Of a DNA stretch of 64,000 nt, positions 1-64,000 are shown piece by piece (the first letter of the stretch is position 1; each line of letters starts with the position of its first letter). This DNA is from Paucidesulfovibrio gracilis DSM 16080. GTDB taxonomy: Bacteria > Desulfobacterota > Desulfovibrionia > Desulfovibrionales > Desulfovibrionaceae. Below the pieces are notes generated by a model. It made no database searches. It had not been told where the DNA came from and worked only from the letters and a program-made list of their open reading frames with translations. The DNA is taken from positions 124,001 to 188,000 of the forward strand of contig NZ_FUYC01000002.1 of the NCBI RefSeq assembly GCF_900167125.1, in the 5' to 3' direction. Made by a program: the position numbers and the translations under genes.

Positions 1-1025
1 TCAAGGACCGCGACTTTGGCCCCGGTACGAAAGCCCGGATCCAACGCCAGCACGGGGTGCGGTCCGAGAGGGGCTGCCAGGAGCAGCTCCCGCAGGTTGG
101 CCGCGAACACGGCAATGGCCTGCTGGTCCGCGCGTTCCTTGAGCTGCTTACGCAATTCGTTTTCCAGGGAGGGGGCAAGCAGCCGCTTCCAGGCGTCGGC
201 CAGCGCGGTTTCCAGTTCGCGGGCCGCGGCGTTACGTTTTTTGACCATGCCCCGCGTGAGCAGGGCCACAGCTTCCTGGTCATCCGGCCGCAGGCTCAGG
301 TTGAGGATGCCTTCGGCCTCGCCGCGCAGGGCGGCCAGGGCGCGGTGGGAAGGAATGCGGGCAAAGGGTTCGTTGTATTCAAAATAGTCTCGGAATTTGG
401 CGTTGTCCGGATCGGCTTCCTTTTTGCCGCGGGCCAGCCCGGTGTGCAAGCGGGCGCGGCGTTCAAACAGCGTTCGCAGGGCTTTGCGTACCCGGGCGTC
501 CTCGCTGACCCATTCAGCCACAATGTCCCGTGCGCCGGCCAGGGCCGCGTCCACGTCCGGGACGCAATGATCTTTGTCTTCGTCCGGGCGAAGATACGCT
601 TCGGCCGTGCGGCGCGGATCAAATTCCTCTTGCAGGTAAATGCGCCGGGCCAAGGGTTCCAATCCCCGTTCCCGGGCCATGGTGGCGCGGGTGCGGCGTT
701 TGGGCCGATGCGGAAGGTACACGTCCTCAAGCGCGGCCAGATCCGGTGCAGCGTTTACGGCTTTGTGCAGTTCGTCCGTGAGCAGGTCGCGTTCTTCCAA
801 TGATTTCAGAATGGCGCTTCGCCGTTTGTCTAGCTCCTGATACCGTTCGGCCAGGTCGCGGATGGCCGTAACAGCCACCTCGTCCAGTGAACCGGTGGCC
901 TCCTTTCGATACCGGGCGATAAAGGGAATGGTGGCGCCCTGCTCCAGCAGTTCAAGGACGGAGCGGACGCCGTTGCGGGGCAGGGAAAGTTCCTGGGCCA
1001 GACGTTGGGTGTGGTCGGTGCTCAT
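1..1025 (-). CDS. tex: Tex-family RNA-binding transcription accessory protein, partial
   Basis: The reading frame starts at an ATG at 1025 and runs off the left edge, so about 341 N-terminal residues of a protein usually 700-780 long are present. The N-terminal Tex signature PFIARYRKE followed by TGSLDE lies near residues 34-48. The rest matches the Tex helical core, and the visible end (LDPGFRTGAKVAVL) is the start of the YqgF-like nuclease-fold domain. The C-terminal helix-hairpin-helix and S1 RNA-binding domains lie outside the window. Tex is a cytoplasmic nucleic-acid-binding factor linked to transcription. It lies 57 bases downstream of the oxidoreductase-aldolase gene on the same strand and could be co-transcribed with it. 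The Shine-Dalgarno sequence is weak. Confidence 0.93.
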   Translation of the reverse strand, partial: MSTDHTQRLAQELSLPRNGVRSVLELLEQGATIPFIARYRKEATGSLDEVAVTAIRDLAERYQELDKRRSAILKSLEERDLLTDELHKAVNAAPDLAALEDVYLPHRPKRRTRATMARERGLEPLARRIYLQEEFDPRRTAEAYLRPDEDKDHCVPDVDAALAGARDIVAEWVSEDARVRKALRTLFERRARLHTGLARGKKEADPDNAKFRDYFEYNEPFARIPSHRALAALRGEAEGILNLSLRPDDQEAVALLTRGMVKKRNAAARELETALADAWKRLLAPSLENELRKQLKERADQQAIAVFAANLRELLLAAPLGPHPVLALDPGFRTGAKVAVL

Positions 1026-1082
1026 TGTTTTGTTTCAAGGGTTGGGGGTGCGGTGCCGATGGCCTGGGGGCCGGGACGATCT

Positions 1083-4000
1083 TCAGCCGTGTTGGAGCCG
1101 TTGGTCCATGTGTTCGAAAAAGGCGCGTGCGCACGCGGTTTCCGTTTCCTGCAGGAGTTGAAACGGGTGCGCGAAGTCCGTGTCTCCGACCGCGAACACG
1201 CCGTGTCCGTGTACAACCGCCACCCCGTATTTGGTCAGAGCGTGGGGCAGGGTTTGGCAAAGGCCCGTGGGACCGGTGCCCACTTCGCCGGGTATGATGG
1301 GTACGGCGCAGGGACCGGGGATGTCCAGAAAACGTTCTTTGGGACATCGCAAATGGCATTCCCCGGCGCGGCCCACATCGCAGGTCGGGGCATCCGGTTC
1401 GTTGCAGCGCATGGAGAGGATGACGGAAAAGGGGGGATGGCCGTGCAGAATCGTTCGAATTCGCGGGTCCAGAGCGTAGGTGCGTTCATGCGCCAGGCAT
1501 TCGCTGGACGCGGTCATGCCTTCTGTGGAGGATCCGTCCAGGGGGCAGGCGTCCACACAGTCCTCAAGCTGGTCCAGAAAGCTGCCTGTCTGGGAAATGA
1601 GCATGGTTTGTCCGCTGGATTCCGAACAAAGGCAGGACACGTTGCCGAACGATGAGTCCACCAGTCCGTGTTCCACCACGGCACGGCCCGCTTCCGTCAT
1701 GGCCGCAAGCGCGGCGGCGCGGTCGGCAAATGGTCCGTGTTCCGGCGTGGGGTGGGGCTTGGCCGGTTCGGTATCCGGGTGGGCATGCTTGCGAAGGCGT
1801 TGGTACAAGGCCAGGCGCTTCTGGGAGATGTCTGCGGGATCGGATTGCAGCAATTGGGAGGCAAAGAGCACAAACAGCGCAAAGCAGGTGGAACTGATCG
1901 AAACCAGCGCCTGTTCCGGCACCATGCTGCCCAAAGCCAGAACGCCCAGGCCCGGAATGACGCAGCTCTTGCGGTCGGCCAAAGCGGTTTTCGCCAGGTT
2001 GGGATGAAGCGTCGCGCACACGGGGATGTCATGCAGAAAGGTCCGGGTTTCGCAATCCCTGGGCGTGATCCGGGCGGGATCGGAACCCTGATCGGCCAGA
2101 GCTTCCCGTCCGAGCAGGTCCAAAAGGGGGGCATAGGGAAACGCGGGCCGTACCAGGGTCAGGGCCGAGGCGCCGGACGCGGTGAGGATGCTCTCCAGTA
2201 TTGCGCGTTGTCCGGCTTCGTGCGGTTCCGTTCGATTCCACACCAGCGTGTTGTCCAGCGCGGCCAGCAGGGGCGGTTGTCCGGCATGGACCAGTCCGGT
2301 GCGAACAAGCCGGGTTTCGCACCGCATCAGCGCGTCCTGCAATGGTCCGGCGTCCGGGCATGCGGATTGTGGCAATGGGGCATGGGGCGGTGGGGAATGG
2401 CGACCATCAAGGGGACGGCCCTGTCGGTCCAATCCACGGATTTGGTAATAGCGTTCCCGGGCCGCGAGAAATGCACGGCGGGAAAGAGGATCCGGGGCGG
2501 ACGTCTGTCCAGCTGTTTGCTTTCCCTTGTGTTTCGGGGTGAAGAAACGGGACGGCAAATCGTCGTGAACAGCGGTAAACCCGTTGGCCGCGTTGATGCG
2601 GCGTTCCTCAAGGACCACCTGTTCCCCGCAGCGGGCCAGAGCCAGGGCCGATGCCTGCTCGGTGTCCAGGCCCGTGACCGCACGCATGGCGCGGGCGTAT
2701 TCTTCCAGCCCCGGCCCGAAAAACAAGCGGCGGCACACGCCCAGACTTTCCAGGGCCGCAATGTGGTCCTCGGCCAGCTTGACCATGCGCGCCTTGCCCG
2801 CAAAGCTGTGGCGGTCCGTGGGGGCTGGTTTGCGCAGTATTTCATGGCTCAAGGGAAGGGCGCCCTCCGCGCATCCCCCGCGGGTGGAAACGGCGCAGGC
2901 CAGGGCAAAGCCGTAGGAGCCGCGTGGGTCCAGGCCGGGCAATTCCAGTCCTTTTACCGTCATGGCGATTTCGGGCCGTCCCGCGTGCCGTGCCAATGCT
3001 TCGGCGCCGTGACAGAGCGGCGTGGTTCCGAGGGCCATGGCCTGAAGCAGCTCCAGGAGTTCGTCCGGGGCGATGTCCTGGCCGCGCAACTCGGCAAGGC
3101 AAGCCAGGGTTGCGCCCGCGGAAACAGGATCCATGCCCCATTCCATGCATTGCCGATGGGCGTGAACCGCTGCGTCCAGGTCGGCATTGCCCAACAGCGC
3201 CGTGAAATGGTTCAGGGCGTGGAATCCTGGGAGGGAAAAGCCGGATTGGTCTTCGAGGGCCGGAACCACCCGTGTGCAGCCCACCGGGCAGGAGGCGCAG
3301 TCATGCTTATGGGAACGGTACGATCGTCCCAGGGCCGGACCATTGCAGCCGGACCGGCCGGAAAAGCATGTTGCCCGAAAATGTTGCACCGCTGCGGCAT
3401 GTCGGGCATGCACGGGATCAAACAGGGCGGCCTCGCCGTATCGGTGCAGCCCGTAACGGCCCATGAGCGCGGGAGAGGCCATGATCAGCCTGGTAATGTC
3501 CCTCTTCGCCCGTTCCAGGCCTTCGGGGTCGGCGCACGGCACGGCTTGGGTGCCGCGAATTGCGATGTATTGCAGGCGTTTCACGGCAAGGGGGCGGCCC
3601 AATCCGGTTCGTTGGGCGGCGTGGTGCCGGTCCACCAGGATCGAGGCAAAGGCGCAGCCGTTGACGGCCGCCTGGCCGATGCAGGCCGTGGAGCCGAATT
3701 CCTCCAGCGCTGTGAAGATGTGTGAGGCAGGGGACCGGGCCAGCGTATGAGCCGGAACCAGCCGGGCCTCTTGATCGCGGATTTCCAGGCCGCAGGGATG
3801 CGGGCTGTGGCCGGTGATGACCACGGCATCCCATCCGGCCTGCTTCAGCTCCTGCCCGAACCGTCCGCCCGCCGCGGCATGCCCCACGGCTCCCGTGAGC
3901 GGGGAACGAGTGGTGATGTGAACGGAGCCAGTGCCGGGGACCGTGGTTCCTGTGAGCGGTCCGGCGCAAAAGCTTATGGGCATGTCGGGATGGTCCCAGG

Positions 4001-4163
4001 CCAGGGACGCGCAGGGGGAGAGGAAGAACGCGCCCAGCCCTCGCCCGCCCAGCCAGTGGAGCCTTGCGTCCATGGGGAGCGGATATTCGCGGCATTTCTG
4101 GCGGTTCAGGTCCACATGGAGGTAACGGCCTGTCCAGCCGCCGAAAGAGGCAAGGGGGCGCAT
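1083..4163 (-). CDS. Aldehyde:ferredoxin oxidoreductase-like protein fused to two class II aldolase-like domains
   Basis: The ATG at 4163 gives 1026 residues and follows an AGGA-type ribosome site. An in-frame ATG at 4175 and an open frame up to 4412 also exist, but the latter would overlap the divergent TPR gene. Residues 1-587 are a complete AFOR-type subunit: GGRGLGA near 39-45, GPLTGT near 68-73, SPLTG near 87-91, a CxxCxxxC motif at C289, C292 and C296, the fourth ligand SLGVC at C477, and the typical RGxxxxGxP ending. In the AFOR family these bind a tungsten (or molybdenum) bis-pterin and one 4Fe-4S cluster. Residues about 612-795 resemble a class II aldolase/adducin domain without the metal histidines. 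Residues about 812-1026 are a second copy with HGHP (907-910) and HGHG (985-988), so probably metal-competent, and unusually cysteine-rich. The AFOR family oxidises aldehydes to acids with ferredoxin; the substrate of the fusion is unknown. Confidence 0.85.
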   Translation of the reverse strand: MRPLASFGGWTGRYLHVDLNRQKCREYPLPMDARLHWLGGRGLGAFFLSPCASLAWDHPDMPISFCAGPLTGTTVPGTGSVHITTRSPLTGAVGHAAAGGRFGQELKQAGWDAVVITGHSPHPCGLEIRDQEARLVPAHTLARSPASHIFTALEEFGSTACIGQAAVNGCAFASILVDRHHAAQRTGLGRPLAVKRLQYIAIRGTQAVPCADPEGLERAKRDITRLIMASPALMGRYGLHRYGEAALFDPVHARHAAAVQHFRATCFSGRSGCNGPALGRSYRSHKHDCASCPVGCTRVVPALEDQSGFSLPGFHALNHFTALLGNADLDAAVHAHRQCMEWGMDPVSAGATLACLAELRGQDIAPDELLELLQAMALGTTPLCHGAEALARHAGRPEIAMTVKGLELPGLDPRGSYGFALACAVSTRGGCAEGALPLSHEILRKPAPTDRHSFAGKARMVKLAEDHIAALESLGVCRRLFFGPGLEEYARAMRAVTGLDTEQASALALARCGEQVVLEERRINAANGFTAVHDDLPSRFFTPKHKGKQTAGQTSAPDPLSRRAFLAARERYYQIRGLDRQGRPLDGRHSPPPHAPLPQSACPDAGPLQDALMRCETRLVRTGLVHAGQPPLLAALDNTLVWNRTEPHEAGQRAILESILTASGASALTLVRPAFPYAPLLDLLGREALADQGSDPARITPRDCETRTFLHDIPVCATLHPNLAKTALADRKSCVIPGLGVLALGSMVPEQALVSISSTCFALFVLFASQLLQSDPADISQKRLALYQRLRKHAHPDTEPAKPHPTPEHGPFADRAAALAAMTEAGRAVVEHGLVDSSFGNVSCLCSESSGQTMLISQTGSFLDQLEDCVDACPLDGSSTEGMTASSECLAHERTYALDPRIRTILHGHPPFSVILSMRCNEPDAPTCDVGRAGECHLRCPKERFLDIPGPCAVPIIPGEVGTGPTGLCQTLPHALTKYGVAVVHGHGVFAVGDTDFAHPFQLLQETETACARAFFEHMDQRLQHG

Positions 4164-4383
4164 GGCTGTTGGCATCCTTTGGTTCCATAGGCTTCCCCGA
4201 CCGCACGTATCTCCGGGGAGTGCTTTGTTTCGCGGGGTTATTGACGCACCCGCAGGCTTTTGTCTACATCTTGCCGCACCACCGTCGCATGGAGCATGTC
4301 GGATCTCCATGGACTTGGACGTGTTCAATGGTTTCTCAACGGGCCGCACCGGCCCCGGTTTCAGCGGTTCTCCGGGAGGGGAT

Positions 4384-4947
4384 ATGGCCAAGAGCAAGGA
4401 TAGCGAATCCAAAAAAAAGGTGGATTTGTCCCGCCGTAATTTTTTGATGGGCTTTCGTCGCCTGAAAAAGCAAGAACCCGAGGAGGAGGCGGCTCCCCAA
4501 GCCTCTTTGGACGAAACCTACGCTCTGCTGCGCGACGCCAACCTCGCCTTTCGGGACGAAGAATACGAAAAGGCCAGGGATCTGTACAAGGAATTCCTCA
4601 TGGAGGAACCCCGCAATGCGGATGCGCGTCTGCGTCTGGGCCGTTGCCTGTACAAACTGGGCAAGTTCATCCAGGCCAAGGTGGAGTTTGAGCGCGTGCT
4701 GCGGGAGCGGCGCGACGACAAGCAGGCCATGTTGCATCTCGGCCTGGCCCTGGCCCGCATGAACAAGCCGGGCAAGGCCGCGGTGATCTGGCAGATGTAC
4801 TTTGATCCCGAAGCCATTCCTGTGCAGCGGGAAATCAACGTGCAACTGGCCTTTTTGGAGTCGGACGACATGGAAGCCCCGGACGGTGGTACCATGGCCG
4901 ACGCCGTGGAAGCGGCCATGGAGGAGTGGACCCGGCAGCAGTCCTGA
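4384..4947 (+). CDS. Tetratricopeptide-repeat protein
   Basis: 187 residues from the ATG at 4384, which has a strong GGGAGGGG ribosome site 3-10 bases upstream. The first 35 residues are very basic, then acidic, and include SRRNFLMGF. This looks like a twin-arginine motif but is followed by charged residues, not a hydrophobic stretch, so export is doubtful. Two or three TPR helices pairs follow (residues about 45-140, e.g. ARLRLGRCLYKLGKF and AMLHLGLALARMNKP), a fold used for protein-protein contacts. The gene is divergent from the oxidoreductase fusion with a 220-base intergenic region. No specific partner is evident. Confidence 0.8.
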   Translation: MAKSKDSESKKKVDLSRRNFLMGFRRLKKQEPEEEAAPQASLDETYALLRDANLAFRDEEYEKARDLYKEFLMEEPRNADARLRLGRCLYKLGKFIQAKVEFERVLRERRDDKQAMLHLGLALARMNKPGKAAVIWQMYFDPEAIPVQREINVQLAFLESDDMEAPDGGTMADAVEAAMEEWTRQQS

Positions 4948-4992
4948 CGCGGCCGAAACGAATGATTTTTGCCGCAGGCGAAGAACGTCCGC

Positions 4993-5514
4993 TCAGCAGG
5001 TTTTATTCTTTTTATAGGCTTCGGCCTTGGCCTGGCGTTCCTTGTGCAGGTCTTGGGCAATGCTGTTCATGCGTTCACGGATGAACTGTTCCGACAAGGC
5101 ACCGGCAGCCTTCTTTTCGTCGTTCTCTCCGGTTCCCTGCTGTCCCGCTCCGGTCAGGCCGTGGGCGGCAAGGTCTTCGGCCACCTGTTTTTCCATGCGT
5201 TCGGATTCCAAAAACATGAGATAGGCCAGGGATGCGGCCGCATTGTTTTCCTCACTGCCGTCAGCGATGAGTTCGATTTGTTCCAAAGGCACGGTCTCGA
5301 AGAGTCGGTCCAGGAACATGTTCACCCATTTGGCGTAGAGGTCGGGCAGAACCGGCGGCACCAGCTCGGCCACCTGTTCCGCTGCGCCGTCCGCAGCCAT
5401 GCCCGTAACCAGCAGGTATTCGGTCAGGGCTTCCTTGCGGCGGTCCGCATCGCGGTCCACGCGTTCCATGATCACTCCGAAGAGATGTTCGCGTATGGTC
5501 TGGACATCGGGCAT
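4993..5514 (-). CDS. Conserved hypothetical protein, helical
   Basis: 173 residues if started at the ATG at 5514, which has GGGAG seven bases upstream; an open frame extends further to 5598 but has no better start. The protein is acidic, predicted helical and soluble, without signal peptide or transmembrane segment. The C-terminal third (about residues 125-173) is charged and lysine/glutamine-rich, likely coiled coil, ending in KKNKTC. I do not recognise the family. It is convergent with the TPR gene (46 bases between stops) and divergent from the DUF401 permease gene. Confidence 0.72.
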   Translation of the reverse strand: MPDVQTIREHLFGVIMERVDRDADRRKEALTEYLLVTGMAADGAAEQVAELVPPVLPDLYAKWVNMFLDRLFETVPLEQIELIADGSEENNAAASLAYLMFLESERMEKQVAEDLAAHGLTGAGQQGTGENDEKKAAGALSEQFIRERMNSIAQDLHKERQAKAEAYKKNKTC

Positions 5515-5793
5515 AAATGGCTCCCGTGATGGATTGCTGGATGATTTCGTAGGCGGCAGGGTAGCGGAACGAACGCCCGGGTGCAAGGGCTGGCGCACGG
5601 GGGGGCGAGGCGTCTGGTTTGGGTCGGGTGGTCCATATTTTCCCCATCCCTTCCCTGCCCGTTGCTGTTCGTTTTCCGCTTTGCCACAGCCGCGTTTGTC
5701 CAGGCAGTCGGTGGAACGCCGATGCGTTGTGGAAAATTACCTTCCCGGAATGTAATGCTTTTCATCCGCGGTCTTTTGGCGTACCGCAAAACC

Positions 5794-7080
5794 ATGAACT
5801 GGCTGCCACCCTCCTGGATTCCATTGTGCAATGTCGTGCTGTCCTTTGTGATCATGCTCGTTCTGGTTCGCTTTCGTTTCCCTTTGGGCGGAGCGATTTT
5901 GGCGGGCAGTCTGGCCCTGGGGCTGCTTTTCGGCATGTCCCTGCCGGATTGGGGCATGGCCGTGTTGTCGGCTCCGTTTGAAGAAAAACCGTTATTTTTG
6001 ACGGCCATTATCGGATTGATCATGGCCCTGAGCCATCTTTTGGAGAAGAGCGGTCAGACCGGGCGGATCATGCATTCTGTCTCCGGGCTGATTCGCAATC
6101 CCCGTTTGCGCATGGCTTTTTTCGCGTCCCTGATCGGGCTGCTGCCCATGCCGGGCGGCGCGATTTTTTCCGCTCCGCTGGTACGCGGGGCCGCGCAGGA
6201 TCTGGATGTTTCCCCGGACCGGCTGGCTTTGATCAACTATTGGTTCCGCCATGTCTGGGAGCTGGCCTGGCCCTTGTACCCCGGTGTGATTTTGGCCGCG
6301 GCCCTGGCCGGATTGCCCATCTCCTCCCTGCTGTCCCTGACCTTTCCCGGCCTGTTGCTGAGCCTGCTGTTGGGATGTTGGTTTTTTCTCCGTCCGGGCG
6401 TCTTACCCCTGGAACGGCGCGCCGACGCTCCAGAGGCCACCCCTCCCGGTCCGGTGTCCTGGTCCGCCATTGCCCGAGAGGGTTTGCCGCTGTTGGTGGC
6501 CATATTCGGCGCCGTGGGCCTGGAGGTGGTTATCGGCGTGTTGCAATTGCCGATTCCCTTTGAATTGGGCATGTGTGCGGCCTTGGCCCTGGCCATTGCC
6601 GTGGGAGTGGTCCAGAATACCGGAGGCGGGCGACTGTTGTTTCAGGCACTTACAGGACGGCCGTTTTTGTCCATGCTGTTCGTTATCGTGGGCATATTCG
6701 GCTACCAGGAGGTGCTGCGGGCCGCCGGAGCCGTGGAACGCATCGCCGAGCTGACGGGCGGGGGCGCGGCCCTGGCGTTCACCGCCGGGCTACTGCCGCT
6801 GCTCGTGGGAACGGTGACCGGCATTACCCTGGCCTATGTCGGCTCCACCTTTCCGCTGATTTTGGGCATGGCCGCCAATACGGGAACCGATCCCCTGGCC
6901 TGCGTGGTGTTGGGCATGTTTGCCGGATATGCGGGAATCATGGCCTCGCCTTTGCACATTTGTCTGGTGTTGACCTGTCAGTATTTCGGTACGGACATCA
7001 CCCGTGTCTGGCGGCGGCTTCTTCTGCCTTCGGTCCTGTTGCTGGTGGCGGGGTACGTCTACTTCTTCCTGTTGTTGTAG
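5794..7080 (+). CDS. DUF401-family integral membrane permease
   Basis: About 428 residues with ten or more hydrophobic segments. The family is recognisable from PMPGGAIFSAPLV near residue 120 and NYWFRHVWELAWPLYPG near residue 150, with a second half that repeats the hydrophobic pattern (GTVTGITLAYVGSTFPLI, GYAGIMASPLHICLVL). DUF401 proteins resemble the ion-transporter/gluconate-permease-like superfamily, but their substrate is unknown. The start is uncertain: ATG 5794 lacks a clear ribosome site, while ATG 5755 has GGAA only four bases upstream. The gene ends at a strong bidirectional terminator shared with the facing yitT-like gene. Confidence 0.85.
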   Translation: MNWLPPSWIPLCNVVLSFVIMLVLVRFRFPLGGAILAGSLALGLLFGMSLPDWGMAVLSAPFEEKPLFLTAIIGLIMALSHLLEKSGQTGRIMHSVSGLIRNPRLRMAFFASLIGLLPMPGGAIFSAPLVRGAAQDLDVSPDRLALINYWFRHVWELAWPLYPGVILAAALAGLPISSLLSLTFPGLLLSLLLGCWFFLRPGVLPLERRADAPEATPPGPVSWSAIAREGLPLLVAIFGAVGLEVVIGVLQLPIPFELGMCAALALAIAVGVVQNTGGGRLLFQALTGRPFLSMLFVIVGIFGYQEVLRAAGAVERIAELTGGGAALAFTAGLLPLLVGTVTGITLAYVGSTFPLILGMAANTGTDPLACVVLGMFAGYAGIMASPLHICLVLTCQYFGTDITRVWRRLLLPSVLLLVAGYVYFFLLL

Positions 7081-7120
7081 GTGGGTGTTCAAAACCACAG
7101 GCTCGTTGTTTTTCCAAAAG

Positions 7121-7160
7121 AAAACGGCCCGTTCGTCAGGAACAGGCCGTTTTTTTTTTG
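7121..7160. terminator. Bidirectional rho-independent terminator
   Basis: A nine-base inverted repeat (AAAACGGCC at 7121-7129 and GGCCGTTTT at 7145-7153) encloses a 15-base loop and is followed by a run of T. The A-run on the other side makes it work in both directions. It sits between two convergent genes, as expected. Confidence 0.85.
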
Positions 7161-7193
7161 GGAGTCGGGCCGCATGCGGGGCGACCGTGTTCC

Positions 7194-8051
7194 TCAATAG
7201 ATCTTGCGACGGGAAAAGCTCGCACCCAGTACGTTGAAGGTATTTTCCACAATGAACAGGGATTGGTCGTCATGCGTGAAGACCAGTTCTTCCAGTCGCT
7301 TGAGCTGGATGTTGTTGATCACGGTCATGAGCAGGTCGCGGTCCGTGCCGGTGTACGCGCCCCGGCCGTGCAGGAAGGTCGCCCCGATGTGCATTTCTTC
7401 CAAAATGGTTGCAGCCAGTTTTTGCGGATCCCGGCTGATGATGAATACAATTTTGCGCTGCGAAAACATGGACAGGATGTATTCGGTGCAGACCGAGGAG
7501 ATGAAAACCAGGATCAGCGAGGCCACAACCGCGTCCGGGGACATGCGGGTGACCATGAGCGCGAAGAGCATGGCGTTGAAGATCAGGTAGGTTTTGCCCA
7601 CGCCCAGGTTGTATTTTCGGTTCAGCATGACGGCCAGCACGTCCAGGCCGCCTGCCGAGCCGAGGGACCGCAGCATTACGCCGCCCCCGGCGCCGCAAAT
7701 CACGCCACCGGCCACGGCCGCATAGAGCTGGCTTTGAATGCCGAAGTCCAATTGGATCAGATCGAACGCCAGAATGGTCACCACGGTGGCATACAGCGAG
7801 TACCAGAAAAAGCGGTGGCTGACGAAAAACCAGCTGAGCACGAACAAAGGCACACTGAGTAGCGCGAACCAGAGGCTCGTGCTCATCACGCCCGAAAGGT
7901 AGTGCATGAACAGGGCGAGACCGAACAGGCCGCCCGTGATGAATTCATGGTGTACGACCGCGCCCTGGGCGCCTATCGCGAAAATGATGCTGCCCAGCGT
8001 GAGCAGCAGCAGGTTCCACCACACCGAGTATGTGTATTCCGTATTGGGCAT
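7194..8051 (-). CDS. YitT-family membrane protein (DUF161/DUF2179)
   Basis: 285 residues. Five or six hydrophobic segments occupy about residues 10-185, including the family-typical glycine-rich SAGGLDVLAVMLNRK after a GGVICGAGGGVMLRSLG stretch. The last 90 residues are a soluble C-terminal domain of the DUF2179 type, containing FIISRDPQKLAATILEE and GATFLHGRGAYTGTDRDLL. YitT proteins are widespread inner-membrane proteins of unclear transport function. The gene is transcribed toward the shared terminator at 7121-7160. A 400-base region separates it from the divergent secreted-protein pair. Confidence 0.9.
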   Translation of the reverse strand: MPNTEYTYSVWWNLLLLTLGSIIFAIGAQGAVVHHEFITGGLFGLALFMHYLSGVMSTSLWFALLSVPLFVLSWFFVSHRFFWYSLYATVVTILAFDLIQLDFGIQSQLYAAVAGGVICGAGGGVMLRSLGSAGGLDVLAVMLNRKYNLGVGKTYLIFNAMLFALMVTRMSPDAVVASLILVFISSVCTEYILSMFSQRKIVFIISRDPQKLAATILEEMHIGATFLHGRGAYTGTDRDLLMTVINNIQLKRLEELVFTHDDQSLFIVENTFNVLGASFSRRKIY

Positions 8052-8459
8052 TGTAAGGCCTTTTCAGGTTGCTGAACAAAGGGAAACAGTGCTTTTTTGA
8101 AAATACCGAACCGTTGCCGGATTGGGGCGCGGTGCGGGTTTTTCATCGCCGTTCCGGTTTGGGGCAACCTGTGGTTTCGATGGGGTTGCGGGCTGTTCGT
8201 TGTCGTAGAGAAAAACGGCTCGGGTCGATGCACGTTGGTACTCCGGCCCTGTACCTATGCCGACCGTGTTTGACAACCCCCGGACCGGGCCAAGACGCAA
8301 AAAAAGAATGGCGCCGCGTCTATACCTGCCATGCTGAAACTGCTATGCAAGGAAACGGAAAAAAGCGCCCATGACCGTACAGGCCGGAATATATCGTTTA
8401 TCCGGCTTCGGTGGAAGTGCTCAGGGTGCATATTGTTTTTTTGCGGGAGGGGACGGCTC
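8052..8459. other. Intergenic region between divergent genes
   Basis: About 408 bases between the yitT-like gene and the secreted-protein operon. Short open frames on both strands overlap one another and have no ribosome sites. A TTGACA hexamer at 8270-8275 has no matching -10 box at normal spacing. Nothing else is assignable. Confidence 0.5.
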
Positions 8460-9521
8460 GTGAAACAGTGGTATCGGTTTTGTATCGTATTGTTGGCCGC
8501 AGTGGCCCTGTTCGGCTTTGCAAACTATGCGGCGTATGCAAAATCGCCCCCGTATGAGGATAATTACGGCGGCATCTGGCGTACGGATTGGGAGGACGTC
8601 ATGTTCAGCATGGACTATGACGGACTGGTCACCGGAGCGTTCGATGCTGGAAAGGGCGGTCGGCTCGGCGGCGTGGTGCGGGTGGAGACTTTGCACGGGG
8701 TCTGGGCTGCGGACCAGGGGCAGACGCCATGCTCTGAAGAGCGCTGGGGAAGCCGCTATTGGGGCGACGTGGTCATGGTGTTCGATTACGGCGGAAATGG
8801 TCTTTCCGGCAAATGGGGCGCCTGCGGGGAGCCTCCGTCAACGCCTTTTACCGGCCGACGGCTCAAAATGCTGGAGATGAACGCCACGATCCCTATTCCG
8901 AGCGGCAAGCCCGTGCCTTCGCTGGATCCTGATTCCGTGGCGGTGCCCGCCGCACCCGGGTCGGATTATGTAGATGCGACACCCGGCATCGGCGGACCCG
9001 AGGGAACAGTGCCGGCAGATCCGGATCAGGCCGTTGCCGCGGATGTGGGACCAGCAGAACCGCCCGCGGATTTTCCCACATTGCCCGACTTTGCGCCCGT
9101 GCGGAGCGCCTTGACCGATCCGGCGGAGCTTTTGCCGCCCGATACCGCCTTGGATACGGTGCTGAATGGCGAGGTTTGGGAGATTGACGCGTTGGTGGAC
9201 AAAGAGCCGGAGCGTTATTTGTCCGTGGGCTGGCCCTACCGCATGGCCTATGCCTCCTACCTGCCGCTGGGCAAGGAGCAGCCCATGCTGGACGTGCGGG
9301 TCTACACGGGTAATGACGCTGCCCTGAAGATCATTGAAGGCACTGGCCGGGAGTCCCTGCGGGATGCCAGGGATTGCGGCATCGTTGAAGGTGCCTTCAA
9401 GGGGACGGAATACGGCCGGTTCGTGCTTTGGTTCCGCCATAACGGGGCGGCTCTGCGCCTTTCCGGGCCTGACGAACCGTTGGTGCAAAAGCTGGCCCGT
9501 ATTCTTCTGGATCGTTCGTAG
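8460..9521 (+). CDS. Secreted protein of unknown function (first of a pair)
   Basis: 353 residues from a GTG at 8460 preceded by GGGAGGGG seven bases upstream; the frame is open to 8331 but has no better start. A clear signal peptide (KQW then a hydrophobic core to residue about 24, cleavage near AYA-KS) precedes a mature part. The first mature region (about 30-145) is Trp/Gly/Tyr-rich with GGIWRTDWEDVMF, followed by a proline/alanine/aspartate-rich linker (about 145-235). A C-terminal globular region (about 240-353) has no recognised motif. The stop lies eight bases before the next secreted protein gene, so the two form an operon and probably act together in the periplasm or envelope. Confidence 0.75.
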   Translation: MKQWYRFCIVLLAAVALFGFANYAAYAKSPPYEDNYGGIWRTDWEDVMFSMDYDGLVTGAFDAGKGGRLGGVVRVETLHGVWAADQGQTPCSEERWGSRYWGDVVMVFDYGGNGLSGKWGACGEPPSTPFTGRRLKMLEMNATIPIPSGKPVPSLDPDSVAVPAAPGSDYVDATPGIGGPEGTVPADPDQAVAADVGPAEPPADFPTLPDFAPVRSALTDPAELLPPDTALDTVLNGEVWEIDALVDKEPERYLSVGWPYRMAYASYLPLGKEQPMLDVRVYTGNDAALKIIEGTGRESLRDARDCGIVEGAFKGTEYGRFVLWFRHNGAALRLSGPDEPLVQKLARILLDRS

Positions 9522-9529
9522 GGGGGGAC

Positions 9530-10774
9530 ATGCGCAAGAGCATACTTGTTTGTTGTGTTGTCGCGGTATTGGCGCTGTGCGCTGGTGCTGTTGGGGCTGC
9601 CACGGAAAATCCCGCGGATCAGATCGTGGCGGAGCGGCTGCGCAAGGCTTCGGATCAACTCCGCACCGCGCATGACCAGTTGCAGGATATGCGCGAGGAA
9701 GTGGAGCGGGTACGCCGCGTGGCCACCGTGAATTTTCAAAACAACGCCTACAAGGTTTTCATGAAAGGCGTGCTGGACGTGTACGGCCGGGTGACCGCTC
9801 CGGGAGGTTGGGTGGATGCGGTGAACATGGCCGTGGAAACCGTGCAGAATCTCTGGAGCGATCCGACCTTGTTCGGTTCCATGGTACGCAAACCCGGATC
9901 CGAACAGCGTGCCTTGCTTTCGGCGGGCGCTGAGAACGCCTTGCGGTCAAGGGGCCGGGTCCGGCGATATCTGCACGATCTGGCCGTGATCATGCAATCC
10001 CCGTTGGCGCGGTTTGATGATGACCAGCCCCCGCTTCGTTCGGCCAAGGGCTGGTGGCGGTATCCCGGGGACGGGGTCACGGACGACGAGATCGAGCTGG
10101 TAACCCGGAAGTTGCAGGTGGTCCGCAATTTGAGCGAAAAGCTTGTGTCGGTTATGGACCGGGAATTGGCTTCACTGCGCGAACAGCGAAAGAACATGCT
10201 GGCGGTAATTGCCGAACTGGAAGCGGCCAAACCCGCGTCCAAGCAAAGCGGAACAGCGGACCGGGCCTACCTTGAAAGTCTTATGCCTCTGCCTGGGGAC
10301 ATCCCCATGCCGCCGTCCACCGCACCGGACAAGGAGCCGACAAAAGAATGGGGAATTTCGGACGGCAACGCCTTCCCAAATTACGATCCCAAGGACAAAT
10401 ATACCGGATTTGAGGAATTGACCTGGCGGTATTCCACATCGTTGCAATACCCAGCGGACCCGGATGAGCAGTATGATTATGATGTGTACGTCCTGCTCAT
10501 GCGCGGCGATCCGGCCGCCATTGCCAAGGCGTATGACGAAGGCGTGGCCTTTATCGCGTCTATGGGTGACATGGACAAGGGATACAAGCCTATTCAGGAA
10601 CTGGACATAGGAGAACGCGGGCATATTCGTGAAGCCACCAGGGACGGTGGATGGAACCATTCCATCATGTTCCGCAAAAAAGGCATCTTGGTGGAGGTTC
10701 GGTCTTCTCCCTGGGCAGGCGGGCTGGACGTAGGTAAGCAGGCGGCCCGGGCCGTTGCCGCTCGCATCCGATGA
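9530..10774 (+). CDS. Secreted coiled-coil protein of unknown function (second of a pair)
   Basis: 414 residues starting at ATG 9530 with GGGGGG just upstream. An N-terminal signal peptide (cleavage near VGA-AT, residue about 23) is followed by a coiled coil (about residues 28-65, rich in Leu, Glu and Arg at heptad positions). The middle contains a second helical stretch (about 175-225), then a proline-rich linker. The last 130 residues form a mixed domain with YDYDVYVLLMRGDP and a tryptophan near WNHSIMFRKKG. No family is recognised. The gene ends just before a strong terminator and is translationally close to the upstream secreted protein gene. Confidence 0.78.
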   Translation: MRKSILVCCVVAVLALCAGAVGAATENPADQIVAERLRKASDQLRTAHDQLQDMREEVERVRRVATVNFQNNAYKVFMKGVLDVYGRVTAPGGWVDAVNMAVETVQNLWSDPTLFGSMVRKPGSEQRALLSAGAENALRSRGRVRRYLHDLAVIMQSPLARFDDDQPPLRSAKGWWRYPGDGVTDDEIELVTRKLQVVRNLSEKLVSVMDRELASLREQRKNMLAVIAELEAAKPASKQSGTADRAYLESLMPLPGDIPMPPSTAPDKEPTKEWGISDGNAFPNYDPKDKYTGFEELTWRYSTSLQYPADPDEQYDYDVYVLLMRGDPAAIAKAYDEGVAFIASMGDMDKGYKPIQELDIGERGHIREATRDGGWNHSIMFRKKGILVEVRSSPWAGGLDVGKQAARAVAARIR

Positions 10775-10872
10775 ATGTCCGGCCGCTTATGCGGCAGGCG
10801 GCCATGAAGTTAAACCGTTGGTGAGCCGGAGGCTCGGCGGGAAAGCCTCGTCACACGCGTCGCCGTAGTATG

Positions 10873-10902
10873 AAAAAGGGTCGCCCAAAGGCGACCCTTT
10901 TT
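10873..10902. terminator. Strong bidirectional rho-independent terminator
   Basis: A perfect 13-base inverted repeat (AAAAAGGGTCGCC at 10873-10885, its complement at 10890-10902) with a CAAA loop, A-rich on one side and T-rich on the other. It separates the secreted-protein operon from the convergent proX gene. A second small hairpin (GTCGCCC-AA-GGGCGAC) follows at about 10907-10922. Confidence 0.9.
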
Positions 10903-10945
10903 ATATGTCGCCCAAGGGCGACTTCCGGCAGAAGCCGAAGGAGGT

Positions 10946-11791
10946 TTATTTCAGCCAGCCTTCCACCTGCTCGGGGTTCTCGTTGATGAAGCGCACCGCG
11001 TTTTCATACGGGGTGCCGCCGTCCTGGTTCCAGGCCATGATGGACTGGAGTTGGTTGGTGTCGGTGTAGGAGAAGTTGTTCAGGAAGTTGTACACCTCGG
11101 GCATGTCGTCCTTCAGACCGGTACGCACGATGGTGTGGATGCTTTCCTCGCCGCCCAGGACGCCCTTGGGGTCTTCCAGGTATTTGAGGTCCCACTTGCC
11201 GAACATCCAGTGCGGGGACCAACCGGTCACCGCGACCCATTCGTTGTTCTTGATGGCGGACTGCAGCGCGGCGGTCATGGTGGCGCCGGAGCCTTCCATC
11301 AGGGTGTAGTCCAGGCCGTACTGTTCGATCACGTCTTCGGAAAGACGCATGATGCCAGCGCCCGGGTCGATGCCGATGATGCGCCCCTGGAACTTGTCCT
11401 TAACGCTGTTCAGCTCCTCGATGGAATCGATGGTCACGTAGGTCGGCACGGCCCAGCCGAGGCGAGCGCCGCCGGTGATGGGACCGAGGTCTTCCACCTT
11501 GCCTTCCATTTTGGCGAGGTAGTCGGCGTGGGTCACGGGCAGCCAAGCCGTCACGAAGCCGTCCACGTCACCGCTGGCAGTGGCCTGCCACATGGCCGCC
11601 GCGGCCACGGGAAGGATTTCCACGTCGTAGCCCATCTTTTCCTGGAGCACGGCGCGAACCACGTTGGTGCTGGCAACGGCGCAGTCCCACTCAACGTAGG
11701 CGATGCGTACTTTGCCTTTACCCGCAAAAGCGGGAACCACCAGGGACGCGCACAGGGCCATAGCGGCCAAAAGCGTCAGAATCCGTTTCAT
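10946..11791 (-). CDS. proX: Glycine betaine/proline ABC transporter, substrate-binding protein
   Basis: 281 residues with a cleavable signal peptide (cleavage near AFA-GK, residue about 23). The OpuAC/ProX-type binding fold is shown by YVEWDCAVASTNV, FVTAWLPVTHADY and TGWSPHWMF. Their tryptophans and tyrosines in this family form the aromatic box that holds the quaternary ammonium of betaine. It is the last gene of a three-gene operon with the permease 18 bases upstream and the ATPase before it. Its product is periplasmic and delivers compatible solutes for osmoprotection. The ribosome site GAGGAGG is strong. Confidence 0.93.
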   Translation of the reverse strand: MKRILTLLAAMALCASLVVPAFAGKGKVRIAYVEWDCAVASTNVVRAVLQEKMGYDVEILPVAAAAMWQATASGDVDGFVTAWLPVTHADYLAKMEGKVEDLGPITGGARLGWAVPTYVTIDSIEELNSVKDKFQGRIIGIDPGAGIMRLSEDVIEQYGLDYTLMEGSGATMTAALQSAIKNNEWVAVTGWSPHWMFGKWDLKYLEDPKGVLGGEESIHTIVRTGLKDDMPEVYNFLNNFSYTDTNQLQSIMAWNQDGGTPYENAVRFINENPEQVEGWLK

Positions 11792-11809
11792 ACCTTGTCC
11801 TCCTCTAGA

Positions 11810-12652
11810 TTATTTACCGTTGTTTCTGGAGCCGACCTTCTGCAGGACACGGTCCAGAATCATGGCTACGATGACGATGCCGATTCCCGCCTCGAAGCCA
11901 TTACCCATTTCAAGCCGCTGGATGGCCTTCCAAACTTCGCCGCCGAGTCCCTTTGCGCCGATCATAGCCGCGATAACGACCATGGAGAGAGCCAGCATGA
12001 CGGTCTGGTTCACGCCCGCCATGATGGTGGGAGTGGCCAGAGGCAGCTCAAGCTTGAACAAGCGCTGCCAGCGGTTAGAGCCGAATGCCTCGGCGCATTC
12101 CACCAGCTCGCGGGGCACCTGCTTGATGCCCAGGCTGGTCAGCCGGATGGCCGGGGGAACGGCGAAGACCACTGTCGAGAAAATGGCCGCCACCTTGCCC
12201 AGACCGAAGAACGGAATGGCCGGAATGAGGTAGACAAAGGCGGGCATGGTCTGCATCACGTCCAGGATGGGCGTGACCACCTTGTCTACGGGTTTATACA
12301 TTGCCGCCAGGATGCCCACGGGGACGCCGATGAGGATGGCGACCAGCGTGGAGATGATCACCAGCGCGATGGTGCTGGTGGTGGCGGCCCAGAGTTCCAT
12401 GTTCCAGACCAGGGCCAGCCCCAGCAGGGTGAGCAGGGTCACGCCGCGTTTGCGGGTGAGCCACCAGGTCAGTCCTGCGGCGATGAGGATGAAAAGCCAG
12501 GGCGGCATGAACTGGAGAGCGGACTGCAAAGCCGTGAGTCCGGTCTCCATGACTTTGGAGAAGGCTTTTGTGGCAAAGGCGAAGTGGTCCACCAGCCATT
12601 CGATGAACATTTCAATGCCTTCGCCGAGAGGAATGCGTGGGATATTGATCAT
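11810..12652 (-). CDS. proW: Glycine betaine/proline ABC transporter, permease
   Basis: 280 residues with about six transmembrane segments and the binding-protein-dependent permease (BPD) domain. The EAA-type loop is recognisable as VECAEAFGSNRWQRLFKLELP near residue 190-210, where the permease contacts the ATPase. FVYLIPAIPFFGLG and GAKGLGGEVW are typical of OpuAB/ProW. The gene starts one base after the ATPase stop, so it is translationally coupled. It forms the membrane channel of the betaine importer. Confidence 0.93.
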   Translation of the reverse strand: MINIPRIPLGEGIEMFIEWLVDHFAFATKAFSKVMETGLTALQSALQFMPPWLFILIAAGLTWWLTRKRGVTLLTLLGLALVWNMELWAATTSTIALVIISTLVAILIGVPVGILAAMYKPVDKVVTPILDVMQTMPAFVYLIPAIPFFGLGKVAAIFSTVVFAVPPAIRLTSLGIKQVPRELVECAEAFGSNRWQRLFKLELPLATPTIMAGVNQTVMLALSMVVIAAMIGAKGLGGEVWKAIQRLEMGNGFEAGIGIVIVAMILDRVLQKVGSRNNGK

Positions 12653-12653
12653 G

Positions 12654-13844
12654 TTAGTTGACCCCCCTTTCAGCGATGGCGCCCAACAGAGCGCCGCGGT
12701 TGATGACGCCCTTGATGCGGTTCATGTCGTCCACCACGGCGAGCGGGTAGGGCAGGTCGTGCAACAGGTTGATGATGTCCATGGCGGGCGTATCGGCCTG
12801 GACGGTCTTGAGGTCGGTCTTGAGGATGGACTTGATGTCGCGTTCCCCTCGGGACGCTGCTTCGGAGCAGTCCTCCGCATAGACGATGCCTTGCAGGGTG
12901 TGTCCCTTGTCGATGACGAAGAGGCTGGAGATGCCGCCGCTCTTCATCTTGCGCAGGGAGGCGCGGGGTCCGTCCGAATTGATATAGCCCAGTGCCTTGG
13001 CCTTTTTCATGACGCTGTCCGCGGTAAGCACCTTGGTGATGTCCACGTTTTCGACGAAGCGTTCCACGTAGTCGTTGGCCGGGTGGGTGAGGATGTCCTC
13101 GGCAGTGCCGACCTGCACGATGGCGCCGTCCTTCATGAGCACGATGCGGTCGCCCAGCTTAATGGCTTCGTCCAGATCGTGACTGATGAACAGGATGGTC
13201 TTGTGCATCTTTTCCTGCAGGTTGATCAGCTCGTCCTGCATGTCGGAACGGATCAACGGATCAAGCGCCGAGAAGGCTTCGTCCATGAGCAGGATGTCCG
13301 CATCCAGGGCCAGGGCGCGGGCCAGGCCCACGCGCTGCTGCATGCCGCCGGAAAGCTGTCCGGGCATGGAGTCTTCCCAGCCGTTCAGCCCCACCAGATC
13401 CAGCGCTTCCATGGCCTTTTGGCGACGGGTGGCCGGATCCACGCCTTTGATTTCAAGGCCGTAGGCGGTGTTGTCGGCCACGGTGCGATGCGGGAACAGG
13501 GCGAAGTTCTGAAACACCATGGCGAGCTTGGAGAGCCGCAGGTCGCGCAATCCCTTGTCGTCAAGCTTGGTGACTTCTTGTCCGTCGATACGCACGGTGC
13601 CGGCGGTGGGTTCGATGAGTCGGTTGATGCAGCGGACCAGAGTGGATTTTCCTGATCCGGAAAGGCCCATGACCACGACGATTTCCCCTTCCTCGACCTG
13701 GAAGGAGGCGTCGTTCACGCCGACGCCGTGTTTGAGCTTGTCCATAACTTCGGCCTTGGTGGCGCCTTTTTTGACGGCCTCCATGGCACGCTTCGGGTGC
13801 GGCCCGAAGATCTTGTAGAGGTTTTCTACCTCGATTTTCGCCAT
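12654..13844 (-). CDS. proV: Glycine betaine/proline ABC transporter, ATP-binding protein with CBS domains
   Basis: 396 residues, the usual length for ProV/OpuAA. Walker A is GLSGSGKST (near residue 60), the signature is LSGGMQQRVGLARAL, and Walker B is DILLMDEAFSALD. The C-terminal 120 residues form two CBS domains, which in OpuA-type importers sense ionic strength and gate transport. It is the first gene of the proVWX operon, with the ribosome site GGAGG six bases before the ATG. Upstream lies an AT-rich region with an inverted repeat at 13944-13956 (TGGAC-CAT-GTCCA) that might be an operator. Confidence 0.94.
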   Translation of the reverse strand: MAKIEVENLYKIFGPHPKRAMEAVKKGATKAEVMDKLKHGVGVNDASFQVEEGEIVVVMGLSGSGKSTLVRCINRLIEPTAGTVRIDGQEVTKLDDKGLRDLRLSKLAMVFQNFALFPHRTVADNTAYGLEIKGVDPATRRQKAMEALDLVGLNGWEDSMPGQLSGGMQQRVGLARALALDADILLMDEAFSALDPLIRSDMQDELINLQEKMHKTILFISHDLDEAIKLGDRIVLMKDGAIVQVGTAEDILTHPANDYVERFVENVDITKVLTADSVMKKAKALGYINSDGPRASLRKMKSGGISSLFVIDKGHTLQGIVYAEDCSEAASRGERDIKSILKTDLKTVQADTPAMDIINLLHDLPYPLAVVDDMNRIKGVINRGALLGAIAERGVN

Positions 13845-14857
13845 ACTTCCTCCGGGATGTTCCGGTCATTTGGATTATGTTGTTGTATATATTCCCAAAA
13901 GACGGTCCTGGTGGGTATTAGGTGTATTCTATCCTATATCCAGTGGACCATGTCCAGCCTGATTTGGGATGGAGGCTGATGAGCGGGGGTCAGAGCAGAA
14001 TGGGGATGGGGTATCGATCACGCAGCCCACAGGGGCGCATGTGACGATAAATAAACGATATTGTTTGACTATCTCGTAAAGAGAGGGAGGAAAAGCCGGA
14101 AGAACTGTAGTAATCTGTAGCGTTGTCTTCTTTCATAGGTGTAATTATGCTGTATTCTACTGTAAGGTGGAAGCTTGCTGGGTATTGCTTTGGCTACTAT
14201 ACAAACTTCATGATTGCTGTGTGTCTTCTTACAGTACAGCTCGGTCGATTCTCCATGGGGTGATTTTGGCTCGTTGCTGGAATGATTATTCTTTTATTGT
14301 CCTACATAAACCATTGGGGTTTGTCAACTAGAGTATTCCAGTGGTGTTACAAGATATTGAGATCGTTTTGAGATGTTTTGCGCTGAATATTCCATATTAG
14401 GTTGAGTATACTCGTTCAAACGCGTTTTTTTGGCGAAATGCTTAGTATTGATGCGGCAGAGGACCGGGAGGACGGAGATGAGCTGGTTGGTAAATCTAAC
14501 AGATCAAAAAGAAAGGATAATTTTGTCTGACACGGCTGGGGTCCGGGCATGGAACGGTGTGTGGGAGGCTTTGGAACCATTGGGTTGAGCGTTGCGGGCA
14601 ATCTGCTCATCGAAAGAGGGCGTCCCTACTCGATGCAGCTTCAACTGTGGGGCCAGCGCCTACGCGAAAGAGCGATGTTTTCTTTGCGTGCGGTCTCCTG
14701 TCGTACGCTTACGCCCCACCCAGGGGGACATTATGCTGGGGAGCCATGTCCGTAGGTGCAGCAGGGGGCGGCTATGTCGTGCAGGAGAAGAGGAGAAGCA
14801 AGGGGAAAAAGGAGAAAAGGGGAACACGCTAAAAGTGAAGCTGTCAGGAACCAACGA
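13845..14857. other. 1-kb AT-rich intergenic gap with a GC-rich, structured island
   Basis: No credible protein gene was found here. Bases 13845-14540 are much more AT-rich than the rest of the window and hold many promoter-like hexamers plus the inverted repeat at 13944-13956. At about 14550-14760 the composition changes to GC-rich and several nested inverted repeats appear: GAGC...GCTC around 14588-14613, GTGGGGC near 14648 pairing with GCCCCAC near 14715, an inner CGCGAAAGA/TCTTTGCG, and GGACAT...ATGTCC near 14728-14752. Bases 14770-14830 are purine-rich. The two halves look like a promoter region followed by a possible non-coding RNA. Confidence 0.5.
14550..14760 (+). ncRNA. Candidate structured RNA of unknown class
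   Basis: Within a gap lacking genes, about 210 bases carry nested complementary segments that could fold into an extended rod: a small hairpin near 14588-14613, a long-range pairing of GTGGGGC with GCCCCAC, and an inner stem CGCGAAAGA/TCTTTGCG. The size and rod shape resemble 6S RNA, but I could not align the conserved 6S core with confidence. Direction is assumed from the upstream AT-rich region. It could also be only decayed sequence. Confidence 0.22.
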
Positions 14858-16105
14858 TCAACGAGTGAAAACCCGATTCCGGCCTTGCTCCTTGGCTTGG
14901 TAGAGAGCCTGATCCGCTTTTTTCAAGGTGGATTCCACGGATTGATCCGAAGCGGTTGCTTGCGCCACCCCCAGACTGACGGTGAATCGAAGTTCTCCTT
15001 CGTCCACGGGGATGCGCAGAGCGTCGATGGAACGTCGGATGCGCTCCGCCAGATCCACGGCTCCGTCCAGATCGGTTTCCGGAGCCAGCACGACGAATTC
15101 TTCACCACCAAAGCGGGCCAGCAGGTCCGATCGGCGCAATTGTTTTTCCGCCGTGCGGGTCAGTTGGCGCAGAACTTCGTCCCCCACGTCGTGGCCGTAG
15201 GTATCGTTCACATTTTTAAAATGATCCGCGTCGATCATGATCACAGACAGGTCCGTACTGTGCCGGTTGGCCCGTTCGAATTCTTCTTCGGCCCGCTGCA
15301 GCAGGTGTCGTCTGTTGTAGGCCCGCGTCAGTTCGTCGCGAATGGCCATATCACGCAGTCGGCCCAGGGTTTCCAGCATGTCCAGGTTCAGAGAAACGCG
15401 GCTGTAGAGTTCTTCGGGGGTGAATTCCTGGCTGATGGACCCTCCGGCTCCGAACTTAATCAGCCGGGCAACGTTGTGTCCATCTTCGGGACCGGCAAAG
15501 ACCATGACGGCCAGTTCTTCCTGGGAGTGGACCTGTCGAATTTTGTTGAGCATTCTCGTGGTGGCGTCGTGTTCCAGGGTCGCATCCAAAAGAAGCAGGC
15601 GGATGTTGTCGTGCTCCTGCAACTGTTGGAATACTTGGTTTTGATCGCAGGCTTCCAGCACCTGATAGTTCTGGCGTTCCAGAAGGCCGCGGACCCGTTG
15701 CCGCAGCAGTTGGCGCTTGTGTGCCACAAGGATGTTGACTTCGGGGTTGTGGTGCAGGCGCCGCACCAGGCTGGTGACGTGTTCAAAGCTCTCCATGCTT
15801 TCTTTGGCCACATAGTCCACAATACCCCGGGACCACATGGCTTCCTGGGTGGCGGCGTCCACCCGGGAGGTGAAGATCACTGTGGGGATGTGCTGGACGG
15901 CTTGTTCCACAATCGTGTCGGCCGTGGCGTCCGCGAGTACTGTTCCGAAGATGCCGACCAGAAACGGACCTTCCTCCTGAATGGCGAGAAGGGCGTCATT
16001 CAGGCTGAGAGAACACACGACCTTGGCACCCAGTCGGTTTTCCAGCATGCCGGAAAGAATCTTCAATACACTTCGTGAATTGTCTGCGATGAGTACGGGG
16101 AGCAT
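14858..16105 (-). CDS. Two-receiver diguanylate cyclase (PleD-like)
   Basis: 415 residues. The first receiver-like domain (about 1-115) keeps an early aspartate (LIADNS) but has FGTVLAD where the phospho-acceptor should be, so it is probably degenerate. The second (about 123-240) keeps LLLLDATLE as a plausible phosphorylation site. The GGDEF domain (about 250-415) has the active GGEEF motif and an RxxD inhibitory site (RRSD) five residues before it, so c-di-GMP synthesis with product inhibition is expected. This is a cytoplasmic soluble protein. It is divergent from the hybrid kinase at 16263, separated by 157 bases, and the two may form one pathway. Confidence 0.92.
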   Translation of the reverse strand: MLPVLIADNSRSVLKILSGMLENRLGAKVVCSLSLNDALLAIQEEGPFLVGIFGTVLADATADTIVEQAVQHIPTVIFTSRVDAATQEAMWSRGIVDYVAKESMESFEHVTSLVRRLHHNPEVNILVAHKRQLLRQRVRGLLERQNYQVLEACDQNQVFQQLQEHDNIRLLLLDATLEHDATTRMLNKIRQVHSQEELAVMVFAGPEDGHNVARLIKFGAGGSISQEFTPEELYSRVSLNLDMLETLGRLRDMAIRDELTRAYNRRHLLQRAEEEFERANRHSTDLSVIMIDADHFKNVNDTYGHDVGDEVLRQLTRTAEKQLRRSDLLARFGGEEFVVLAPETDLDGAVDLAERIRRSIDALRIPVDEGELRFTVSLGVAQATASDQSVESTLKKADQALYQAKEQGRNRVFTR

Positions 16106-16262
16106 CCGGCATAATACGGCGGTAGGGTTTTTATGGCAACAGGGAATTAGATCGGTGGGATATGTGGTGGGGGATACGTTTTCGCGGATAATAATTCGTT
16201 TGTTTGGGCGTTGCGGGTATGCGAATAATAGGGATTGCTTGGTTGTTTAAAAAGGGGGCTGC

Positions 16263-19202
16263 ATGACGTGGGAAGCGGATGTATTCCGCGATAACGAGGA
16301 ATGGCTCATGGGCCGGATCCTCAAGTATGCCGAGCGTCAAGGGTACACACGCTATACCTCCACCTTGCAGGAGGCCTGGCGCGTGTCCGTGTCCGGGCTG
16401 ACGACCGCCCTGGTCGCTGCGTTGGAGCAATGGGGCGGAGAGCTGTTCGAATTCGGTCCGCATGGCCGTCCTCCGGAGTCCGTTGTTTCGTTCGCTGTGA
16501 CCGAATCCCGGCGGCACCGGGAGCGCGGTGTCAATCTGCTCATGTTCCTGGGACTGCTGAAGTATTATCGGCGTACCTATCTTGATCTTGTGGATGAATT
16601 CGTGCCCGACGAGCAGGATCGTCAACACCTGCATCGTTTTGTGGTCGGTTTTTTCGACTGCCTGGAAATGACCATCAGTGTTGATTGGGCAGACTCGGAC
16701 GAACAGGGGCGGATGGAGGAACTCCAGTCCGCCAACCGGAGTCTGACAAATGAAAAAAATAAATATCTGACATTGTTTGAAAGCTTTACCCAGCCCGTGT
16801 TGCTGCTGGATACCCTGGGCGATATCCTGAACATGAATTTCGCCGCTGCCCGTCTTTTGGGGATGGACCGCGCTCCCGGGGGCGTTCACTACAACGCGGC
16901 ACGCCGGGACGACCCGTTTTCTTCGCAAGATATGAAGCTGATACTGCGTGAAAATCCATGGTTTTTGGACGTACTGCAGTCTTTATTTGCCGCAGAAGGG
17001 GAAAATGGAAAGCACTTGAAACTGCGGGTGGCGACCCCGGCCGACAAAGGCGAACGTTGGTTCGATGTGCAGGGAACGCCCATGCCGGACGTCTCCGGGA
17101 AATTCGTGGGTACGGTGTTGGTGTTCACCGATGTGACGCGGCGTATCCGTGCTGAATTGGATCTGGAGGAGTCGCGGTGGGATCAGGAGCGGCGGGTGCA
17201 GCAACGCACCGTGGAGCTGGAGCGGACACGCCGCCGTTTGCGACAGGGCGAGGAGGAATACCGCTTTCTGGTAGATAACCTGCAAGAGGGCGTTTGGCTG
17301 CTGGGGGCCAAAGGGGAGACCCTGTTCGTGAATCCGCGTATGGAACAGCTGGTGGCCAGTCCGCCCGGCGGCATGTATGCCCGGCGGTTTTCCGAGTATT
17401 GCGTGCATCCGGAAGATGTGGCTCTGTGCGCTTCAGCTCGTGACTGTCGTGACCACCGCAATGTGGAGTGTGAGTTGAACCGGGAGGATGGGCGGACCAT
17501 TTATGTGAATATGGCATTGAGTCCGGTGTTGGACGACAACGGAGACTCTCTGGGAACGCTTGCCGCGGTCATGGACATCACGGCCAGGAAACGGACCGAG
17601 GAACAGCTTCGTCGGAGCGAGTCCAACCTTGCCGAAGCCCAGCGTATCGCCCAATTGGGCAGTTGGGAGTGGAATGTGGAGGACGGTAGTCTGTCCTGGT
17701 CCGACCAGACGTTCCGCATCTTTAAGCTGGCGCCCGAAGAGGGACCGTTGAGTTATCGTGGCTTCTTGGAAATGGTGCATCCGGATGACCGGGGATTGGT
17801 TCTGGCGGCTGTGCGCCGTGGGCTACAGACCGGCCATTATACTGTGGAGCACCGGGTGACCTTGGCGGATGGCCGGGAACGCCATGTGGCCGAGCGGGCC
17901 GGGCTGGTGCGCACGCGTGACGGCGGTCGGCGGATGGTCGGCACCGTGATGGACATCACCAGCCGAAAAAAGGCTGAGCAGGAATTGCTCGCAGCCAAGG
18001 AAGAGGCCGAATCCGCCAATATGGCGAAATCCAAATTTCTTGCCAATATGAGCCATGAATTGCGTACCCCGCTGAACGGCATCATGGGCATGAACCAGTT
18101 ATTGCTGGAAAATTGCGAGGAAGGCGAGAACCGGGAATTACTGGAACTGTCGCTGGACTGCGCACGGCGTTTGACGCGGCTGATCAGCGACCTGCTGGAT
18201 CTTTCCGTGATCGAGGCGGGATTGATCGGATTGGAGCGCCGCCCCTTCTTCCTGCGCCGGACCGTGGAAGGCCTGATGCGGGTCATGAGTATGCAGGCCG
18301 AAGACAAGGGGCTGAAGCTGCATTGGGAAGTGGATGAATCGGTGCCGGATGAACTGAAGGGAGATGAGGGCCGGTTGCGACAGGTGCTCGTGAATCTGCT
18401 GGGCAATGCCTTGAAATTTACGGAAAAGGGTGAAGTAGAGCTGCAAATCACCCGTGTAGACGGAAACGGTGGCAAGGTTTGGCTGGCGTTTCGCATCCGG
18501 GACACCGGGGTCGGCATTGGGGAGGAATATCTTTCCACGATTTTCGATAGTTTTTCTCTTGGGGAAGATTATCTGACCAAACGTTATGGCGGGTCCGGAC
18601 TTGGACTGTCCATTTCCAAGCAGATTGCGGAAAAGATGGGCGGCAATATCAGCGTGGAAAGCGAAAAGGGCGAAGGAAGCGTGTTCAGCCTGGTGCTGCC
18701 CATGGATCGGCCCGCGTTGGATTTGCAGGAGGCCCGGCAGGAACGTGACCGACAGTTCATCGACAAGTATTTGGGATTGCGTGTGCTCGTTGTGGAAGAT
18801 GAGGCTGTGAATTGCCTTATGGCCGTGCGGATGTTGCAACGCCGGGGCGTGGATACGCTTACCGCGTCCAATGGGGAAGAAGCGCTTGGCATACTCGCGC
18901 AGGAAGATGTGGACATGGTGCTTATGGATTTGCAAATGCCGAAACTCAATGGCTTGGAAACCATGAAGCGCATTCGATCCGGGCATAATAACGTGCGCGA
19001 TCCGAACGTGCCGGTGGTGGCTTGCACCGCGTTTGCGCGGAAGAAAGATCAAAAGGCCTGTGAAGAGGCAGGTATGAATGCTTTTTTAAGCAAACCCTTC
19101 AACGCAAAGGAACTTTTTACGACTATTCGGGAACATGCCTTGACCCGGAGCAAACCCACCGAACGCCGAGGAGGGGATGCAAAGAAAGAGGAAAAAAACT
19201 GA
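16263..19202 (+). CDS. PAS hybrid sensor histidine kinase with RsbR-like N-terminal domain
   Basis: 979 residues, no transmembrane segment, so a cytoplasmic sensor. Residues about 1-140 are helical and resemble the N-terminal domain of RsbR-type regulators (my inference). Then come a PAS domain (about 170-300), a coiled linker, and two further PAS domains (about 335-445 and 455-575). The HisKA domain has NMSHELRTPLNG with the phospho-accepting H598. The HATPase domain (about 690-815) has N, G1 and G2 boxes (NLLGNALKF, DTGVGIG, GSGLGLS). A C-terminal receiver (about 840-955) has D889 in MDLQMP. The kinase could relay to its own receiver or to the divergent two-receiver cyclase. Output and ligand are unknown. 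Confidence 0.93.
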   Translation: MTWEADVFRDNEEWLMGRILKYAERQGYTRYTSTLQEAWRVSVSGLTTALVAALEQWGGELFEFGPHGRPPESVVSFAVTESRRHRERGVNLLMFLGLLKYYRRTYLDLVDEFVPDEQDRQHLHRFVVGFFDCLEMTISVDWADSDEQGRMEELQSANRSLTNEKNKYLTLFESFTQPVLLLDTLGDILNMNFAAARLLGMDRAPGGVHYNAARRDDPFSSQDMKLILRENPWFLDVLQSLFAAEGENGKHLKLRVATPADKGERWFDVQGTPMPDVSGKFVGTVLVFTDVTRRIRAELDLEESRWDQERRVQQRTVELERTRRRLRQGEEEYRFLVDNLQEGVWLLGAKGETLFVNPRMEQLVASPPGGMYARRFSEYCVHPEDVALCASARDCRDHRNVECELNREDGRTIYVNMALSPVLDDNGDSLGTLAAVMDITARKRTEEQLRRSESNLAEAQRIAQLGSWEWNVEDGSLSWSDQTFRIFKLAPEEGPLSYRGFLEMVHPDDRGLVLAAVRRGLQTGHYTVEHRVTLADGRERHVAERAGLVRTRDGGRRMVGTVMDITSRKKAEQELLAAKEEAESANMAKSKFLANMSHELRTPLNGIMGMNQLLLENCEEGENRELLELSLDCARRLTRLISDLLDLSVIEAGLIGLERRPFFLRRTVEGLMRVMSMQAEDKGLKLHWEVDESVPDELKGDEGRLRQVLVNLLGNALKFTEKGEVELQITRVDGNGGKVWLAFRIRDTGVGIGEEYLSTIFDSFSLGEDYLTKRYGGSGLGLSISKQIAEKMGGNISVESEKGEGSVFSLVLPMDRPALDLQEARQERDRQFIDKYLGLRVLVVEDEAVNCLMAVRMLQRRGVDTLTASNGEEALGILAQEDVDMVLMDLQMPKLNGLETMKRIRSGHNNVRDPNVPVVACTAFARKKDQKACEEAGMNAFLSKPFNAKELFTTIREHALTRSKPTERRGGDAKKEEKN

Positions 19203-19331
19203 GAGGGATCCGTTTTTTTTTTCGGCGTCCTCTCACTCCATGCCCCGGGCCGCGCACGAGCGGGAGACCAGCAAACGGGAGCCAAAGGGACGCGCGTTTC
19301 CGGGGTGTCCAAGGCATGGCTTGGGGCCGGT

Positions 19332-19499
19332 TTACCGCAAGGAATTGATGTCCACGGGTTGCCCGCAGCAGGGACACCGATGCACGGTGTGGATGCCTGC
19401 CTGATTTGCCGCGACGATGTGGGCGCGCAGCAGTCCGGGACCGCCTGGGAGATATGCCACCAAAAAAGCCGCGCCGCATTGACAATACCGCTGTTGCAT
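19332..19499 (-). CDS. Small zinc-ribbon-like protein
   Basis: 55 residues from ATG 19499, which has AGGAGG eight bases upstream. The frame is open further to 19607 but those residues lack a ribosome site and include low-complexity sequence. Two cysteine pairs (CQC near residue 6-8 and CPCC near residue 42-45) could bind one zinc ion. The sequence between them is hydrophobic and glycine-rich. Its role is unknown. It lies downstream of the repressor gene but behind that gene's terminator, so it is probably transcribed separately. Confidence 0.6.
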   Translation of the reverse strand: MQQRYCQCGAAFLVAYLPGGPGLLRAHIVAANQAGIHTVHRCPCCGQPVDINSLR

Positions 19500-19603
19500 C
19501 GTGCTGCCTCCTGGTTTGGTATTCCGAGCCATCGGAATGGGGTCGGTGTGTAACATGTTGTTATCGTTAGTTGACTTTAGTTGTTCTTTGGTAAACATGT
19601 TGA

Positions 19604-19641
19604 TCAAAAAAAAGCCCTGGGTAACGGCCCGGGGGCTTTGT
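19604..19641 (-). terminator. Rho-independent terminator of the repressor gene
   Basis: Read on the minus strand, AAAGCCC and GGGCTTT arms (19611-19617 and 19633-19639) with further inner pairing are followed by eight T residues. It starts only a few bases after the repressor stop codon. Confidence 0.85.
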
Positions 19642-19647
19642 TAAAGT

Positions 19648-20319
19648 TTAGTGATATTCCCGGGAGATCCAGAGAACTTTACCGATGATGCGGACGTTGA
19701 GCAGCTCGTCCCCGGAAAGACGGATGGGGCTGTAGTCGGTGTTGTCGCTATGCAGCACGAGCTGTCCGGGAAGTTTTTCTATGCGTTTGACGAGCACGGT
19801 GTCCTCCACGCCGACGGCATAAATGCCTCCTGCGTAGACATCGGTTTTGGACTGGTCGATGAGCACCATGTCGCCGTCCTGTAGCTCCGGTTCCATGCTG
19901 TTTCCCACCACTTGCATGAGCACCATGGCCCGGGGATCGCCTTTGCGGCGTACCCAGTCCGCGCGGAAGGCGTAATATCCCTCGACGCGGCCTTCCGTCT
20001 CAAAGGATCCGCCCCCGGCGCAGAGCCGGGCACGCACTTTGGGGATTCGGGCAAAGTCGTCCACCATGGGTTCGGGTTCGTGTGTGGTGGTGTGCGGTGT
20101 GGGCTTGGCCTGGCCCCGTCCGGTTTCGAGCCACCCCGGATCCACGTTGTATCTCCCGGCGATCTCCAGAATCCACCGTGCCGGAATGGATTCCTTTTTT
20201 TTAGCCAGGGATACAGCGGCCCGTCCCACACCCAGTTCCCGAGCAAGATCGGACTGATTGCGCAATTCGGTGACGTGTTGCACGCGTTTGAAAAATTCTG
20301 CAAAGGATCGCCCAGTCAC
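19648..20319 (-). CDS. LexA/CI-type repressor: HTH plus S24 self-cleaving peptidase
   Basis: 223 residues. Residues about 1-65 are a helix-turn-helix of the phage CI type (QSDLARELGVGRAAVSLAKK). A proline/threonine-rich linker follows. The S24 peptidase domain (about 95-223) has a potential Ala-Gly cleavage site in RLCAGGGSF, the catalytic serine in VGNSMEPELQDGD and the general-base lysine in VLVKRIEK. Such proteins dimerise on DNA and are released by RecA-stimulated self-cleavage. No other phage genes are nearby, so this is more likely a domesticated or host regulator. Its own promoter appears to contain its operator (20347-20377), pointing to autorepression. It is divergent from cheV, whose transcription it might also influence. 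Confidence 0.9.
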   Translation of the reverse strand: MTGRSFAEFFKRVQHVTELRNQSDLARELGVGRAAVSLAKKKESIPARWILEIAGRYNVDPGWLETGRGQAKPTPHTTTHEPEPMVDDFARIPKVRARLCAGGGSFETEGRVEGYYAFRADWVRRKGDPRAMVLMQVVGNSMEPELQDGDMVLIDQSKTDVYAGGIYAVGVEDTVLVKRIEKLPGQLVLHSDNTDYSPIRLSGDELLNVRIIGKVLWISREYH

Positions 20320-20346
20320 ATGGCACCTCGACTTTGATGTTTTGAT

Positions 20347-20377
20347 TTTGTATATCTAAGCAATACGAAGTTGTCAA
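20347..20377 (-). promoter_or_regulatory. Promoter of the repressor gene with embedded operator
   Basis: On the minus strand a perfect -35 box TTGACA (20372-20377) and a -10 box TATACA (20349-20354) are 17 bases apart. The inverted repeat TTTGTAT-N9-ATACGAA (20347-20353 and 20363-20369; one mismatch) covers the -10 box and most of the spacer. This is the standard layout for an autorepressed repressor gene. Confidence 0.6.
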
Positions 20378-20440
20378 CCGATGGGATAAGGTTTCTGTTG
20401 CCTCCTTGACCTCGGCAGGCTCCCGGTCCTATGGAGGGGC

Positions 20441-21409
20441 ATGACCAGAAACAATATCCTCCTTGAATCCGGCACCAACGAGCTGGAGCTTGTAGAATTT
20501 TATATTGATGAGCGGTTGCCGGAGCACGAAGAGCCGTATCGCGGCTACTACGGTGTAAACGTTGCCAAGGTGCTGGAAATTATCCGGCTTCCCGAGGTTA
20601 CCCCGCTGCCGGATCGCCCGCATCCAAGTGTGTTGGGGGCTTTTGATCTGCGGGGGCGCATCGTGCCGTTGGTGGATTTGGCGTTGCTCATGGGCATGCA
20701 GCGGGTGGAGCACGTTGAACCCAAAGTCATTGTTTCGGAATTCAATTCCATCCAAACCGCGCTCCTGGTTTCTGGGGTGACCCGCATTCACCGGATATCG
20801 TGGAAAAATATTGAGCCGCCCGATGAGCAGGTGGCCAGCTTCTGTTCGCGCAACATCACGGGCGTGGTGCGGCTTGCCGAACGTGTGCTGCTCATTTTGG
20901 ACATGGAGAAGATCATCGGTGACATCAGTCCGTCATCGGCCATGACCTCGGATGAGCAGGAGCTGCAAACCGTGGCTGAGCACAATCCACAATACAAGGC
21001 GCTGGTGGCCGATGACTCCGACGCCATTCGCAAGCTGATGATTTCCGTGTTGACCAGGGCCGGGTTTGAGGTCACGGGAGCGTCCAACGGCCGTGAGGCA
21101 TGGGAGATTCTCCAGGACGCAAAACAGAGCAGCCGTGACGAGGATCGGCCTATTCAGGAATGGTTCGATGCGGTGGTGACGGATATTGAGATGCCGTCCA
21201 TGGACGGGCATACGCTCTGCCGCCGCATCAAGGAGGATCGGCACCTGCGGGCATTGCCCGTGGTGCTGTTTTCCTCCCTGATTACGGATAGCCTGCGCCA
21301 CAAGGGGGAAAGCGTGGGGGCTGACGATCAGATCGCCAAGCCCGATATCGGGCGGCTTGCCGAAGTGGTTTTGGAGTTGCTCAGCGGGACAGGGAACGAA
21401 CCAGCGTAA
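20441..21409 (+). CDS. cheV: Chemotaxis coupling protein CheV (CheW-receiver fusion)
   Basis: 322 residues with the strong ribosome site GGAGGGG six bases before the ATG. Residues about 15-165 are a CheW domain (FYGVNVAKVLEII-like segment, then FDLRGRIVPLVDLA and VVRLAERVLLILDMEKI). Residues about 180-315 are a receiver with ALVADDSDAIRK and the phosphorylation site VVTDIEMPSMDG. CheV links chemoreceptors to CheA and is tuned by phosphorylation. No other chemotaxis genes are in the window. Its last 29 bases overlap the 3' end of the convergent rnr gene. Confidence 0.94.
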   Translation: MTRNNILLESGTNELELVEFYIDERLPEHEEPYRGYYGVNVAKVLEIIRLPEVTPLPDRPHPSVLGAFDLRGRIVPLVDLALLMGMQRVEHVEPKVIVSEFNSIQTALLVSGVTRIHRISWKNIEPPDEQVASFCSRNITGVVRLAERVLLILDMEKIIGDISPSSAMTSDEQELQTVAEHNPQYKALVADDSDAIRKLMISVLTRAGFEVTGASNGREAWEILQDAKQSSRDEDRPIQEWFDAVVTDIEMPSMDGHTLCRRIKEDRHLRALPVVLFSSLITDSLRHKGESVGADDQIAKPDIGRLAEVVLELLSGTGNEPA

Positions 21410-23537
21410 GATCCGCTTCCAGCTGGTCCAGGCGTACTTCCTCCAGGATAACTTCCACCTCCTGCCCCAGGCGGAACATGCGTCCCGTGCGTTCCCCCAC
21501 GAGAATTTCCCTGTCGCGCCAATAGGCGTAGTAGTCATCGTTCAGCGAGGAGAGCCGGACGGTTCCCTCGGCCAGACCGCCGAGCAGTTCCACGCGGAAT
21601 CCATAATCCGTGACCGATGAGATCACACCCCGGAGATGATCGCCTTCGTGCTGGCGTAAAAAGAGCGCGGCCGCACGGCGATGGATTTCCCGCTCCGCAT
21701 CCGTGGCACGTCGTTCACGGCTGTTGACCTGATCCGCGGCGTTACGCAGCCGTTTGCGGTTGGGGACGGGCTGGCTTCCGTCGCCCAGGGCGGATTTGAG
21801 CAGCCGGTGGACCACCAGGTCGGCATAGCGGCGAATCGGCGAGGTGAAGTGGCAGTAGCTTTCCGAAGCGAGGCCATAATGCCCTTCGTTTTCCGGCGAG
21901 TATTGGGCCTGCATCATGGAGCGCAGCAGCAGCCGGTTGACCAGGAAGGTCCATTCCGTGGATTCGGCCTTGTGCAGGAGCTTTTGCAGATCCTGGATGT
22001 CCGGCCGTTCCGGGAGTGCGAGTTCCGGTGAGGTACGGCGCAGCACCTTGGCCAACCGTTCCAGCTTTTCCGCGTCGGCCTGGGGGTGGATGCGGAACAG
22101 ACAGCCCGGACCGGCGCTTTCGAGAAAACGGGCCACGGCCTCGTTGGCCGCCACCATGCATTCCTCGATGAGCTGGTGTCCAAAGTGCCGCTCAAGGGGG
22201 CGCAGCTCCGCAATGCGGTTGTTTTCGTCCGTGCGGATGTCGGCCTCGGGCAGATCGAAATCCAGACTTCCCCGTTCCGAACGCCGTTGTTTGATCTTGC
22301 GGGTCAATTCTTCGGCCAGCTCCAGCATGGGGAGCACCGGGCCGAGTTGTTGGCGTTCCGATTCCTGTTTTTCCAGCAGGGCGCGCTTGATCTGCCCGTA
22401 GGTGAGCCGGGCCTTGCTTTGAATCACGGCCGGAAAATATTCGGCCTCCGCAGGCTCGCCCCGATCGGAAAAATCAATGCTCACGGCCATGACCAGCCGC
22501 GGCGTGTTCGGATTCAGGGAGCACAGCCCGTTGGAGAGTCTTTCAGGAAACATGGGTTCCACGGACAACGGGAAATAATAGGAGTTGCCCCGTTCATAGG
22601 CCTCCTGATCCAGGTCCGAGCCGGGACGCACATAATGGCTCACGTCCGCAATGGCCACCCAGAGGCGGTAGCCCTTTTTGCCCCGACGTTCCACGAAGAT
22701 GGCGTCATCGAAATCCTTGGCCGTGGCCCCGTCGATGGTCACGAAGTCCATTGTGCGCAGGTCGCGCCGATCCCGAAAGTCGTTTTCATCCGGTTGCGTG
22801 GGCAGTGTGGCGGCTTCATCCAGAACGGTCTGGGGAAATTTGGTCGGCACCTGGTGCGTGGCCTTGACCAAGGCTTCCTGTACGGCCAGGTCTTCCTCGT
22901 TGCCGAGCAGTTCCTGAAATGCCGCCTCCCAAAGGTGCGGCTCCAGGCGTTCGCCGGGCGTGACCACCACGATTTGTCCAGGCCGCAATTTGCGTTCGAT
23001 TTCCACCACCATGCCGAAGCCCAGTAGCGGATCCGTGGGACGGGTCAGGTAGGCGCCGCCACCCACGCGGCGAACCACACGCGCCGTGAGGGTCTGGCGA
23101 CCGCGTTCCAGGATGCGTACGATTCGCCCTTCATTGTTTTTTTTGCGGTGTTCACGCAATACGGCCGCAACAACACGGTCTCCATGCCAGGCCTCGCCCA
23201 AGTCCTTTTCGGAAATGAACAGGTCTTTGCGTCGGGAATCCTCGGGAATCACAAACCCCACGCCGGAGCGTTTCACTTCCAGCCGTCCGGTGACGAGGCG
23301 CATTTTGTCCACCAGGCCGTAGGCACCCCGGGTGCGGATGAGTTTTCCCTTGTCCACAAGGGTTTTGAGGATTTCACGCAGGGCGGGCCGATCCCGTTTC
23401 TTGAGTTGCAAGGCCCGGCCGATGTCTGCCCGTGTGAGCGGACGTGCGCCCTGTCGAAAGGCGGCCAGTACGCCGGCTTCGTTGAGCAGCCCGTTTCCCC
23501 GGTGGTTTTTTTTTGTTTTTTTTCGTTTGCCTGCCAC
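21381..23537 (-). CDS. rnr: Ribonuclease R
   Basis: 718 residues from a GTG at 23537, placed one base after the lpxK stop. The frame is open upstream through the lpxK gene, but a start there would be inside lpxK. After a short lysine-rich start come a winged-helix region (LLNEAGVLAAFRQG, about 17-80), two cold-shock domains, and the RNB catalytic domain with DDAIFVE preceded by TIDGATAKDFD, the acidic active site. An S1 domain is at the C-terminus (about 630-710). The enzyme degrades structured RNA 3' to 5'. Coupling to lpxK is likely by the spacing. The 3' end overlaps cheV by 29 bases on the opposite strand. Confidence 0.95.
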   Translation of the reverse strand: MAGKRKKTKKNHRGNGLLNEAGVLAAFRQGARPLTRADIGRALQLKKRDRPALREILKTLVDKGKLIRTRGAYGLVDKMRLVTGRLEVKRSGVGFVIPEDSRRKDLFISEKDLGEAWHGDRVVAAVLREHRKKNNEGRIVRILERGRQTLTARVVRRVGGGAYLTRPTDPLLGFGMVVEIERKLRPGQIVVVTPGERLEPHLWEAAFQELLGNEEDLAVQEALVKATHQVPTKFPQTVLDEAATLPTQPDENDFRDRRDLRTMDFVTIDGATAKDFDDAIFVERRGKKGYRLWVAIADVSHYVRPGSDLDQEAYERGNSYYFPLSVEPMFPERLSNGLCSLNPNTPRLVMAVSIDFSDRGEPAEAEYFPAVIQSKARLTYGQIKRALLEKQESERQQLGPVLPMLELAEELTRKIKQRRSERGSLDFDLPEADIRTDENNRIAELRPLERHFGHQLIEECMVAANEAVARFLESAGPGCLFRIHPQADAEKLERLAKVLRRTSPELALPERPDIQDLQKLLHKAESTEWTFLVNRLLLRSMMQAQYSPENEGHYGLASESYCHFTSPIRRYADLVVHRLLKSALGDGSQPVPNRKRLRNAADQVNSRERRATDAEREIHRRAAALFLRQHEGDHLRGVISSVTDYGFRVELLGGLAEGTVRLSSLNDDYYAYWRDREILVGERTGRMFRLGQEVEVILEEVRLDQLEADLTLVRSLSR

Positions 23538-23538
23538 G

Positions 23539-24693
23539 TTATCGACTCTCTTTCGCCCTGTCGGACGTTTTGGGTTTGGTTTCCGGCTTGTTGCGGGGGG
23601 AGGGCGTCGCCTTCGGCATCCCGGCTCGAATGGCGTCGAACCGGGCATCGAACCAGGCGTCGAATCGCGCCCCCTCTTGGCCGTTTCCGCGCCAGGCCGG
23701 ACCGAAATCCACGTCCAGGTCAAAGGTCCAGAAGTTTTCCCGCGCCAGGGGGCCGAGTTTAACCGCGTCCTTGGGTGTGCATACCACATGCGCGCATTGT
23801 TGTTTTACCGCGAATTGTTCGATGGCGCGCACATCCTTGCGGGTGAACGGATGATGGTCTGGAAAGATGAGTTGTTCACGGGGAGGCTGGCCCATGGACA
23901 GGGCCGCTGTACGCGCCACTTGTTTCGGTTCCCCCACCCCAGTGACCAGCAGGTACGGGCGGGTCAGGGGACCGGGGCGACGTTCACCGTCAATGACCCG
24001 GACCAAGCCCTGCACCTTGATTTGGAAATTGAAGACCGGAACGCCGAACTCCGTGAGTCGTTGTTCAAAAAGCGGAAACATGGACTGAAACGCCCGTGTC
24101 GGGCATTTGATCAAAAAGGCGCCGGCGCAGCGCAGGGCGGAAGCGCCTTCGCGCCAACTCCCCGAGGGCTGCACCCGGTTCCAGCCGGTATCCAGGTCCG
24201 AAGGGCGCAAGAGCACAAGGTCCAGATCGCGCTGCACCGCCAGATGCTGCATGCCGTCGTCCAGAATGATCACTCCCGGGCGTTCGCGTTGTTCCAGCCA
24301 GCGTCCGCCGCGCATGCGTACGGGATCCACCACGATGCGGGCCTCGGGATGCCGACGGCAGAGCATGAGCGGTTCGTCCCCGGCTTCCTCGGCCAGATTG
24401 CCGGGCTGCACCAGGTGCGGCAGGGTCTGGGGCCGGGCGCGATACCCCCGGGTCAGTACGGCCGAGCGCAGGCCGCGTTGGGCCGCCCAATCCAAAAGCC
24501 AGTCCGTAAGCGGTGTTTTCCCGGTGCCGCCCCATCCGATGTTGCCCACGCTCACCGTGGGTGCTGCGGATCGCCACGAACGGAGCACCCGGGACGCATA
24601 AAGCCGTCGCCGAAGCCGCATGCCCCCGGCATAGGCCGCACCCAGGGGAGCCAGCAGGGGACGCAGGAGGTGTTGGTACTGTTCTATTTGCAT
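23539..24693 (-). CDS. lpxK: Tetraacyldisaccharide 4'-kinase
   Basis: 384 residues. The P-loop is GNIGWGGTGKTP (near residue 50-61), and LDDGMQH and FPDHHPFT are family hallmarks. LpxK is an inner-membrane-associated enzyme that phosphorylates the 4' position of the lipid A precursor; the N-terminal 25 residues are weakly hydrophobic. The C-terminal tail contains three FDAx tetrapeptide repeats encoded by a 12-base tandem repeat (23629-23664), then a basic proline-rich end. The gene is immediately upstream of rnr, with one base between stop and start. Confidence 0.94.
   Translation of the reverse strand: MQIEQYQHLLRPLLAPLGAAYAGGMRLRRRLYASRVLRSWRSAAPTVSVGNIGWGGTGKTPLTDWLLDWAAQRGLRSAVLTRGYRARPQTLPHLVQPGNLAEEAGDEPLMLCRRHPEARIVVDPVRMRGGRWLEQRERPGVIILDDGMQHLAVQRDLDLVLLRPSDLDTGWNRVQPSGSWREGASALRCAGAFLIKCPTRAFQSMFPLFEQRLTEFGVPVFNFQIKVQGLVRVIDGERRPGPLTRPYLLVTGVGEPKQVARTAALSMGQPPREQLIFPDHHPFTRKDVRAIEQFAVKQQCAHVVCTPKDAVKLGPLARENFWTFDLDVDFGPAWRGNGQEGARFDAWFDARFDAIRAGMPKATPSPRNKPETKPKTSDRAKESR
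23629..23664. repeat. 12-base tandem repeat, three copies, inside lpxK
   Basis: Three consecutive 12-base units sharing GGC(G/A)TCGAA end to end. In lpxK they encode FDAW, FDAR and FDAI. The repeat keeps frame, so copy-number change would alter only the tail of LpxK. Confidence 0.75.
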
Positions 24694-25005
24694 GATCTGG
24701 GTCGGTTGTAGCCCGTTGCGGCCATGGGGGGAACCCCTGCAATGTGATTTCCGGCGGTATTTGGGGAAAAAAGAGCGTCGATTCGGAGAGGTGGTTATTA
24801 CGTTAGAAATGTTGAGGACTTCCGGTTGAGGTGCAAGGTCTTGTGTGGGTATGTAACAGCTCGGAACAGTTCGCTTCCGTGACTCCCCCGTTTTTGGTGT
24901 AGACCCCGGCTTCTCAAGTTAGATGACGGCTTACAACCCGTACCCGGTTATGTGTACCCACCAACCAAAAAGGGGTCAGGCATTTGCCTAACCCCTTAAA
25001 ATTTC
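24694..25005. other. Intergenic region between lpxK and tRNA-Ala
   Basis: About 312 bases. It contains the tRNA terminator at its right end (24965-24998). The remainder (24694-24960) should hold the lpxK-rnr promoter on the minus strand, but no box pair stands out and no coding potential is seen. Confidence 0.5.
24965..24998 (-). terminator. Terminator downstream of tRNA-Ala
   Basis: On the minus strand AAGGGGT/ACCCCTT arms (24970-24976 and 24991-24997) with an inner AGGC/GCCT stem and ATTT loop lead into a run of five T. It lies eight bases beyond the tRNA CCA end. Confidence 0.85.
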
Positions 25006-25081
25006 TGGTGGAGACGAGGAGACTTGAACTCCCGACTTCTGCCTTGCGAAGGCAGCGCTCTCCCAACTGAGCTACGTCCCC
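25006..25081 (-). tRNA. tRNA-Ala with anticodon CGC
   Basis: 76 bases on the minus strand, folding as a complete cloverleaf. The acceptor stem is GGGGACG paired with CGTCTCC, with the G3-U70 wobble pair that is the alanine identity element. The anticodon stem is CTGCC/GGCAG with loop TTCGCAA, giving anticodon CGC (codon GCG). The T arm has GTTCAAG and the 3' CCA is encoded. A terminator follows immediately. Confidence 0.96.
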
Positions 25082-25134
25082 GTGTTCAAGGAGGGAATCA
25101 CTACCCCTTTTCATAATGAAGCTCAAGTGTTTTT

Positions 25135-26652
25135 TCAGATGTCCAGAACATTGAGCACACGGCGGACCCGTTGCGTGTAGGTGTGCTCGGCGAGGATCAG
25201 CTCGGACCAGGCTTTGCCCAGGGTTGCGCGGGTGGTGTCCGGGCTTATGCGCTCGAAAAGTTCTTGGATTTCCTCAGGGCGGGAAAAAGTGATCTCCCGG
25301 ACCAATTCGGGGGGGAAGATGTCCAGGCCGGGCGTGGTGTCCGTGAGCAGCAGGCCGCCGACGGCCCAGACGTCGAAATGCCGTTGGGTCATGCCGCGGG
25401 GCAGCAGCGGACTGGTCATGTTCAGGCAGGCCCGCGCCCGGGCATACACCGATCCCAACGCGCCGTAATAATCCACAGGCGGGCGCACGTCCACGCCCCG
25501 GTCCAGCAGGGTGCGCCAGTTGTCGTCGCCGAACACGGTCAGCCGTTCTCCGGCGTGGCGCAGGCATTCGGCCCGCCAATGCGCCCCGGTTTCCTCCGCC
25601 ATGAAGCCGGCTTGTCGTATGGCATTGTTCGGCCAAAACGGATCCACTTCCAGGCGTTGTGTCCACCAGGCAAAGTCCGGGCGTTCGCCGCGTCCCAGCA
25701 TGGCCAGGGCGTCGGGCCAATCGTTTGCAGCAGATTCCACACCCGCGAAAAATTCACGTTTATGCGGGAATTCCGACCGGCCCACAAAAACCAGCCGGTC
25801 ATCCAAATCGGATGCCACGGGAGCCTGGCGGTCCTTGAACAGTGCCGGTGCCGCGGCCAGGGGCAGATGGTGTACGCTTTGCGCGCCCAACTGTTTGAGC
25901 GGTTCAATGAACCAGTCGTCGGTCACGAACAGGTCCGCCTGGGTCCAGTAGCGGGATTTGACGCCCGTGAGCAGGTGAAAGGGGTTGTCCACGCACCAGA
26001 TGGCCACGCGGGTTCCGGCCCGCCGCAGCAGGTGGAACAGTTCGCCGAAGCGGTCCAGACCCTTGAAGTTGACGGAAAAAAAGACGCGGGGGCGTTCCTT
26101 GGTCAAGCGCCACGGGATTTCCATATCCGTGGGCTGCTCCCCGGCCTGGGGACGCAACACGGAGAACCCCTCGGCCCGGAAGGCCAGGTTCAGTTCCTGA
26201 TCCAGGAGGTCGGATTCATCCCCGGGGAGCCAGAGCACCGGGGCGCTGTCGGTATTCGGTGGTGGGACGTTTTCCAGGTGGGGCAGGGCGCAGGTGGCCC
26301 AGAGCGGTCCCCAGAAGGAGGGGAAAAAACGGATGTTGCGCAGGTAGCGGCGCACTGTGCAGGAACGGGCCAGCGCGGGCGTTACGTCCTCAGGGGCGAT
26401 CCGTTTGAAGTCTGCGGGAATGGAGGCGTGCCACTCCTCGGGCATCTGCCGCTCGAATTCCGGGCATTCCACATAGAGGGTATCCTTGACGGACGGGAAA
26501 TATTCGGCCAATTTCCCTGGTTCCGGTCCCAGTCCAAGAAACAGTTTTTTTCGACCCCGGCCCAGGCGGTCGAAATTTTGCGGACCCGCGGGCAGGCTTT
26601 GGGTCTGCCCGATTTCCGTGACCACCTGGACACGGCGCGGCCGGATTTGCAT
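25135..26652 (-). CDS. CgeB/YkvP-like glycosyltransferase (DUF3880-type N-terminus)
   Basis: 505 residues from ATG 26652, which has GGAGG five bases upstream; an earlier in-frame ATG at 26718 lies in the rlmE promoter region. The N-terminal half contains a segment with FFSVNFKGLDRFGEL and WCVDNPFH, as in DUF3880 proteins. The C-terminal half is a GT-B glycosyltransferase domain with VFVGRSEFPHKREFF, VFGDDNW, YARARACLNMTSPLLPRG and the terminal FDVWAVGGLLLTD typical of CgeB. It is cytoplasmic and probably modifies a surface glycan or protein; acceptor unknown. It is divergent from rlmE with 71 bases between starts. Confidence 0.85.
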   Translation of the reverse strand: MQIRPRRVQVVTEIGQTQSLPAGPQNFDRLGRGRKKLFLGLGPEPGKLAEYFPSVKDTLYVECPEFERQMPEEWHASIPADFKRIAPEDVTPALARSCTVRRYLRNIRFFPSFWGPLWATCALPHLENVPPPNTDSAPVLWLPGDESDLLDQELNLAFRAEGFSVLRPQAGEQPTDMEIPWRLTKERPRVFFSVNFKGLDRFGELFHLLRRAGTRVAIWCVDNPFHLLTGVKSRYWTQADLFVTDDWFIEPLKQLGAQSVHHLPLAAAPALFKDRQAPVASDLDDRLVFVGRSEFPHKREFFAGVESAANDWPDALAMLGRGERPDFAWWTQRLEVDPFWPNNAIRQAGFMAEETGAHWRAECLRHAGERLTVFGDDNWRTLLDRGVDVRPPVDYYGALGSVYARARACLNMTSPLLPRGMTQRHFDVWAVGGLLLTDTTPGLDIFPPELVREITFSRPEEIQELFERISPDTTRATLGKAWSELILAEHTYTQRVRRVLNVLDI

Positions 26653-26723
26653 GGTTCCTCCATGTGCAGTAAAAAGGCGCGAACGCCGTAACAACGAACA
26701 AGACGTACCGTTTTCCACGTTTT

Positions 26724-27323
26724 ATGAAAAAATATCAAGACCACTACTTCAAGCGCGCCAAGCAGGAAAACTATCCTGCACGCAGCGTATACAAACTTCA
26801 GGAAATCGAGAAGCGTTTCAACATTTTTCGCAGCGGTCAGCGCGTGCTGGACCTGGGCGCGGCCCCGGGATCATGGAGCCTGTTTGCAGCACGCAAGGTG
26901 GGCGGCAAGGGCCATGTCCTCGGCGTGGACCTGCAGACCACGGAAACCGAATTTCCCGACAACGTGGAATTCTTTCATGGTGATGCTTTTGAACAGGACG
27001 GTCCCTTTGCTGATCGCCGCGCCGAACTCGCGCCCTTTGATCTGGTCATCTCGGACATGGCGCCCAAGACCACGGGCGTGAAGTTCGCGGACCAGGCCCG
27101 CAGTCTGGAGCTGTGCGAACTGGCGCGTGATGTGCTGCCCGGCGTGCTTGTGACGGGCGGTCATTTCGTGGCCAAGATTTTTGAGGGACCGGATGTGAAG
27201 GCCTATACGGATTCGCTCCGTCCATTGTTTGAAAAGGTTAAGACGTTTAAACCCAAAAGCTCCCGTGCCGAGTCCAAGGAGATGTTTGTCGTGGGGCTTG
27301 GCTTTCGGGGGGACGCGTTGTAA
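26724..27323 (+). CDS. rlmE: 23S rRNA (uridine-2'-O)-methyltransferase RlmE (FtsJ/RrmJ)
   Basis: 199 residues. The S-adenosylmethionine site is [12 protein letters not shown] (near residue 42-53). The K-D-K-E catalytic set is recognisable: the early lysine in SVYKLQE, D in VISDMAP, K in HFVAKIFEG, and E in SRAESKEMF. The family methylates U2552 in the A-loop of 23S rRNA during 50S assembly. It is the first gene of a plus-strand run followed by yebC, ruvC, ruvA and ruvB, with 50 bases before yebC. Confidence 0.95.
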
Positions 27324-27373
27324 AGACGCTTCGCATTCCCGCATTTGACACTTTCGCCATATTCGGAGGTTTT

Positions 27374-28120
27374 ATGGCCGGACACAGTAAATGGGCCAAC
27401 ATTCAACACCGCAAGGGTCGGCAGGACGCCAAAAAAGCAAAGTTTTTCACCAAGGCCGCTAAAGACATCATCCTTGCGGCCAAAGCCGGGGGCGGCAATC
27501 CCGAAGACAACTCCGCGCTGCGCCTGGCCATCCAAAAGGCCAAACAGGTCAACCTGCCCAAGGATAAGATTGACAACGCCATCAAAAAAGGCACGGGCGA
27601 ACTCGCCGGCGGCGACATCTACGAATTTCAGTACGAAGGCTACGCACCCGGCGGCGTGGCTCTGCTCATTGAAGTCGCTACGGACAACAAAAACCGCACC
27701 GTGGCCGAAGTCCGCCATGTGCTGACCAAGCAGGGCGGCAACATGGGTGAGGCCGGTTCCGTGGCCTGGATGTTCGACAAAAAAGGCGTGCTCGTGTTCG
27801 ACGGTGAGCAATACACCGAAGACCAGATCATGGAAATCGGCCTGGAGGCCGGTGCCGAGGACGTGCTTGATGAGGACGGCTCCCTCACGGTGCACACTGA
27901 ACCGGGCGAGTTTATGGCCGTGCAGAAGGCCTTTGAGGACGCGGGGCTGGTGGCCCAGAGCGCCGAAGTGACCATGGTGCCGCAGAACCTCGTGGAGGTG
28001 GACGCGGACACGGCCCGTAAGGTGCTCAAGCTCATGGACGCCCTGGAAGACAACGAGGACGTGCAGAACCTCTACGTCAACGCTGATTTCCCGGACGAAG
28101 TCCTGGAAGAGATGGAATAG
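27374..28120 (+). CDS. yebC: YebC/PmpR-family DNA-binding regulatory protein
   Basis: 248 residues, the usual length. The start [20 protein letters not shown] is the family hallmark. [19 protein letters not shown] and the [10 protein letters not shown] and [10 protein letters not shown] segments are also typical. YebC proteins bind DNA as regulators, and recent work links some to relief of ribosome stalling; which role applies here is not visible. The stop is followed after one base by the ruvC start, so the two are translationally coupled. A yebC-ruvC neighbourhood is common in proteobacteria. Confidence 0.95.
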
Positions 28121-28121
28121 C

Positions 28122-28616
28122 ATGGTCGTGGTTCTCGGCCTCGATCCCGGTTCCCGTGTCACCGGGTACGGCATCGTGGCCGAGACCTCGGGCTGCCTTT
28201 CCCTGGTGGAGGCGGGGACCATCCGCCCACCGGCCAAGCGGGATTTGCCCTACCGCTTGGGAAAAATTTATTCTGGCCTTGCCGAGATTATCTCGCGGCA
28301 TGCCCCCCAGGAAAGCGCGTTGGAAAACGTGTTCGTGTATAAAAACGTGCAGAGCGCGCTTAAGCTGGGTCAGGCCCGGGGCGCGGCCCTGGCCGCTTGT
28401 ACGGTGGCAGGACTGCCCGTGGCCGAATACGAACCCACCAAAGTGAAGAAAAGCATTGTCGGCGTGGGCAATGCGCCCAAGGACCAGGTGGCCTTCATGG
28501 TGGCGCGGCTTTTGGGCGTCGCCAATCCGGATTGGGCCGAGGACGCCTCGGACGCCCTGGCTGTGGCTATTTGCCATCTCAATCAGCGACGTCTCAATCA
28601 TCTTGCCGGACTGTAG
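28122..28616 (+). CDS. ruvC: Crossover junction endodeoxyribonuclease RuvC
   Basis: 164 residues. The start VVLGLDPGSRVTGYG has the first catalytic aspartate. ALENVFVYKNVQSALKLGQARG supplies the second acidic residue and the DNA-binding loop. EDASDALAVAICH supplies the last two aspartates. RuvC cuts Holliday junctions as a dimer with RuvAB. It follows yebC with a one-base gap; ruvA begins 137 bases later. Confidence 0.96.
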   Translation: MVVVLGLDPGSRVTGYGIVAETSGCLSLVEAGTIRPPAKRDLPYRLGKIYSGLAEIISRHAPQESALENVFVYKNVQSALKLGQARGAALAACTVAGLPVAEYEPTKVKKSIVGVGNAPKDQVAFMVARLLGVANPDWAEDASDALAVAICHLNQRRLNHLAGL

Positions 28617-28753
28617 CGGTCCAATCTTGCCTTGCGGCCTCGCCTGCGGCTACACTGGACACATCCGGCGCGAACCGTGGATGCGCGTGCCGGACGTTTC
28701 ACGCCCCGGGTGAAGCACTTCCCCTCACTCCAACAGCCAGCCGAGGACATTGT

Positions 28754-29362
28754 ATGATCGCCTATCTTAAAGGCATTTTGGCGGATAAGGACGATACCGG
28801 CCTGACCCTGCTCACCCCCGGCGGCGTGGGGTACCGCGTGGCCGCGCCCACGTCCGTGCTTTCGGCCCTGCCCGCGCCCGGTGGCGAGGCCGAGGTGTTC
28901 GTGCACACCAATGTCTCGGAAAAAGCCATTGATCTCTATGGGTTTTTGGAAGAAGAGGAGCGGCGGTTGTTCCGCACTCTGATTTCCATCGACAAACTCG
29001 GTCCGAAAAAAGCCCTGGCAATTTTATCGCATTTCGATCCCGAACGATTGCGGGAAATTTCCTTTCGCGAGGACGACAAGGCACTGGCCACGGTGCCGGG
29101 CATCGGTCCCAAGTCCGCCAAGCAGATTCTCTGGTTCCTCAAAGATAAAATGGCGGGCATGGCGGAATTCAAGGCCCGGATCGCGGTCCCGGACGGCGTT
29201 ACGGGCTCGGAATTTCTGGACGCGCTTGCGGGGCTTGCCAACCTGGGATACTCCGAAGAGGAATCCCGTCCTTTATTGAAGGAAATTTTTGAGGCCGAAC
29301 CCGACCTGGACGCGGCGGGTGCCATTCGCCAAACCCTGCGGCGCATTGCCTCGGCCCGCTGA
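28754..29362 (+). CDS. ruvA: Holliday junction branch migration protein RuvA
   Basis: 202 residues from ATG 28754 with GAGGA seven bases upstream; the frame is open further upstream through ruvC but without a family match. MIAYLKGIL begins the OB-fold domain I. Domain II carries two helix-hairpin-helix motifs (FRTLISIDKLGPKKALAIL and VPGIGPKSAKQIL). Domain III (about 155-202) is the flexible RuvB-contacting part. RuvA tetramers hold the four-way junction while RuvB pumps DNA. Nine bases separate it from ruvB. Confidence 0.96.
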   Translation: MIAYLKGILADKDDTGLTLLTPGGVGYRVAAPTSVLSALPAPGGEAEVFVHTNVSEKAIDLYGFLEEEERRLFRTLISIDKLGPKKALAILSHFDPERLREISFREDDKALATVPGIGPKSAKQILWFLKDKMAGMAEFKARIAVPDGVTGSEFLDALAGLANLGYSEEESRPLLKEIFEAEPDLDAAGAIRQTLRRIASAR

Positions 29363-29371
29363 TGAGACGCC

Positions 29372-30346
29372 ATGACCCGTTGTTCTGTTGATGAAAATGT
29401 CCGCCCCCGCCGTCTGTCGGAGTTTATCGGCCAGGTTGAGCTGCGTGCCAACCTGGAGGTGTTTCTGCGTGCGGCCCGGGAGCGCGAACGCGCCGCCGAC
29501 CATACGCTGTTTTACGGCAATCCTGGCCTGGGCAAGACCACTCTGGCCAAAATCATCGCCTCGGAGATGGGGGTAAACCTGGTTTCCACATCGGGTCCGG
29601 TCATGGAGCGGTCCGGGGATCTGGCGGCGATTCTGACCAATCTACAAGCCCAGGACATATTGTTTATTGACGAAATTCACCGCATGCCCGCCAGCGTGGA
29701 GGAAGTGCTTTACCCGGCCATGGAGGATTTCAAACTGGATCTGGTCATCGGCCAGGGACCAGGCGCACGCACGGTGAAAATCGACCTGGAACCCTTCACC
29801 CTGGTGGGTGCGACAACACGTCTGGGGCTGCTGACGTCTCCCTTGCGCGACCGTTTCGGTTGCATCTTTCGCATAGATTTTTACAGTCCCGAGGAATTGG
29901 CCCGCATCGTTCATCGAGCTTCGGGGATTCTAGGCATGGAGGTTTCGGACGAAGGCGCGTTGGCCATCGGCCGCCGGTCCCGGGGAACCCCACGCATCGC
30001 CAACAGGCTGCTGCGCCGGGTGCGCGACTACATGGTGGTGGCGGGGAAGGACTGCGTGGACCAGGAACTTGCGGAAATGGCCCTGCAACGCCTTGACGTG
30101 GACCCGCACGGCCTGGACTACATGGACCGCAAGATTCTGGATGTGGTGGTCCACCAGTTCGGGGGCGGGCCGGTCGGAGTCAAAACCCTGGCTGTGGCCT
30201 GTGCCGAGGAGGTCCGAACCATTGAGGATATTTATGAGCCGTATTTGATCCAATGCGGCTTTTTGCAACGCACGCCCCGGGGCCGCGTGGCCACGGCCAA
30301 GGCTTACCGCCACCTTAAGGCCGATCCCGAGCCGGGCCTGCTGTGA
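29372..30346 (+). CDS. ruvB: Holliday junction ATP-dependent helicase RuvB
   Basis: 324 residues. Walker A is [11 protein letters not shown] (near residue 49-59), Walker B is ILFIDEIHR, sensor 1 is GATTRLG, and the arginine finger segment is LRDRFG. The C-terminal winged helix ends with [15 protein letters not shown]. RuvB forms hexameric motors on both sides of RuvA. It is the last intact gene of the rlmE-yebC-ruvCAB run. Confidence 0.96.
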
Positions 30347-30405
30347 TACTTGGCGCGGGCTTCCGCCCCACGCACTTTTCCACCAGTCTGCCAAAGGGGT
30401 TTTCC

Positions 30406-30863
30406 ATGTTTCGCCGGACCTCGTGTTGTCTTGCGCTGTTGTTGCTGGCCGGACCCTTTTCCGCCCGTGCCTGAGCCGTGTATACGGGCTGGCCCGAACA
30501 ACCCGCCCCGGGCGTGACCGAGGTCATCGGCCTGGCCGGAAAAGACGGGACCGAGGCTATCTACATGTCCGAATTCCATGGCTCAAGCGTTGTGGGCATC
30601 TCTATCGCCACGTATTCGAAGCGTTTTGAACAGCACTACGCGGACAATTCCACAACGGCATGCCCCGGTTTTTGACTTCCTATGCGCTGTACCGAGCAAA
30701 TCCCCTGGAGGATGCCTCGGCCCAGGTTCAGGACAATGGCCGTTGGATCGCTTTTTCTTCCATTGGCCCGGAAATAGACCGGGTCGCATATATTGAAAAA
30801 TTGACGCAGAAACAGGTTTGTTTTCGCACAGAGGGGACGTTGGACTGTTATAGGCGACAATAG
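30406..30863 (+). pseudogene. Broken secreted-protein gene (in-frame TGA and frameshift)
   Basis: ATG 30406 opens a good signal peptide of 22 codons (MFRRTSCCLALLLLAGPFSARA), then an in-frame TGA at 30472-30474 falls exactly at the expected cleavage point. The same frame continues open with AVYTGWPEQPAPGVTEVIG for 66 codons to a TGA at 30673. Its likely continuation (FLTSYALYRANPLED to the stop at 30863) is one frame over; adding one T to the T5 run at 30669-30673 would join them. Restored, the product would be about 151 residues, secreted, with several cysteines. Either the gene is dead with two lesions, or the T run is a sequencing error and the TGA is read as selenocysteine. Confidence 0.6.
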
Positions 30864-31327
30864 TTGAATAAAAAGTCCCTTTGGGACGTTGTTATTATCC
30901 TGCGTTTTCAACGGATGGGGGCATGCGTTCAACCCGACTCCGGTAGCGCAGGTGTTTTTTTTGAGCGGGTATCCCACAATATCTTGTATTGTTATCACAA
31001 ATTGCGAGATAAAAAAGGGCGTTCGTCTGTTCCCCTTGTTTTGTGGTCGGGACGGCAAAACCGTACGAAAAGGCCCATGATTCCTTGGTTGGCGATCCGA
31101 GAATTGTTGACAGGATTGGCCAATCCCGTTATTTGGGAGAAAGGCTACAAAAGTTCTAGAATTTGTCGTAAAAGTGCGTCGAGAGAAGCTGATTTTCCAG
31201 TATTTTTTTTGGAGGCGCAGGCGCGATTCGCGATTGCCATGACATGTAGCCAGGGGCAAAGTCTTGGTTTTTCGGCCTTGAGGCGGAAGAAGCATGGGTC
31301 TGCAGCCGCGTCGCAAGGAGAAGTCTT
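30864..31327. other. Regulatory region upstream of the pilus operon
   Basis: About 464 bases without a convincing gene. A short GTCCC-TTT-GGGAC hairpin lies at 30876-30888, just after the broken gene. The likely promoter of the pilus operon is at 31107-31135. The leader from there to the first start codon is about 190 bases and could hold further control elements, but none was identified. Confidence 0.55.
31107..31135 (+). promoter_or_regulatory. Candidate pilus-operon promoter with a palindrome in the spacer
   Basis: A perfect -35 box TTGACA (31107-31112) is followed after exactly 17 bases by TATTTG (31130-31135), a weak -10. The spacer begins with a perfect 14-base palindrome GGATTGGCCAATCC (31113-31126). 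A protein bound there would block RNA polymerase or, with a weak -10, could activate. Confidence 0.42.
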
Positions 31328-33205
31328 GTGGGCAAAAGGAACAGAGCGGATTCCACGGAAGCCCTGCTTGACGTCATTCGTGATGACGGTGAGCAGCGGT
31401 TGAATTTTCCGCAGTCGGCTTCCAAGGCGCCACGTTCCTCCCGACGGCAGAAGAAAAAAAACAAGCCTTCCAAAACCTCTTCCACTTCTTTGCGCACAGC
31501 GCGTCCTTCTTTGTTTTCCCGCAGCCGTAGCGCTGTTCTCGGCGTGGACATCGCCCAGGACACCATTACAGTCGTGAAGATGACCCGGGGTGATTCTCCG
31601 AAACTGCTGGATATTCAATCCGTGGCGTTGGAATCCGGGCTGGGTGTGGAGGAGCCGGGTCTTTCCGAGAAATTGCAATCCGTGCTGGGGCGCGTCGGAT
31701 CTCGCGGGTGTGATATTTGGGTGCTGCACCGTGCGCCGGATGTGGAAATCGGTGTTTCGCGGATTCCCCGCGTCAAGAGAGGGGAGCTGGCCAACACGGT
31801 GTACTGGCAGCTGCAAAAGGAGCGGCGGTTCAACAGTGCGGAGTTTGTGTTGGACTTTCGCGTCCAGGACGCCGCGGTCAAGGAAGGGGAGGTACCCAAG
31901 ATCGAGGTGCTCACCAGCCTTGCTGGTCGTGCGGATGTGGAGCGGCTTCGGCATCGATTTCGGGATGCCGGGTATTCCATTGCCGGGGTCACGGCTATTC
32001 CTGCTGCTTTTCAGAACATTTACCGCACCGGTTGGGCGGCTTCACGGTCGGGGCTGACAGCCAACCTGCATGTCGGAGCCACATTTTCCAGCATCACGAT
32101 CTACGAGGGCGCCGGCATTCGTTTCAGCCGGAGCATCAAATTCGGGCTGGACTCCATGGCCGAGGAATTGCTGGATAGCTACAACCGGGGTGAGCTGACC
32201 AAGGGGATGCCCGGGCATGAGCTGGACCAGCACGGGGCGCGGCTGCTGATTCTTGAGAAGCTCCTTGACGGGCCGCGAGCCAAAGGTGGTCCCGGCGGGG
32301 AGCTGAATAAGGCCCAGGTTCTCGAGTCCGTGCGGGATTCGTTGGAACGTGTGGCCCGGCAGGCAGAGCGTACGCTGGATTACTATGCACAGAATTTTCA
32401 TCAGCGTTGCGAAACCCTGCACCTGAGCGGCCGCATTTTCGGCAGCCCGGAGGTGGCGGAGTATGTGTCCGGCCAGTTGGCCTTGGACATGGAGATTTTC
32501 GATCCGCTCGGGGATCTGGATCTTTCCAGGCTTTCCGGACGGACCAGCCTGAGCGGACGCATGGCCATGAACGAGGCCGTGGCCGTGGCGCTTTCGGATC
32601 AGGGCAAGACCCTGAATTTTAGCCACAACTATCAGGCCCGGCGTCGCGACCGGACACGGGCCATGGTGGGCAATGCGGTATCCGTGTTCGTCATGGTCAT
32701 GGCCTTGCTGCTGGGCGGATTGTACGTCTGGAGCGGGGAGACCATCGCGGACCTGACCCAGAAGGCCCGGGAGATGGAAGAGCGGATTATGCCGGAGATG
32801 GCCCTGGACGAGGCGTCACTGGCCCGGCTTTCCGCCGAAGTCGGAGCCTATCGCGCCCGTATGCGCAACGTGGCCGAACGCTATGAGGCGTTGGCCGTGC
32901 TCACGGAATTGCAGCGGATAACTCCGGAGCGGGTGCGGCTTTTGAATATGAATATGGAGCTGCGTGTCGCGCCCGGCAAGGGGACGGCACAGCCCGCCGC
33001 CGGGGAGTCGCCCGTGCGCCTGCTGGTGCTGGATATGGTCATTCTCGGCGGCGAGGAAAATTTTGAAACGGATCTGACGCGGTACCTCATCGCGCTCAAG
33101 GCGTCGCCGTTGTTCGGCGATGTGGTGGTCCAGCAAGGCGAAGTGCGTGATTTCATCCCGGAAGGGGATGTTTTTCACGTGGTTTTGCATGTGCAAATGG
33201 CATAG
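31328..33205 (+). CDS. Type IV pilus PilM-PilN fusion (MshI/GspL-like)
   Basis: 625 residues from GTG 31328, with AAGGAG seven bases upstream. Residues 1-70 are basic and disordered. Residues about 70-430 are a PilM-type actin-like domain (AVLGVDIAQDTITVVKMT, NLHVGATFSSITIYEG). A single transmembrane segment at about 445-465 is followed by a periplasmic PilN-like coiled coil and ferredoxin-like domain. PilM and PilN are usually separate. GspL of type II secretion and MshI of MSHA pili share the joined layout. It anchors the cytoplasmic ATPase to the periplasmic alignment complex. First gene of the pilus operon; the PilO gene starts eight bases later. Confidence 0.85.
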   Translation: MGKRNRADSTEALLDVIRDDGEQRLNFPQSASKAPRSSRRQKKKNKPSKTSSTSLRTARPSLFSRSRSAVLGVDIAQDTITVVKMTRGDSPKLLDIQSVALESGLGVEEPGLSEKLQSVLGRVGSRGCDIWVLHRAPDVEIGVSRIPRVKRGELANTVYWQLQKERRFNSAEFVLDFRVQDAAVKEGEVPKIEVLTSLAGRADVERLRHRFRDAGYSIAGVTAIPAAFQNIYRTGWAASRSGLTANLHVGATFSSITIYEGAGIRFSRSIKFGLDSMAEELLDSYNRGELTKGMPGHELDQHGARLLILEKLLDGPRAKGGPGGELNKAQVLESVRDSLERVARQAERTLDYYAQNFHQRCETLHLSGRIFGSPEVAEYVSGQLALDMEIFDPLGDLDLSRLSGRTSLSGRMAMNEAVAVALSDQGKTLNFSHNYQARRRDRTRAMVGNAVSVFVMVMALLLGGLYVWSGETIADLTQKAREMEERIMPEMALDEASLARLSAEVGAYRARMRNVAERYEALAVLTELQRITPERVRLLNMNMELRVAPGKGTAQPAAGESPVRLLVLDMVILGGEENFETDLTRYLIALKASPLFGDVVVQQGEVRDFIPEGDVFHVVLHVQMA

Positions 33206-33213
33206 GGGCGAAC

Positions 33214-33771
33214 ATGTCCACTTGGCAGGAAGAATACAAGACCGTGGTGGTCAAGGCGGTGGGGGCGGTGGTCTGCTCCCTGGTGGTCGCCTGGATCTTC
33301 CTGGTGCCGCAGTTTCAGGAGTTGGTGTCGTTGCGTGAGCGGATTCACGACGCTGAAGAACGTCTGGAGCGTCAGGCCTTGTTTTTGCCCGAGTACGCAC
33401 GCCTGCACCGGCAGATGGAGCCGCAGTCCGAGGGCGCGTATGACGTGCCGCCCACCGAACCCGTGGATGTAAATACCATTGAGCGGTTGCCGTCGGAGAT
33501 GATCCGCCTGGCCGGGGATGCGGGCTTGCAGGTGCTGGATGTGGTGGTCAGCCCCGGGTCGCTGCGCACCGGGCAGGGCCGCATGATGATGCAGTGTGTG
33601 GTGCAGGGCGGGCTGGACGGGTTCAAGCAGATGTATCGAGCCTTGGCTGCGTTGCCCTATCTGGACAGGGTGGACCGGGTGGAGATGCGTGCGGCCCCTG
33701 GGGGCGCGGAATTTTTCCTGGAGCTGTGGGTTCTTTTGGAGGACCAGCGGACCGCCGGGGGGCAGGGATGA
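33214..33771 (+). CDS. PilO-like alignment-complex protein (MshJ position)
   Basis: 185 residues: a short cytoplasmic N-terminus, one transmembrane helix (about 13-32), a coiled coil (about 35-65), and a periplasmic ferredoxin-like domain with LAGDAGLQVLDVVVSPG and the C-terminal FFLELWVLLED. This is the PilO/GspM plan. Together with the PilN-like domain of the preceding protein it should build the inner-membrane platform. The stop overlaps the next start by four bases (ATGA), so translation is coupled. Confidence 0.78.
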   Translation: MSTWQEEYKTVVVKAVGAVVCSLVVAWIFLVPQFQELVSLRERIHDAEERLERQALFLPEYARLHRQMEPQSEGAYDVPPTEPVDVNTIERLPSEMIRLAGDAGLQVLDVVVSPGSLRTGQGRMMMQCVVQGGLDGFKQMYRALAALPYLDRVDRVEMRAAPGGAEFFLELWVLLEDQRTAGGQG

Positions 33772-34295
33772 AAAAGAGCGAAAAGATTTTGCTTGGCGTC
33801 CTGGCCGTGGTGTTGCTCTGGGCCGGATATATTTTGCTTTTGGATCCGAAGTCGGAATCCTCAATCCCGGAAGGCGGCGCAGGCGCGTATAAGACCCAAC
33901 TGGAGACCATGCGTCAGGATCTGGAGAAAAGCGCACTCACAGAAAAGGAACGTCGCATTGTGGCGCTCCTGGGCGAACACGCGCAAAACCGGCTGTTTTA
34001 CGCCGCGGACCGGCAATTTTATTTTACGGACGGCGAGGCGTTCGACACAGGCGACGAGGAAGCCATCGTGTACAGCGGATATTTGCAGGCCGGAAACGCG
34101 GCCTTTGCCATCATCAACGGCATTGAATACTCGGTGGGCGACCAGTTGGCGGTTTCCGGCTACCGGGTCAAGCGCATTGCCCCCGGGTTCGTCACCGTGG
34201 AGCACCTCGACCCGAATACGGGGCGGGCCTTTGAGCGGCGCATTCCCCTGGCCGAGGATGGTGTGGACGACGTAAGCCTGAAGGCGGTCTACTGA
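33768..34295 (+). CDS. PilP-like periplasmic linker protein (MshK position)
   Basis: 175 residues from ATG 33768. One N-terminal transmembrane helix (about 7-25) is followed by an extended helical linker and a C-terminal beta domain (about 95-175) with INGIEYSVGDQLAVSGYRVKRI. This resembles the homology region of PilP/GspC that contacts the secretin. The position between PilO and the secretin supports this. Sequence similarity is weak, so the assignment rests partly on gene order. Confidence 0.72.
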   Translation: MKKSEKILLGVLAVVLLWAGYILLLDPKSESSIPEGGAGAYKTQLETMRQDLEKSALTEKERRIVALLGEHAQNRLFYAADRQFYFTDGEAFDTGDEEAIVYSGYLQAGNAAFAIINGIEYSVGDQLAVSGYRVKRIAPGFVTVEHLDPNTGRAFERRIPLAEDGVDDVSLKAVY

Positions 34296-34297
34296 CG

Positions 34298-36013
34298 ATG
34301 AAGCCCTTTGTCCGATTTTTCATGGCCCTTTTCCTCTTCATCGGGGTGCTGGCCGGTTGTGCCTCCACATCCGAGCCGGATGCGATGGATCCGGAGATGG
34401 AAAAGTGGCGCATCATGGCCGAGCAGTCCCAGGGGCATTCCCCGTCGGCGCGCACCGAGGAACTGGACCGTTTCGAGGAAGTGGAAACCAGGGCCGAAAC
34501 CCTGGAACCCGAGGAAAAGAAGCAACCCAAAAAGCTTCCTGATTTCCGAATCACCCTGCGTATGCACAACGCCGATCTCGTGGCCGTACTTCAGGCGCTC
34601 TCCCGCGCCGCCAAGCAGAGCATCGTGGTCAGCCCCAGCGTGCAGGGCATGGTCAACATCAACATTGTCAAGACGCCCTGGGCCGAAGTGTTCAAGGGGG
34701 TGCTCAGTGCCAACCGGCTGAGTTACGCCTGGGAGGGCGACATCATCCGGGTGATGACCGCTGAGGACATGAAATACGAGCTGGAGATGGATCAGTTGCG
34801 GACGCAGCGGCAGGCCGAGCGGCTGGCCCAGCAACGCGCCGAACCCTTGGTCACCAGCATTATGAAAGTGAAGTTTTCCGACGCCGCGGCGCTGAAGGAA
34901 AATCTGGCTCCATTCCTGGCTAAGGACGGGGAGGGCGAACCGATCGGTTCCATCGAGGTGGACGAGCATACCAACGCCCTGATCGTCAGCAGCATCCGTT
35001 CCGATGTGGACCGGCTCATGCGCATCGTGACCCGGCTGGACGCGCCGCGTTCCCAGATCAAACTCAAGGCCCATATCGTGGAAACCACACGGGATACGGC
35101 CCGCGCTCTAGGCGTGCAATGGGGCGGCTCCTACCAGGGCAACCTTTATGATGGGTCCAATCTGTACGTCAATCCGGGCGGAACGACCGGCAGCACCACC
35201 TCCCAGTCCACCGGGGAGAGCCGCATGGGAACCTACGATCCCACACTGGGGACCGGTCCGTCCGGCAAGGGCGTGGGGATCAATTTGACGCCAAGCGGAT
35301 TCGACGAAGGCGGGACCGGCCTTTCCCTGGGCATGATGTTCGGCAACGTGGGGGAAAACCTCCTGGAAGTGCAGCTCAAGGCGCTGGAGCAGGATAACAA
35401 GCTCCGGATCATCTCTTCGCCGTCCATCACCACCATGGATAACCAAAAGGCCTACACCGAATCCGGTGAACGGGTGCCGTACGCTACCACCGAGACCAGC
35501 GGCGGCGTGGTCACCACCACCGTGAAGTTCGAGGAGGTGGTGCTCCGCCTGGAGATTACGCCCCACATCATCGATGATCAGTACATCAAGCTCAACGTGC
35601 TGATTCAAAAAGACGAAGTGGACGAATCCCGCGAGGTGGACGGAAACTATTTCATCCTCAAGAAAAAGACCGAAACCACGCTTATTGCCCGCGACGGCGA
35701 GACCGTGGTCATTTCCGGTCTGAGCAAGCAGCGTTCCTACCGCAACGAGGACGGTGTGCCTTATCTCAAGGATCTGCCCGGCGGCAATCGGTTGTTCGGC
35801 AGCGAGAGCAAGCAGGACACCATGGATGAATTCATGATCTTCATCACTCCCACGGTTTTGGCCAAGTGGGTGGCTGGTGAGCGGCAGAAAACGTTGCAGG
35901 AGATTGAGGAAGAGTTGGAAATCAAACGGCTTGAAGAACTTGAGGCTAGGCGTAAGGACGCGCGGGGCAAGGCCGGAGAGGGTTCGGAGCAAGCCGGGGG
36001 AGCCGGGCAATGA
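34298..36013 (+). CDS. mshL: Type IV pilus secretin (MshL/PilQ-like lipoprotein)
   Basis: 571 residues. A lipoprotein signal (VLAGC, Cys near residue 21) targets it to the outer membrane. A secretin-type N-domain (about 85-150) is followed by an N1 domain (about 180-250, with IGSIEVDEHTNALIVSS). The secretin core (about 255-520) contains the glycine/serine-rich gate region, VPYATTETSGG and the signature VVISGLSKQR. The C-terminal tail is charged. It is short like MshL and has one N1 domain, unlike long PilQ proteins with AMIN domains. It forms the pilus exit pore. Its last codons overlap the next gene by four bases. Confidence 0.92.
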   Translation: MKPFVRFFMALFLFIGVLAGCASTSEPDAMDPEMEKWRIMAEQSQGHSPSARTEELDRFEEVETRAETLEPEEKKQPKKLPDFRITLRMHNADLVAVLQALSRAAKQSIVVSPSVQGMVNINIVKTPWAEVFKGVLSANRLSYAWEGDIIRVMTAEDMKYELEMDQLRTQRQAERLAQQRAEPLVTSIMKVKFSDAAALKENLAPFLAKDGEGEPIGSIEVDEHTNALIVSSIRSDVDRLMRIVTRLDAPRSQIKLKAHIVETTRDTARALGVQWGGSYQGNLYDGSNLYVNPGGTTGSTTSQSTGESRMGTYDPTLGTGPSGKGVGINLTPSGFDEGGTGLSLGMMFGNVGENLLEVQLKALEQDNKLRIISSPSITTMDNQKAYTESGERVPYATTETSGGVVTTTVKFEEVVLRLEITPHIIDDQYIKLNVLIQKDEVDESREVDGNYFILKKKTETTLIARDGETVVISGLSKQRSYRNEDGVPYLKDLPGGNRLFGSESKQDTMDEFMIFITPTVLAKWVAGERQKTLQEIEEELEIKRLEELEARRKDARGKAGEGSEQAGGAGQ

Positions 36014-37623
36014 AATACCATGAGCGATTGGGGCTGGAGCGGGAACCGTTTTCCAGTTCCCCGGATCCGGAGTTCCTGTACTACTCCAAGCAGCACATCG
36101 CCTGCTTGCAGGAACTGGAGATCGCGGTGCGCCTTAAACGTGGACTCAATCTGGTCATCGGCGATATCGGCACGGGCAAGACCACGCTGTGCCGTCGATT
36201 CGTGCGCAATATGAGCCAAAATCGCAATATGGCCGTGAATTTGCTTCTGGACCCGGGCTTTGCCTCGCCCCGGGCGTTTTTGCGCGTGCTTTGCGCGCAG
36301 TTTTGCGGCGAACTGCCGGACAGCCGGCTCAGCGTCTGGTCCCTCAAAGAGATGATCAAAAAGGCCTTGCTGCGGCAGGGCATGCGCGAAGAGCGAACCG
36401 TGGTGCTGATCATCGACGAGGGGCAAAAAATGCCTCCGGAGTGCCTGGAAATATTGCGGGAATTGCTCAACTACGAGACCAACGATGCCAAGTTGTTGCA
36501 GATCATCATTTTTGCCCAGCGCGAACTGGAGCCTGTGGTGGAGTCCATGCCCAACCTGCTGGACCGGGTGAATTTTTATCATCGCCTCAAGCCGCTGGGA
36601 TTTCAGGAAATGCGCGAGATGGTCCGTTATCGGGTTGCCCAAGCCGCGGCCAGGGACAGCTTTGCTCCCGAACTGTTTACCTGGGGCGCATTTTTGGCCA
36701 TTCATCGCGCAACGGGCGGGTATCCTCGAAAGGTGGTGCGCCTTTGCCACAAATGCCTGCTGCAGATGCTCATCGCAGGCAAAACCCGTGTGACCCGTGG
36801 CATTGTACGCGGCTGCCTTCGCGAGGAGCGCCAGTTGCGTCCGCGTCGTCTTGCGTGGTTTGCGGGGGTGGCGGTCTCCTTGCTGCTGGTGGGCAGTCTT
36901 GCCGCCATTCGTTGGGTGCCGGAAGTGCGTTCCTTTGTTCCGGCCTTGGAATCGGCCCTGGCTTCTGTGCCGGGCATGGGGGACTCTTTCGCTTCATCCT
37001 CCCCGGAAGGCGGTGCTTGGGACGAAGCGCCCGGACAGGATGTTCCCGACCCGACCGACGCTCAAGGCGGAGGAGCATTGGAGCCGTTCGTACCTAGCGC
37101 GGAATTGCCCGAGGTCTTCGGCGCGTTGCATCTGGCCCGGGGAGAGAGTCTTTCCGAGGCGGTGCGTTCCGTGTACGGCACGTTTGACCGCGGTTTGCTG
37201 GATGAGGTGCTGCGGTTGAACCCGCATGTGTCGGAACCGGACAGGGTGCCTGCGGCCGCCATGCTGCGTTTTCCCCTGGTATCGCCCCGGGACGGGATGT
37301 TGCCCCGCCAGCTGTATTGGGTGCGCCTGGACTCGGCCGCCAGCCTGGAAAAAGCGCATGCACGGCTGCGGCAATACACGTTTTTTGATCTGCGGCTTCG
37401 GCTGTTGCCCGAGTACACCCAGGTGGGCGGACTGCGCTTCCAGGTCGTGTTGGAGCGGCCCAGCCTGGAAGAGGACCGCGCTCGGCAGCTGTTTGAAACG
37501 TTGCCTCTGGCTTTGCAAAAGGATGCGGATATTTATCGACCAGCCCGGGAAACTGTTTCCCTGGGACAGGTCGATTCCGTGGTGCTCGAAACCCTGGCCC
37601 AGTCTCGGGACGGGGAAGGTTAA
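36010..37623 (+). CDS. mshM: AAA ATPase, ExeA/MshM-like, with C-terminal transmembrane region
   Basis: 537 residues. The start YHERLGLEREPFSSSPDPEF is typical of ExeA/GspA/MshM proteins. Walker A is GDIGTGKTTLC (near residue 51-61) and Walker B VLIIDEGQKM. A transmembrane helix near residues 285-305 separates the cytoplasmic ATPase from an extracytoplasmic part of about 230 residues with a proline/aspartate-rich linker and a C-terminal domain of unknown fold. ExeA helps secretin assembly by binding peptidoglycan; a similar role is likely here. It overlaps the secretin gene by four bases. Confidence 0.88.
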   Translation: MKYHERLGLEREPFSSSPDPEFLYYSKQHIACLQELEIAVRLKRGLNLVIGDIGTGKTTLCRRFVRNMSQNRNMAVNLLLDPGFASPRAFLRVLCAQFCGELPDSRLSVWSLKEMIKKALLRQGMREERTVVLIIDEGQKMPPECLEILRELLNYETNDAKLLQIIIFAQRELEPVVESMPNLLDRVNFYHRLKPLGFQEMREMVRYRVAQAAARDSFAPELFTWGAFLAIHRATGGYPRKVVRLCHKCLLQMLIAGKTRVTRGIVRGCLREERQLRPRRLAWFAGVAVSLLLVGSLAAIRWVPEVRSFVPALESALASVPGMGDSFASSSPEGGAWDEAPGQDVPDPTDAQGGGALEPFVPSAELPEVFGALHLARGESLSEAVRSVYGTFDRGLLDEVLRLNPHVSEPDRVPAAAMLRFPLVSPRDGMLPRQLYWVRLDSAASLEKAHARLRQYTFFDLRLRLLPEYTQVGGLRFQVVLERPSLEEDRARQLFETLPLALQKDADIYRPARETVSLGQVDSVVLETLAQSRDGEG

Positions 37624-37644
37624 CCGGCTGGGGAGGCGGCGTCC

Positions 37645-39360
37645 GTGGCAAAACGGCAGCGCAAACGACTGGGAGACCTGCTCATTGAGGCAGGACTCAT
37701 CACCCAGGAGCAGCTGAAGGAAGCTCTGCAGGGGCAGAAGCAGACCAAGCTTAAGCTGGGCCAGTACATGATTCAGACGGGCATGATCAAGGAAGGGGTC
37801 ATGCTCTCCACCCTGTCCACGCAACTGCGCATCCCGCAATATCAGCCCGACAAATACCCTTTTGAGGAAGGGGTCGCGGAGCTGGTTTCCGAACAGATCG
37901 CCCAGAAGAACCGCGTGGTTCCGCTGCAACGCAAAGGCCCGTTGCTCATTGTGGCCATGCCCGATCCTATGGACATCACGGCCCTTGATACCGTGGAAAT
38001 CGCCTCCAATATGGAGGTGGAGCCGGTCATTTGTTCGGAAAATGACTATGAGATGCTCTTTTCCACCATCTATGGCCGTGGTTCGTTGCAGGACGACACC
38101 TATGAAGGGCTGGTGGATGAGGCTGTCGGGGCCGAGGATCCGGGCGAGGCTGCGGCCGAGAATGAGCTGAATGTCGACGCGCTCACGGACATGGCGGAAC
38201 AGGCGCCTGTCATCCGCATGGTCAACTCCATCCTCAACCAGGCCGTGCGCGAAAACGCCAGCGATATCCACATCAGTCCGGAGCGGGATTATGTGACGGT
38301 ACGCTACCGTGTGGATGGCAAGCTGCGGTCCGTGCCTGCGCCGCCCAAATCCATTTTTCTTCCTTTGGTTTCGCGCATGAAAATCATGGCGAATATGGAT
38401 ATCGCCATCAGCAAGATTCCCCAGGACGGCCGCTTTTCCTTTCATACGCAAAATCGTGAATTCAACGTGCGTGTTTCCTCACTGCCCACCATCTATGGCG
38501 AAAACCTGGTGCTGCGACTTCTGGACCGCAACGCCCACGGTCTGACCTTGGATGAGCTGGGCTTTTCCCGGTTCGACCGAACCAAGGTGGAGCAGGCCAT
38601 CCGCCAGCCCTACGGTATGATCCTTGCCGCCGGACCCACGGGCAGCGGCAAGACAACCACGCTGTATTCCTTTTTGCGGGCCATCAAAAATGATGAAATC
38701 AATATCATTACCCTGGAGGATCCGGTGGAATACCGGATCGACAAAATTCGTCAGGTGCAGCTCAACACCAAGGCGGGCATGACCTTTGCCTCGGGATTGC
38801 GGTCCATCTTGCGGCAGGATCCGGATGTGGTGCTGGTGGGAGAGGTTCGCGACCACGAAACAGCGGAAATTGCCACGCAATCGGCCCTGACCGGACACCG
38901 GGTGCTCTCCACGCTGCACACCAACGAGGCTGCGGGGGCGATCACGCGATTGGTGGAAATGGGGCTGGAACCGTTTCTTGTGGCCTCGGTCTTGCTTCTG
39001 TCCGTAAGCCAGCGGCTGGTACGGAAGATTTGTCCGTATTGTCAGGAACCATACGATCCGCAGGATTACCTGATCAAGTCGTTCGGGTTATGGAATGTGC
39101 GCGACCGGGTCACGTTTATGCGGGGCAAGGGGTGTCCCCAATGCGGGCAGTCCGGATTTCGGGGGCGTTTGGCATTGTTTGAAATTTTGCAGGTGGATGA
39201 AATGGTGCAGGATATGATTCTGCATCGGGCTTCGTCGCAGGAGATCACCCGTGCGGCGGTGCGGGGCAAGACCATGCAGACGCTGAAGATGGATGCGGCG
39301 CGCAAGGTGGCGGCCGGTCTGATCACCCTGGAGGAAGCGGCTTCCGCCATTATGCTCTAG
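37645..39360 (+). CDS. mshE: Pilus extension ATPase (MshE/PilB-like) with c-di-GMP-binding MshEN repeat
   Basis: 571 residues from GTG 37645 with GGGAGG eight bases upstream. Residues 8-31 and 37-60 are two 24-residue repeats with exactly five residues between. The first fits the MshEN pattern fully (RLG, then GLI, L, L and Q at the expected places); the second has KLG in place of RLG and M for one leucine. In V. cholerae MshE this domain binds c-di-GMP. The GspE/PilB core has Walker A GPTGSGKTT, an Asp box with ITLEDPVEY, Walker B VVLVGEVRDHETA, and a four-cysteine zinc site (CPYC and CPQC). It powers pilus assembly. Confidence 0.94.
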   Translation: MAKRQRKRLGDLLIEAGLITQEQLKEALQGQKQTKLKLGQYMIQTGMIKEGVMLSTLSTQLRIPQYQPDKYPFEEGVAELVSEQIAQKNRVVPLQRKGPLLIVAMPDPMDITALDTVEIASNMEVEPVICSENDYEMLFSTIYGRGSLQDDTYEGLVDEAVGAEDPGEAAAENELNVDALTDMAEQAPVIRMVNSILNQAVRENASDIHISPERDYVTVRYRVDGKLRSVPAPPKSIFLPLVSRMKIMANMDIAISKIPQDGRFSFHTQNREFNVRVSSLPTIYGENLVLRLLDRNAHGLTLDELGFSRFDRTKVEQAIRQPYGMILAAGPTGSGKTTTLYSFLRAIKNDEINIITLEDPVEYRIDKIRQVQLNTKAGMTFASGLRSILRQDPDVVLVGEVRDHETAEIATQSALTGHRVLSTLHTNEAAGAITRLVEMGLEPFLVASVLLLSVSQRLVRKICPYCQEPYDPQDYLIKSFGLWNVRDRVTFMRGKGCPQCGQSGFRGRLALFEILQVDEMVQDMILHRASSQEITRAAVRGKTMQTLKMDAARKVAAGLITLEEAASAIML

Positions 39361-39547
39361 CCGTGTTCCGAGCCGGCGTTGTCCTGCCCCTTGCGCAGGG
39401 TGCGACCGAGCGGTAACGGAATGAAGCGCGCCGCGACGGTTTGTTCGGCGATAATGGAAAACCGTGCGGTTCATCGGCTGGGAAGACGCCTTTGCGGTAG
39501 CGTAAACCGCCTGCGGGCGGAGAGAGCATTTTTTGTTGGAGGGATCG

Positions 39548-40783
39548 GTGCCGGTTTTTACATACAAGGCCATGGGGAACGACGGGGCCAAGGCCTCGGG
39601 CACCCTGGAGGCGGAGTCCCTGGAGCAGGCGTATGAAAAGCTCCTGGGCCAGGGATACATTCCGTCCATGGTCAAACCCGGCGGACGGCTCAAGACCCGG
39701 ACAGAAACCGAAGCGGGCGGTTTTGCCACGCGGTTCACCAAGGTCAAGGCCCGCGATGTGATCCTGTTCACCAAGCAGTTGCGCACCATGCTCAATGCGG
39801 GAATCCCCGTGCTCCAGTCCCTTCAGACGTTGCTGGGCCAGATGGAGAACCCCAAGCTCAAGGCCGCCGTGGAACAGATTGCCAAGGACATCGCGGGCGG
39901 TGCGTCCATGTATCGGGCCTTTGGCCGCCAGAAGCATATTTTCAGCAATCTGTACAGCAACATGATCCGTGCCGGAGAAATTTCCGGAACACTCATTCAG
40001 GTGCTGGACCGGCTGATCTACATTGTGGAACATGAGAACAAGGTCCGCAAAGACATTCAGAGCGCCCTGACCTATCCCATCATCGTGGTGGTGGCCCTGG
40101 TGGTGGCCTTTGTGGTGTTGGTTACCTTCGTGCTTCCCAACTTCATCACCATGTTTGAAAGTCAGGGCGTGGAATTGCCCTGGCCCACCCGCGTGTGCAT
40201 GGGTATTCACGCCTTTTTCGTGGGGTATTGGCAAATCGCGGTGACCGGTTTGATCGCGGGGGCGTTCGGCATCTGGTACTGGGCCAAGACGGATAAGGGG
40301 CGGCTGTTTTTCGATACGCTGCTTTTGAGCTTGCCCATTCTTGGTCCCGTGTTCGTTAAGGCGGCCATGTCCCGGTTTGGAAGCATTTTCGCTATTTTGC
40401 AGTCCAGCGGCATCACGGTGTTGGAAAGCGTGCAGATTATTTCCGGCACCATTGGCAACGCGGCCGTGGCCAAGCAGTTCGACAACGTGCGCGAGATGTT
40501 GGAGCAGGGGCGGGGACTGGCTGCACCGCTCAAGCAGGCAAAATATTTCACCCCAATGTTGGTGACCATGGTGGCCATCGGCGAGGAATCGGGCCAGCTT
40601 GAGGAGATGCTCAAGGATGTGGCCCAGCATTACGACTACGAGGTGGAGTATTCGGTGGGGCGCATGAGCGAATTGCTCGGGCCGGTGCTGGTGGCGTGCC
40701 TGGCCGGGGTGGTGGGGTTTTTTGCCCTGGCGGTCATGTTGCCCATGATCGATATGATGACGTCGGCTATGGCCGGTATGTGA
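39548..40783 (+). CDS. mshG: Pilus inner-membrane platform protein (PilC/GspF/MshG)
   Basis: 411 residues from GTG 39548, which has GGAGG five bases upstream. PVFTYKAMGNDGAKASGTLEA is the standard start. Two T2SSF domains (about 70-190 and 275-400) each end in transmembrane helices; RDVILFTKQLRTMLNAGIPVLQSL and MVAIGEESGQLEEML are family motifs. It is the rotor or platform that the extension and retraction ATPases act on. A 187-base gap to mshE holds small inverted repeats (for example GCGGT-N7-ACCGC around 39494-39510), perhaps mRNA stability elements. Confidence 0.94.
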   Translation: MPVFTYKAMGNDGAKASGTLEAESLEQAYEKLLGQGYIPSMVKPGGRLKTRTETEAGGFATRFTKVKARDVILFTKQLRTMLNAGIPVLQSLQTLLGQMENPKLKAAVEQIAKDIAGGASMYRAFGRQKHIFSNLYSNMIRAGEISGTLIQVLDRLIYIVEHENKVRKDIQSALTYPIIVVVALVVAFVVLVTFVLPNFITMFESQGVELPWPTRVCMGIHAFFVGYWQIAVTGLIAGAFGIWYWAKTDKGRLFFDTLLLSLPILGPVFVKAAMSRFGSIFAILQSSGITVLESVQIISGTIGNAAVAKQFDNVREMLEQGRGLAAPLKQAKYFTPMLVTMVAIGEESGQLEEMLKDVAQHYDYEVEYSVGRMSELLGPVLVACLAGVVGFFALAVMLPMIDMMTSAMAGM

Positions 40784-40790
40784 CCGGATT

Positions 40791-40819
40791 TTGTAGCGAA
40801 TGCGTGTCGCGGATATATT
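40791..40819 (+). promoter_or_regulatory. Possible dedicated promoter for the prepilin gene
   Basis: TTGTAG (40791-40796) and TATATT (40814-40819) are 17 bases apart and lie 122 bases upstream of the first prepilin start. The -10 is good and the -35 weak. A separate promoter would allow high pilin output from within the operon. Confidence 0.35.
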
Positions 40820-40940
40820 TTCGCTTGGGCTGGCCCCGGGCGTGTGCTATGTGAAAAGGCAAAGGAAGAGAATGGATACACCCATCAACCAGCAACCATG
40901 CGGGACATCGGCCCTGTCGCCGATCCGCAGGGAGGGACGT

Positions 40941-41354
40941 ATGGAACGGACGAAACAACGTCGTAGGCAGGGCGGTTTCACGCTCATCGAACTCATCACC
41001 GTGATCATCATCCTCGGCGTACTCGCCGCCGTGGTGACTCCCCGGTATTTCGACATGGTCAGCGAGGCTGAGACCGCCGCTGCGGAAGGTGCCGCTGCCG
41101 AAGGTGTGGGACGCTTCAATCTGGCGTATGCCAAGTATGTTATGGACAACAACCAAGCTCCAGCCAACCTCGCGGCGCTCCAGGGCGATACCTACCTGGG
41201 TACCGATGCTTCGGATGTTGTCGTGGCTGGTGATTTCCAGTTCACCTACAGCGTTGCCAACGACGTGGTGACCGTGGCCGTGGCCACCGACCCGGACGGG
41301 GACGGCACCTACACGGATACGGGCGTCAGCAAGACGTTTGACTGGCCCGACTAA
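40941..41354 (+). CDS. Type IV prepilin, probable major pilin (MshA/MshB-like)
   Basis: 137 residues from ATG 40941 with GGGAGGG upstream. The leader MERTKQRRRQG is cut before FTLIELITVIIILGVLAAVV, the standard class IVa prepilin site with Glu at mature position 5. The globular part is short and acidic and ends in FDWPD. It is followed by a terminator, which would favour its higher expression, and by a paralogous prepilin. The major-pilin role is inferred from position and the terminator. The prepilin peptidase is not in this window. Confidence 0.88.
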   Translation: MERTKQRRRQGGFTLIELITVIIILGVLAAVVTPRYFDMVSEAETAAAEGAAAEGVGRFNLAYAKYVMDNNQAPANLAALQGDTYLGTDASDVVVAGDFQFTYSVANDVVTVAVATDPDGDGTYTDTGVSKTFDWPD

Positions 41355-41381
41355 ACCGGCGGTCTGAAAACGGCGTCACAG

Positions 41382-41414
41382 GGTCCGGAGGAGTGCGCTT
41401 CTCCGGACCTTTTT
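41382..41414 (+). terminator. Terminator or attenuator between the two prepilin genes
   Basis: A perfect nine-base stem (GGTCCGGAG at 41382-41390, CTCCGGACC at 41401-41409) with a ten-base loop is followed by five T. It lies inside the operon, 28 bases after the first prepilin stop, so partial read-through to the second prepilin, pilT and pilU is expected. Confidence 0.8.
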
Positions 41415-41430
41415 GCAAGGAGGACTCCTG

Positions 41431-41850
41431 ATGCCCGGGGGACGCAGACGGGACGGACAAAGCGGATTCACCCTGATTGAGGTCATTGTGGTCCTGGTGA
41501 TTCTCGGTGTGCTGTCCGGGGTGATTGCTCCAAACTATTTCAGCATGGTACAAGAGTCCGATACCGCCATGGCCCGGGGAGCCGCTTCCGAAGGGCTGGG
41601 ACGCCTCTATTCCGCTGTGGGGCTGTATTATGTCCATGAAAAATCCCGTCCCACGGGGCTTTCCCAATTACGCGGCGATGCCTACCTGGGGACTGATGAA
41701 TCCGACCAGCTTGATCTGGGGGAGTATCGGCTCAGCTTTAGCCAAACCAATGGCGGGGAAAGCGTGCGCATTGCAGTGGAAGCGCTGACCGATCAGGGCG
41801 GGTACCGGGATACGGGCGTGGTCCTCATCCAAGAGTGGCCCATGGAATAA
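41431..41850 (+). CDS. Second type IV prepilin, paralogue of the upstream one
   Basis: 139 residues from ATG 41431 with AAGGAGG seven bases upstream. The leader MPGGRRRDGQSG precedes FTLIEVIVVLVILGVLSGVI. The two prepilins align along their length: PNYFSMV versus PRYFDMV, RGAASEGLGRLYSAV versus EGAAAEGVGRFNLAY, LRGDAYLGTDESD versus LQGDTYLGTDASD, and both end in a DTGV...W-P segment. This indicates a local duplication, as for mshA and mshB. It probably serves as a minor or alternative pilin. Confidence 0.88.
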   Translation: MPGGRRRDGQSGFTLIEVIVVLVILGVLSGVIAPNYFSMVQESDTAMARGAASEGLGRLYSAVGLYYVHEKSRPTGLSQLRGDAYLGTDESDQLDLGEYRLSFSQTNGGESVRIAVEALTDQGGYRDTGVVLIQEWPME

Positions 41851-41905
41851 CGGATTCACCTTTTCGCCACTCGGCTTGACGGCGGGCGACCCGACAGGAA
41901 GCAAC

Positions 41906-42964
41906 ATGGCCAAGATCAACGCGTTTTTCAAAATGCTCCACGAGCACGGCGGCTCGGACCTGCACCTCAGCGCGGGAGCACCGCCCATGTTGCGTCTGCG
42001 GGGCGATCTGCAACGGATCAAGTACAAGCCGTTCAGCGACGAGGATCTCAAGAAACTGCTCTTTGAGATAACCCCGCAAGCCAAAATCAAAGAGTTTGAA
42101 GAAACCGGGGATGTGGATTTCGCTTATGAAGCCCCGGGACTGGCCCGGTACAGGGTCAATTTTTTTCGTCAGCACCGGGGCGTGGGCGCGGTATTTCGTG
42201 AGATTCCCCAGCACGTCCTGACCACCGAACAACTTGGCCTGCCCCCGCAACTGGCGGAAATGGCCATGCTGGAAAAAGGCATCGTGCTGGTCACCGGTCC
42301 CACGGGCAGCGGAAAATCCACCACGTTGGCCGCCATGCTTGATCACGCCAACAAGAAGCGGCGGGACCACATCCTGACCATCGAAGATCCCATCGAGTTC
42401 GTGCATCCATCCCAGGGATGCCTGATCAACCAGCGCGAGGTGGGGCGGCATACCGGGAGTTTCAAGGCGGCCTTGCGCGGCGCGCTACGGGAGGATCCGG
42501 ACATCATCCTCGTGGGCGAGATGCGCGACTATGAAACCATTGCCCTGGCATTGGAGGCTGCGGAAACCGGGCATCTGGTGCTCTCCACTCTGCATACCGT
42601 GTCCGCGGTCAAAACCATTGACCGGATTATCGAGGTGTTCCCCGAGGACATGCAATCCCAGGTGCGCTCCAGTTTTGCGGATTCATTTAAAGCCGTCATC
42701 TCTCAGACCCTGATGAAGCGGGCCGACGGGTCCGGGCGTGTGGCTGCCGTGGAAATCTTGCGCGGCACGCCGGCCGTGCGTAACCTGATCCGCAAGGGCG
42801 AGAACCATCAGATCCCTTCGGTCATGCAGACCAACAAGCATCTGGGCATGCAACCCCTGGACGACCACATTCGGGAGTTGCTCGAACAGGGCGCCATTGA
42901 CCGTGCCACGGCCCGGCATCATGCCCTGGACCGCAGCAAATTTGAAGATCCTCAGGAACCGTGA
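41906..42964 (+). CDS. pilT: Pilus retraction ATPase PilT
   Basis: 352 residues from ATG 41906 with AGGAAG upstream. GGSDLHLSAGAPPMLRLRG is the PilT N-terminal hallmark. Walker A is GPTGSGKSTTLA, the Asp box TIEDPIEFVH, Walker B IILVGEMRDYETI, and the retraction signature AIRNLIR appears as AVRNLIRKGENHQ. PilT hexamers pull pili in. In MSHA loci pilT is usually elsewhere; here it directly follows the prepilins. Confidence 0.94.
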   Translation: MAKINAFFKMLHEHGGSDLHLSAGAPPMLRLRGDLQRIKYKPFSDEDLKKLLFEITPQAKIKEFEETGDVDFAYEAPGLARYRVNFFRQHRGVGAVFREIPQHVLTTEQLGLPPQLAEMAMLEKGIVLVTGPTGSGKSTTLAAMLDHANKKRRDHILTIEDPIEFVHPSQGCLINQREVGRHTGSFKAALRGALREDPDIILVGEMRDYETIALALEAAETGHLVLSTLHTVSAVKTIDRIIEVFPEDMQSQVRSSFADSFKAVISQTLMKRADGSGRVAAVEILRGTPAVRNLIRKGENHQIPSVMQTNKHLGMQPLDDHIRELLEQGAIDRATARHHALDRSKFEDPQEP

Positions 42965-42999
42965 TGCGGGTTTCCGTTTCGGAAACCAAGGAGCCGCTC

Positions 43000-44169
43000 A
43001 TGCAACCCGCCCGATTTCGCGCCATGGTCGCGGCCATCCTGCAACGCTGGTCCCAGGCCTCGGACATCCTCTTCACCGTGGGAACCAGCGTCCAGGCCGA
43101 GGTAGACGGTCAATTGCGGGCTGTGCGTCTGAAGGACATGCCCGAACTCACGCCCGAGGCCACACGAAGCATCGCGGAGTGTCTGCTGGGCGACCGGCTG
43201 GCGTTGCGCCGCAATCTTTCGGAACATGGCTCCTGCGATCTTTCCTGGGCCTTGGGCGGGACGGCTCGGTTCCGGGTCAACGTGTTTCGTCAGCGGGGCC
43301 GCTATGCCGTGGTCATGCGCCGTTTGCCTGAGCGTGTGCCGGAAATGGAGGAATTGCAGCTCCCGCCGGTGTTTGCGGAAATGGCGCAGGAGCGGCAGGG
43401 GCTGGTGCTGGTCACGGGCGGCACGGGCGCGGGCAAGAGCAATTCTTTGGCTTCGCTCATCCAGACCATCAACCGGACGCGGCCGGTCCACATCGTCACG
43501 CTTGAAGATCCCATTGAATTTGTGCATGAGCACGCCAAAGGCGTTGTAAACCAGCGGGAATTGCATACGGATTTTGATTCCTTTGCCTCGGGGTTGCGTG
43601 CGGCCCTGCGCCAGGCGCCCAAGGTGATCATGGTCGGGGAAATCCGGGATCGGGCAACCATGGAAATCGTATTGCAGGCGGCCGCTACCGGCCATCTGGT
43701 CCTGGCCACGCTGCACACGTCGGATGCCGCAGGAACCGTGCAGCGGGTGCTCGGATTGTTTGAACCGCATGAGGAACGACTGGCGCGTATGCAGCTGGCC
43801 GCGCATTTGCGTTGCGTGGTGTCTCAGCAATTGCTGCCTCGCGTGGACGGACCCGGTCGGGTGCCGGTCTTCGAGATTCTTCGCAATACGTTGAGCGTCC
43901 GGGAGCTGGTGCTTCAGGGCGAACGCAGCGACAGAACGCTGTATTCCGTTCTGGAGCAGGGTACGGCCCAGGGCATGCAGACCTTTGATCAGCATTTGTT
44001 CCAGTTGTACGAACAGGGCGTGATCAGCGAGGAGAATGCATTGTTGGCCGCCGGGGATCGGGCCTTGCTGCTTCAGCGTATTGACTTGTTCAAGTCCGGC
44101 CGTGGGGAAGGCACGGACGAACTGCGCCTCGGTGGGTTGGAACCGGATCTGGACGCGGATTTACGCTAG
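43000..44169 (+). CDS. Second PilT-type ATPase (PilU-like)
   Basis: 389 residues from ATG 43000, chosen for its AAGGAG six bases upstream. Alternative starts GTG 42961 and ATG 42964 overlap the pilT stop and would add 12-13 residues. Walker A is GGTGAGKSN (the second T/S differs from PilT), the Asp box TLEDPIEFVHEH, and Walker B VIMVGEIRDRATM. The N-terminal ASDILFTVG replaces the usual SDLHL, and the C-terminus is about 35 residues longer than PilT. PilU proteins assist PilT during retraction. It is the last gene of the operon. Confidence 0.88.
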   Translation: MQPARFRAMVAAILQRWSQASDILFTVGTSVQAEVDGQLRAVRLKDMPELTPEATRSIAECLLGDRLALRRNLSEHGSCDLSWALGGTARFRVNVFRQRGRYAVVMRRLPERVPEMEELQLPPVFAEMAQERQGLVLVTGGTGAGKSNSLASLIQTINRTRPVHIVTLEDPIEFVHEHAKGVVNQRELHTDFDSFASGLRAALRQAPKVIMVGEIRDRATMEIVLQAAATGHLVLATLHTSDAAGTVQRVLGLFEPHEERLARMQLAAHLRCVVSQQLLPRVDGPGRVPVFEILRNTLSVRELVLQGERSDRTLYSVLEQGTAQGMQTFDQHLFQLYEQGVISEENALLAAGDRALLLQRIDLFKSGRGEGTDELRLGGLEPDLDADLR

Positions 44170-44310
44170 CGGTGTTGCGCAACAGCGTGGTCCGGTCCAT
44201 GAGGTTTTGATCACACCATAAACGGATGGTGGCCGGGATTCCCCTCCCTGAACCGACATTTTTTGCGTGTGATTGTTTTGGGGACTGGTTTCGTTCGTGT
44301 GGAACGCAGA

Positions 44311-44350
44311 AAAATGCCCCTGGGAACATGGATTCCCGGGGGCATTTTGT
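44311..44350. terminator. Bidirectional terminator between the pilus operon and glutamate synthase
   Basis: AAAATGCCCC (44311-44320) pairs with GGGGCATTTT (44339-44348), with further GGGAA/TTCCC pairing inside. The A and T flanks allow use on both strands, by the pilus operon and the convergent glutamate synthase gene. Confidence 0.88.
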
Positions 44351-44371
44351 TGTTATGAATGCGCCTGAGGG

Positions 44372-46000
44372 CTACATGTCGATGATTTTGTGCGCGATTT
44401 CATCACCGATGCTGGTGATGAACGGAATGCCGGTTTCACGCTCGGTTTCACGGTTGCCCGAGGCAATGTCGCCACGGCTGATGGCGGAAAGCTCGAACTT
44501 GCGCACACCGGCCAGGAGCTGCTGCAGAGCGGCGGAGAGCTTGTCCACCAGACACCAGACGCCCACGGCGCCGTAGGGGATGTCCTTCATGGCGTCCTTG
44601 CCGACCTTGGCTTCCACATCGTGCCAGCAGGCGAAGATTTCTTCGGCGGAATGGCCGTATTTGGCCACGGAAGCCGGGAGCTTGTCCCAGTTTCCGTTCA
44701 CGGCTTCGCGGCGATCCGGGCGCAGCACGCCTTCGATGTTGGATCCCACAAAACCGGGAACCATCATGGCGCGGCCCATGCAGATCAGTTTGGAGAAGGG
44801 AGCGCCCATGGCCAGTGCTTTGAAGATGTTGCTGCCCTTGGCGAATCCTCCGGCAAAGGAAAGGTCCACCACGTTTTCGCCCTTGGCGGCCAGACGAGTG
44901 GCATACTCGTGGGCCTTGGCGTGCAGCAGCACCGAGGGAACGCCCCAGGATTCCATCATGTTCCAGGGGGACATGCCCGTGCCGCCGCCGGAACCGTCGA
45001 TGGTCAGCAGGTCCAGTTTGGCTTCAGAGGCGAACTTGATGGCCATGGCCAGCGCTTCCATGCCGTAGGAACCGGTCTTGAGGGAAATGCGCTTGAATCC
45101 GAGCTTGCGCAGGTATTCAACCGTGCTCATGAAGTCGTCGTGGACCTGGTCAAAGCTGCTCAGGTCCGTGTAGCCCAGGCGGCTGTGGCGGGCAAAGGTG
45201 TGGATCGCACCGTTTTTAAAGGCTTCCTGTACGGAGGGCTTTTCAGGATCGGGGTCCACGAGGTAGCCGCGCTGCTTCAGGAACAGGGCGTAATCCAGGC
45301 TGGTGACTTCGATTTCGCCGCCGATATTCTTGGCACCCTGGCCCCATTTCAGCTCGATGATGACGTCGTCGCCATACTTTTCAGCCACGTATTCGGCCAC
45401 GCCGTTGCGGGTGTCCTCCACGTTGAGCTGGACGATAATGGCACCGTACCCATCGTAATATTTACGGTAAATATCAATACGGCGGTCCAGTTCCGGGGCC
45501 GAAGATATGCGGCCCTTCTCGATTTTGGAATCGCGGTCCACGCCCACGACGTTTTCACCGATCACGATGGGGGCGCCCACAAGAGCGCAGCCCACGGCAA
45601 AAGCGTCCCAGTATTTTGCGGCGATGAAGGTGGAACCGAGGGCGCCGGTCATGAACGGAACGCGGCATTTTGTTTTTTCATCCGCGCCAAAAGAGGTCTC
45701 CAGGTTCACGTCGGTGAACAGGAAATCGCCATTTTCACCGGGGGTTCCGAATGCACCGTAGTTGTTGCCCTGGATGCGAACAGAGTTGTAGCTGACGCCT
45801 ACATGTGTCGTATTGCCGCTGCCAGCGGTGACGAGACCGAAGTCACGCGGGTACAACATTTCTCTTCCGCGAAGGGAAGAGAGCCATGTTTCACATTTGC
45901 CCTGACAGTCAGCCCTGCAAAGCGTGCACAGTCCGGATTCAATAGCGTTACCACGGTTCACGGATCCAAGAACATCATTCGATTTAGGCCAGTTATTCAT
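44372..46000 (-). CDS. FMN-binding glutamate synthase-family protein (stand-alone GltS core)
   Basis: 542 residues from ATG 46000 with AAGGAG eight bases upstream. The first 45 residues contain a Cys cluster CTLCRADCQGKC (C-x2-C-x3-C-x3-C). The rest is the FMN/glutamate-synthase barrel, with LLTIDGSGGGTGMSPW, DLSFAGGFAKGSNIFKALAMGA and CMGRAMM. The glutaminase and beta-subunit domains are absent. This matches the archaeal-type glutamate synthases common in sulfate reducers. These may use ammonia or separate glutaminase subunits, but none is encoded adjacent here. The upstream region has overlapping palindromes at 46168-46184. Confidence 0.9.
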   Translation of the reverse strand: MNNWPKSNDVLGSVNRGNAIESGLCTLCRADCQGKCETWLSSLRGREMLYPRDFGLVTAGSGNTTHVGVSYNSVRIQGNNYGAFGTPGENGDFLFTDVNLETSFGADEKTKCRVPFMTGALGSTFIAAKYWDAFAVGCALVGAPIVIGENVVGVDRDSKIEKGRISSAPELDRRIDIYRKYYDGYGAIIVQLNVEDTRNGVAEYVAEKYGDDVIIELKWGQGAKNIGGEIEVTSLDYALFLKQRGYLVDPDPEKPSVQEAFKNGAIHTFARHSRLGYTDLSSFDQVHDDFMSTVEYLRKLGFKRISLKTGSYGMEALAMAIKFASEAKLDLLTIDGSGGGTGMSPWNMMESWGVPSVLLHAKAHEYATRLAAKGENVVDLSFAGGFAKGSNIFKALAMGAPFSKLICMGRAMMVPGFVGSNIEGVLRPDRREAVNGNWDKLPASVAKYGHSAEEIFACWHDVEAKVGKDAMKDIPYGAVGVWCLVDKLSAALQQLLAGVRKFELSAISRGDIASGNRETERETGIPFITSIGDEIAHKIIDM

Positions 46001-46740
46001 ATGTGTCTCCTTCATTCAGAAAGTTGCTCAACCTACGGAAAAAAACGGCGCGCCGTCAAGGAAAACCCGCAAGTTTTGTCATTTTTGGGAACAAAAAAAG
46101 GAAAGCAGGGTTCTGAGTGGGAAAATTTGGCAGTGTTTAGTTGCATAATTGTAAAAAGATGGATTGTGAACACTGTTCGAACAGCAACAAAATTGCAGTT
46201 GAATTGCAGACAAAGCAGGTCAAGAATAATGGTGGAAAAATAGCCCGCACCGGTGAATATTTATGAGGGTACAGGCCGGATATTTTTGTAAAAAAATAAA
46301 GCTGTCGAGTGGGTGTTCCGTGGAGTCTTAAACCGCGTTTTGGTGAGAAAATACGTCAAAAATATCAAATTACGCATGCTCAAGAGGCGCAACGACGCGC
46401 AAAAATGGGGGAGCAAGGTCTGCTGCATGGGAAAAAACGTTTTATGTCCCTTGTGCTGCACGTCGGAACCGTGGCTTGTAGCTCGGCGTCCGTCGTTTGG
46501 GGGGGGGAGGATGGAACCTGGAGCGGCATCATGCGACCATTCGCAGAGGCCCAGGGGCGCAGGGCCACCAAAAATGGCAGGTACCCGGGAGCGGAATTGT
46601 CCCTGGCCGATCCGCTCGTGGGGGAATGGGGACAATGGGGGACCGTTGGCCCGAAGAAACATGGAGTCTCGGGTTGGTGGCGCGGCAGGGAGGCCCGGCG
46701 CAAGTGAACGATTGGAGAAAGGCTGTCCCGTTGCAGGCGG
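46001..46740. other. Intergenic region upstream of glutamate synthase and downstream of the diguanylate cyclase
   Basis: About 740 bases. Bases 46001-46400 are AT-rich and carry likely control sites: a perfect 12-base palindrome ACGGCGCGCCGT at 46045-46056 and overlapping palindromes at 46168-46184. Bases 46400-46740 are GC-rich; open frames occur on both strands but overlap each other, lack ribosome sites and look random. Confidence 0.5.
46168..46184. promoter_or_regulatory. Overlapping palindromes, possible operator
   Basis: GAACACTGTTC (46168-46178, near-perfect) overlaps the perfect palindrome CTGTTCGAACAG (46173-46184). The site is about 170 bases upstream of the glutamate synthase start. 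The sharing of GAAC/GTTC half-sites suggests cooperative binding of a dimeric regulator. Confidence 0.35.
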
Positions 46741-47718
46741 TCAGGAGGACTCGGGCGGGCAGGGCTGACCTTCGGCATTGATGATTTGGTCGCGGCCCGC
46801 TTTTTTTGCCTTGTAAAGAGCTTTGTCGCTGGCGGCCACCAAGGGAGAAGATTCGGCCCCGGGGAGCGGAACCGTGGCGGCAACACCGATGCTCACCGTA
46901 ACATGATCGCTGATGGAGGAATCCGGGTGGGGCATGGCCAGGGTTGCAAGCTGATTCTGGATGGCACGGGCCAGGCGGCATCCTCCCTCCATATCGGTAT
47001 CCGGCAGCAGGGCGATGAACTCCTCACCGCCGAAGCGGGCCAGAAAGTCGGCAGGACGGCGAAATGCGTTTTGGATCGCATGAGCCACGGCTTTCAGACA
47101 CTTGTCACCTTCCAGGTGTCCCAACGCGTCATTGTAGCGCTTGAAAAAATCAATGTCGATCATGAGCAGGCTGAGGGGAGCCTGATCCCGCGCACACCGC
47201 TGCCATTCCTGGGCCAAAGTGGAGTCGAAATGCCGCCGGTTGGCTACGCCGGTAAGCCCGTCCAGACTGGACAGAGCCTCCAGTTCCCGGGTCATGCGTT
47301 CGAGTTCCAGTTCGCGGATTTTGCGTTGGTCCATCTCCTGCTTGAGGCGCTGGGCGGAGCCGACCCGGGCGCACAGTTCCACCCGGTGCACCGGTTTGGT
47401 GATGTAGTCGTTGGCTCCGGCGGCGAAGGCGCCTTCCAGGTCTTCCAGGCGGTCGCTGGCGGTAACCATGATTACGGGAATATCTGTATATCTGGGTTTG
47501 GATTTGAGTTGCCGGGTGGCATCAATGCCGTTGGCATCCGGCATTTCAAGGTCCATCAGTATCACGTCTGGAAGCTCCTGCTCCGGGGTGCGATCAAGCA
47601 GGGCCAGGGCTGCGGCAAAGCCCTCGGCGTCCTCGGCCCCGCCGAATCCCTCGGCATGCAGCACCGTTTTCAGCAGCAGCCGGGATGTTTCGGAATCATC
47701 AATAATAAGCAGGCGCAT
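46741..47718 (-). CDS. Response-regulator diguanylate cyclase (receiver-GGDEF)
   Basis: 325 residues. The receiver (about 1-125) has LLIIDDSETSR, the phosphorylation site VILMDLEMPDANG and the conserved lysine in ITKPVH. A coiled linker leads to the GGDEF domain (about 160-315) with GGEEF and an RxxD inhibitory site (RPAD) five residues before it. Phosphorylation should favour dimerisation and c-di-GMP synthesis, as in WspR or PleD. It lies between the two pilus clusters, next to a small secreted protein gene, and is a good candidate source of c-di-GMP for the MshE-like ATPase. Confidence 0.93.
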   Translation of the reverse strand: MRLLIIDDSETSRLLLKTVLHAEGFGGAEDAEGFAAALALLDRTPEQELPDVILMDLEMPDANGIDATRQLKSKPRYTDIPVIMVTASDRLEDLEGAFAAGANDYITKPVHRVELCARVGSAQRLKQEMDQRKIRELELERMTRELEALSSLDGLTGVANRRHFDSTLAQEWQRCARDQAPLSLLMIDIDFFKRYNDALGHLEGDKCLKAVAHAIQNAFRRPADFLARFGGEEFIALLPDTDMEGGCRLARAIQNQLATLAMPHPDSSISDHVTVSIGVAATVPLPGAESSPLVAASDKALYKAKKAGRDQIINAEGQPCPPESS

Positions 47719-47720
47719 GG

Positions 47721-48023
47721 TTACGGCTCGTCGTGAATGATAATATCGCCGTAGCGAATGGTTGTTTCGGCGGGGGATTCCGCGTTGCGTTCCTGCCGGG
47801 GGGATGCCGGTTTTTCCGAGTGCTGGAGGGAGTGCTGCTGTTCTTCCCGTTGCTTTTGTTCTTCGGCAAGGCGCTCCTGGATGATTTTTTGTTGTTGGAG
47901 TGCTTCTTCCTCGGTCTTGGGGCGGTCGGGCAGGGACGGGTCGGGCGGGCCGAACCCCAAAGCAGGAGTCCCGACCAGACCGGCCAGCAGGAGCAGCACG
48001 GCGGTGGCAGCGAACGGTTTCAT
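47721..48023 (-). CDS. Small secreted glutamine/glutamate-rich protein
   Basis: 100 residues. A signal peptide (cleavage near ALG-FG, residue about 23) precedes a highly charged coiled-coil-like stretch (about 38-70, rich in Glu, Gln and Lys) and a C-terminus IRYGDIIIHDEP. It resembles no family I know. It sits two bases upstream of the diguanylate cyclase start and 33 bases after the lectin-pilin gene on the same strand, so it may belong to the minor-pilin operon. Confidence 0.65.
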   Translation of the reverse strand: MKPFAATAVLLLLAGLVGTPALGFGPPDPSLPDRPKTEEEALQQQKIIQERLAEEQKQREEQQHSLQHSEKPASPRQERNAESPAETTIRYGDIIIHDEP

Positions 48024-48056
48024 ATGGCGTCGTATCCTTGCAGGGTGCGGTTGCGG

Positions 48057-50315
48057 TCAGGGATGCTCCAGTCCGTCATGATACAGTCCCTGGACTTCCT
48101 CTTCGGACAGCATTCTATCATAGATGTAGACGCCATCAATGACCCCGTCAATGGGGTATCCGCCATTAATGATCTGGGAGCCGATGTGCAGACCCACATT
48201 TCGGCTTCGCGACCCGTCGCATGTGGCCCGGGTGTCGCTGAGTTGCCCGTTGATGTATAACCGCATGTCGTCCCCGGGGGCCGCGGTATCCCAGGTGGCC
48301 ACAATGTGGTACCAGCGTTGCAGTTCCATCTCGTCATCCGCGAAGAGGCAGTTGCCGTAGGGGGTTCCCCAGGCATCGTCCTGGAAGGTGCAGAACATGG
48401 GCTTGCGTTCGCCGCGCCGAATCCGTTCGCCGTCGAACCGTATGTTGTTCTGGGTGAATTGGAGCGTATAGGTTTCGTCCGCCAGAATGCCGTCCGAGGT
48501 GACGGTGACCCTGGAATCGCCGTGGTGCACGATGCCGCCCCAGTTTTGGTAGCTGTTGAGGTAGACCCAGGCGGAAACCGCGCCGCGATTGGTAAGGTCC
48601 AGGAGTTGCGAATTGGGTGTTGTTTTGAGGATATGGGCCTGGCCTTGGTTGCGGTTGTCCACGAGCAGGCCGGAGCAGGAGGGGCAGCCTGTCCCCGCCA
48701 CCCAGTAGGCGTTGGAGATGGAGCCGTCCAGATCGTTGTCGCTTATGTCGTGCAGGACGTCGCCGCTGCCTTCGTACATGGGCCAATAGGCCAGGTAGTC
48801 GGTGGGGGCTTGTTTCGTGGCGCAATATTCGGGATCCACCTTGAAGTTCAGCGCAAAGTCCGAGAGGGTCAGCAGCATGGTGGTGGCGCCGGTGGCCGTG
48901 GTCCAGCCGAAGCGGACATGCTCCATTTGGTCGTGGCGATTTTGGTTGAGCACGACCGAGTTGGTGATCTGCGGCAGCGTGGCCGGATTGTCGGGATCCG
49001 CATAATCCTGGGTCAAATCGTCAAACCCGTCGGGCATTGTTTCATCGTCTCGAACGATCCAGCCCTTGAGCGCATAGCAATAAAAGCCTTCGGCATTGGC
49101 CTCCAGGGAGCGGTCCAATTCCACGCGCACACGGAATTTTTTGTGTTGGTCGGGCCAGTTGTTGTTATAGTTGCGGATCCAGCTGTTGCTGTTTTCATAA
49201 TAATAGCCGTCAAAGCCCGCGCCGGAGTTGCTCCAGTCGCTGGGATTGCGCGGTTCTTCATCCGTGAGCAGCCCTGCGCCGTGCTGGTTGTCGTCAAAGC
49301 ATCCGTCGCAGGAGGGACCGTAATCGTCCTCCCGTCCCCAGTACACCACGGCCACATGGTCATGGCGGACATCGTTGCGGGAGAAAAGCTGGCAGGGCCA
49401 GTCCTGTCCGCTGTTGCGGAACAGGTCGAACTCCAGGGCCAGCTTGGGGGGCAAAATGCCCTGGCCTGAGATGCCCGGCCCGGCGTATCCGAGGAGTTCG
49501 CCTGGGAATCCGTAGGGACTTGATTGGCCGCCGCAGGCCGTGGCCGGATTTTCTGAGGCGCTCATGACCGTAAAGGTGAAGCCGTCGCCCCGGCTTCCCG
49601 GAGCCAATTCGAAATCAAAATAGGCGCGAAAACCGCTGCCGAGAAGGCAATCACCGTCCGTACAGGTTTGCAGGTCGCCCCCGTACCAGATGCAGCCGAA
49701 CACGCCGCGCTCGCCGCCGCCCAAAATAATGGTTTTGGTCTCCGGATCCACCTGTACGGCATCGTCGGCGCGACCCTGATCCGGGAAAAAGGGCTGGGTG
49801 CCTTCGCCGATCTCCTCAAAGCTCTCGAAGTCGTCTTCGAATCCAAGTTGCCCGGGATCGGTAACGGACAGGGAATAGGTGGCGGTCAGGCTGGTCTGCG
49901 CCTGGGAGGAGCCGGAACAGGCGGTTCCCTGGCAGGTGACGTTGACGTAATATGCTCCGGTGCCGCCGACCTGGTAGGGGGAGGAAATGGTGGTGAAGGT
50001 AAAGGAGTTGCCGTCGGAAAGGGTGTTGGTCCGCTGGGAGCCGGTAAGCGCGGCAATGCGTTGGTTCACGTTGAGCAGGCCCGTGAGTTGGCGGAGTTCC
50101 GAGGCCGCGTAGCGCAGGCCGGATTCAGCCATGAACCGGGCCTGGGCCTGACAGTTGGGCCGGGCCGTGGTCATGCGCGAACTGCTGAACAGCGCCACGG
50201 ACGCGGCGGCCAGAGAACCGAAAATGACCAGCGCCACAATGAGATAGACGATGGTGCTCCCGCGTTGCCGGGCGTTGCCGTTGTCAATGGAGTGGAGTCC
50301 GGTGGTTGAGCGCAT
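48057..50315 (-). CDS. PilX-like prepilin fused to lectin domains (MshP-MshQ-like)
   Basis: 752 residues from ATG 50315 with GAGG six bases upstream. The frame is open to 50777 but overlaps the PilW-like gene. Residues about 18-45 (RQRGSTIVYLIVALVIFGSL) are the hydrophobic N-terminal helix of PilX/MshP-type proteins, which lack the FTLIE motif. After a PilX-like domain (to about 150), residues about 160-470 form an L-type-lectin-like jelly roll, with FDFELAPGSRGDGFTFTVMS and LALEFDLF. Residues about 500-745 form a LamG-like domain, with YWPMYEGSGDVLHDISDNDLDG, AVSAWVYL, WYHIVATWD and LYINGQL. It is probably a pilus-tip adhesin; the ligand is unknown. Confidence 0.82.
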   Translation of the reverse strand: MRSTTGLHSIDNGNARQRGSTIVYLIVALVIFGSLAAASVALFSSSRMTTARPNCQAQARFMAESGLRYAASELRQLTGLLNVNQRIAALTGSQRTNTLSDGNSFTFTTISSPYQVGGTGAYYVNVTCQGTACSGSSQAQTSLTATYSLSVTDPGQLGFEDDFESFEEIGEGTQPFFPDQGRADDAVQVDPETKTIILGGGERGVFGCIWYGGDLQTCTDGDCLLGSGFRAYFDFELAPGSRGDGFTFTVMSASENPATACGGQSSPYGFPGELLGYAGPGISGQGILPPKLALEFDLFRNSGQDWPCQLFSRNDVRHDHVAVVYWGREDDYGPSCDGCFDDNQHGAGLLTDEEPRNPSDWSNSGAGFDGYYYENSNSWIRNYNNNWPDQHKKFRVRVELDRSLEANAEGFYCYALKGWIVRDDETMPDGFDDLTQDYADPDNPATLPQITNSVVLNQNRHDQMEHVRFGWTTATGATTMLLTLSDFALNFKVDPEYCATKQAPTDYLAYWPMYEGSGDVLHDISDNDLDGSISNAYWVAGTGCPSCSGLLVDNRNQGQAHILKTTPNSQLLDLTNRGAVSAWVYLNSYQNWGGIVHHGDSRVTVTSDGILADETYTLQFTQNNIRFDGERIRRGERKPMFCTFQDDAWGTPYGNCLFADDEMELQRWYHIVATWDTAAPGDDMRLYINGQLSDTRATCDGSRSRNVGLHIGSQIINGGYPIDGVIDGVYIYDRMLSEEEVQGLYHDGLEHP

Positions 50316-50505
50316 CGTGACCTCGTTGGTTTCCGCGCCGGGGCGCGGCAGGGTGCCGGCGGAGCATTGCGGCAAGGCGTTCTGTTGTGCTGCCGCGCAA
50401 CAAGCACGTTCCTGCGTGCTGCCGCTGTGCGTCGGTTTGCTGCTATGTTCCTGCCACATCTCGCATTTGCTGAACGGCCTGGGCTGGATCGTGGGCAGCG
50501 GCCAG

Positions 50506-51030
50506 CTAGAGCCGGATGAATTCGCGCGGCGTGACCCGCAGTTCAAACACAGGGCCGGTGCCGTTGATGCGGAACGTGACGTTGATGGCGGATATTTCCT
50601 GATTTGAAGCGTCGCCATCCGTGTTGGCTTGATCCACCCGCAACGTGAAGTCCGTGACATTGTCCAGCAGCAGGTGGCTATCCGTTCCCTTGTCCAGATA
50701 TAAATCCGTACCCGCGAGTCGGATTTGCCGCACGCCGGACAGCAGAGGCTCCGTGGTTTCATATTGCAGCGACACATCCGGGGTGAGCGTGACGGTGGAG
50801 CCGCCGCCCAGGCCCGTGATGAGCCGGAACTCCGAGGAGAGCCGGTTCAGCGTGTTGTGCGCGGCCTGCGCGCTGCGAGACGATTCACTGGTGATCAGAT
50901 AGCTGTTCATGGCCAGGGAAACGAACATGGCCCCGGCAATGGCGATGATGGAAAAGATCAACACCGAGATGATGAGTTCCACGAGGGTGACGCCGCGTTG
51001 CGTCGGGTCCGTGTCGCGGCTTCGGCGCAT
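50506..51030 (-). CDS. PilW-like minor pilin (MshO position)
   Basis: 174 residues. The leader MRRSRDTDPTQRG precedes VTLVELIISVLIFSIIAIAGA, a standard prepilin site with Val at +1 and Glu at +5. The remainder is a beta-rich domain with SRSAQAAHNTLNRLSSEFRLI, typical of the PilW/MshO/GspJ class. It starts one base into the preceding PilV-like gene stop (TGATG). About 190 bases separate it from the lectin-pilin gene. It likely primes pilus assembly with the neighbouring minor pilins. Confidence 0.85.
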   Translation of the reverse strand: MRRSRDTDPTQRGVTLVELIISVLIFSIIAIAGAMFVSLAMNSYLITSESSRSAQAAHNTLNRLSSEFRLITGLGGGSTVTLTPDVSLQYETTEPLLSGVRQIRLAGTDLYLDKGTDSHLLLDNVTDFTLRVDQANTDGDASNQEISAINVTFRINGTGPVFELRVTPREFIRL

Positions 51031-51506
51031 CAGAAATTCACCGTATCGTTGTTTTGGCCGCTGATGCGGCTGCGGGTCAGCAGGGTGGAGAGCCGGTAAT
51101 GGGCGTTGCCCTGATCATCCGGCAGGGACACCGTGACCTTGAGAGTGTCCGTTACCCCGCCTCCGGCCTGTTCGGTTCCCGCAGTGCTGAACGTGATGTA
51201 GGCCACGTCGGTTTCCACGCCGTCCTGGTCGTAGTTGCCCGCGGCCTCGTTCTGTACGATCACGGCCAGGGCATTGTCAGGCGTAACCCCGTTTATTTGT
51301 TCCAGATAGTCGGCCTGGATGGTCTCCAGGGTGCGTTCCACCAGGGCTTCGTTGCGCACCAGCCCCACCACCTCCGGAGTGATGCCCAGGCGCGGACCCA
51401 CCAGGGAGACGAGAAAGGCGCCCAGCACTCCCACCAAAATGACGGCAAGGATGGTTTCCACAAGGCTGAACCCGTGCAGCGCGGCGGAGGTACGGCGAGT
51501 GCTCAT
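51030..51506 (-). CDS. PilV-like minor pilin (MshD position)
   Basis: 158 residues. The leader MSTRRTSAALHG precedes FSLVETILAVILVGVLGAFLV, a prepilin site with Glu at +5. The soluble part is acidic and has NYDQDGVETDVAYITFSTAG near its middle. The gene overlaps its upstream neighbour by four bases and its downstream neighbour by one, so all three are translationally coupled. Confidence 0.84.
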   Translation of the reverse strand: MSTRRTSAALHGFSLVETILAVILVGVLGAFLVSLVGPRLGITPEVVGLVRNEALVERTLETIQADYLEQINGVTPDNALAVIVQNEAAGNYDQDGVETDVAYITFSTAGTEQAGGGVTDTLKVTVSLPDDQGNAHYRLSTLLTRSRISGQNNDTVNF

Positions 51507-52015
51507 TGTACGTATCCTGTTTCCTGGTGCAGGGTGAGGGTGACGGTGGAAGTGAGATCGGCGCGTGACTGCACCGTGATGGGTTGGTCTGCGAAATAGG
51601 GGAACACGGCCGAGGCATAGGGTATGCCGAATTGGTTGAAAATGGCGGTAAAGGCGGTGACGTTCACGCCCCGGGCCGTCATGTCCAGCCGCGAGCCTTC
51701 TTCCCCGGGCAGAGGACGTTCCGAAGATGCGTCGTCCGGGGAGGTGCCTTCAAAGAGCCAGCAGTCCCCGCCCTGGCATTTCATGCCCCAGGACTGGCCG
51801 GAACTCAGCGCCCGGGCCTGGGCGTATTGCAGATGGGAACGCAGCACGGCCGCCTGGGTCTGGGCGCGGGTATCCAGGCCGCCGACCTGTGTGGCCACGA
51901 TGGCGGAAACGATTCCGAGAATGATGATCACAACGGCCAGTTCCAGCATGGTGAATCCATGCCGGACTTCCCGGTGCGTTATCGGTGCATTCCGCATGTT
52001 TTTGGAAAGAAGCAT
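51503..52015 (-). CDS. FimT/GspH-like minor pilin (MshC position)
   Basis: 170 residues from ATG 52015, with AGGA close upstream; the frame is open to 52147. The leader ends REVRHG and the mature N-terminus is FTMLELAVVIIILGIVSAIV, with Glu at +5. AVLRSHLQYAQARALSSGQSWGM is characteristic of the GspH/FimT class, which caps the pseudopilus or pilus tip. A CQGGDC pair may form a disulphide. It is the first gene of the minor-pilin cluster and is divergent from the alkaline phosphatase gene, with 175 bases between. Confidence 0.85.
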   Translation of the reverse strand: MLLSKNMRNAPITHREVRHGFTMLELAVVIIILGIVSAIVATQVGGLDTRAQTQAAVLRSHLQYAQARALSSGQSWGMKCQGGDCWLFEGTSPDDASSERPLPGEEGSRLDMTARGVNVTAFTAIFNQFGIPYASAVFPYFADQPITVQSRADLTSTVTLTLHQETGYVQ

Positions 52016-52190
52016 TGTTCCTGAAACATAGCAAATCGGCTCCCTAGCGTAAAGCGCACGTGCGTCATCCAATCGCCGGAAAACCTTGACGCAGTTGCAA
52101 CATAACGACATCGGCCCGTCACCTGGAAAGCGTACTTCCTTGGGCATCGAAACAACCTGATTTCGTCACCCAGCAAAGGAGAATGGACTT

Positions 52191-53723
52191 ATGCGCAACC
52201 GTGCCCGAGCGTTGCCTTGTTTTTTTCTGGCGGCGTTGTTTTTGACCCTGACACTTTGTGCCTGCCAGGAGCAGGAGACGCAGACCCGGACCGAGCAACA
52301 GGCCGCGGCCACGCCTGCTGCGGAGACGCCTGCACATGCCAAATACGTTTTTTTCTTCATTGGTGACGGCATGGGGCTGCCCCAGCGCGCTGCCACCGAG
52401 CAGTTCCTCGGCCGCAAGCTCGTCATGGACGGGTTCCCGGCCCAGGGCATCACCACGACCACGGCGGCTGACCGTTTCATCACGGGATCCGCGGCCTCGG
52501 CCACGGCTTTGTGCACCGGTGCCAAGACCAACATCGGCTACGTGGGGGTGACTCCCGAACTGAAGCCGCTCAAGACTCTGGCGGAGATGGCCAAGGAAAA
52601 CGGTATGAAGGTGGGCATCGTGTCCAGCGTGTCCATTGACCATGCCACCCCTGCCGCGTTCTATGCCCATGTGAAGAGCCGGAGTATGTATCATGAGATC
52701 GACCATGCCCTGGTCGAATCCGGGTTTGATTTTTTTGGCGGCGGGGGATTGAAGGATCCGCGCGGCGAACGCAAACGGCGCAAGGATCCCGAGGCTCAAA
52801 CCCTGGGTGATGCCCTGAGCAAGGCCCGGGAAAACGGCTACACCTATGTCAACGACAAGGCCGCGTTCCAGGCGCTGACCCCGGCGGACGGCAAGGTCAT
52901 TGCCGTGAACGAGTGGTTGCAGGACAGCGGAGCCATGCCCTACGTGCTGGACATGACCGAAAAAGACATCACGCTGCCCGAGTTCACGTCCAAGGCCATT
53001 GAAATGCTTGATAACGACGACGGATTCTTCCTCATGGTGGAAGGCGGCAAGATCGACTGGGCCTGCCACGCCAATGATGCGGGTGCGGCCGTGACGAACA
53101 ACGCCTCCTTCGACGACGCCGTTGCCGTTGCCGTGGAATTCGCCAAGGCGCATCCCCGGGAAACGCTGATCGTGGTCACTGGCGACCATGAGTGCGGTGG
53201 ACTGACCCTGGGATTCGCGGGAACCAAATACGAAAGCTACTTTGATGTGCTCGGCGAGCAGAAAATGTCGTTCCAGAAGTTCACGGATGAAACGCTCCCC
53301 GCGTTCGTGAACCGCAATGCGCCCTTTGTGGAGCTGCAGCCCGTCATTGCCGAGAAGTTCGGTCTGCGCTTCCAGGGCAACGCCGATGAGGACCATCTGG
53401 TGCTCCAGCCCCATGAAGTGACCATGCTGGAGCAGGCCTATGCGCGTTCCCTGGCCGGGGAAACCGAGGGCGGCGGAGCCGAGGAATATTTGCTCTATGG
53501 CGAATACGATCCGTTGGCCGTGACCCTGACCCATCTTTTGAACCGGAAGGCTGGTCTGGCCTGGACGTCCTACAAACACACCGGTGTTCCTGTAAGCACT
53601 TCGGCCATGGGTGTCTCCGCCGAATTGTTCAACGGTGCCTACGACAACACGGACGTGGCTCTGAAGATCATGCAGGCCATGGGCATGGAGTCGAACGTTC
53701 ACTTCCTGGCCCAATCCAACTAA
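52191..53723 (+). CDS. phoA: Alkaline phosphatase (lipoprotein or secreted)
   Basis: 510 residues. The N-terminus has a signal with a possible lipobox (LCAC, Cys near 26). Metal and catalytic motifs are present: FIGDGMG, the nucleophile serine in ITGSAASATALCTG, SIDHATPAAFYAH, KIDWACHANDAGA and VTGDHECGG. Relative to E. coli PhoA, the residue before the nucleophile is Gly rather than Asp, and the residue before ATPAA is His rather than Asp. It releases phosphate from monoesters in the periplasm. The ribosome site is AAGGAG. It does not sit with phosphate-uptake genes. Confidence 0.93.
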   Translation: MRNRARALPCFFLAALFLTLTLCACQEQETQTRTEQQAAATPAAETPAHAKYVFFFIGDGMGLPQRAATEQFLGRKLVMDGFPAQGITTTTAADRFITGSAASATALCTGAKTNIGYVGVTPELKPLKTLAEMAKENGMKVGIVSSVSIDHATPAAFYAHVKSRSMYHEIDHALVESGFDFFGGGGLKDPRGERKRRKDPEAQTLGDALSKARENGYTYVNDKAAFQALTPADGKVIAVNEWLQDSGAMPYVLDMTEKDITLPEFTSKAIEMLDNDDGFFLMVEGGKIDWACHANDAGAAVTNNASFDDAVAVAVEFAKAHPRETLIVVTGDHECGGLTLGFAGTKYESYFDVLGEQKMSFQKFTDETLPAFVNRNAPFVELQPVIAEKFGLRFQGNADEDHLVLQPHEVTMLEQAYARSLAGETEGGGAEEYLLYGEYDPLAVTLTHLLNRKAGLAWTSYKHTGVPVSTSAMGVSAELFNGAYDNTDVALKIMQAMGMESNVHFLAQSN

Positions 53724-53750
53724 AAGCATCACCTCCACTCCCATCCCTCC

Positions 53751-53780
53751 GAGGGGGGCGGCTCCCGGGTCGTCCCCCTC
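53751..53780 (+). terminator. GC-rich hairpin after the alkaline phosphatase gene
   Basis: GAGGGGG (53751-53757) pairs with CCCCCTC (53774-53780) around a partly self-complementary centre. There is no T run, so it may slow rather than stop transcription into the YibE/F gene. Confidence 0.4.
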
Positions 53781-53799
53781 CCATTGCAAGGACGTGTCC

Positions 53800-54975
53800 A
53801 TGCCGAAGTTCTTTTCCGGTGCTGTTTGCATGTGTTGCGGCCGCTGGGGCGCGGACGCACTGCTAACCGTTGTGTTTTTACTGCTTTGTCTGGGGCTTTG
53901 GCTGATTCCCACGGGGTTTGAGCAGCGTTTGGACACGGATGCGGTCAGCTGCCGTGGCCGTGTCGTGGAGACCGATGATTCCGAGGTGCAGCGGTTGGGC
54001 ATGATCCTGGCCGGAGAACAGGACGTGACCCTGCGCCTTTTGGACGGTCCGTTTCAGGGACGGGTGGTTCGCGGACTCAACCCCCTGCTCGGTCAGATGG
54101 ACCGGGACAAGATTTTTCGGCCCGGGGACACGGCGTTGGTGGTGCTCACGCTGGACGCAAAAGGGGAAATCCGTACTGTGAATCCTCAAGATCACCACCG
54201 GTTGGGTGCGGAGTTGTTGTTGCTCGGCATGTTCGCACTGCTGCTTGTGGTGTTTGGAGGATGGACCGGAGCCAAAGCGTTGCTGTCCTTTGTGTTTGCC
54301 GCATTGATGATCTGGAAGGCGTTGGTTCCGCTGCTCCTCAAGGGGGTGCCGCCGTTGCCGCTTTGTCTGGGCGTGACCTCGCTGCTTTGCGGCGCTATTA
54401 TCTTTCTCGTGGCCGGGGTGGGGCGCAAAGGTGTCACTGCATTTTTGGGTGCGTTGCTCGGGGTGCTGGTCAGTGGAACGCTGGCGCATCTGTTCACCAA
54501 CACGTTGCATCTTCATGGCGCGATTCTCCCGTTTGCCGAAACGCTGCTTTATTCCGGGTATGCGCATCTGGATCTGACGGAAATTTTTGTGGCCGCCGTA
54601 TTTCTTGCTTCAAGCGGCGCGGTCATGGATCTGGCCATGGACGTGGCCGCCAGCATGGACGAGGTGGTGAGCAAGAATCCCGGCATGGGACGGGGCGAGG
54701 CGTTTTTTTCGGGGCTTCGCGTGGGGCGGGCCGTGGTGGGCACTATGACCACCACGTTGTTGCTCGCCTATTCCGGCGGCTACATCACCTTACTGATGGC
54801 GTTTATGGCTCAGGGGGTTCCTCTGACCAATACCTTCAACCTGGTTTATGTGGCCGGAGAGGTGCTCAAAACCCTGGTGGGAAGCTTCGGCCTGGTCTTG
54901 GTGGCCCCGTTTACGGCCGGGGCCGGAGCCATGATTCTGGTTCGCGGCGCCACACAGCGCAACCAATCCGGGTAG
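53800..54975 (+). CDS. YibE/F-family membrane protein
   Basis: 391 residues from ATG 53800 (AAGGA eight bases upstream); GTG 53794 is an alternative. One N-terminal transmembrane helix is followed by an extracytoplasmic beta domain (about 45-120), then seven or more transmembrane helices. FLASSGAVMDLAMDVAASMDEV and TMTTTLLLAYSGGYITLLM identify the YibE/F family, whose transport role is unknown. A CxxC (CMCC) sits near residue 12. The gene follows phoA closely. Confidence 0.9.
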   Translation: MPKFFSGAVCMCCGRWGADALLTVVFLLLCLGLWLIPTGFEQRLDTDAVSCRGRVVETDDSEVQRLGMILAGEQDVTLRLLDGPFQGRVVRGLNPLLGQMDRDKIFRPGDTALVVLTLDAKGEIRTVNPQDHHRLGAELLLLGMFALLLVVFGGWTGAKALLSFVFAALMIWKALVPLLLKGVPPLPLCLGVTSLLCGAIIFLVAGVGRKGVTAFLGALLGVLVSGTLAHLFTNTLHLHGAILPFAETLLYSGYAHLDLTEIFVAAVFLASSGAVMDLAMDVAASMDEVVSKNPGMGRGEAFFSGLRVGRAVVGTMTTTLLLAYSGGYITLLMAFMAQGVPLTNTFNLVYVAGEVLKTLVGSFGLVLVAPFTAGAGAMILVRGATQRNQSG

Positions 54976-55017
54976 ACGTTTGCCGGAAACGAGCGCGCTT
55001 TGGGGCGGGCCTTGGAG

Positions 55018-56691
55018 CTATTGTTGTTCGGCATTTTCCCAGTTGGGATGGGTGATGTCCTCAAAGGCGGTGATGGCGGCTACGGAGCCTTCTCCTATGG
55101 CCGTGACGATTTGCTGGACGCCGCCCGTAATGTCGCCGCAGGCGTACACCATTTTTCGGTTTGTGCGCATCTGCTTGTCCACCTTGATGAATCCGGCGCT
55201 GTCCAACTCCAGGTTCAGGGACTGGGCCAGTTCGTTGTGGGGTGTGTAGCCGACGGCGATGAAGACCCCGTCCAGGTCCAGGCTTCGGGTTTCCCCGGTT
55301 GTGGTATCGCGTAGGGTCACACTATGGGCGCGTCCGTTGCTGCCGTGGATTTCCTCCACCACGGTATTCCAGAGCACGGGGATGTGTTCGCGCTGTAGGG
55401 AGTCCTGAAGATGCTTCTGGGCGCGGAAGCTGTCCCGGCGGTGGATCACGGTCACGTCGATGCCCAGGTTTTTGAGGTGCAGGGCGTCGGTAAGGGCGGT
55501 GTTGCCGCCGCCCACCACGGCTACTCTCTTGCTTTTATAGAGATATCCGTCGCAGGAGGCGCAATAGTTGACGCCCGAACCGAGATACTCTTCCTCCCCG
55601 GGAATGCCGAGTTTACGATAGGTGGCGCCCGTGGCCAGAATCAGTGCCTTGGTCGAATATTCTCCCCTGGGGGTGCGGCAGAGCAGACGGCCGTCCTGTG
55701 ACGTCACATCACTCACGCCTTCCCCTTCCTGCACGGTGGCGTATTTTCTGGCGTGGTCGGTCATGATCTCCATGAGTGTCTTGCCCGGCACCGAGGTGAA
55801 GCCCGGGTAATTTTCCACCATGGGGGTCAGGGCGACCTGTCCGCCGATGACGCCCTGCTCAAGGACCACGGTATTCAGCCCGCTGCGCACAGCGTAGATG
55901 GCCGCGGTAAGACCGGCAGGGCCGGCCCCCGCAATGACCACGTCGTATTCCCCGGGTTCGGCCTCGGGCAGATCCATCTCCGTCCGGGCGTCCAGTTCTT
56001 CCGCGTTTTTCAGCCCGAGCAGCTCCAGGGCAAAGCGTTCCTCAGGCAAAAGCCCGAGTTGTTCGTATTCGCCGTCGTTAAACACGGTGTGCGGAACGGA
56101 ACCTACATTGTATTTGGAAGAAAGTTCGGGATGTTCATCCGCTTCCACGCATTCTGCGGAGACCAGTTCGGGGCGTTCAATGGCGCAGCGAAAGGCGTTG
56201 AGCACCTGACCTGGGCAGTATGGACAGGTGGGCGTGACAAAGACCTGGGCTTTGCGCGGCTGGTCCAGGTGGCCAAGAATGGCCCGGGATGTTTCGGAAA
56301 GCCCGCTGTCCCCGCGTGAGGCCAGCAGCAGGGCCGTGAGGAACGAGCGGCCTTCTTCTCCCACGGGGGCGCCGGTGAATCGAATGTCGTACCGGTCCGG
56401 TGCGATGCGTAGTACCGGGGAGCTGGTGATGTTGTTGTTCTGCGCTTCCTCACTCTCCAGGCCGTGGAATTCGGGCCGGATGCGCTGGTTAATGCGCTGG
56501 AGGTCGTGCAGCAGCTTTTCCACGTATTCATTATAGGCATCATTGAGTCCCGGAGCCGTGAAGACCTGTACCAAGACCTCCCGCTCCAGCCCCTTGAATA
56601 ATTCCTGCAGGCGGTCGCGGGCCTCCTTGGGCAGAAACCAATCCTGGTCGTTGCCTGTTTGGTCTTGGGTGTGGTGATCATGATCGGTCAT
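55018..56691 (-). CDS. Thioredoxin reductase-like flavoprotein with N-terminal glutaredoxin domains (AhpF-like)
   Basis: 557 residues from ATG 56691 (GGGAG upstream); ATG 56721 is an alternative with a weaker site. Residues about 20-230 hold two tandem thioredoxin folds, the second with CPYC in TPTCPYCPGQ. Residues about 255-557 are the thioredoxin-reductase part: FAD motif VIAGAGPAGLTAAIYA, redox pair in NYCASCDGYL, NADPH motif VVGGGNTALTDALHL, and C-terminal ACGDITGG. Electrons should flow from NAD(P)H through FAD and CASC to CPYC, then to an unknown partner such as a peroxiredoxin, as in AhpF. No peroxiredoxin gene is adjacent. Confidence 0.92.
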   Translation of the reverse strand: MTDHDHHTQDQTGNDQDWFLPKEARDRLQELFKGLEREVLVQVFTAPGLNDAYNEYVEKLLHDLQRINQRIRPEFHGLESEEAQNNNITSSPVLRIAPDRYDIRFTGAPVGEEGRSFLTALLLASRGDSGLSETSRAILGHLDQPRKAQVFVTPTCPYCPGQVLNAFRCAIERPELVSAECVEADEHPELSSKYNVGSVPHTVFNDGEYEQLGLLPEERFALELLGLKNAEELDARTEMDLPEAEPGEYDVVIAGAGPAGLTAAIYAVRSGLNTVVLEQGVIGGQVALTPMVENYPGFTSVPGKTLMEIMTDHARKYATVQEGEGVSDVTSQDGRLLCRTPRGEYSTKALILATGATYRKLGIPGEEEYLGSGVNYCASCDGYLYKSKRVAVVGGGNTALTDALHLKNLGIDVTVIHRRDSFRAQKHLQDSLQREHIPVLWNTVVEEIHGSNGRAHSVTLRDTTTGETRSLDLDGVFIAVGYTPHNELAQSLNLELDSAGFIKVDKQMRTNRKMVYACGDITGGVQQIVTAIGEGSVAAITAFEDITHPNWENAEQQ

Positions 56692-57011
56692 GGCGTGCTC
56701 CCGGGCAGGATGTCTGGACATTTCTGGAGGCGCTTCAGCAATTGACGCGCCGCAAGGCGTTACAATTGGGAGTAGGATACCTTTTTTGTCTGGAAAGGCA
56801 ACCGGGGGTCGGGGCAGCCATGGGTCGAGCTGTCTGGAATCAGGAGGAAAATAACATCTCCGAGCGGATTCGGAGGCTTTGGATTGATTAGATAAATATA
56901 GTTAACAATGTAAACTTGCTCAATATACTGTGTAGCAAGGGTTTACAGGTGAATCATGGCTTGTTAGGAGTAATCTTTACTGACTTTTAAAAATCGTAAC
57001 AAACGAGAATC
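56692..57011. other. Intergenic region between divergent genes
   Basis: 320 bases separating the AhpF-like gene and the small anchored protein gene. The right half (56860-57000) is AT-rich and contains the promoter at 56902-56929. No coding potential is seen. Confidence 0.5.
56902..56929 (+). promoter_or_regulatory. Sigma-70-type promoter
   Basis: TTAACA (56902-56907) and TATACT (56924-56929), each one base off consensus, are 16 bases apart. The predicted start near 56936 leaves a leader of about 75 bases before the gene at 57012. Confidence 0.55.
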
Positions 57012-57488
57012 ATGAAGTTTTCATCCGCATTCCTGTTGGTCGGAGCCTTGATTGCCCTGGGTATGCTTTCCCATCAATGGGGCTTTCGCCTGGGAGGTAT
57101 GGGGGACTCGCTGGCCAAGGTGTCCATCAAATGGCGTCTGCCCGCAGCCGGACCCGACGGCCGGGGCTTGGACGACAAGGACATGACCCGCACCAGAGCC
57201 GCACTGGATAGCCAGGCCCGGCACCTGCGCAGCGCCGAGGTGATGGTGGACCGTAATCCCCTGCGGTCCAGGGACACCATGGACGGCTCCCTGCGCAAGG
57301 CGGCCAGGTATCGCATGCGGCTGGAGTTGGCCAACGGCATTTTGCTGGAATCGCGTGAACGGTTGGTGGATTGGGATCATTTGGATGCGTCCATGGCCCG
57401 GACCGTGAAGGAGACGTTCGTGGCCTATCGCAAAATGCGCGAGCAGCATGACTTGGACGGGTCGGTGCGGGAGATCAAAAATTTTTAG
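57012..57488 (+). CDS. Small membrane-anchored or secreted protein of unknown function
   Basis: 158 residues. Residues 1-23 form a hydrophobic signal or anchor (FSSAFLLVGALIALGMLS), not followed by a clear cleavage site. The rest is basic and helical, rich in Arg, Asp and Met (RTRAALDSQARHLRSAEVMVDRN), ending in IKNF. It faces the hybrid kinase gene at 57546, with 57 bases between the stops. No family is recognised. Composition matches the neighbours. Confidence 0.65.
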   Translation: MKFSSAFLLVGALIALGMLSHQWGFRLGGMGDSLAKVSIKWRLPAAGPDGRGLDDKDMTRTRAALDSQARHLRSAEVMVDRNPLRSRDTMDGSLRKAARYRMRLELANGILLESRERLVDWDHLDASMARTVKETFVAYRKMREQHDLDGSVREIKNF

Positions 57489-57545
57489 TCCCGTGTCATG
57501 GGGGCGCCTCCTGGCATGTCGGAAGGGAAGTCCCCTCAGTGCGGG

Positions 57546-60293
57546 TCACGCGGTTCCGGGACGGCTGAACCGTTTGAGTTCCTTTCGTAGCTCCTCCATC
57601 TCCACGGGCTTGGCCAGATAGCTGTTCATTCCCGCCTTGAGGAACGTTTCCCGGTCCCCTTCCATGGCATGCGCCGTGAGCGCGAGGATGGGGATTTTTT
57701 TGGGATTCACTCCGCTCTTGCCACTACGAATTTGTTTTGTGGCTTCCAGTCCGTCCATGTCGGGCATCTGTACGTCCATGAGAATGCAGTCAAAGCGTTC
57801 ATCCTTGAGCTTTCGCAGGGCTTCCCGCCCTGTGGACACACTTTGTGTCACATACCCCAGGCGTTGCAGCAGACGCTCCACAGTGATGCGGTTGACCCTG
57901 TCGTCCTCGGCCAGCAGTACACGTCCGCAGTGACGGGCATCCGTGTGGCAGAGGGATTGGTCCTCACTTTTTTTCACCTCGCCCCGGGGCGTTTTGGTGG
58001 CAATGGAGAACCGCACGGTGGTGCCTTGATCCAGGGCGCTGTGGATGGAAACATCGCCGCCCATGAGCCGAACCAGACGCCGTACAATGGAAAGTCCCAG
58101 GCCCGCTCCCTGGTGGAGTCGGGTATGGGAACCGTCCACCTGGGTGAAGCTCTCAAAGATACGGTCGAGCTGGTCTTCGGGAATGCCGATGCCTGTGTCC
58201 GTCACAGCAATATGCAAAAAATTGACGCCGTCCTCCCGCGACATGGAGCAATGCAGGGTGATGCCTCCCTGGTCCGTGAATTTGATGGCGTTGCCGAGCA
58301 GGTTGAAGAGCACCTGGCGCAGGCGGCCGGGGTCGGTTCGGATCGGCTCTGCTTCCGGCGTTTCAAACCGGCTTTCCAGGCGAAGGCCTTTGGCGTTGGC
58401 CTGGGGGCGGAGGGATTCCACCACGAGGTTGACCACTTCCCGCAGGTCGAAGTCTTCTTCATGCAGGCGAAGGTTGCCGGATTCCACCTGGGAGAGGCTG
58501 AGGATGTCGTTCAGCAGCGTGAGCAGGCTGCGCCCGGAATTGAGCGCCACGGTGACCATCTCGCTCAGGTCGTCGGGCAGTTCGGCGAGCTGGATGAGTT
58601 GCAGCATGCCCAGCACGCCGTTGAGCGGGGTACGGATTTCATGGCTCATGTTGGCCAGAAATTCGGTTTTGGCAAGGTTGGCGGACTCGGCCCGTTCCTT
58701 GGCGCGTTCCAGCCGTTGATACATGTCCCGGCGTTCCGTCACATCCGTGATGAATCCTTCGAACACGATTTCGCCGTCGTCCTGCCGGGTGGCGCGCAGG
58801 GATTCGCTGACCCAGATGATCTGGCCATCCTTGCGGCGCATCCGCACTTCCTGCTCCGCCATGCCCGAGCGGTTGGCCAGCTCCTGAAATCGTTCCCGTT
58901 GCCCCGGATCCACATAGAGCTGGCGGGCTATATCCTGAATGTTTTTGATCAGATTCTTAGGGGAGGAATAGCCCAGGATGCGGGCCAGCGCAGGATTGGC
59001 ATTCAGGAACCTTCCGTCCGCGGTGCTGCGGAATACGCCCATGACCGCGGCCTCGAATAGTCGCAGATAGCGTTGTTCGGCCTGGACCAGGGCTTGTTGC
59101 GTACGCCGAATTTCCGTCACATCCGTGGCCACCTGGATTTTGGCCAGCCGTCCGTCAATCCAGCGAATCAGTGTGTCTTGATTTAAAAAACGTCTTTGAT
59201 CCAAAGGGTTGTCGTCTTCCCAGGTCCGTTGCGCGGGGATGCCTTTGCGCAACATTTGGGGCAGTGGACATGTGGGGCATGGCTCGGTTTGTTCTCGAAA
59301 TGCCTGCCAACAGGGTCGTCCTTCCATGTTGCCGCCGAAGCGTTGGCGCATGCGTTTGTTCATGAACAGAATTTCATAGGTCTGCGCGTCGGCGACAAAG
59401 ACGTCCGCCGGGATGCTGTCCATGACCCTGGCCAGAATTTCATTGGAACGACGCAGGGTTTGTTCCATATCGTGCCGATGGGTCACGTCGCTGAAGAGCA
59501 CGGCCATACTGCGGGGACCGGTTGGAAAAGCGGCCACGGAATAGACCCCGTGGAGTTTGGGGGAATGATATTCCAGCCGGGGGTATTGCCAGGATCTGCC
59601 TTCGCGAAGTACTTCACGAAATTCTTGGGAAACTTGTTCCAGACCGGGGAATGCCTGGTCAAAGGTGCGGCCCAGGAGAGAATTCGTTGGAATGCCGGTA
59701 ATTTGTTCCGCAGCAGGGTTGCCCGCCGTGAGCACGAGTTCGTTGCCTTGCAGCTCATAAAAGTAAATACCGCTGGGGCTTTGCTCGAAGAAAGAGCGGT
59801 AGTTGCGTTCGCTTTCACGCAGGCGTTTTTCCGCGGCCTTGCGTTGGGTGATGTCATGCAGGATGCAGTGGGTCTGCTGGAATCGGCCTTGTTTGTCGTG
59901 TCCTACGCGACCTTCAAAGGAGACCAGAACAGGGCTGCCGTCCTTGCGGCGCATGAGAAATTCCACCTCGTGGATTTCACCCTGTTCCTTGAAGCATGGG
60001 AAATGTTGTTCAAAATGTTGCAGGAAGTCGGGATCAAGGAACTGACCGAACCACTTGCCGACCACTTCATCCCGTTCGTACCCCAGAGTATCCAGCCAGG
60101 CCTGGTTTACATCCAGGATCCGGCCTTCGTCGTCCAGGGACTGGTAGCCCAGGGGAGCGCGTTCAAACAGCAGCCGGAAATAGCCGCGAGACTCTTCTAC
60201 TTGCGCCCGGAGATGCCGATTTTCCTCCTCAAGTCGGCGCATCCGTTCGGCCGTGTCCATGGAGGACGAAGGCCGGTGGGTGCCGTTTCTCAT
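57546..60293 (-). CDS. Multi-PAS hybrid sensor histidine kinase
   Basis: 915 residues, no transmembrane segment. A coiled coil (1-35) is followed by four PAS domains (about 38-160, 165-280, 290-405 and 415-530). The third PAS contains the cysteine motif PCW...PCPTCPLPQM. HisKA has NMSHEIRTPLNG with H551; the HATPase has NLLGNAIKF, DTGIGIPE and GAGLGLSIV. The C-terminal receiver (about 785-905) has D840 in LMDVQMPDMDG. Cytoplasmic PAS signals such as redox state or ligands are likely inputs. It is separated from the LysE gene by about 365 bases of its own promoter side and faces the small protein at 57012. Confidence 0.93.
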   Translation of the reverse strand: MRNGTHRPSSSMDTAERMRRLEEENRHLRAQVEESRGYFRLLFERAPLGYQSLDDEGRILDVNQAWLDTLGYERDEVVGKWFGQFLDPDFLQHFEQHFPCFKEQGEIHEVEFLMRRKDGSPVLVSFEGRVGHDKQGRFQQTHCILHDITQRKAAEKRLRESERNYRSFFEQSPSGIYFYELQGNELVLTAGNPAAEQITGIPTNSLLGRTFDQAFPGLEQVSQEFREVLREGRSWQYPRLEYHSPKLHGVYSVAAFPTGPRSMAVLFSDVTHRHDMEQTLRRSNEILARVMDSIPADVFVADAQTYEILFMNKRMRQRFGGNMEGRPCWQAFREQTEPCPTCPLPQMLRKGIPAQRTWEDDNPLDQRRFLNQDTLIRWIDGRLAKIQVATDVTEIRRTQQALVQAEQRYLRLFEAAVMGVFRSTADGRFLNANPALARILGYSSPKNLIKNIQDIARQLYVDPGQRERFQELANRSGMAEQEVRMRRKDGQIIWVSESLRATRQDDGEIVFEGFITDVTERRDMYQRLERAKERAESANLAKTEFLANMSHEIRTPLNGVLGMLQLIQLAELPDDLSEMVTVALNSGRSLLTLLNDILSLSQVESGNLRLHEEDFDLREVVNLVVESLRPQANAKGLRLESRFETPEAEPIRTDPGRLRQVLFNLLGNAIKFTDQGGITLHCSMSREDGVNFLHIAVTDTGIGIPEDQLDRIFESFTQVDGSHTRLHQGAGLGLSIVRRLVRLMGGDVSIHSALDQGTTVRFSIATKTPRGEVKKSEDQSLCHTDARHCGRVLLAEDDRVNRITVERLLQRLGYVTQSVSTGREALRKLKDERFDCILMDVQMPDMDGLEATKQIRSGKSGVNPKKIPILALTAHAMEGDRETFLKAGMNSYLAKPVEMEELRKELKRFSRPGTA

Positions 60294-60393
60294 GCATGCC
60301 CCCCTGATCTGCGATGGTTTTCCCAGATAGGAATACCACAGTCGCGGGGTTCTGCAAATCGAAACCCGTTGCAGGCAGGGGCGGGTGGGGGTT

Positions 60394-61029
60394 TTAGAGC
60401 AGGCCGCGCACTAAGTTCCAGGCGTCACGCAGGAGGAACAGGCCGAATAGGCCGAGCAGCAGGGCCAGAATTTTGAGCAGCAGGGCATAGGCCCGGCCGC
60501 GGAGAAAAGCGCGGGAACGCGCCGTAAGCAGGGCCACCGTCACCTTGGCTCCCACGATGCAGCAATAAAAAGACGAGAGAAAAAGAATCGGGGCGAGAAC
60601 GCCGTGCTCTTGGTAATCGCGCAGCAGCATGGGCGCACCCACGCCGAACCAGAACAGGTAGGGATGGGGATTAAGCAGGTTGGTGATCATGCCCTTGCGC
60701 AGGGACAGGGAGCGCCGTTCCACTCCGGGGGGCAGGTTCATGGGCGCGGTCCAGGTTTGTCTGGCCATGTGCAGTACCACCACACCGCCCATGGCCGAGA
60801 GAATGCCCAATGCCCAGGAGAACCGGGCCAGTTCGGCCAGCAGCAGAACGCTGAGCAGAATGATGGGCGGGTCCGTGAGCAGGGGGGCCATGGCCACACG
60901 AATCCCGCCGCGTATTCCCTGTGTCAGGGTCTCGGTGAGTACCAGGGTCAGAAGCGGTCCGGGAGCGGCTCCGGCGGAAAGACCGAGAACGGCTCCGGCC
61001 AACAGGCTGGAAAGATACGGATCCGGCAT
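60394..61029 (-). CDS. LysE/RhtB-family amino-acid exporter
   Basis: 211 residues from ATG 61029; a TTG at 61059 would add ten residues. About six transmembrane helices are present. GLSAGAAPGPLLTLVLTETLTQG near the N-terminus is the family motif (GPGP variant AAPGPL), and NLLNPHPYLFWFGVGAP is also typical. LysE proteins export amino acids or small metabolites; the substrate cannot be inferred. It lies 54 bases downstream of the hybrid kinase at 61084 on the same strand. Confidence 0.88.
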   Translation of the reverse strand: MPDPYLSSLLAGAVLGLSAGAAPGPLLTLVLTETLTQGIRGGIRVAMAPLLTDPPIILLSVLLLAELARFSWALGILSAMGGVVVLHMARQTWTAPMNLPPGVERRSLSLRKGMITNLLNPHPYLFWFGVGAPMLLRDYQEHGVLAPILFLSSFYCCIVGAKVTVALLTARSRAFLRGRAYALLLKILALLLGLFGLFLLRDAWNLVRGLL

Positions 61030-61083
61030 CCCCGGGGTATGCCTCGGAATGGGCCGCAAGGCAACCCCGGCGGAGCGGGCGTT

Positions 61084-63351
61084 TTATTGTTTGGGGATGG
61101 CCTTGAACAGCGCGTAGCAGAGCGCGTCCATGTCCACGGGCTTGGCCAGATAGTCGTCCATGCCCGCGTCCAGAAAGGCCTCCCGGTCCTCCTGCATGAC
61201 GTGGGCCGTGAGTGCGATGATGTGGGTGTCCCGGTTGTTTTCCCCGGCTTCCCCGTCACGGATCATGCGAGTCAGTTCCAGGCCGTTGAGCAGGGGCATC
61301 TGAATGTCCATGAGCACGGCGTCGAACCGTTCGCTCCGAAGCATTTCCAGGGCTTCACGGCCGTTTTCGGCCGTACTGGGCGAATGCCCCAGCCGATGCA
61401 AAAACCGGCGCGTGGCCAGGACGCTGACCCTGTCATCCTCGGCCAGGAGAATGCGCAGCGGCTGCTCTTTGATGATTTGGCAGATGTCTGCACCGATTTC
61501 ACACTCCTGCTGCTCCAGGGCAAAGGGGAGGGAAAGATGGATGCTGGTGCCTGTTCCGGGTTCCGATTCCACGGCGATGGTCCCGTGCATCATCCGCACG
61601 ATGCGGCTCACGATGCCCAGTCCCAGGCCGGCCCCGCCGTATCGCCGCGTGAAGGAGCCGTCCATTTGGGTGAATTCCTCAAACAGCAGGTCCACTTTTT
61701 CAGGGGGAATGCCGATGCCGGTGTCGCGGACCGTGAGCAGCACATTCAGCCCCCCGGGTTGGGTGGAATAGGGCAATGCCGTTGCCGAGACCTCCACCTC
61801 GCCCTTGGGGGTGAATTTGATGGCATTACCCACGAGGTTGAAGAGCATTTGGCGCACTCGGGCATCGTCCCCCACCAGGGTGGGCGGCACGCTGCGGTGT
61901 ACGACGGAATCCAGCCGCAGGTTTTTGTTTTGCGCCTGGACGGAAAAATTGCCCAGCACGGTGCGCAGACAGTCGCGCAGGGCGAACGGTCCGGGATGCA
62001 GGCGCATTTTGCCCGCTTCCAGACGGGAAAGGTCCAGCAGGTCGTCCAAAATGGCTTTGAGGTTGCGGGCCGTGGACATGGCCGTTGTCACGTATTCGTC
62101 CAGTTCCGGGTCCAGTTCCGCGGTCTGTGCCAGTTGGAGCATGCCGAAGATGCCGTTCAGCGGGGTGCGGATTTCGTGACTCATATTGGAAAGGAATTCA
62201 TCCTTGGCACGACTTGCGGCCTCCGCGCGTTCCTTGGCGGCCAGGATCTGCTGCTCCTGTTCCTTGCGTTCGGAAATATCCTGTATGTTGGCAACCCGGT
62301 AGAGAATATCCCCATCCTGGGCGAGGATGTTGGTCACATCGATCTGGGCCGGGAACTGGCTGCCGTCCTTGCGCTGTCGGGGCATCTCGAACGTATAGCG
62401 TTCCCGTTGCTCCAGCAGTTTGATGTGTTCGGTCAGACTGCTGTGATAGCCTTCGGGGAACAGCTCCTGTGCCTGTTTGCCCACTAGTTCTTCGGGGGAG
62501 TAGCCGTGCATTCGGGCGTATGCCGGGTTGACCATGGCCAGCTCGTATTGCTGGTCCGTGACGGAAACGCCCATGCCCGTATGTTTGAAGATCTGGCCCC
62601 AGCGTTCCAATTCGTTTTCGGACTGCTTGCGCTCCGTGATGTCCGTGGAAAGAGTGATCTGCACTTTACGGCCATCGTCCCAATCCACTTGGCGGGTTTG
62701 GTTGTGAAACCAACGTTGGGATTCTTCTGCTTTGGATTCCCAGACCAGAGGCTTGTCCGGTTGCTCGTTGCCCTTTTGTTCCCCCAGGGGACAGTTCGGG
62801 CAGGGGGAAGACCGACCCGCCAAGGAGTCCCAGCATTTGCGGCCCACGATGTCCGGTCCCAAGTCGCGCATGGCGCAGTCGTTGGCAAAGAGCACTTCGT
62901 TGGTTTCCGCGTCCGTGACATAGAGGTGGCTTTCAATGGCGTTCAGGGTTTCACGCAACCGTTCGTGAGCGAGTACCAAGCCGTTTTCACGGTGTTGCAG
63001 GGAGAGGTTGGCGGCTGTTTTGCATGCGGAAAGCTGCATGGCCTGGGCCTCGCGTTCCAGCAGCACCGCAAGCAGATCCACACTGTGGCGCACCAGGGTC
63101 AGTTCGTCCTCGGCCACGGCATCATCCAGGGGACCGTCCACCACGACCACGCCGTATTCGTCGGTCACGGTTTGCAATGGAAAGGCCGATTCCTGGGTGG
63201 AATCGGATTCCGGCGGCAGATAGCGGAATTCCAGTTCCGGGAAGATTTCCCCCATGGTGGCGCAATATGTGGACACGATGCGTTTTTGATCGTTTAAGCC
63301 GGAAAGGGCGGACATGAGAGTGAACAAATCCTGGGAGAGGCCGGCGCTCAT
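61084..63351 (-). CDS. PAS hybrid sensor histidine kinase with N-terminal GAF-like region
   Basis: 755 residues. Residues about 1-115 look like a divergent GAF-type sensor followed by a coil. The first PAS domain (about 130-245) contains KCWDSLAGRSSPCPNCPLGE, the same cysteine pattern as in the kinase at 57546. A second PAS (about 255-370) precedes HisKA with H392 in NMSHEIRTPLNG. The HATPase has NLVGNAIKF, DTGIGIPPEK and GAGLGLGIV. The C-terminal receiver (about 630-750) has D682 in LMDIQMPLLNG. The two kinases share architecture from the cysteine PAS onward and may be paralogues. Confidence 0.93.
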   Translation of the reverse strand: MSAGLSQDLFTLMSALSGLNDQKRIVSTYCATMGEIFPELEFRYLPPESDSTQESAFPLQTVTDEYGVVVVDGPLDDAVAEDELTLVRHSVDLLAVLLEREAQAMQLSACKTAANLSLQHRENGLVLAHERLRETLNAIESHLYVTDAETNEVLFANDCAMRDLGPDIVGRKCWDSLAGRSSPCPNCPLGEQKGNEQPDKPLVWESKAEESQRWFHNQTRQVDWDDGRKVQITLSTDITERKQSENELERWGQIFKHTGMGVSVTDQQYELAMVNPAYARMHGYSPEELVGKQAQELFPEGYHSSLTEHIKLLEQRERYTFEMPRQRKDGSQFPAQIDVTNILAQDGDILYRVANIQDISERKEQEQQILAAKERAEAASRAKDEFLSNMSHEIRTPLNGIFGMLQLAQTAELDPELDEYVTTAMSTARNLKAILDDLLDLSRLEAGKMRLHPGPFALRDCLRTVLGNFSVQAQNKNLRLDSVVHRSVPPTLVGDDARVRQMLFNLVGNAIKFTPKGEVEVSATALPYSTQPGGLNVLLTVRDTGIGIPPEKVDLLFEEFTQMDGSFTRRYGGAGLGLGIVSRIVRMMHGTIAVESEPGTGTSIHLSLPFALEQQECEIGADICQIIKEQPLRILLAEDDRVSVLATRRFLHRLGHSPSTAENGREALEMLRSERFDAVLMDIQMPLLNGLELTRMIRDGEAGENNRDTHIIALTAHVMQEDREAFLDAGMDDYLAKPVDMDALCYALFKAIPKQ

Positions 63352-63592
63352 TGCCGATTTCCTCCTTTGTCGGCGTCATTCCGTCGCTGTATCACCGGAG
63401 GGACCGGATTTGACGGGGATACAATCTGCGTCGAGTGGATACCATACATTCGTATTTATCCTATTTCAGTTTTGCCTTGGGCTGTCAATGCGGGGTCGGA
63501 TGGGCGGGGTTTGCTTGACAACCTGCCGTGGAGGTCGCATTTTCCCTCAGTCCGTCCCGGGGGGCGGCAAAACAGGATCTGTGGGTGTGACA

Positions 63593-64000
63593 ATGGAAAA
63601 TGATTTTTTTGTTGCCGGAGTGGACACGGGCGGCACCTTTACTGACGCGGTGGTGCTCGGTCCGGGAGGCAAGGTCTTGGGGCGTGCCAAGCGCCCTACC
63701 CGGCACCATGATCTGGGGACCGGAACCCTGGAGGCCTTGGGTGAGGCGCTGCGCCAGGCCGGTGGCGATGCAGACCGTCTGCGTCGGGTGGGCGTTTCCA
63801 CCACTTTGGCCACCAATAGTGTGGTGGAGGGGCGCGGCGCCCGGGTCGGGCTGTTCCAGATCGGTGTCCGCAAGCCTGTGCGGCTTCCGGTGGTTTCGGT
63901 GGAGTTTGTCCAAGGCGGTCACATGGTGGGCGGCCGGGAGGAGGCTCCTCTGGACGTGCAGGCGTTGGTGAACGGCGTGCGCCGGTTTCAGGGGCATGTG
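63593..64000 (+). CDS. Hydantoinase/oxoprolinase-family protein, N-terminal part
   Basis: The frame starts at ATG 63593 and runs off the right edge; 136 residues are visible of a family whose HyuA-type subunits are about 500-700 long. GVDTGGTFTDAVV is the ATP-binding hallmark of the N-terminal domain, and STTLATNSVVEGRGARVGL is the next conserved block. The family hydrolyses 5-oxoproline, hydantoins or related cyclic amides with ATP. The ribosome site is poor. It is divergent from the hybrid kinase, with a 240-base intergenic region. Confidence 0.9.
   Translation, partial: MENDFFVAGVDTGGTFTDAVVLGPGGKVLGRAKRPTRHHDLGTGTLEALGEALRQAGGDADRLRRVGVSTTLATNSVVEGRGARVGLFQIGVRKPVRLPVVSVEFVQGGHMVGGREEAPLDVQALVNGVRRFQGHV

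Follow-up and report, generated by a model that had tools for sequence, protein, structure and literature searches.

Does the plus-strand stretch 30406–30863 of this Paucidesulfovibrio gracilis DNA represent a gene in decay, a gene in which TGA is read as selenocysteine, or an intact gene that is distorted by errors of a draft assembly? The question arises from a reading frame which begins with a signal peptide, meets a TGA directly behind it and appears to be continued in another frame. All positions refer to the window, that is, the whole stretch of DNA that was analysed, with a length of 64,000 nucleotides.

Layout and coding signal of the locus

The plus-strand frame that starts at the ATG at 30406 comprises 22 codons (MFRRTSCCLALLLLAGPFSARA, from the frame translation) and then the TGA at 30472–30474. 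After this first TGA follow 66 open codons (30475–30672), closed by a second TGA at 30673–30675, where a T5 run at 30669–30673 produces the stop context TTT TGA. The other plus-strand frame (position mod 3 = 0) is open from 30630, after a TGA at 30627–30629, up to the TAG at 30861–30863. The initial annotation had described a signal peptide ending at the TGA with 66 open codons behind it, and coordinates and translation agree with this description. The features of the locus and its surroundings are the following:

29372–30346, plus strand: intact open frame of 324 amino acids which we take to be ruvB, a member of the RuvB family; ends 59 bases 5′ of the broken gene
30394–30399, plus strand: Shine-Dalgarno-like AAGGGG, 6 bases 5′ of the ATG, read from the sequence
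30406–30471, plus strand: signal peptide coding part, 22 codons with RR, a leucine-rich core and an ARA end, recognised by eye from the translation
30472–30474, plus strand: in-frame TGA, the putative first lesion
30475–30648, plus strand: first part of the putative former mature protein (mod 3 = 1; 0.358 bits per codon over 58 codons)
30643–30657, plus strand: likeliest zone of the change of coding frame, the putative second lesion, from a likelihood scan over break points
30648–30863, plus strand: second part of the putative former protein with its TAG end (mod 3 = 0; 0.040 bits per codon, 71 codons)
30875–30887, plus strand: small hairpin GTCCC-TTT-GGGAC 3′ of the stop, possibly a remnant terminator, with its T run on the minus strand
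31328–33205, plus strand: intact PilM-like gene downstream (PilM_2 match), which opens a pilus/type II secretion-like set

Terminator-like sites were not above chance (2 found, with a mean of 1.7 in shuffles), and at Rfam gathering scores a tRNA was the sole match within the window.

Open frames of 60–70 codons are frequent by chance in this GC-rich window; codon bias rather than frame length is what counts. A codon table was trained on eight genes of the window, with each stop charged at −5 bits; the training genes themselves score 0.349–0.689 bits per codon, which is a partly circular yardstick. The signal peptide part, the 22 codons before the TGA, reaches 0.207 bits per codon. The 58 codons that start at 30475 give 0.358 bits per codon in the ATG frame and −0.690 and −0.482 in the other two frames. 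Such a score together with the absence of any stop was reached by only 12 of 3465 overlapping wrong-frame windows inside the training genes and by none of 20,000 first-order Markov sequences. The tail (30648–30860) scores 0.040 bits per codon versus −0.487 and −0.546 in its two other frames. This signal is weak, its score being reached by 429 of 3285 wrong-frame windows, 294 of them open; among the Markov sequences 13 of 20,000 match the score and are open. The codon usage indicates former coding sequence, with the last part being weak in this respect.

When a single break point is allowed, the optimum lies with the last first-frame codon at 30643–30655 (22.1–24.6 bits), whereas a break at the T5 run (codons 30667 and 30670) yields 15.8–16.6 bits. 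Without a frame switch the score falls to −26.9 bits, with three stops accounting for −15 of them. A shift of the coding frame from one frame to the other near 30645 is well supported. Probably, the change lies about 15–25 bases before the T5 run and not at this run, where the initial annotation had placed a slip; that position is outscored in the scan.

The T5 run in front of the second stop (TTT TGA) could serve as a slip site, and the whole protein might then be made by programmed frameshifting combined with stop readthrough. We give this explanation a negligible chance, since codon usage sets the frame change 5′ of the T run and nothing that was found supports a double recoding within one small orphan gene. 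The canonical slippery heptamer has the form X XXY YYZ. A programmed −1 frameshift would call for such a slippery site, but at the frame change no such heptamer was seen by eye.

It is also quite unlikely that the locus was never a gene and consists of a leucine-rich start and two frames that are open by chance. The commonness of frames of this length, the lack of convincing homologues (see below) and the weak codon bias of the tail all fit this explanation. However, in the first part the codon bias typical of real genes is confined to the correct frame, behind a ribosome site and a signal peptide. The signal then passes to the second frame close to the point where that of the first one fades. 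Two further open frames were tried as candidates and rejected: a minus-strand frame of 226 codons over the locus and a plus-strand frame of 179 codons after the gene have codon scores of −0.194 and −0.173, respectively, and neither has a match in Pfam or PHROGs.

The selenocysteine question

The genome uses selenocysteine, as is evident from selB, tRNA-Sec and two fdhA genes with an in-frame TGA. SelB, which the initial annotation had suggested looking for, is encoded with 367.5 bits (cut-off 242.25), and the best match to tRNA-Sec has 81.9 bits (gathering score 47). Two further tRNA-Sec matches, with 48.7 and 47.1 bits, probably represent ordinary tRNAs; the threshold of this model was also passed by 5 of 14 control genomes. 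Both formate dehydrogenase genes carry one in-frame TGA each (HQARI-TGA-HSATVAAL) and were used as positive controls for the SECIS hairpin from the same genome. In passages of one paper, this hairpin is described as lying just 3′ of the UGA, with a small apical loop containing a guanosine (PMC1088965).

Both fdhA genes have a hairpin (−17.0 kcal/mol) behind the TGA, and its loop of three bases, GGC or GGG, starts 23 bases after the TGA. Among 60 codon positions drawn at random from the window, 3 have a hairpin of this grade. The best hairpin behind the TGA at 30472–30474 has −12.6 kcal/mol and a 12-base loop with one G, starting 22 bases after the TGA, and is equalled at 14 of 60 random codon positions; the next-best one has a CCC loop. 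Within 40, 50, 65 and 100 bases from this TGA the sequence folds no better than its shuffles (z 0.96, 0.84, 0.37 and −0.50), and for the 50-base stretch 157 of 200 shuffles fold as well. The control stretches of fdhA are moderately better than shuffles (z −1.15 and −1.28). A small-loop SECIS-like hairpin, as present in both fdhA genes and as the initial annotation had proposed to look for, was thus not found after this TGA.

In view of these results, a translation of the TGA as selenocysteine, which would then occupy mature position +1 of an exported protein, is very improbable; the initial annotation had considered this alternative. In favour of such a reading are the selenocysteine machinery and the two TGA-containing fdhA genes of the genome, the location of the TGA directly 3′ of the signal peptide, and a best hairpin whose loop starts at nearly the distance observed in fdhA and holds one G. 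The size of this loop, the CCC of the next one and the frequency of equal hairpins at random positions stand against it, as does the folding at the level of shuffles. No convincing homologue, and hence none with a cysteine at this position, was detected among the 348 genomes of the class and the 395 of the phylum, and a frameshift is needed as well, for which selenocysteine does not account. Moreover, an ARA end is no lipobox, and it is ARA that precedes the TGA.

With bacterial selenoprotein genes such as the two fdhA genes, the locus shares an in-frame TGA and the presence of selB and tRNA-Sec in the genome; it differs from them by the lack of a small guanosine-loop hairpin and of a cysteine homologue and by the additional frameshift. 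An exported orphan selenoprotein with selenocysteine as its first mature residue, its UGA read in spite of the missing classical SECIS and its chain completed by a frameshift, is scarcely credible. If the selenocysteine reading were true, the residue would be placed at the extreme N-terminus of an exported protein. To our knowledge, this position is not found in any known selenoprotein.

Search for relatives and the genomic neighbourhood

Searches for homologues were carried out in genome sets of the family, the class and the phylum, which overlap. At E 0.1 or better, 30 of 288 genomes of the family gave a match, among which the own copy alone was strong. In the class (348 genomes, E 0.01) the own copy alone was retrieved, and in the phylum (395 genomes) the own copy and one weak match. 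When the two halves were searched separately in 59 related genomes, one gave the own copy and three weak matches, the other only the own copy. The plasmids contributed a single match (E 0.2), the phages none, and the best value among solved structures was E 0.79. Nothing convincing was obtained for the broken gene in Pfam, NCBIfam and PHROGs. The same is true for genome contigs and viral contigs, which were covered by an insensitive scan seeded on exact 8-residue words that gave no match even for the PilM-like neighbour.

Of the weak rows of the family search, the 19 of 30 for which a locus was available were inspected and the 11 rows without a locus were left out; the weak loci from the 59-genome and phylum searches were inspected as well. 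All inspected weak matches were judged to be chance. At eight places (L002 = L010, L004, L007, L008, L012, L014, L018, L022) a shared C-terminus FRARAEAVYGD merely aligns with the signal peptide. By eye, these proteins are radical-SAM-like. One frame (L009) is antisense to a frame that resembles a glycosyltransferase by eye, a second match (L023) is limited to the leucine-rich signal, and a third (L070) lies inside an intact 427-residue frame of another kind. A convincing intact homologue, as looked for with a pseudogene, was not found among the 288, 348 and 395 genomes, the plasmids, the phages and the viral contigs. As judged from these searches, the broken gene is an orphan, with no convincing homologue in the genomes covered.

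A further weak match (L011) led to a family of small exported proteins with the motif GIHGGTMPVSLLV in the same taxonomic family (L011 1480–2004, L071–L100). A search started from L011 detected it, with an E value of 0.01 or better, in 107 of 288 genomes, and in none of the three of the window's genus. These proteins resemble the broken gene in having a signal peptide followed by a similar short stretch, GW.E.PA.G. However, the profile comparison is unconvincing: against a 30-member GIHGGTMPVSLLV profile, hhalign gave a probability of 6.0 when the signal peptide was included (pair E 0.0063) and of 0.2 when it was removed (E 0.37), and hmmsearch with this profile gave −0.6 bits. On these scores the GIHGGTMPVSLLV family was rejected as a relative.

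The genes on both sides are conserved in the genus. Orthologues of ruvB are 92–93% identical in both other genomes, and those of the PilM-like protein 63% and 57%; the PilM_2 match of the latter has 23.3 bits, under the curated cut-off of 27. In these two genomes ruvB and the PilM-like gene are located on separate contigs. When 30341–31500 was compared with the DNA that follows ruvB there, blastn gave nothing below E 1.5 and tblastx nothing below E 0.012 (21 residues), and 5′ of the shared leader of the PilM-like gene other genes are found, as seen by eye from translations. The junction of ruvB and the PilM-like gene appears to be species-specific. Downstream, the region 31328–36013 encodes the PilM-like protein, two small proteins that match nothing in Pfam and a secretin that weakly matches a GspD-like N0. 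These genes may be regarded as a reduced set of the type IV pilus or type II secretion kind, whose PilM-like member is below the Pfam cut-off.

The leader just mentioned (31107–31161) is a conserved element about 190–220 bases 5′ of the PilM-like gene. It consists of TTGACAGG, then GGGAGAAAGGCTACA, with a palindrome around TTCTAGAA. All three genomes of the genus have a single copy of its 15-base core, always at that place, and the core is also present in two further genomes of the 288 in the family, where the surroundings are different. The TTGACA of the leader is a perfect −35 hexamer. As a −10, however, TATTTG at a distance of 17 bases is poor, and the pair is absent from the output of the promoter scan. 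Folding of the leader as RNA is not clearly better than that of shuffles, so that it is more likely an operator bound by a protein than a riboswitch.

A putative orphan pseudogene

Taken together, 30406–30863 is very probably a pseudogene, an orphan gene knocked out by a nonsense mutation together with a frameshift. Several observations argue for this. Codon usage runs through the TGA in one frame and changes frame near 30645, and both lesions are found within 200 bases while the neighbours ruvB and the PilM-like gene are intact. In addition, the junction is species-specific as far as visible, there is no convincing homologue, and the TGA is not followed by a small-loop SECIS-like hairpin. The frame is broken by the TGA and by the frame change, and a coding signal is present on both sides of the lesions (0.207, 0.358 and 0.040 bits per codon, the last being weak). 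The weakness of the tail, whose score is equalled by 429 of 3285 wrong-frame windows, is a counterweight to this reading. The initial annotation had favoured a decaying gene with two lesions, and this proposal is supported by the TGA at 30472–30474, the frame change near 30643–30655 and the coding signal across both.

The main rival is an intact gene in the organism, with the TGA and the frame change being errors of the draft assembly. The assembly is a draft of 53 contigs, the lesions are known from its sequence alone, and the two frames have no other stop, which would suit such errors. However, two unlike errors, a base change and an indel, would be required in one short gene, the best-placed indel lies outside the T5 homopolymer, and the assembly has ratings of 99.85% for completeness and 0.3% for contamination, with flanking genes that are intact. 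Hence we consider this explanation unlikely and infer that both lesions are fixed mutations and not read errors.

According to the pseudogene reading, the ancestor would have been a gene of roughly 150 codons for a small protein without known relatives, which was presumably exported, as its signal peptide suggests. A nonsense mutation may have arisen just 3′ of the signal peptide, and a net frameshift near 30643–30655 would be the second lesion. Translation, if it still starts, would stop at 22 residues and deliver the signal peptide only. Since the remnant is otherwise without stops, it would have to be young, which is a point against this reading. With other bacterial pseudogenes that go back to a nonsense mutation plus a frameshift it shares the premature stop and the frame change, a preserved coding signal, ribosome site and signal peptide, and intact neighbours; the difference here is that no parent family can be recognised.

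The locus would add one more apparently young orphan pseudogene, situated in a variable spot between two conserved genes, a case of little weight alone. It also illustrates that, even where the genome makes use of selenocysteine, an in-frame TGA alone does not count as evidence of recoding.

Follow-up and report, generated by a model that had tools for sequence, protein, structure and literature searches.

Does the extension motor of a type IV pilus in Paucidesulfovibrio gracilis answer directly to c-di-GMP? The question is raised by a gene in the window, that is, the whole stretch of 64,000 nucleotides analysed here, whose product had been predicted from the letters alone to be a pilus assembly ATPase carrying a two-repeat MshEN c-di-GMP-binding motif. 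Direct control of pilus motors by c-di-GMP, as shown in Vibrio and Thermus, would thereby be extended to a gene cluster of the Desulfovibrionaceae and other Desulfobacterota, organisms which matter in metal corrosion and in the sulfur cycling of sediments. The titles and abstracts of the Desulfovibrio biofilm literature that we found describe c-di-GMP control for response regulators (PMC4114195) and for a Lap-like adhesin system (PMC13090378), and none of them describes such control of pilus motors. Searches that combined MshE and c-di-GMP with type IV pili of Desulfovibrio returned no literature, while those for MSHA in Desulfovibrio and for MshEN in the Deltaproteobacteria returned no paper that was relevant by its title and abstract. 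As a protein, the ATPase is an ordinary further member of the described MshEN family, which automatic annotation with the model NF053729 would name.

The gene lies in a run of pilus genes on the plus strand, composed as follows.

31328 to 33205, plus strand: PilM-like platform protein of 625 aa in the MshI-like position (TIGR01175, 67.6 bits, below cut-off; synteny)
33214 to 33771, plus strand: small protein in the MshJ-like position (weak GspM-like match; synteny)
33765 to 34295, plus strand: small conserved protein in the MshK-like position (synteny; no family match found)
34298 to 36013, plus strand: PilQ/MshL-like secretin (TIGR02515, 308.9 bits, over the cut-off of 284)
36010 to 37623, plus strand: ExeA/MshM-like AAA ATPase (profile match)
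37645 to 39360, plus strand: MshE-type pilus extension ATPase of 571 aa, with a GTG start and GGGGAGG upstream; T2SSE ATPase domain at residues 184-565 (family match)
39533 to 40783, plus strand: GspF/PilC/MshG-like platform protein, T2SSF (profile match)
40944 to 41354, plus strand: type IV prepilin 1 (profile match)
41413 to 41850, plus strand: type IV prepilin 2 (profile match)
41876 to 42964, plus strand: PilT retraction ATPase (TIGR01420, 462.8 bits, cut-off 319)
42961 to 44169, plus strand: PilU-like second retraction ATPase (TIGR01420, 385.6 bits)

In Vibrio the MSHA genes run mshI-J-K-L-M-(N)-E-G and are followed by the pilins. Here the order is PilM-like gene, two small genes, secretin, AAA ATPase, extension ATPase, T2SSF gene and pilins. 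From the PilM-like gene to the platform gene it is kept across relatives in the Desulfovibrionaceae and other Desulfobacterota, and in nearer relatives the pilins, PilT and PilU come next. The best full-length matches of the ATPase include PilB and PilF, and the nearest named locus belongs to a Desulfovibrio MAG (90% identity). The formal names of the cluster proteins are uncertain: since the ATPase falls below the curated cut-offs of both the PilB equivalog (TIGR02538, 558.2 bits under 675.65) and the GspE equivalog, and the secretin below that of the MshL model (TIGR02519, 96 bits under 250.2), the label 'MSHA-like' rests on gene order.

The catalytic part of the protein is intact, with a Walker A motif (GPTGSGKT) at residue 330, the Asp box at 356, Walker B at 388 and the His box at 416; two CxxC motifs lie at residues 463 and 497. 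A genome-wide profile search found no second MshEN match, the product of 37645-39360 being the sole MshEN protein, and no other extension ATPase, the remaining T2SSE matches being PilT, PilU and a CpaF/TadA-type protein. A c-di-GMP response by way of another extension ATPase is thus ruled out.

The N-terminal region is built as follows.

37666 to 37737, plus strand: MshEN repeat I, residues 8-31, RLGDLLIEAGLITQEQLKEALQGQ (NF053729; consensus count)
37753 to 37824, plus strand: MshEN repeat II, residues 37-60, KLGQYMIQTGMIKEGVMLSTLSTQ (NF053729; consensus count)
37828 to 38079, plus strand: C-terminal half of the MshEN domain, residues 62-145, carrying D107 (PF05157 match)

In the translated reading frame the two 24-residue segments lie exactly where the original prediction had placed them, separated by the five residues KQTKL. 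The interval to which it assigned them, 37645-37824, does contain both repeats; it spans residues 1-60 only, while the full MshEN domain continues to about residue 145. Against the strict 2016 consensus, RLGxx(L/V/I)(L/V/I)xxG(L/V/I)(L/V/I)xxxxLxxxLxxQ (PMC5013675), repeat I matches at 11/11 positions and repeat II at 7/11. The departures are indeed confined to repeat II, as had been said; K37 and M53 had been named, and the milder M42 and M47, which occupy hydrophobic places in the core, had been omitted. With a relaxed alphabet (R, K or L at position 1; M counted as hydrophobic) 22/22 positions match and the best of 5000 protein shuffles reaches 15, but this alphabet was picked with the sequence already seen, so that for an unbiased test of the motif one has to turn to NCBIfam. 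Its model NF053729 describes exactly the two-repeat motif (cyclic di-GMP-binding domain, MshE-related) and is matched over its full length of 53 positions with 60.3 bits (E 1.1e-16; cut-off 38). With the PF05157 match to the following half, the search with the MshEN profiles suggested beforehand is positive for both halves of the domain.

A structure model of residues 1-152, built using 36 homologues (pLDDT 89), has helices at 9-15, 21-34, 38-44 and 50-61, which form the four-helix bundle, and then an alpha/beta half. This predicted fold agrees with the assignment: the nearest solved structure is the V. cholerae MshE/c-di-GMP complex 5HTL (TM 0.80/0.87, rmsd 2.1 Å, 138 columns, 33% identity), a second structure comparison gave Z 17.7 over 138 residues for the same entry, and the c-di-GMP-bound structures of PilF GSPII-B rank close behind. 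Since the non-binding XpsE (2d28, Z 14.9) and PilF GSPII-A (9g1w) are also structurally close to the model, the MshEN fold alone is no proof of binding.

The contact positions of MshE map to R8, L9, G10, L24, L28 and Q31 in repeat I and to K37, L38, G39, M53, L57 and Q60 in repeat II, 10/12 being identical to MshE and the two differences being K37 (R38) and M53 (L54); D107 is equivalent to MshE D108. The loss of key Arg or Leu contacts, named beforehand as what would speak against the motif, is not seen, all of them being kept or conservatively replaced when compared with PMC5013675. The lysine, which had been listed as a departure, calls for a correction. PilF GSPII-B, with K and L in its stacking positions, binds c-di-GMP at 6 nM, and its K167R-E170D double mutant at 92 nM, K167R alone being similar, i.e. 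weaker (PMC11731258); since K occurs in high-affinity members, K37 is no weakness. M53 lies outside the extended consensus of the same study, yet is conservative. At the position of MshE L54, 29 homologues have I, nine L, seven M and four V, and a reconstructed PilF domain behaved visibly alike with I or L at the positions of MshE 54/58 (PMC12002112). Within the same 53 residues, the entropy at contact as against non-contact positions is 0.65 vs 1.89 among 35 Desulfobacterota sequences, with 0/20,000 permutations as low, and 0.34 vs 1.07 among 11 close sequences (P 0.0013), a conservation that may partly reflect folding, not ligand.

How else could these features be explained? That the resemblance of the repeats is due to chance or composition has a negligible probability and is ruled out by the NF053729 score, which far exceeds the curated cut-off, by the shuffles with their maximum of 15/22 and by the match of the predicted fold to 5HTL. 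More deserving of attention, albeit very unlikely, is the reading of the protein as GspE, the ATPase of type II secretion, in which case the regulated process would be protein secretion and not pilus extension; the matches to the GspE (TIGR02533) and GspF (TIGR02120) models are strong, and the pilins resemble GspG/GspH. Nonetheless these matches, of 556.5 bits for the ATPase and 352.6 bits for the platform protein, stay under the curated cut-offs of 630.25 and 424, the secretin clears that of PilQ, and the pilin genes, in relatives as well as here, are immediately followed by those of the retraction motors PilT and PilU.

Somewhat less improbable, though still judged unlikely, is that the MshEN fold has been kept while useful affinity for c-di-GMP has been lost, the domain acting solely as a link between the ATPase and the inner-membrane platform, in the manner of the non-binding N domains of GspE/XpsE type. 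An MshEN fold without c-di-GMP binding is known from XpsE (PMC5013675) and PilF GSPII-A (PMC12002112), both of which match the model; repeat II retains just 7/11 strict positions, M53 sits within the guanine-2 cluster, and Q31 is replaced by H, G, A, K or P in other Desulfobacterota homologues. However, the known losses involve several drastic changes, in non-binding XpsE G11V, L29R, G40L, Q61V and others (PMC5013675), none of which is present here, whereas the changes in this protein are all conservative ones that spare the two glycines and the two glutamines, and a lysine such as K37 is documented in binders. By analogy with V. cholerae MshE and Thermus PilF, the N-domain very probably does bind c-di-GMP.

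Among the Desulfobacterota homologues of MshE, the residue corresponding to Q31 is G in L049, L057, L060, L067, L068 and L070, and H in L012, L013, L016, L019 and L023. Replacement of this ribose-phosphate glutamine of repeat I may mark weaker or lost binding in several of them. Separately, at least three consecutive matches to the MshEN c-di-GMP motif occur in open frames some 750 aa long at G078:C3:510962-511732, G119:C20:537099-537869 and G141:C69:12403-13173, and likewise at L045, L054 and L052.

The prediction of a pilus assembly ATPase with an MshEN domain is thus supported by sequence models, predicted fold, comparison of contacts and conservation of contact positions, and the mechanism that we propose builds on what is established here, namely the domain, its contact residues, its predicted fold, the intact ATPase motifs and the conserved cluster. 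We consider it likely, with good confidence, that this ATPase drives the extension of an MSHA-like type IV pilus and that its MshEN domain binds c-di-GMP. One molecule of c-di-GMP would be bound, with one guanine per repeat: R8 and K37 would stack on the outer guanine faces, the clusters L24-L28-L38 and L9-M53-L57 would pack against the inner faces, the backbone amides at G10-D11 and G39-Q40 would contact the Hoogsteen edges, and Q31 and Q60 would hold the ribose-phosphate. Binding would move the ATPase to its active state, such that extension would be favoured at high c-di-GMP, and at low c-di-GMP the adjoining PilT/PilU retraction motors would dominate. In V. cholerae, MSHA extension is promoted by the binding of c-di-GMP to MshE, and the non-binding G11I variant has no pili (PMC7096442); by analogy with this system and with Thermus PilF, c-di-GMP probably promotes pilus extension here.

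Such control presupposes a supply of the ligand. Profile searches of the genome gave 28 GGDEF, 10 EAL and 16 HD_5 matches, by which the genome makes and degrades c-di-GMP, and 9 PilZ matches. Two of the cyclases lie in the window, as had been pointed out in favour of the prediction.

14858 to 16105, minus strand: diguanylate cyclase of REC-GGDEF type that has GGEEF and an inhibitory RxxD site, unlinked to the pilus cluster
46741 to 47718, minus strand: diguanylate cyclase of the same type, likewise with GGEEF and RxxD, whose gene is the last in a putative minor-pilin cluster

Both are present, but with 28 GGDEF matches genome-wide (0.56 expected in 64 kb; P of two or more 0.11) their number carries little weight, and we reject it as support; one of them is nevertheless a conserved neighbour. 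The minus-strand cluster 46741-52147 to which it belongs holds three prepilin-like genes (from 52147 to 50506, upstream of the cyclase), a gene whose product of about 750 aa begins like a pilin and has a C-terminal LamG domain, and a 100-aa gene that stops two bases before the cyclase starts; it looks like the minor-pilin and tip-adhesin set of the adjoining pilus. Between pilU and this cyclase lies a glutamate-synthase-domain protein (44372-46015, minus strand), which adjoins pilU also in L006 (92% identity) and is missing there in G013 and G147.

An ortholog of the 46741-47718 cyclase adjoins pilU in G013, of the same genus (72%), and in G147, of another genus, the best match of that genome (50%) is separated from the pilU match by about 60 bases; the ortholog loci beside pilU are L074 3676-4905 and L072 1208-2173. 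Two further genera, represented by G028, G060, G029 and G061, lack the cyclase at the pilT-pilU end, as do most of about 30 other mshE loci beside the cluster in a simple GGDEF pattern scan that may miss degenerate domains, and we therefore reject a family-wide cyclase beside the pilus cluster. That the cyclase is a dedicated local source of c-di-GMP for MshE is suggested by its place next to pilT-pilU and by its being kept beside the cluster in a second genus; we regard the idea as tentative and rather doubtful. If true, one two-component signal would set the balance of extension and retraction of one pilus.

Of the known systems, V. cholerae MshE (5HTL, PMC5013675, PMC7096442) shares with the present protein the two 24-residue repeats and five-residue spacer, the four-helix bundle with its alpha/beta half, the contact residues including D107 (D108), and the fusion to a T2SSE ATPase that serves a pilus retracted by PilT. 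It differs in having R38 and L54 where K37 and M53 stand here, the identity of the domains being 33%; here, moreover, the pilins are followed within one cluster by pilT and pilU, and the secretin scores below the cut-off for MshL. Thermus thermophilus PilF GSPII-B (8PDK, PMC11731258) is alike in fold and in the lysine at the guanine-stacking position of one repeat, but that lysine belongs to repeat I and its repeat II begins with leucine, whereas the present protein has R in repeat I and K in repeat II; another difference is that PilF carries three MshEN-type domains in tandem. With PilB (3JC8 from Myxococcus, and 5TSG) the protein shares its ATPase architecture, while scoring below the cut-off of the PilB equivalog.
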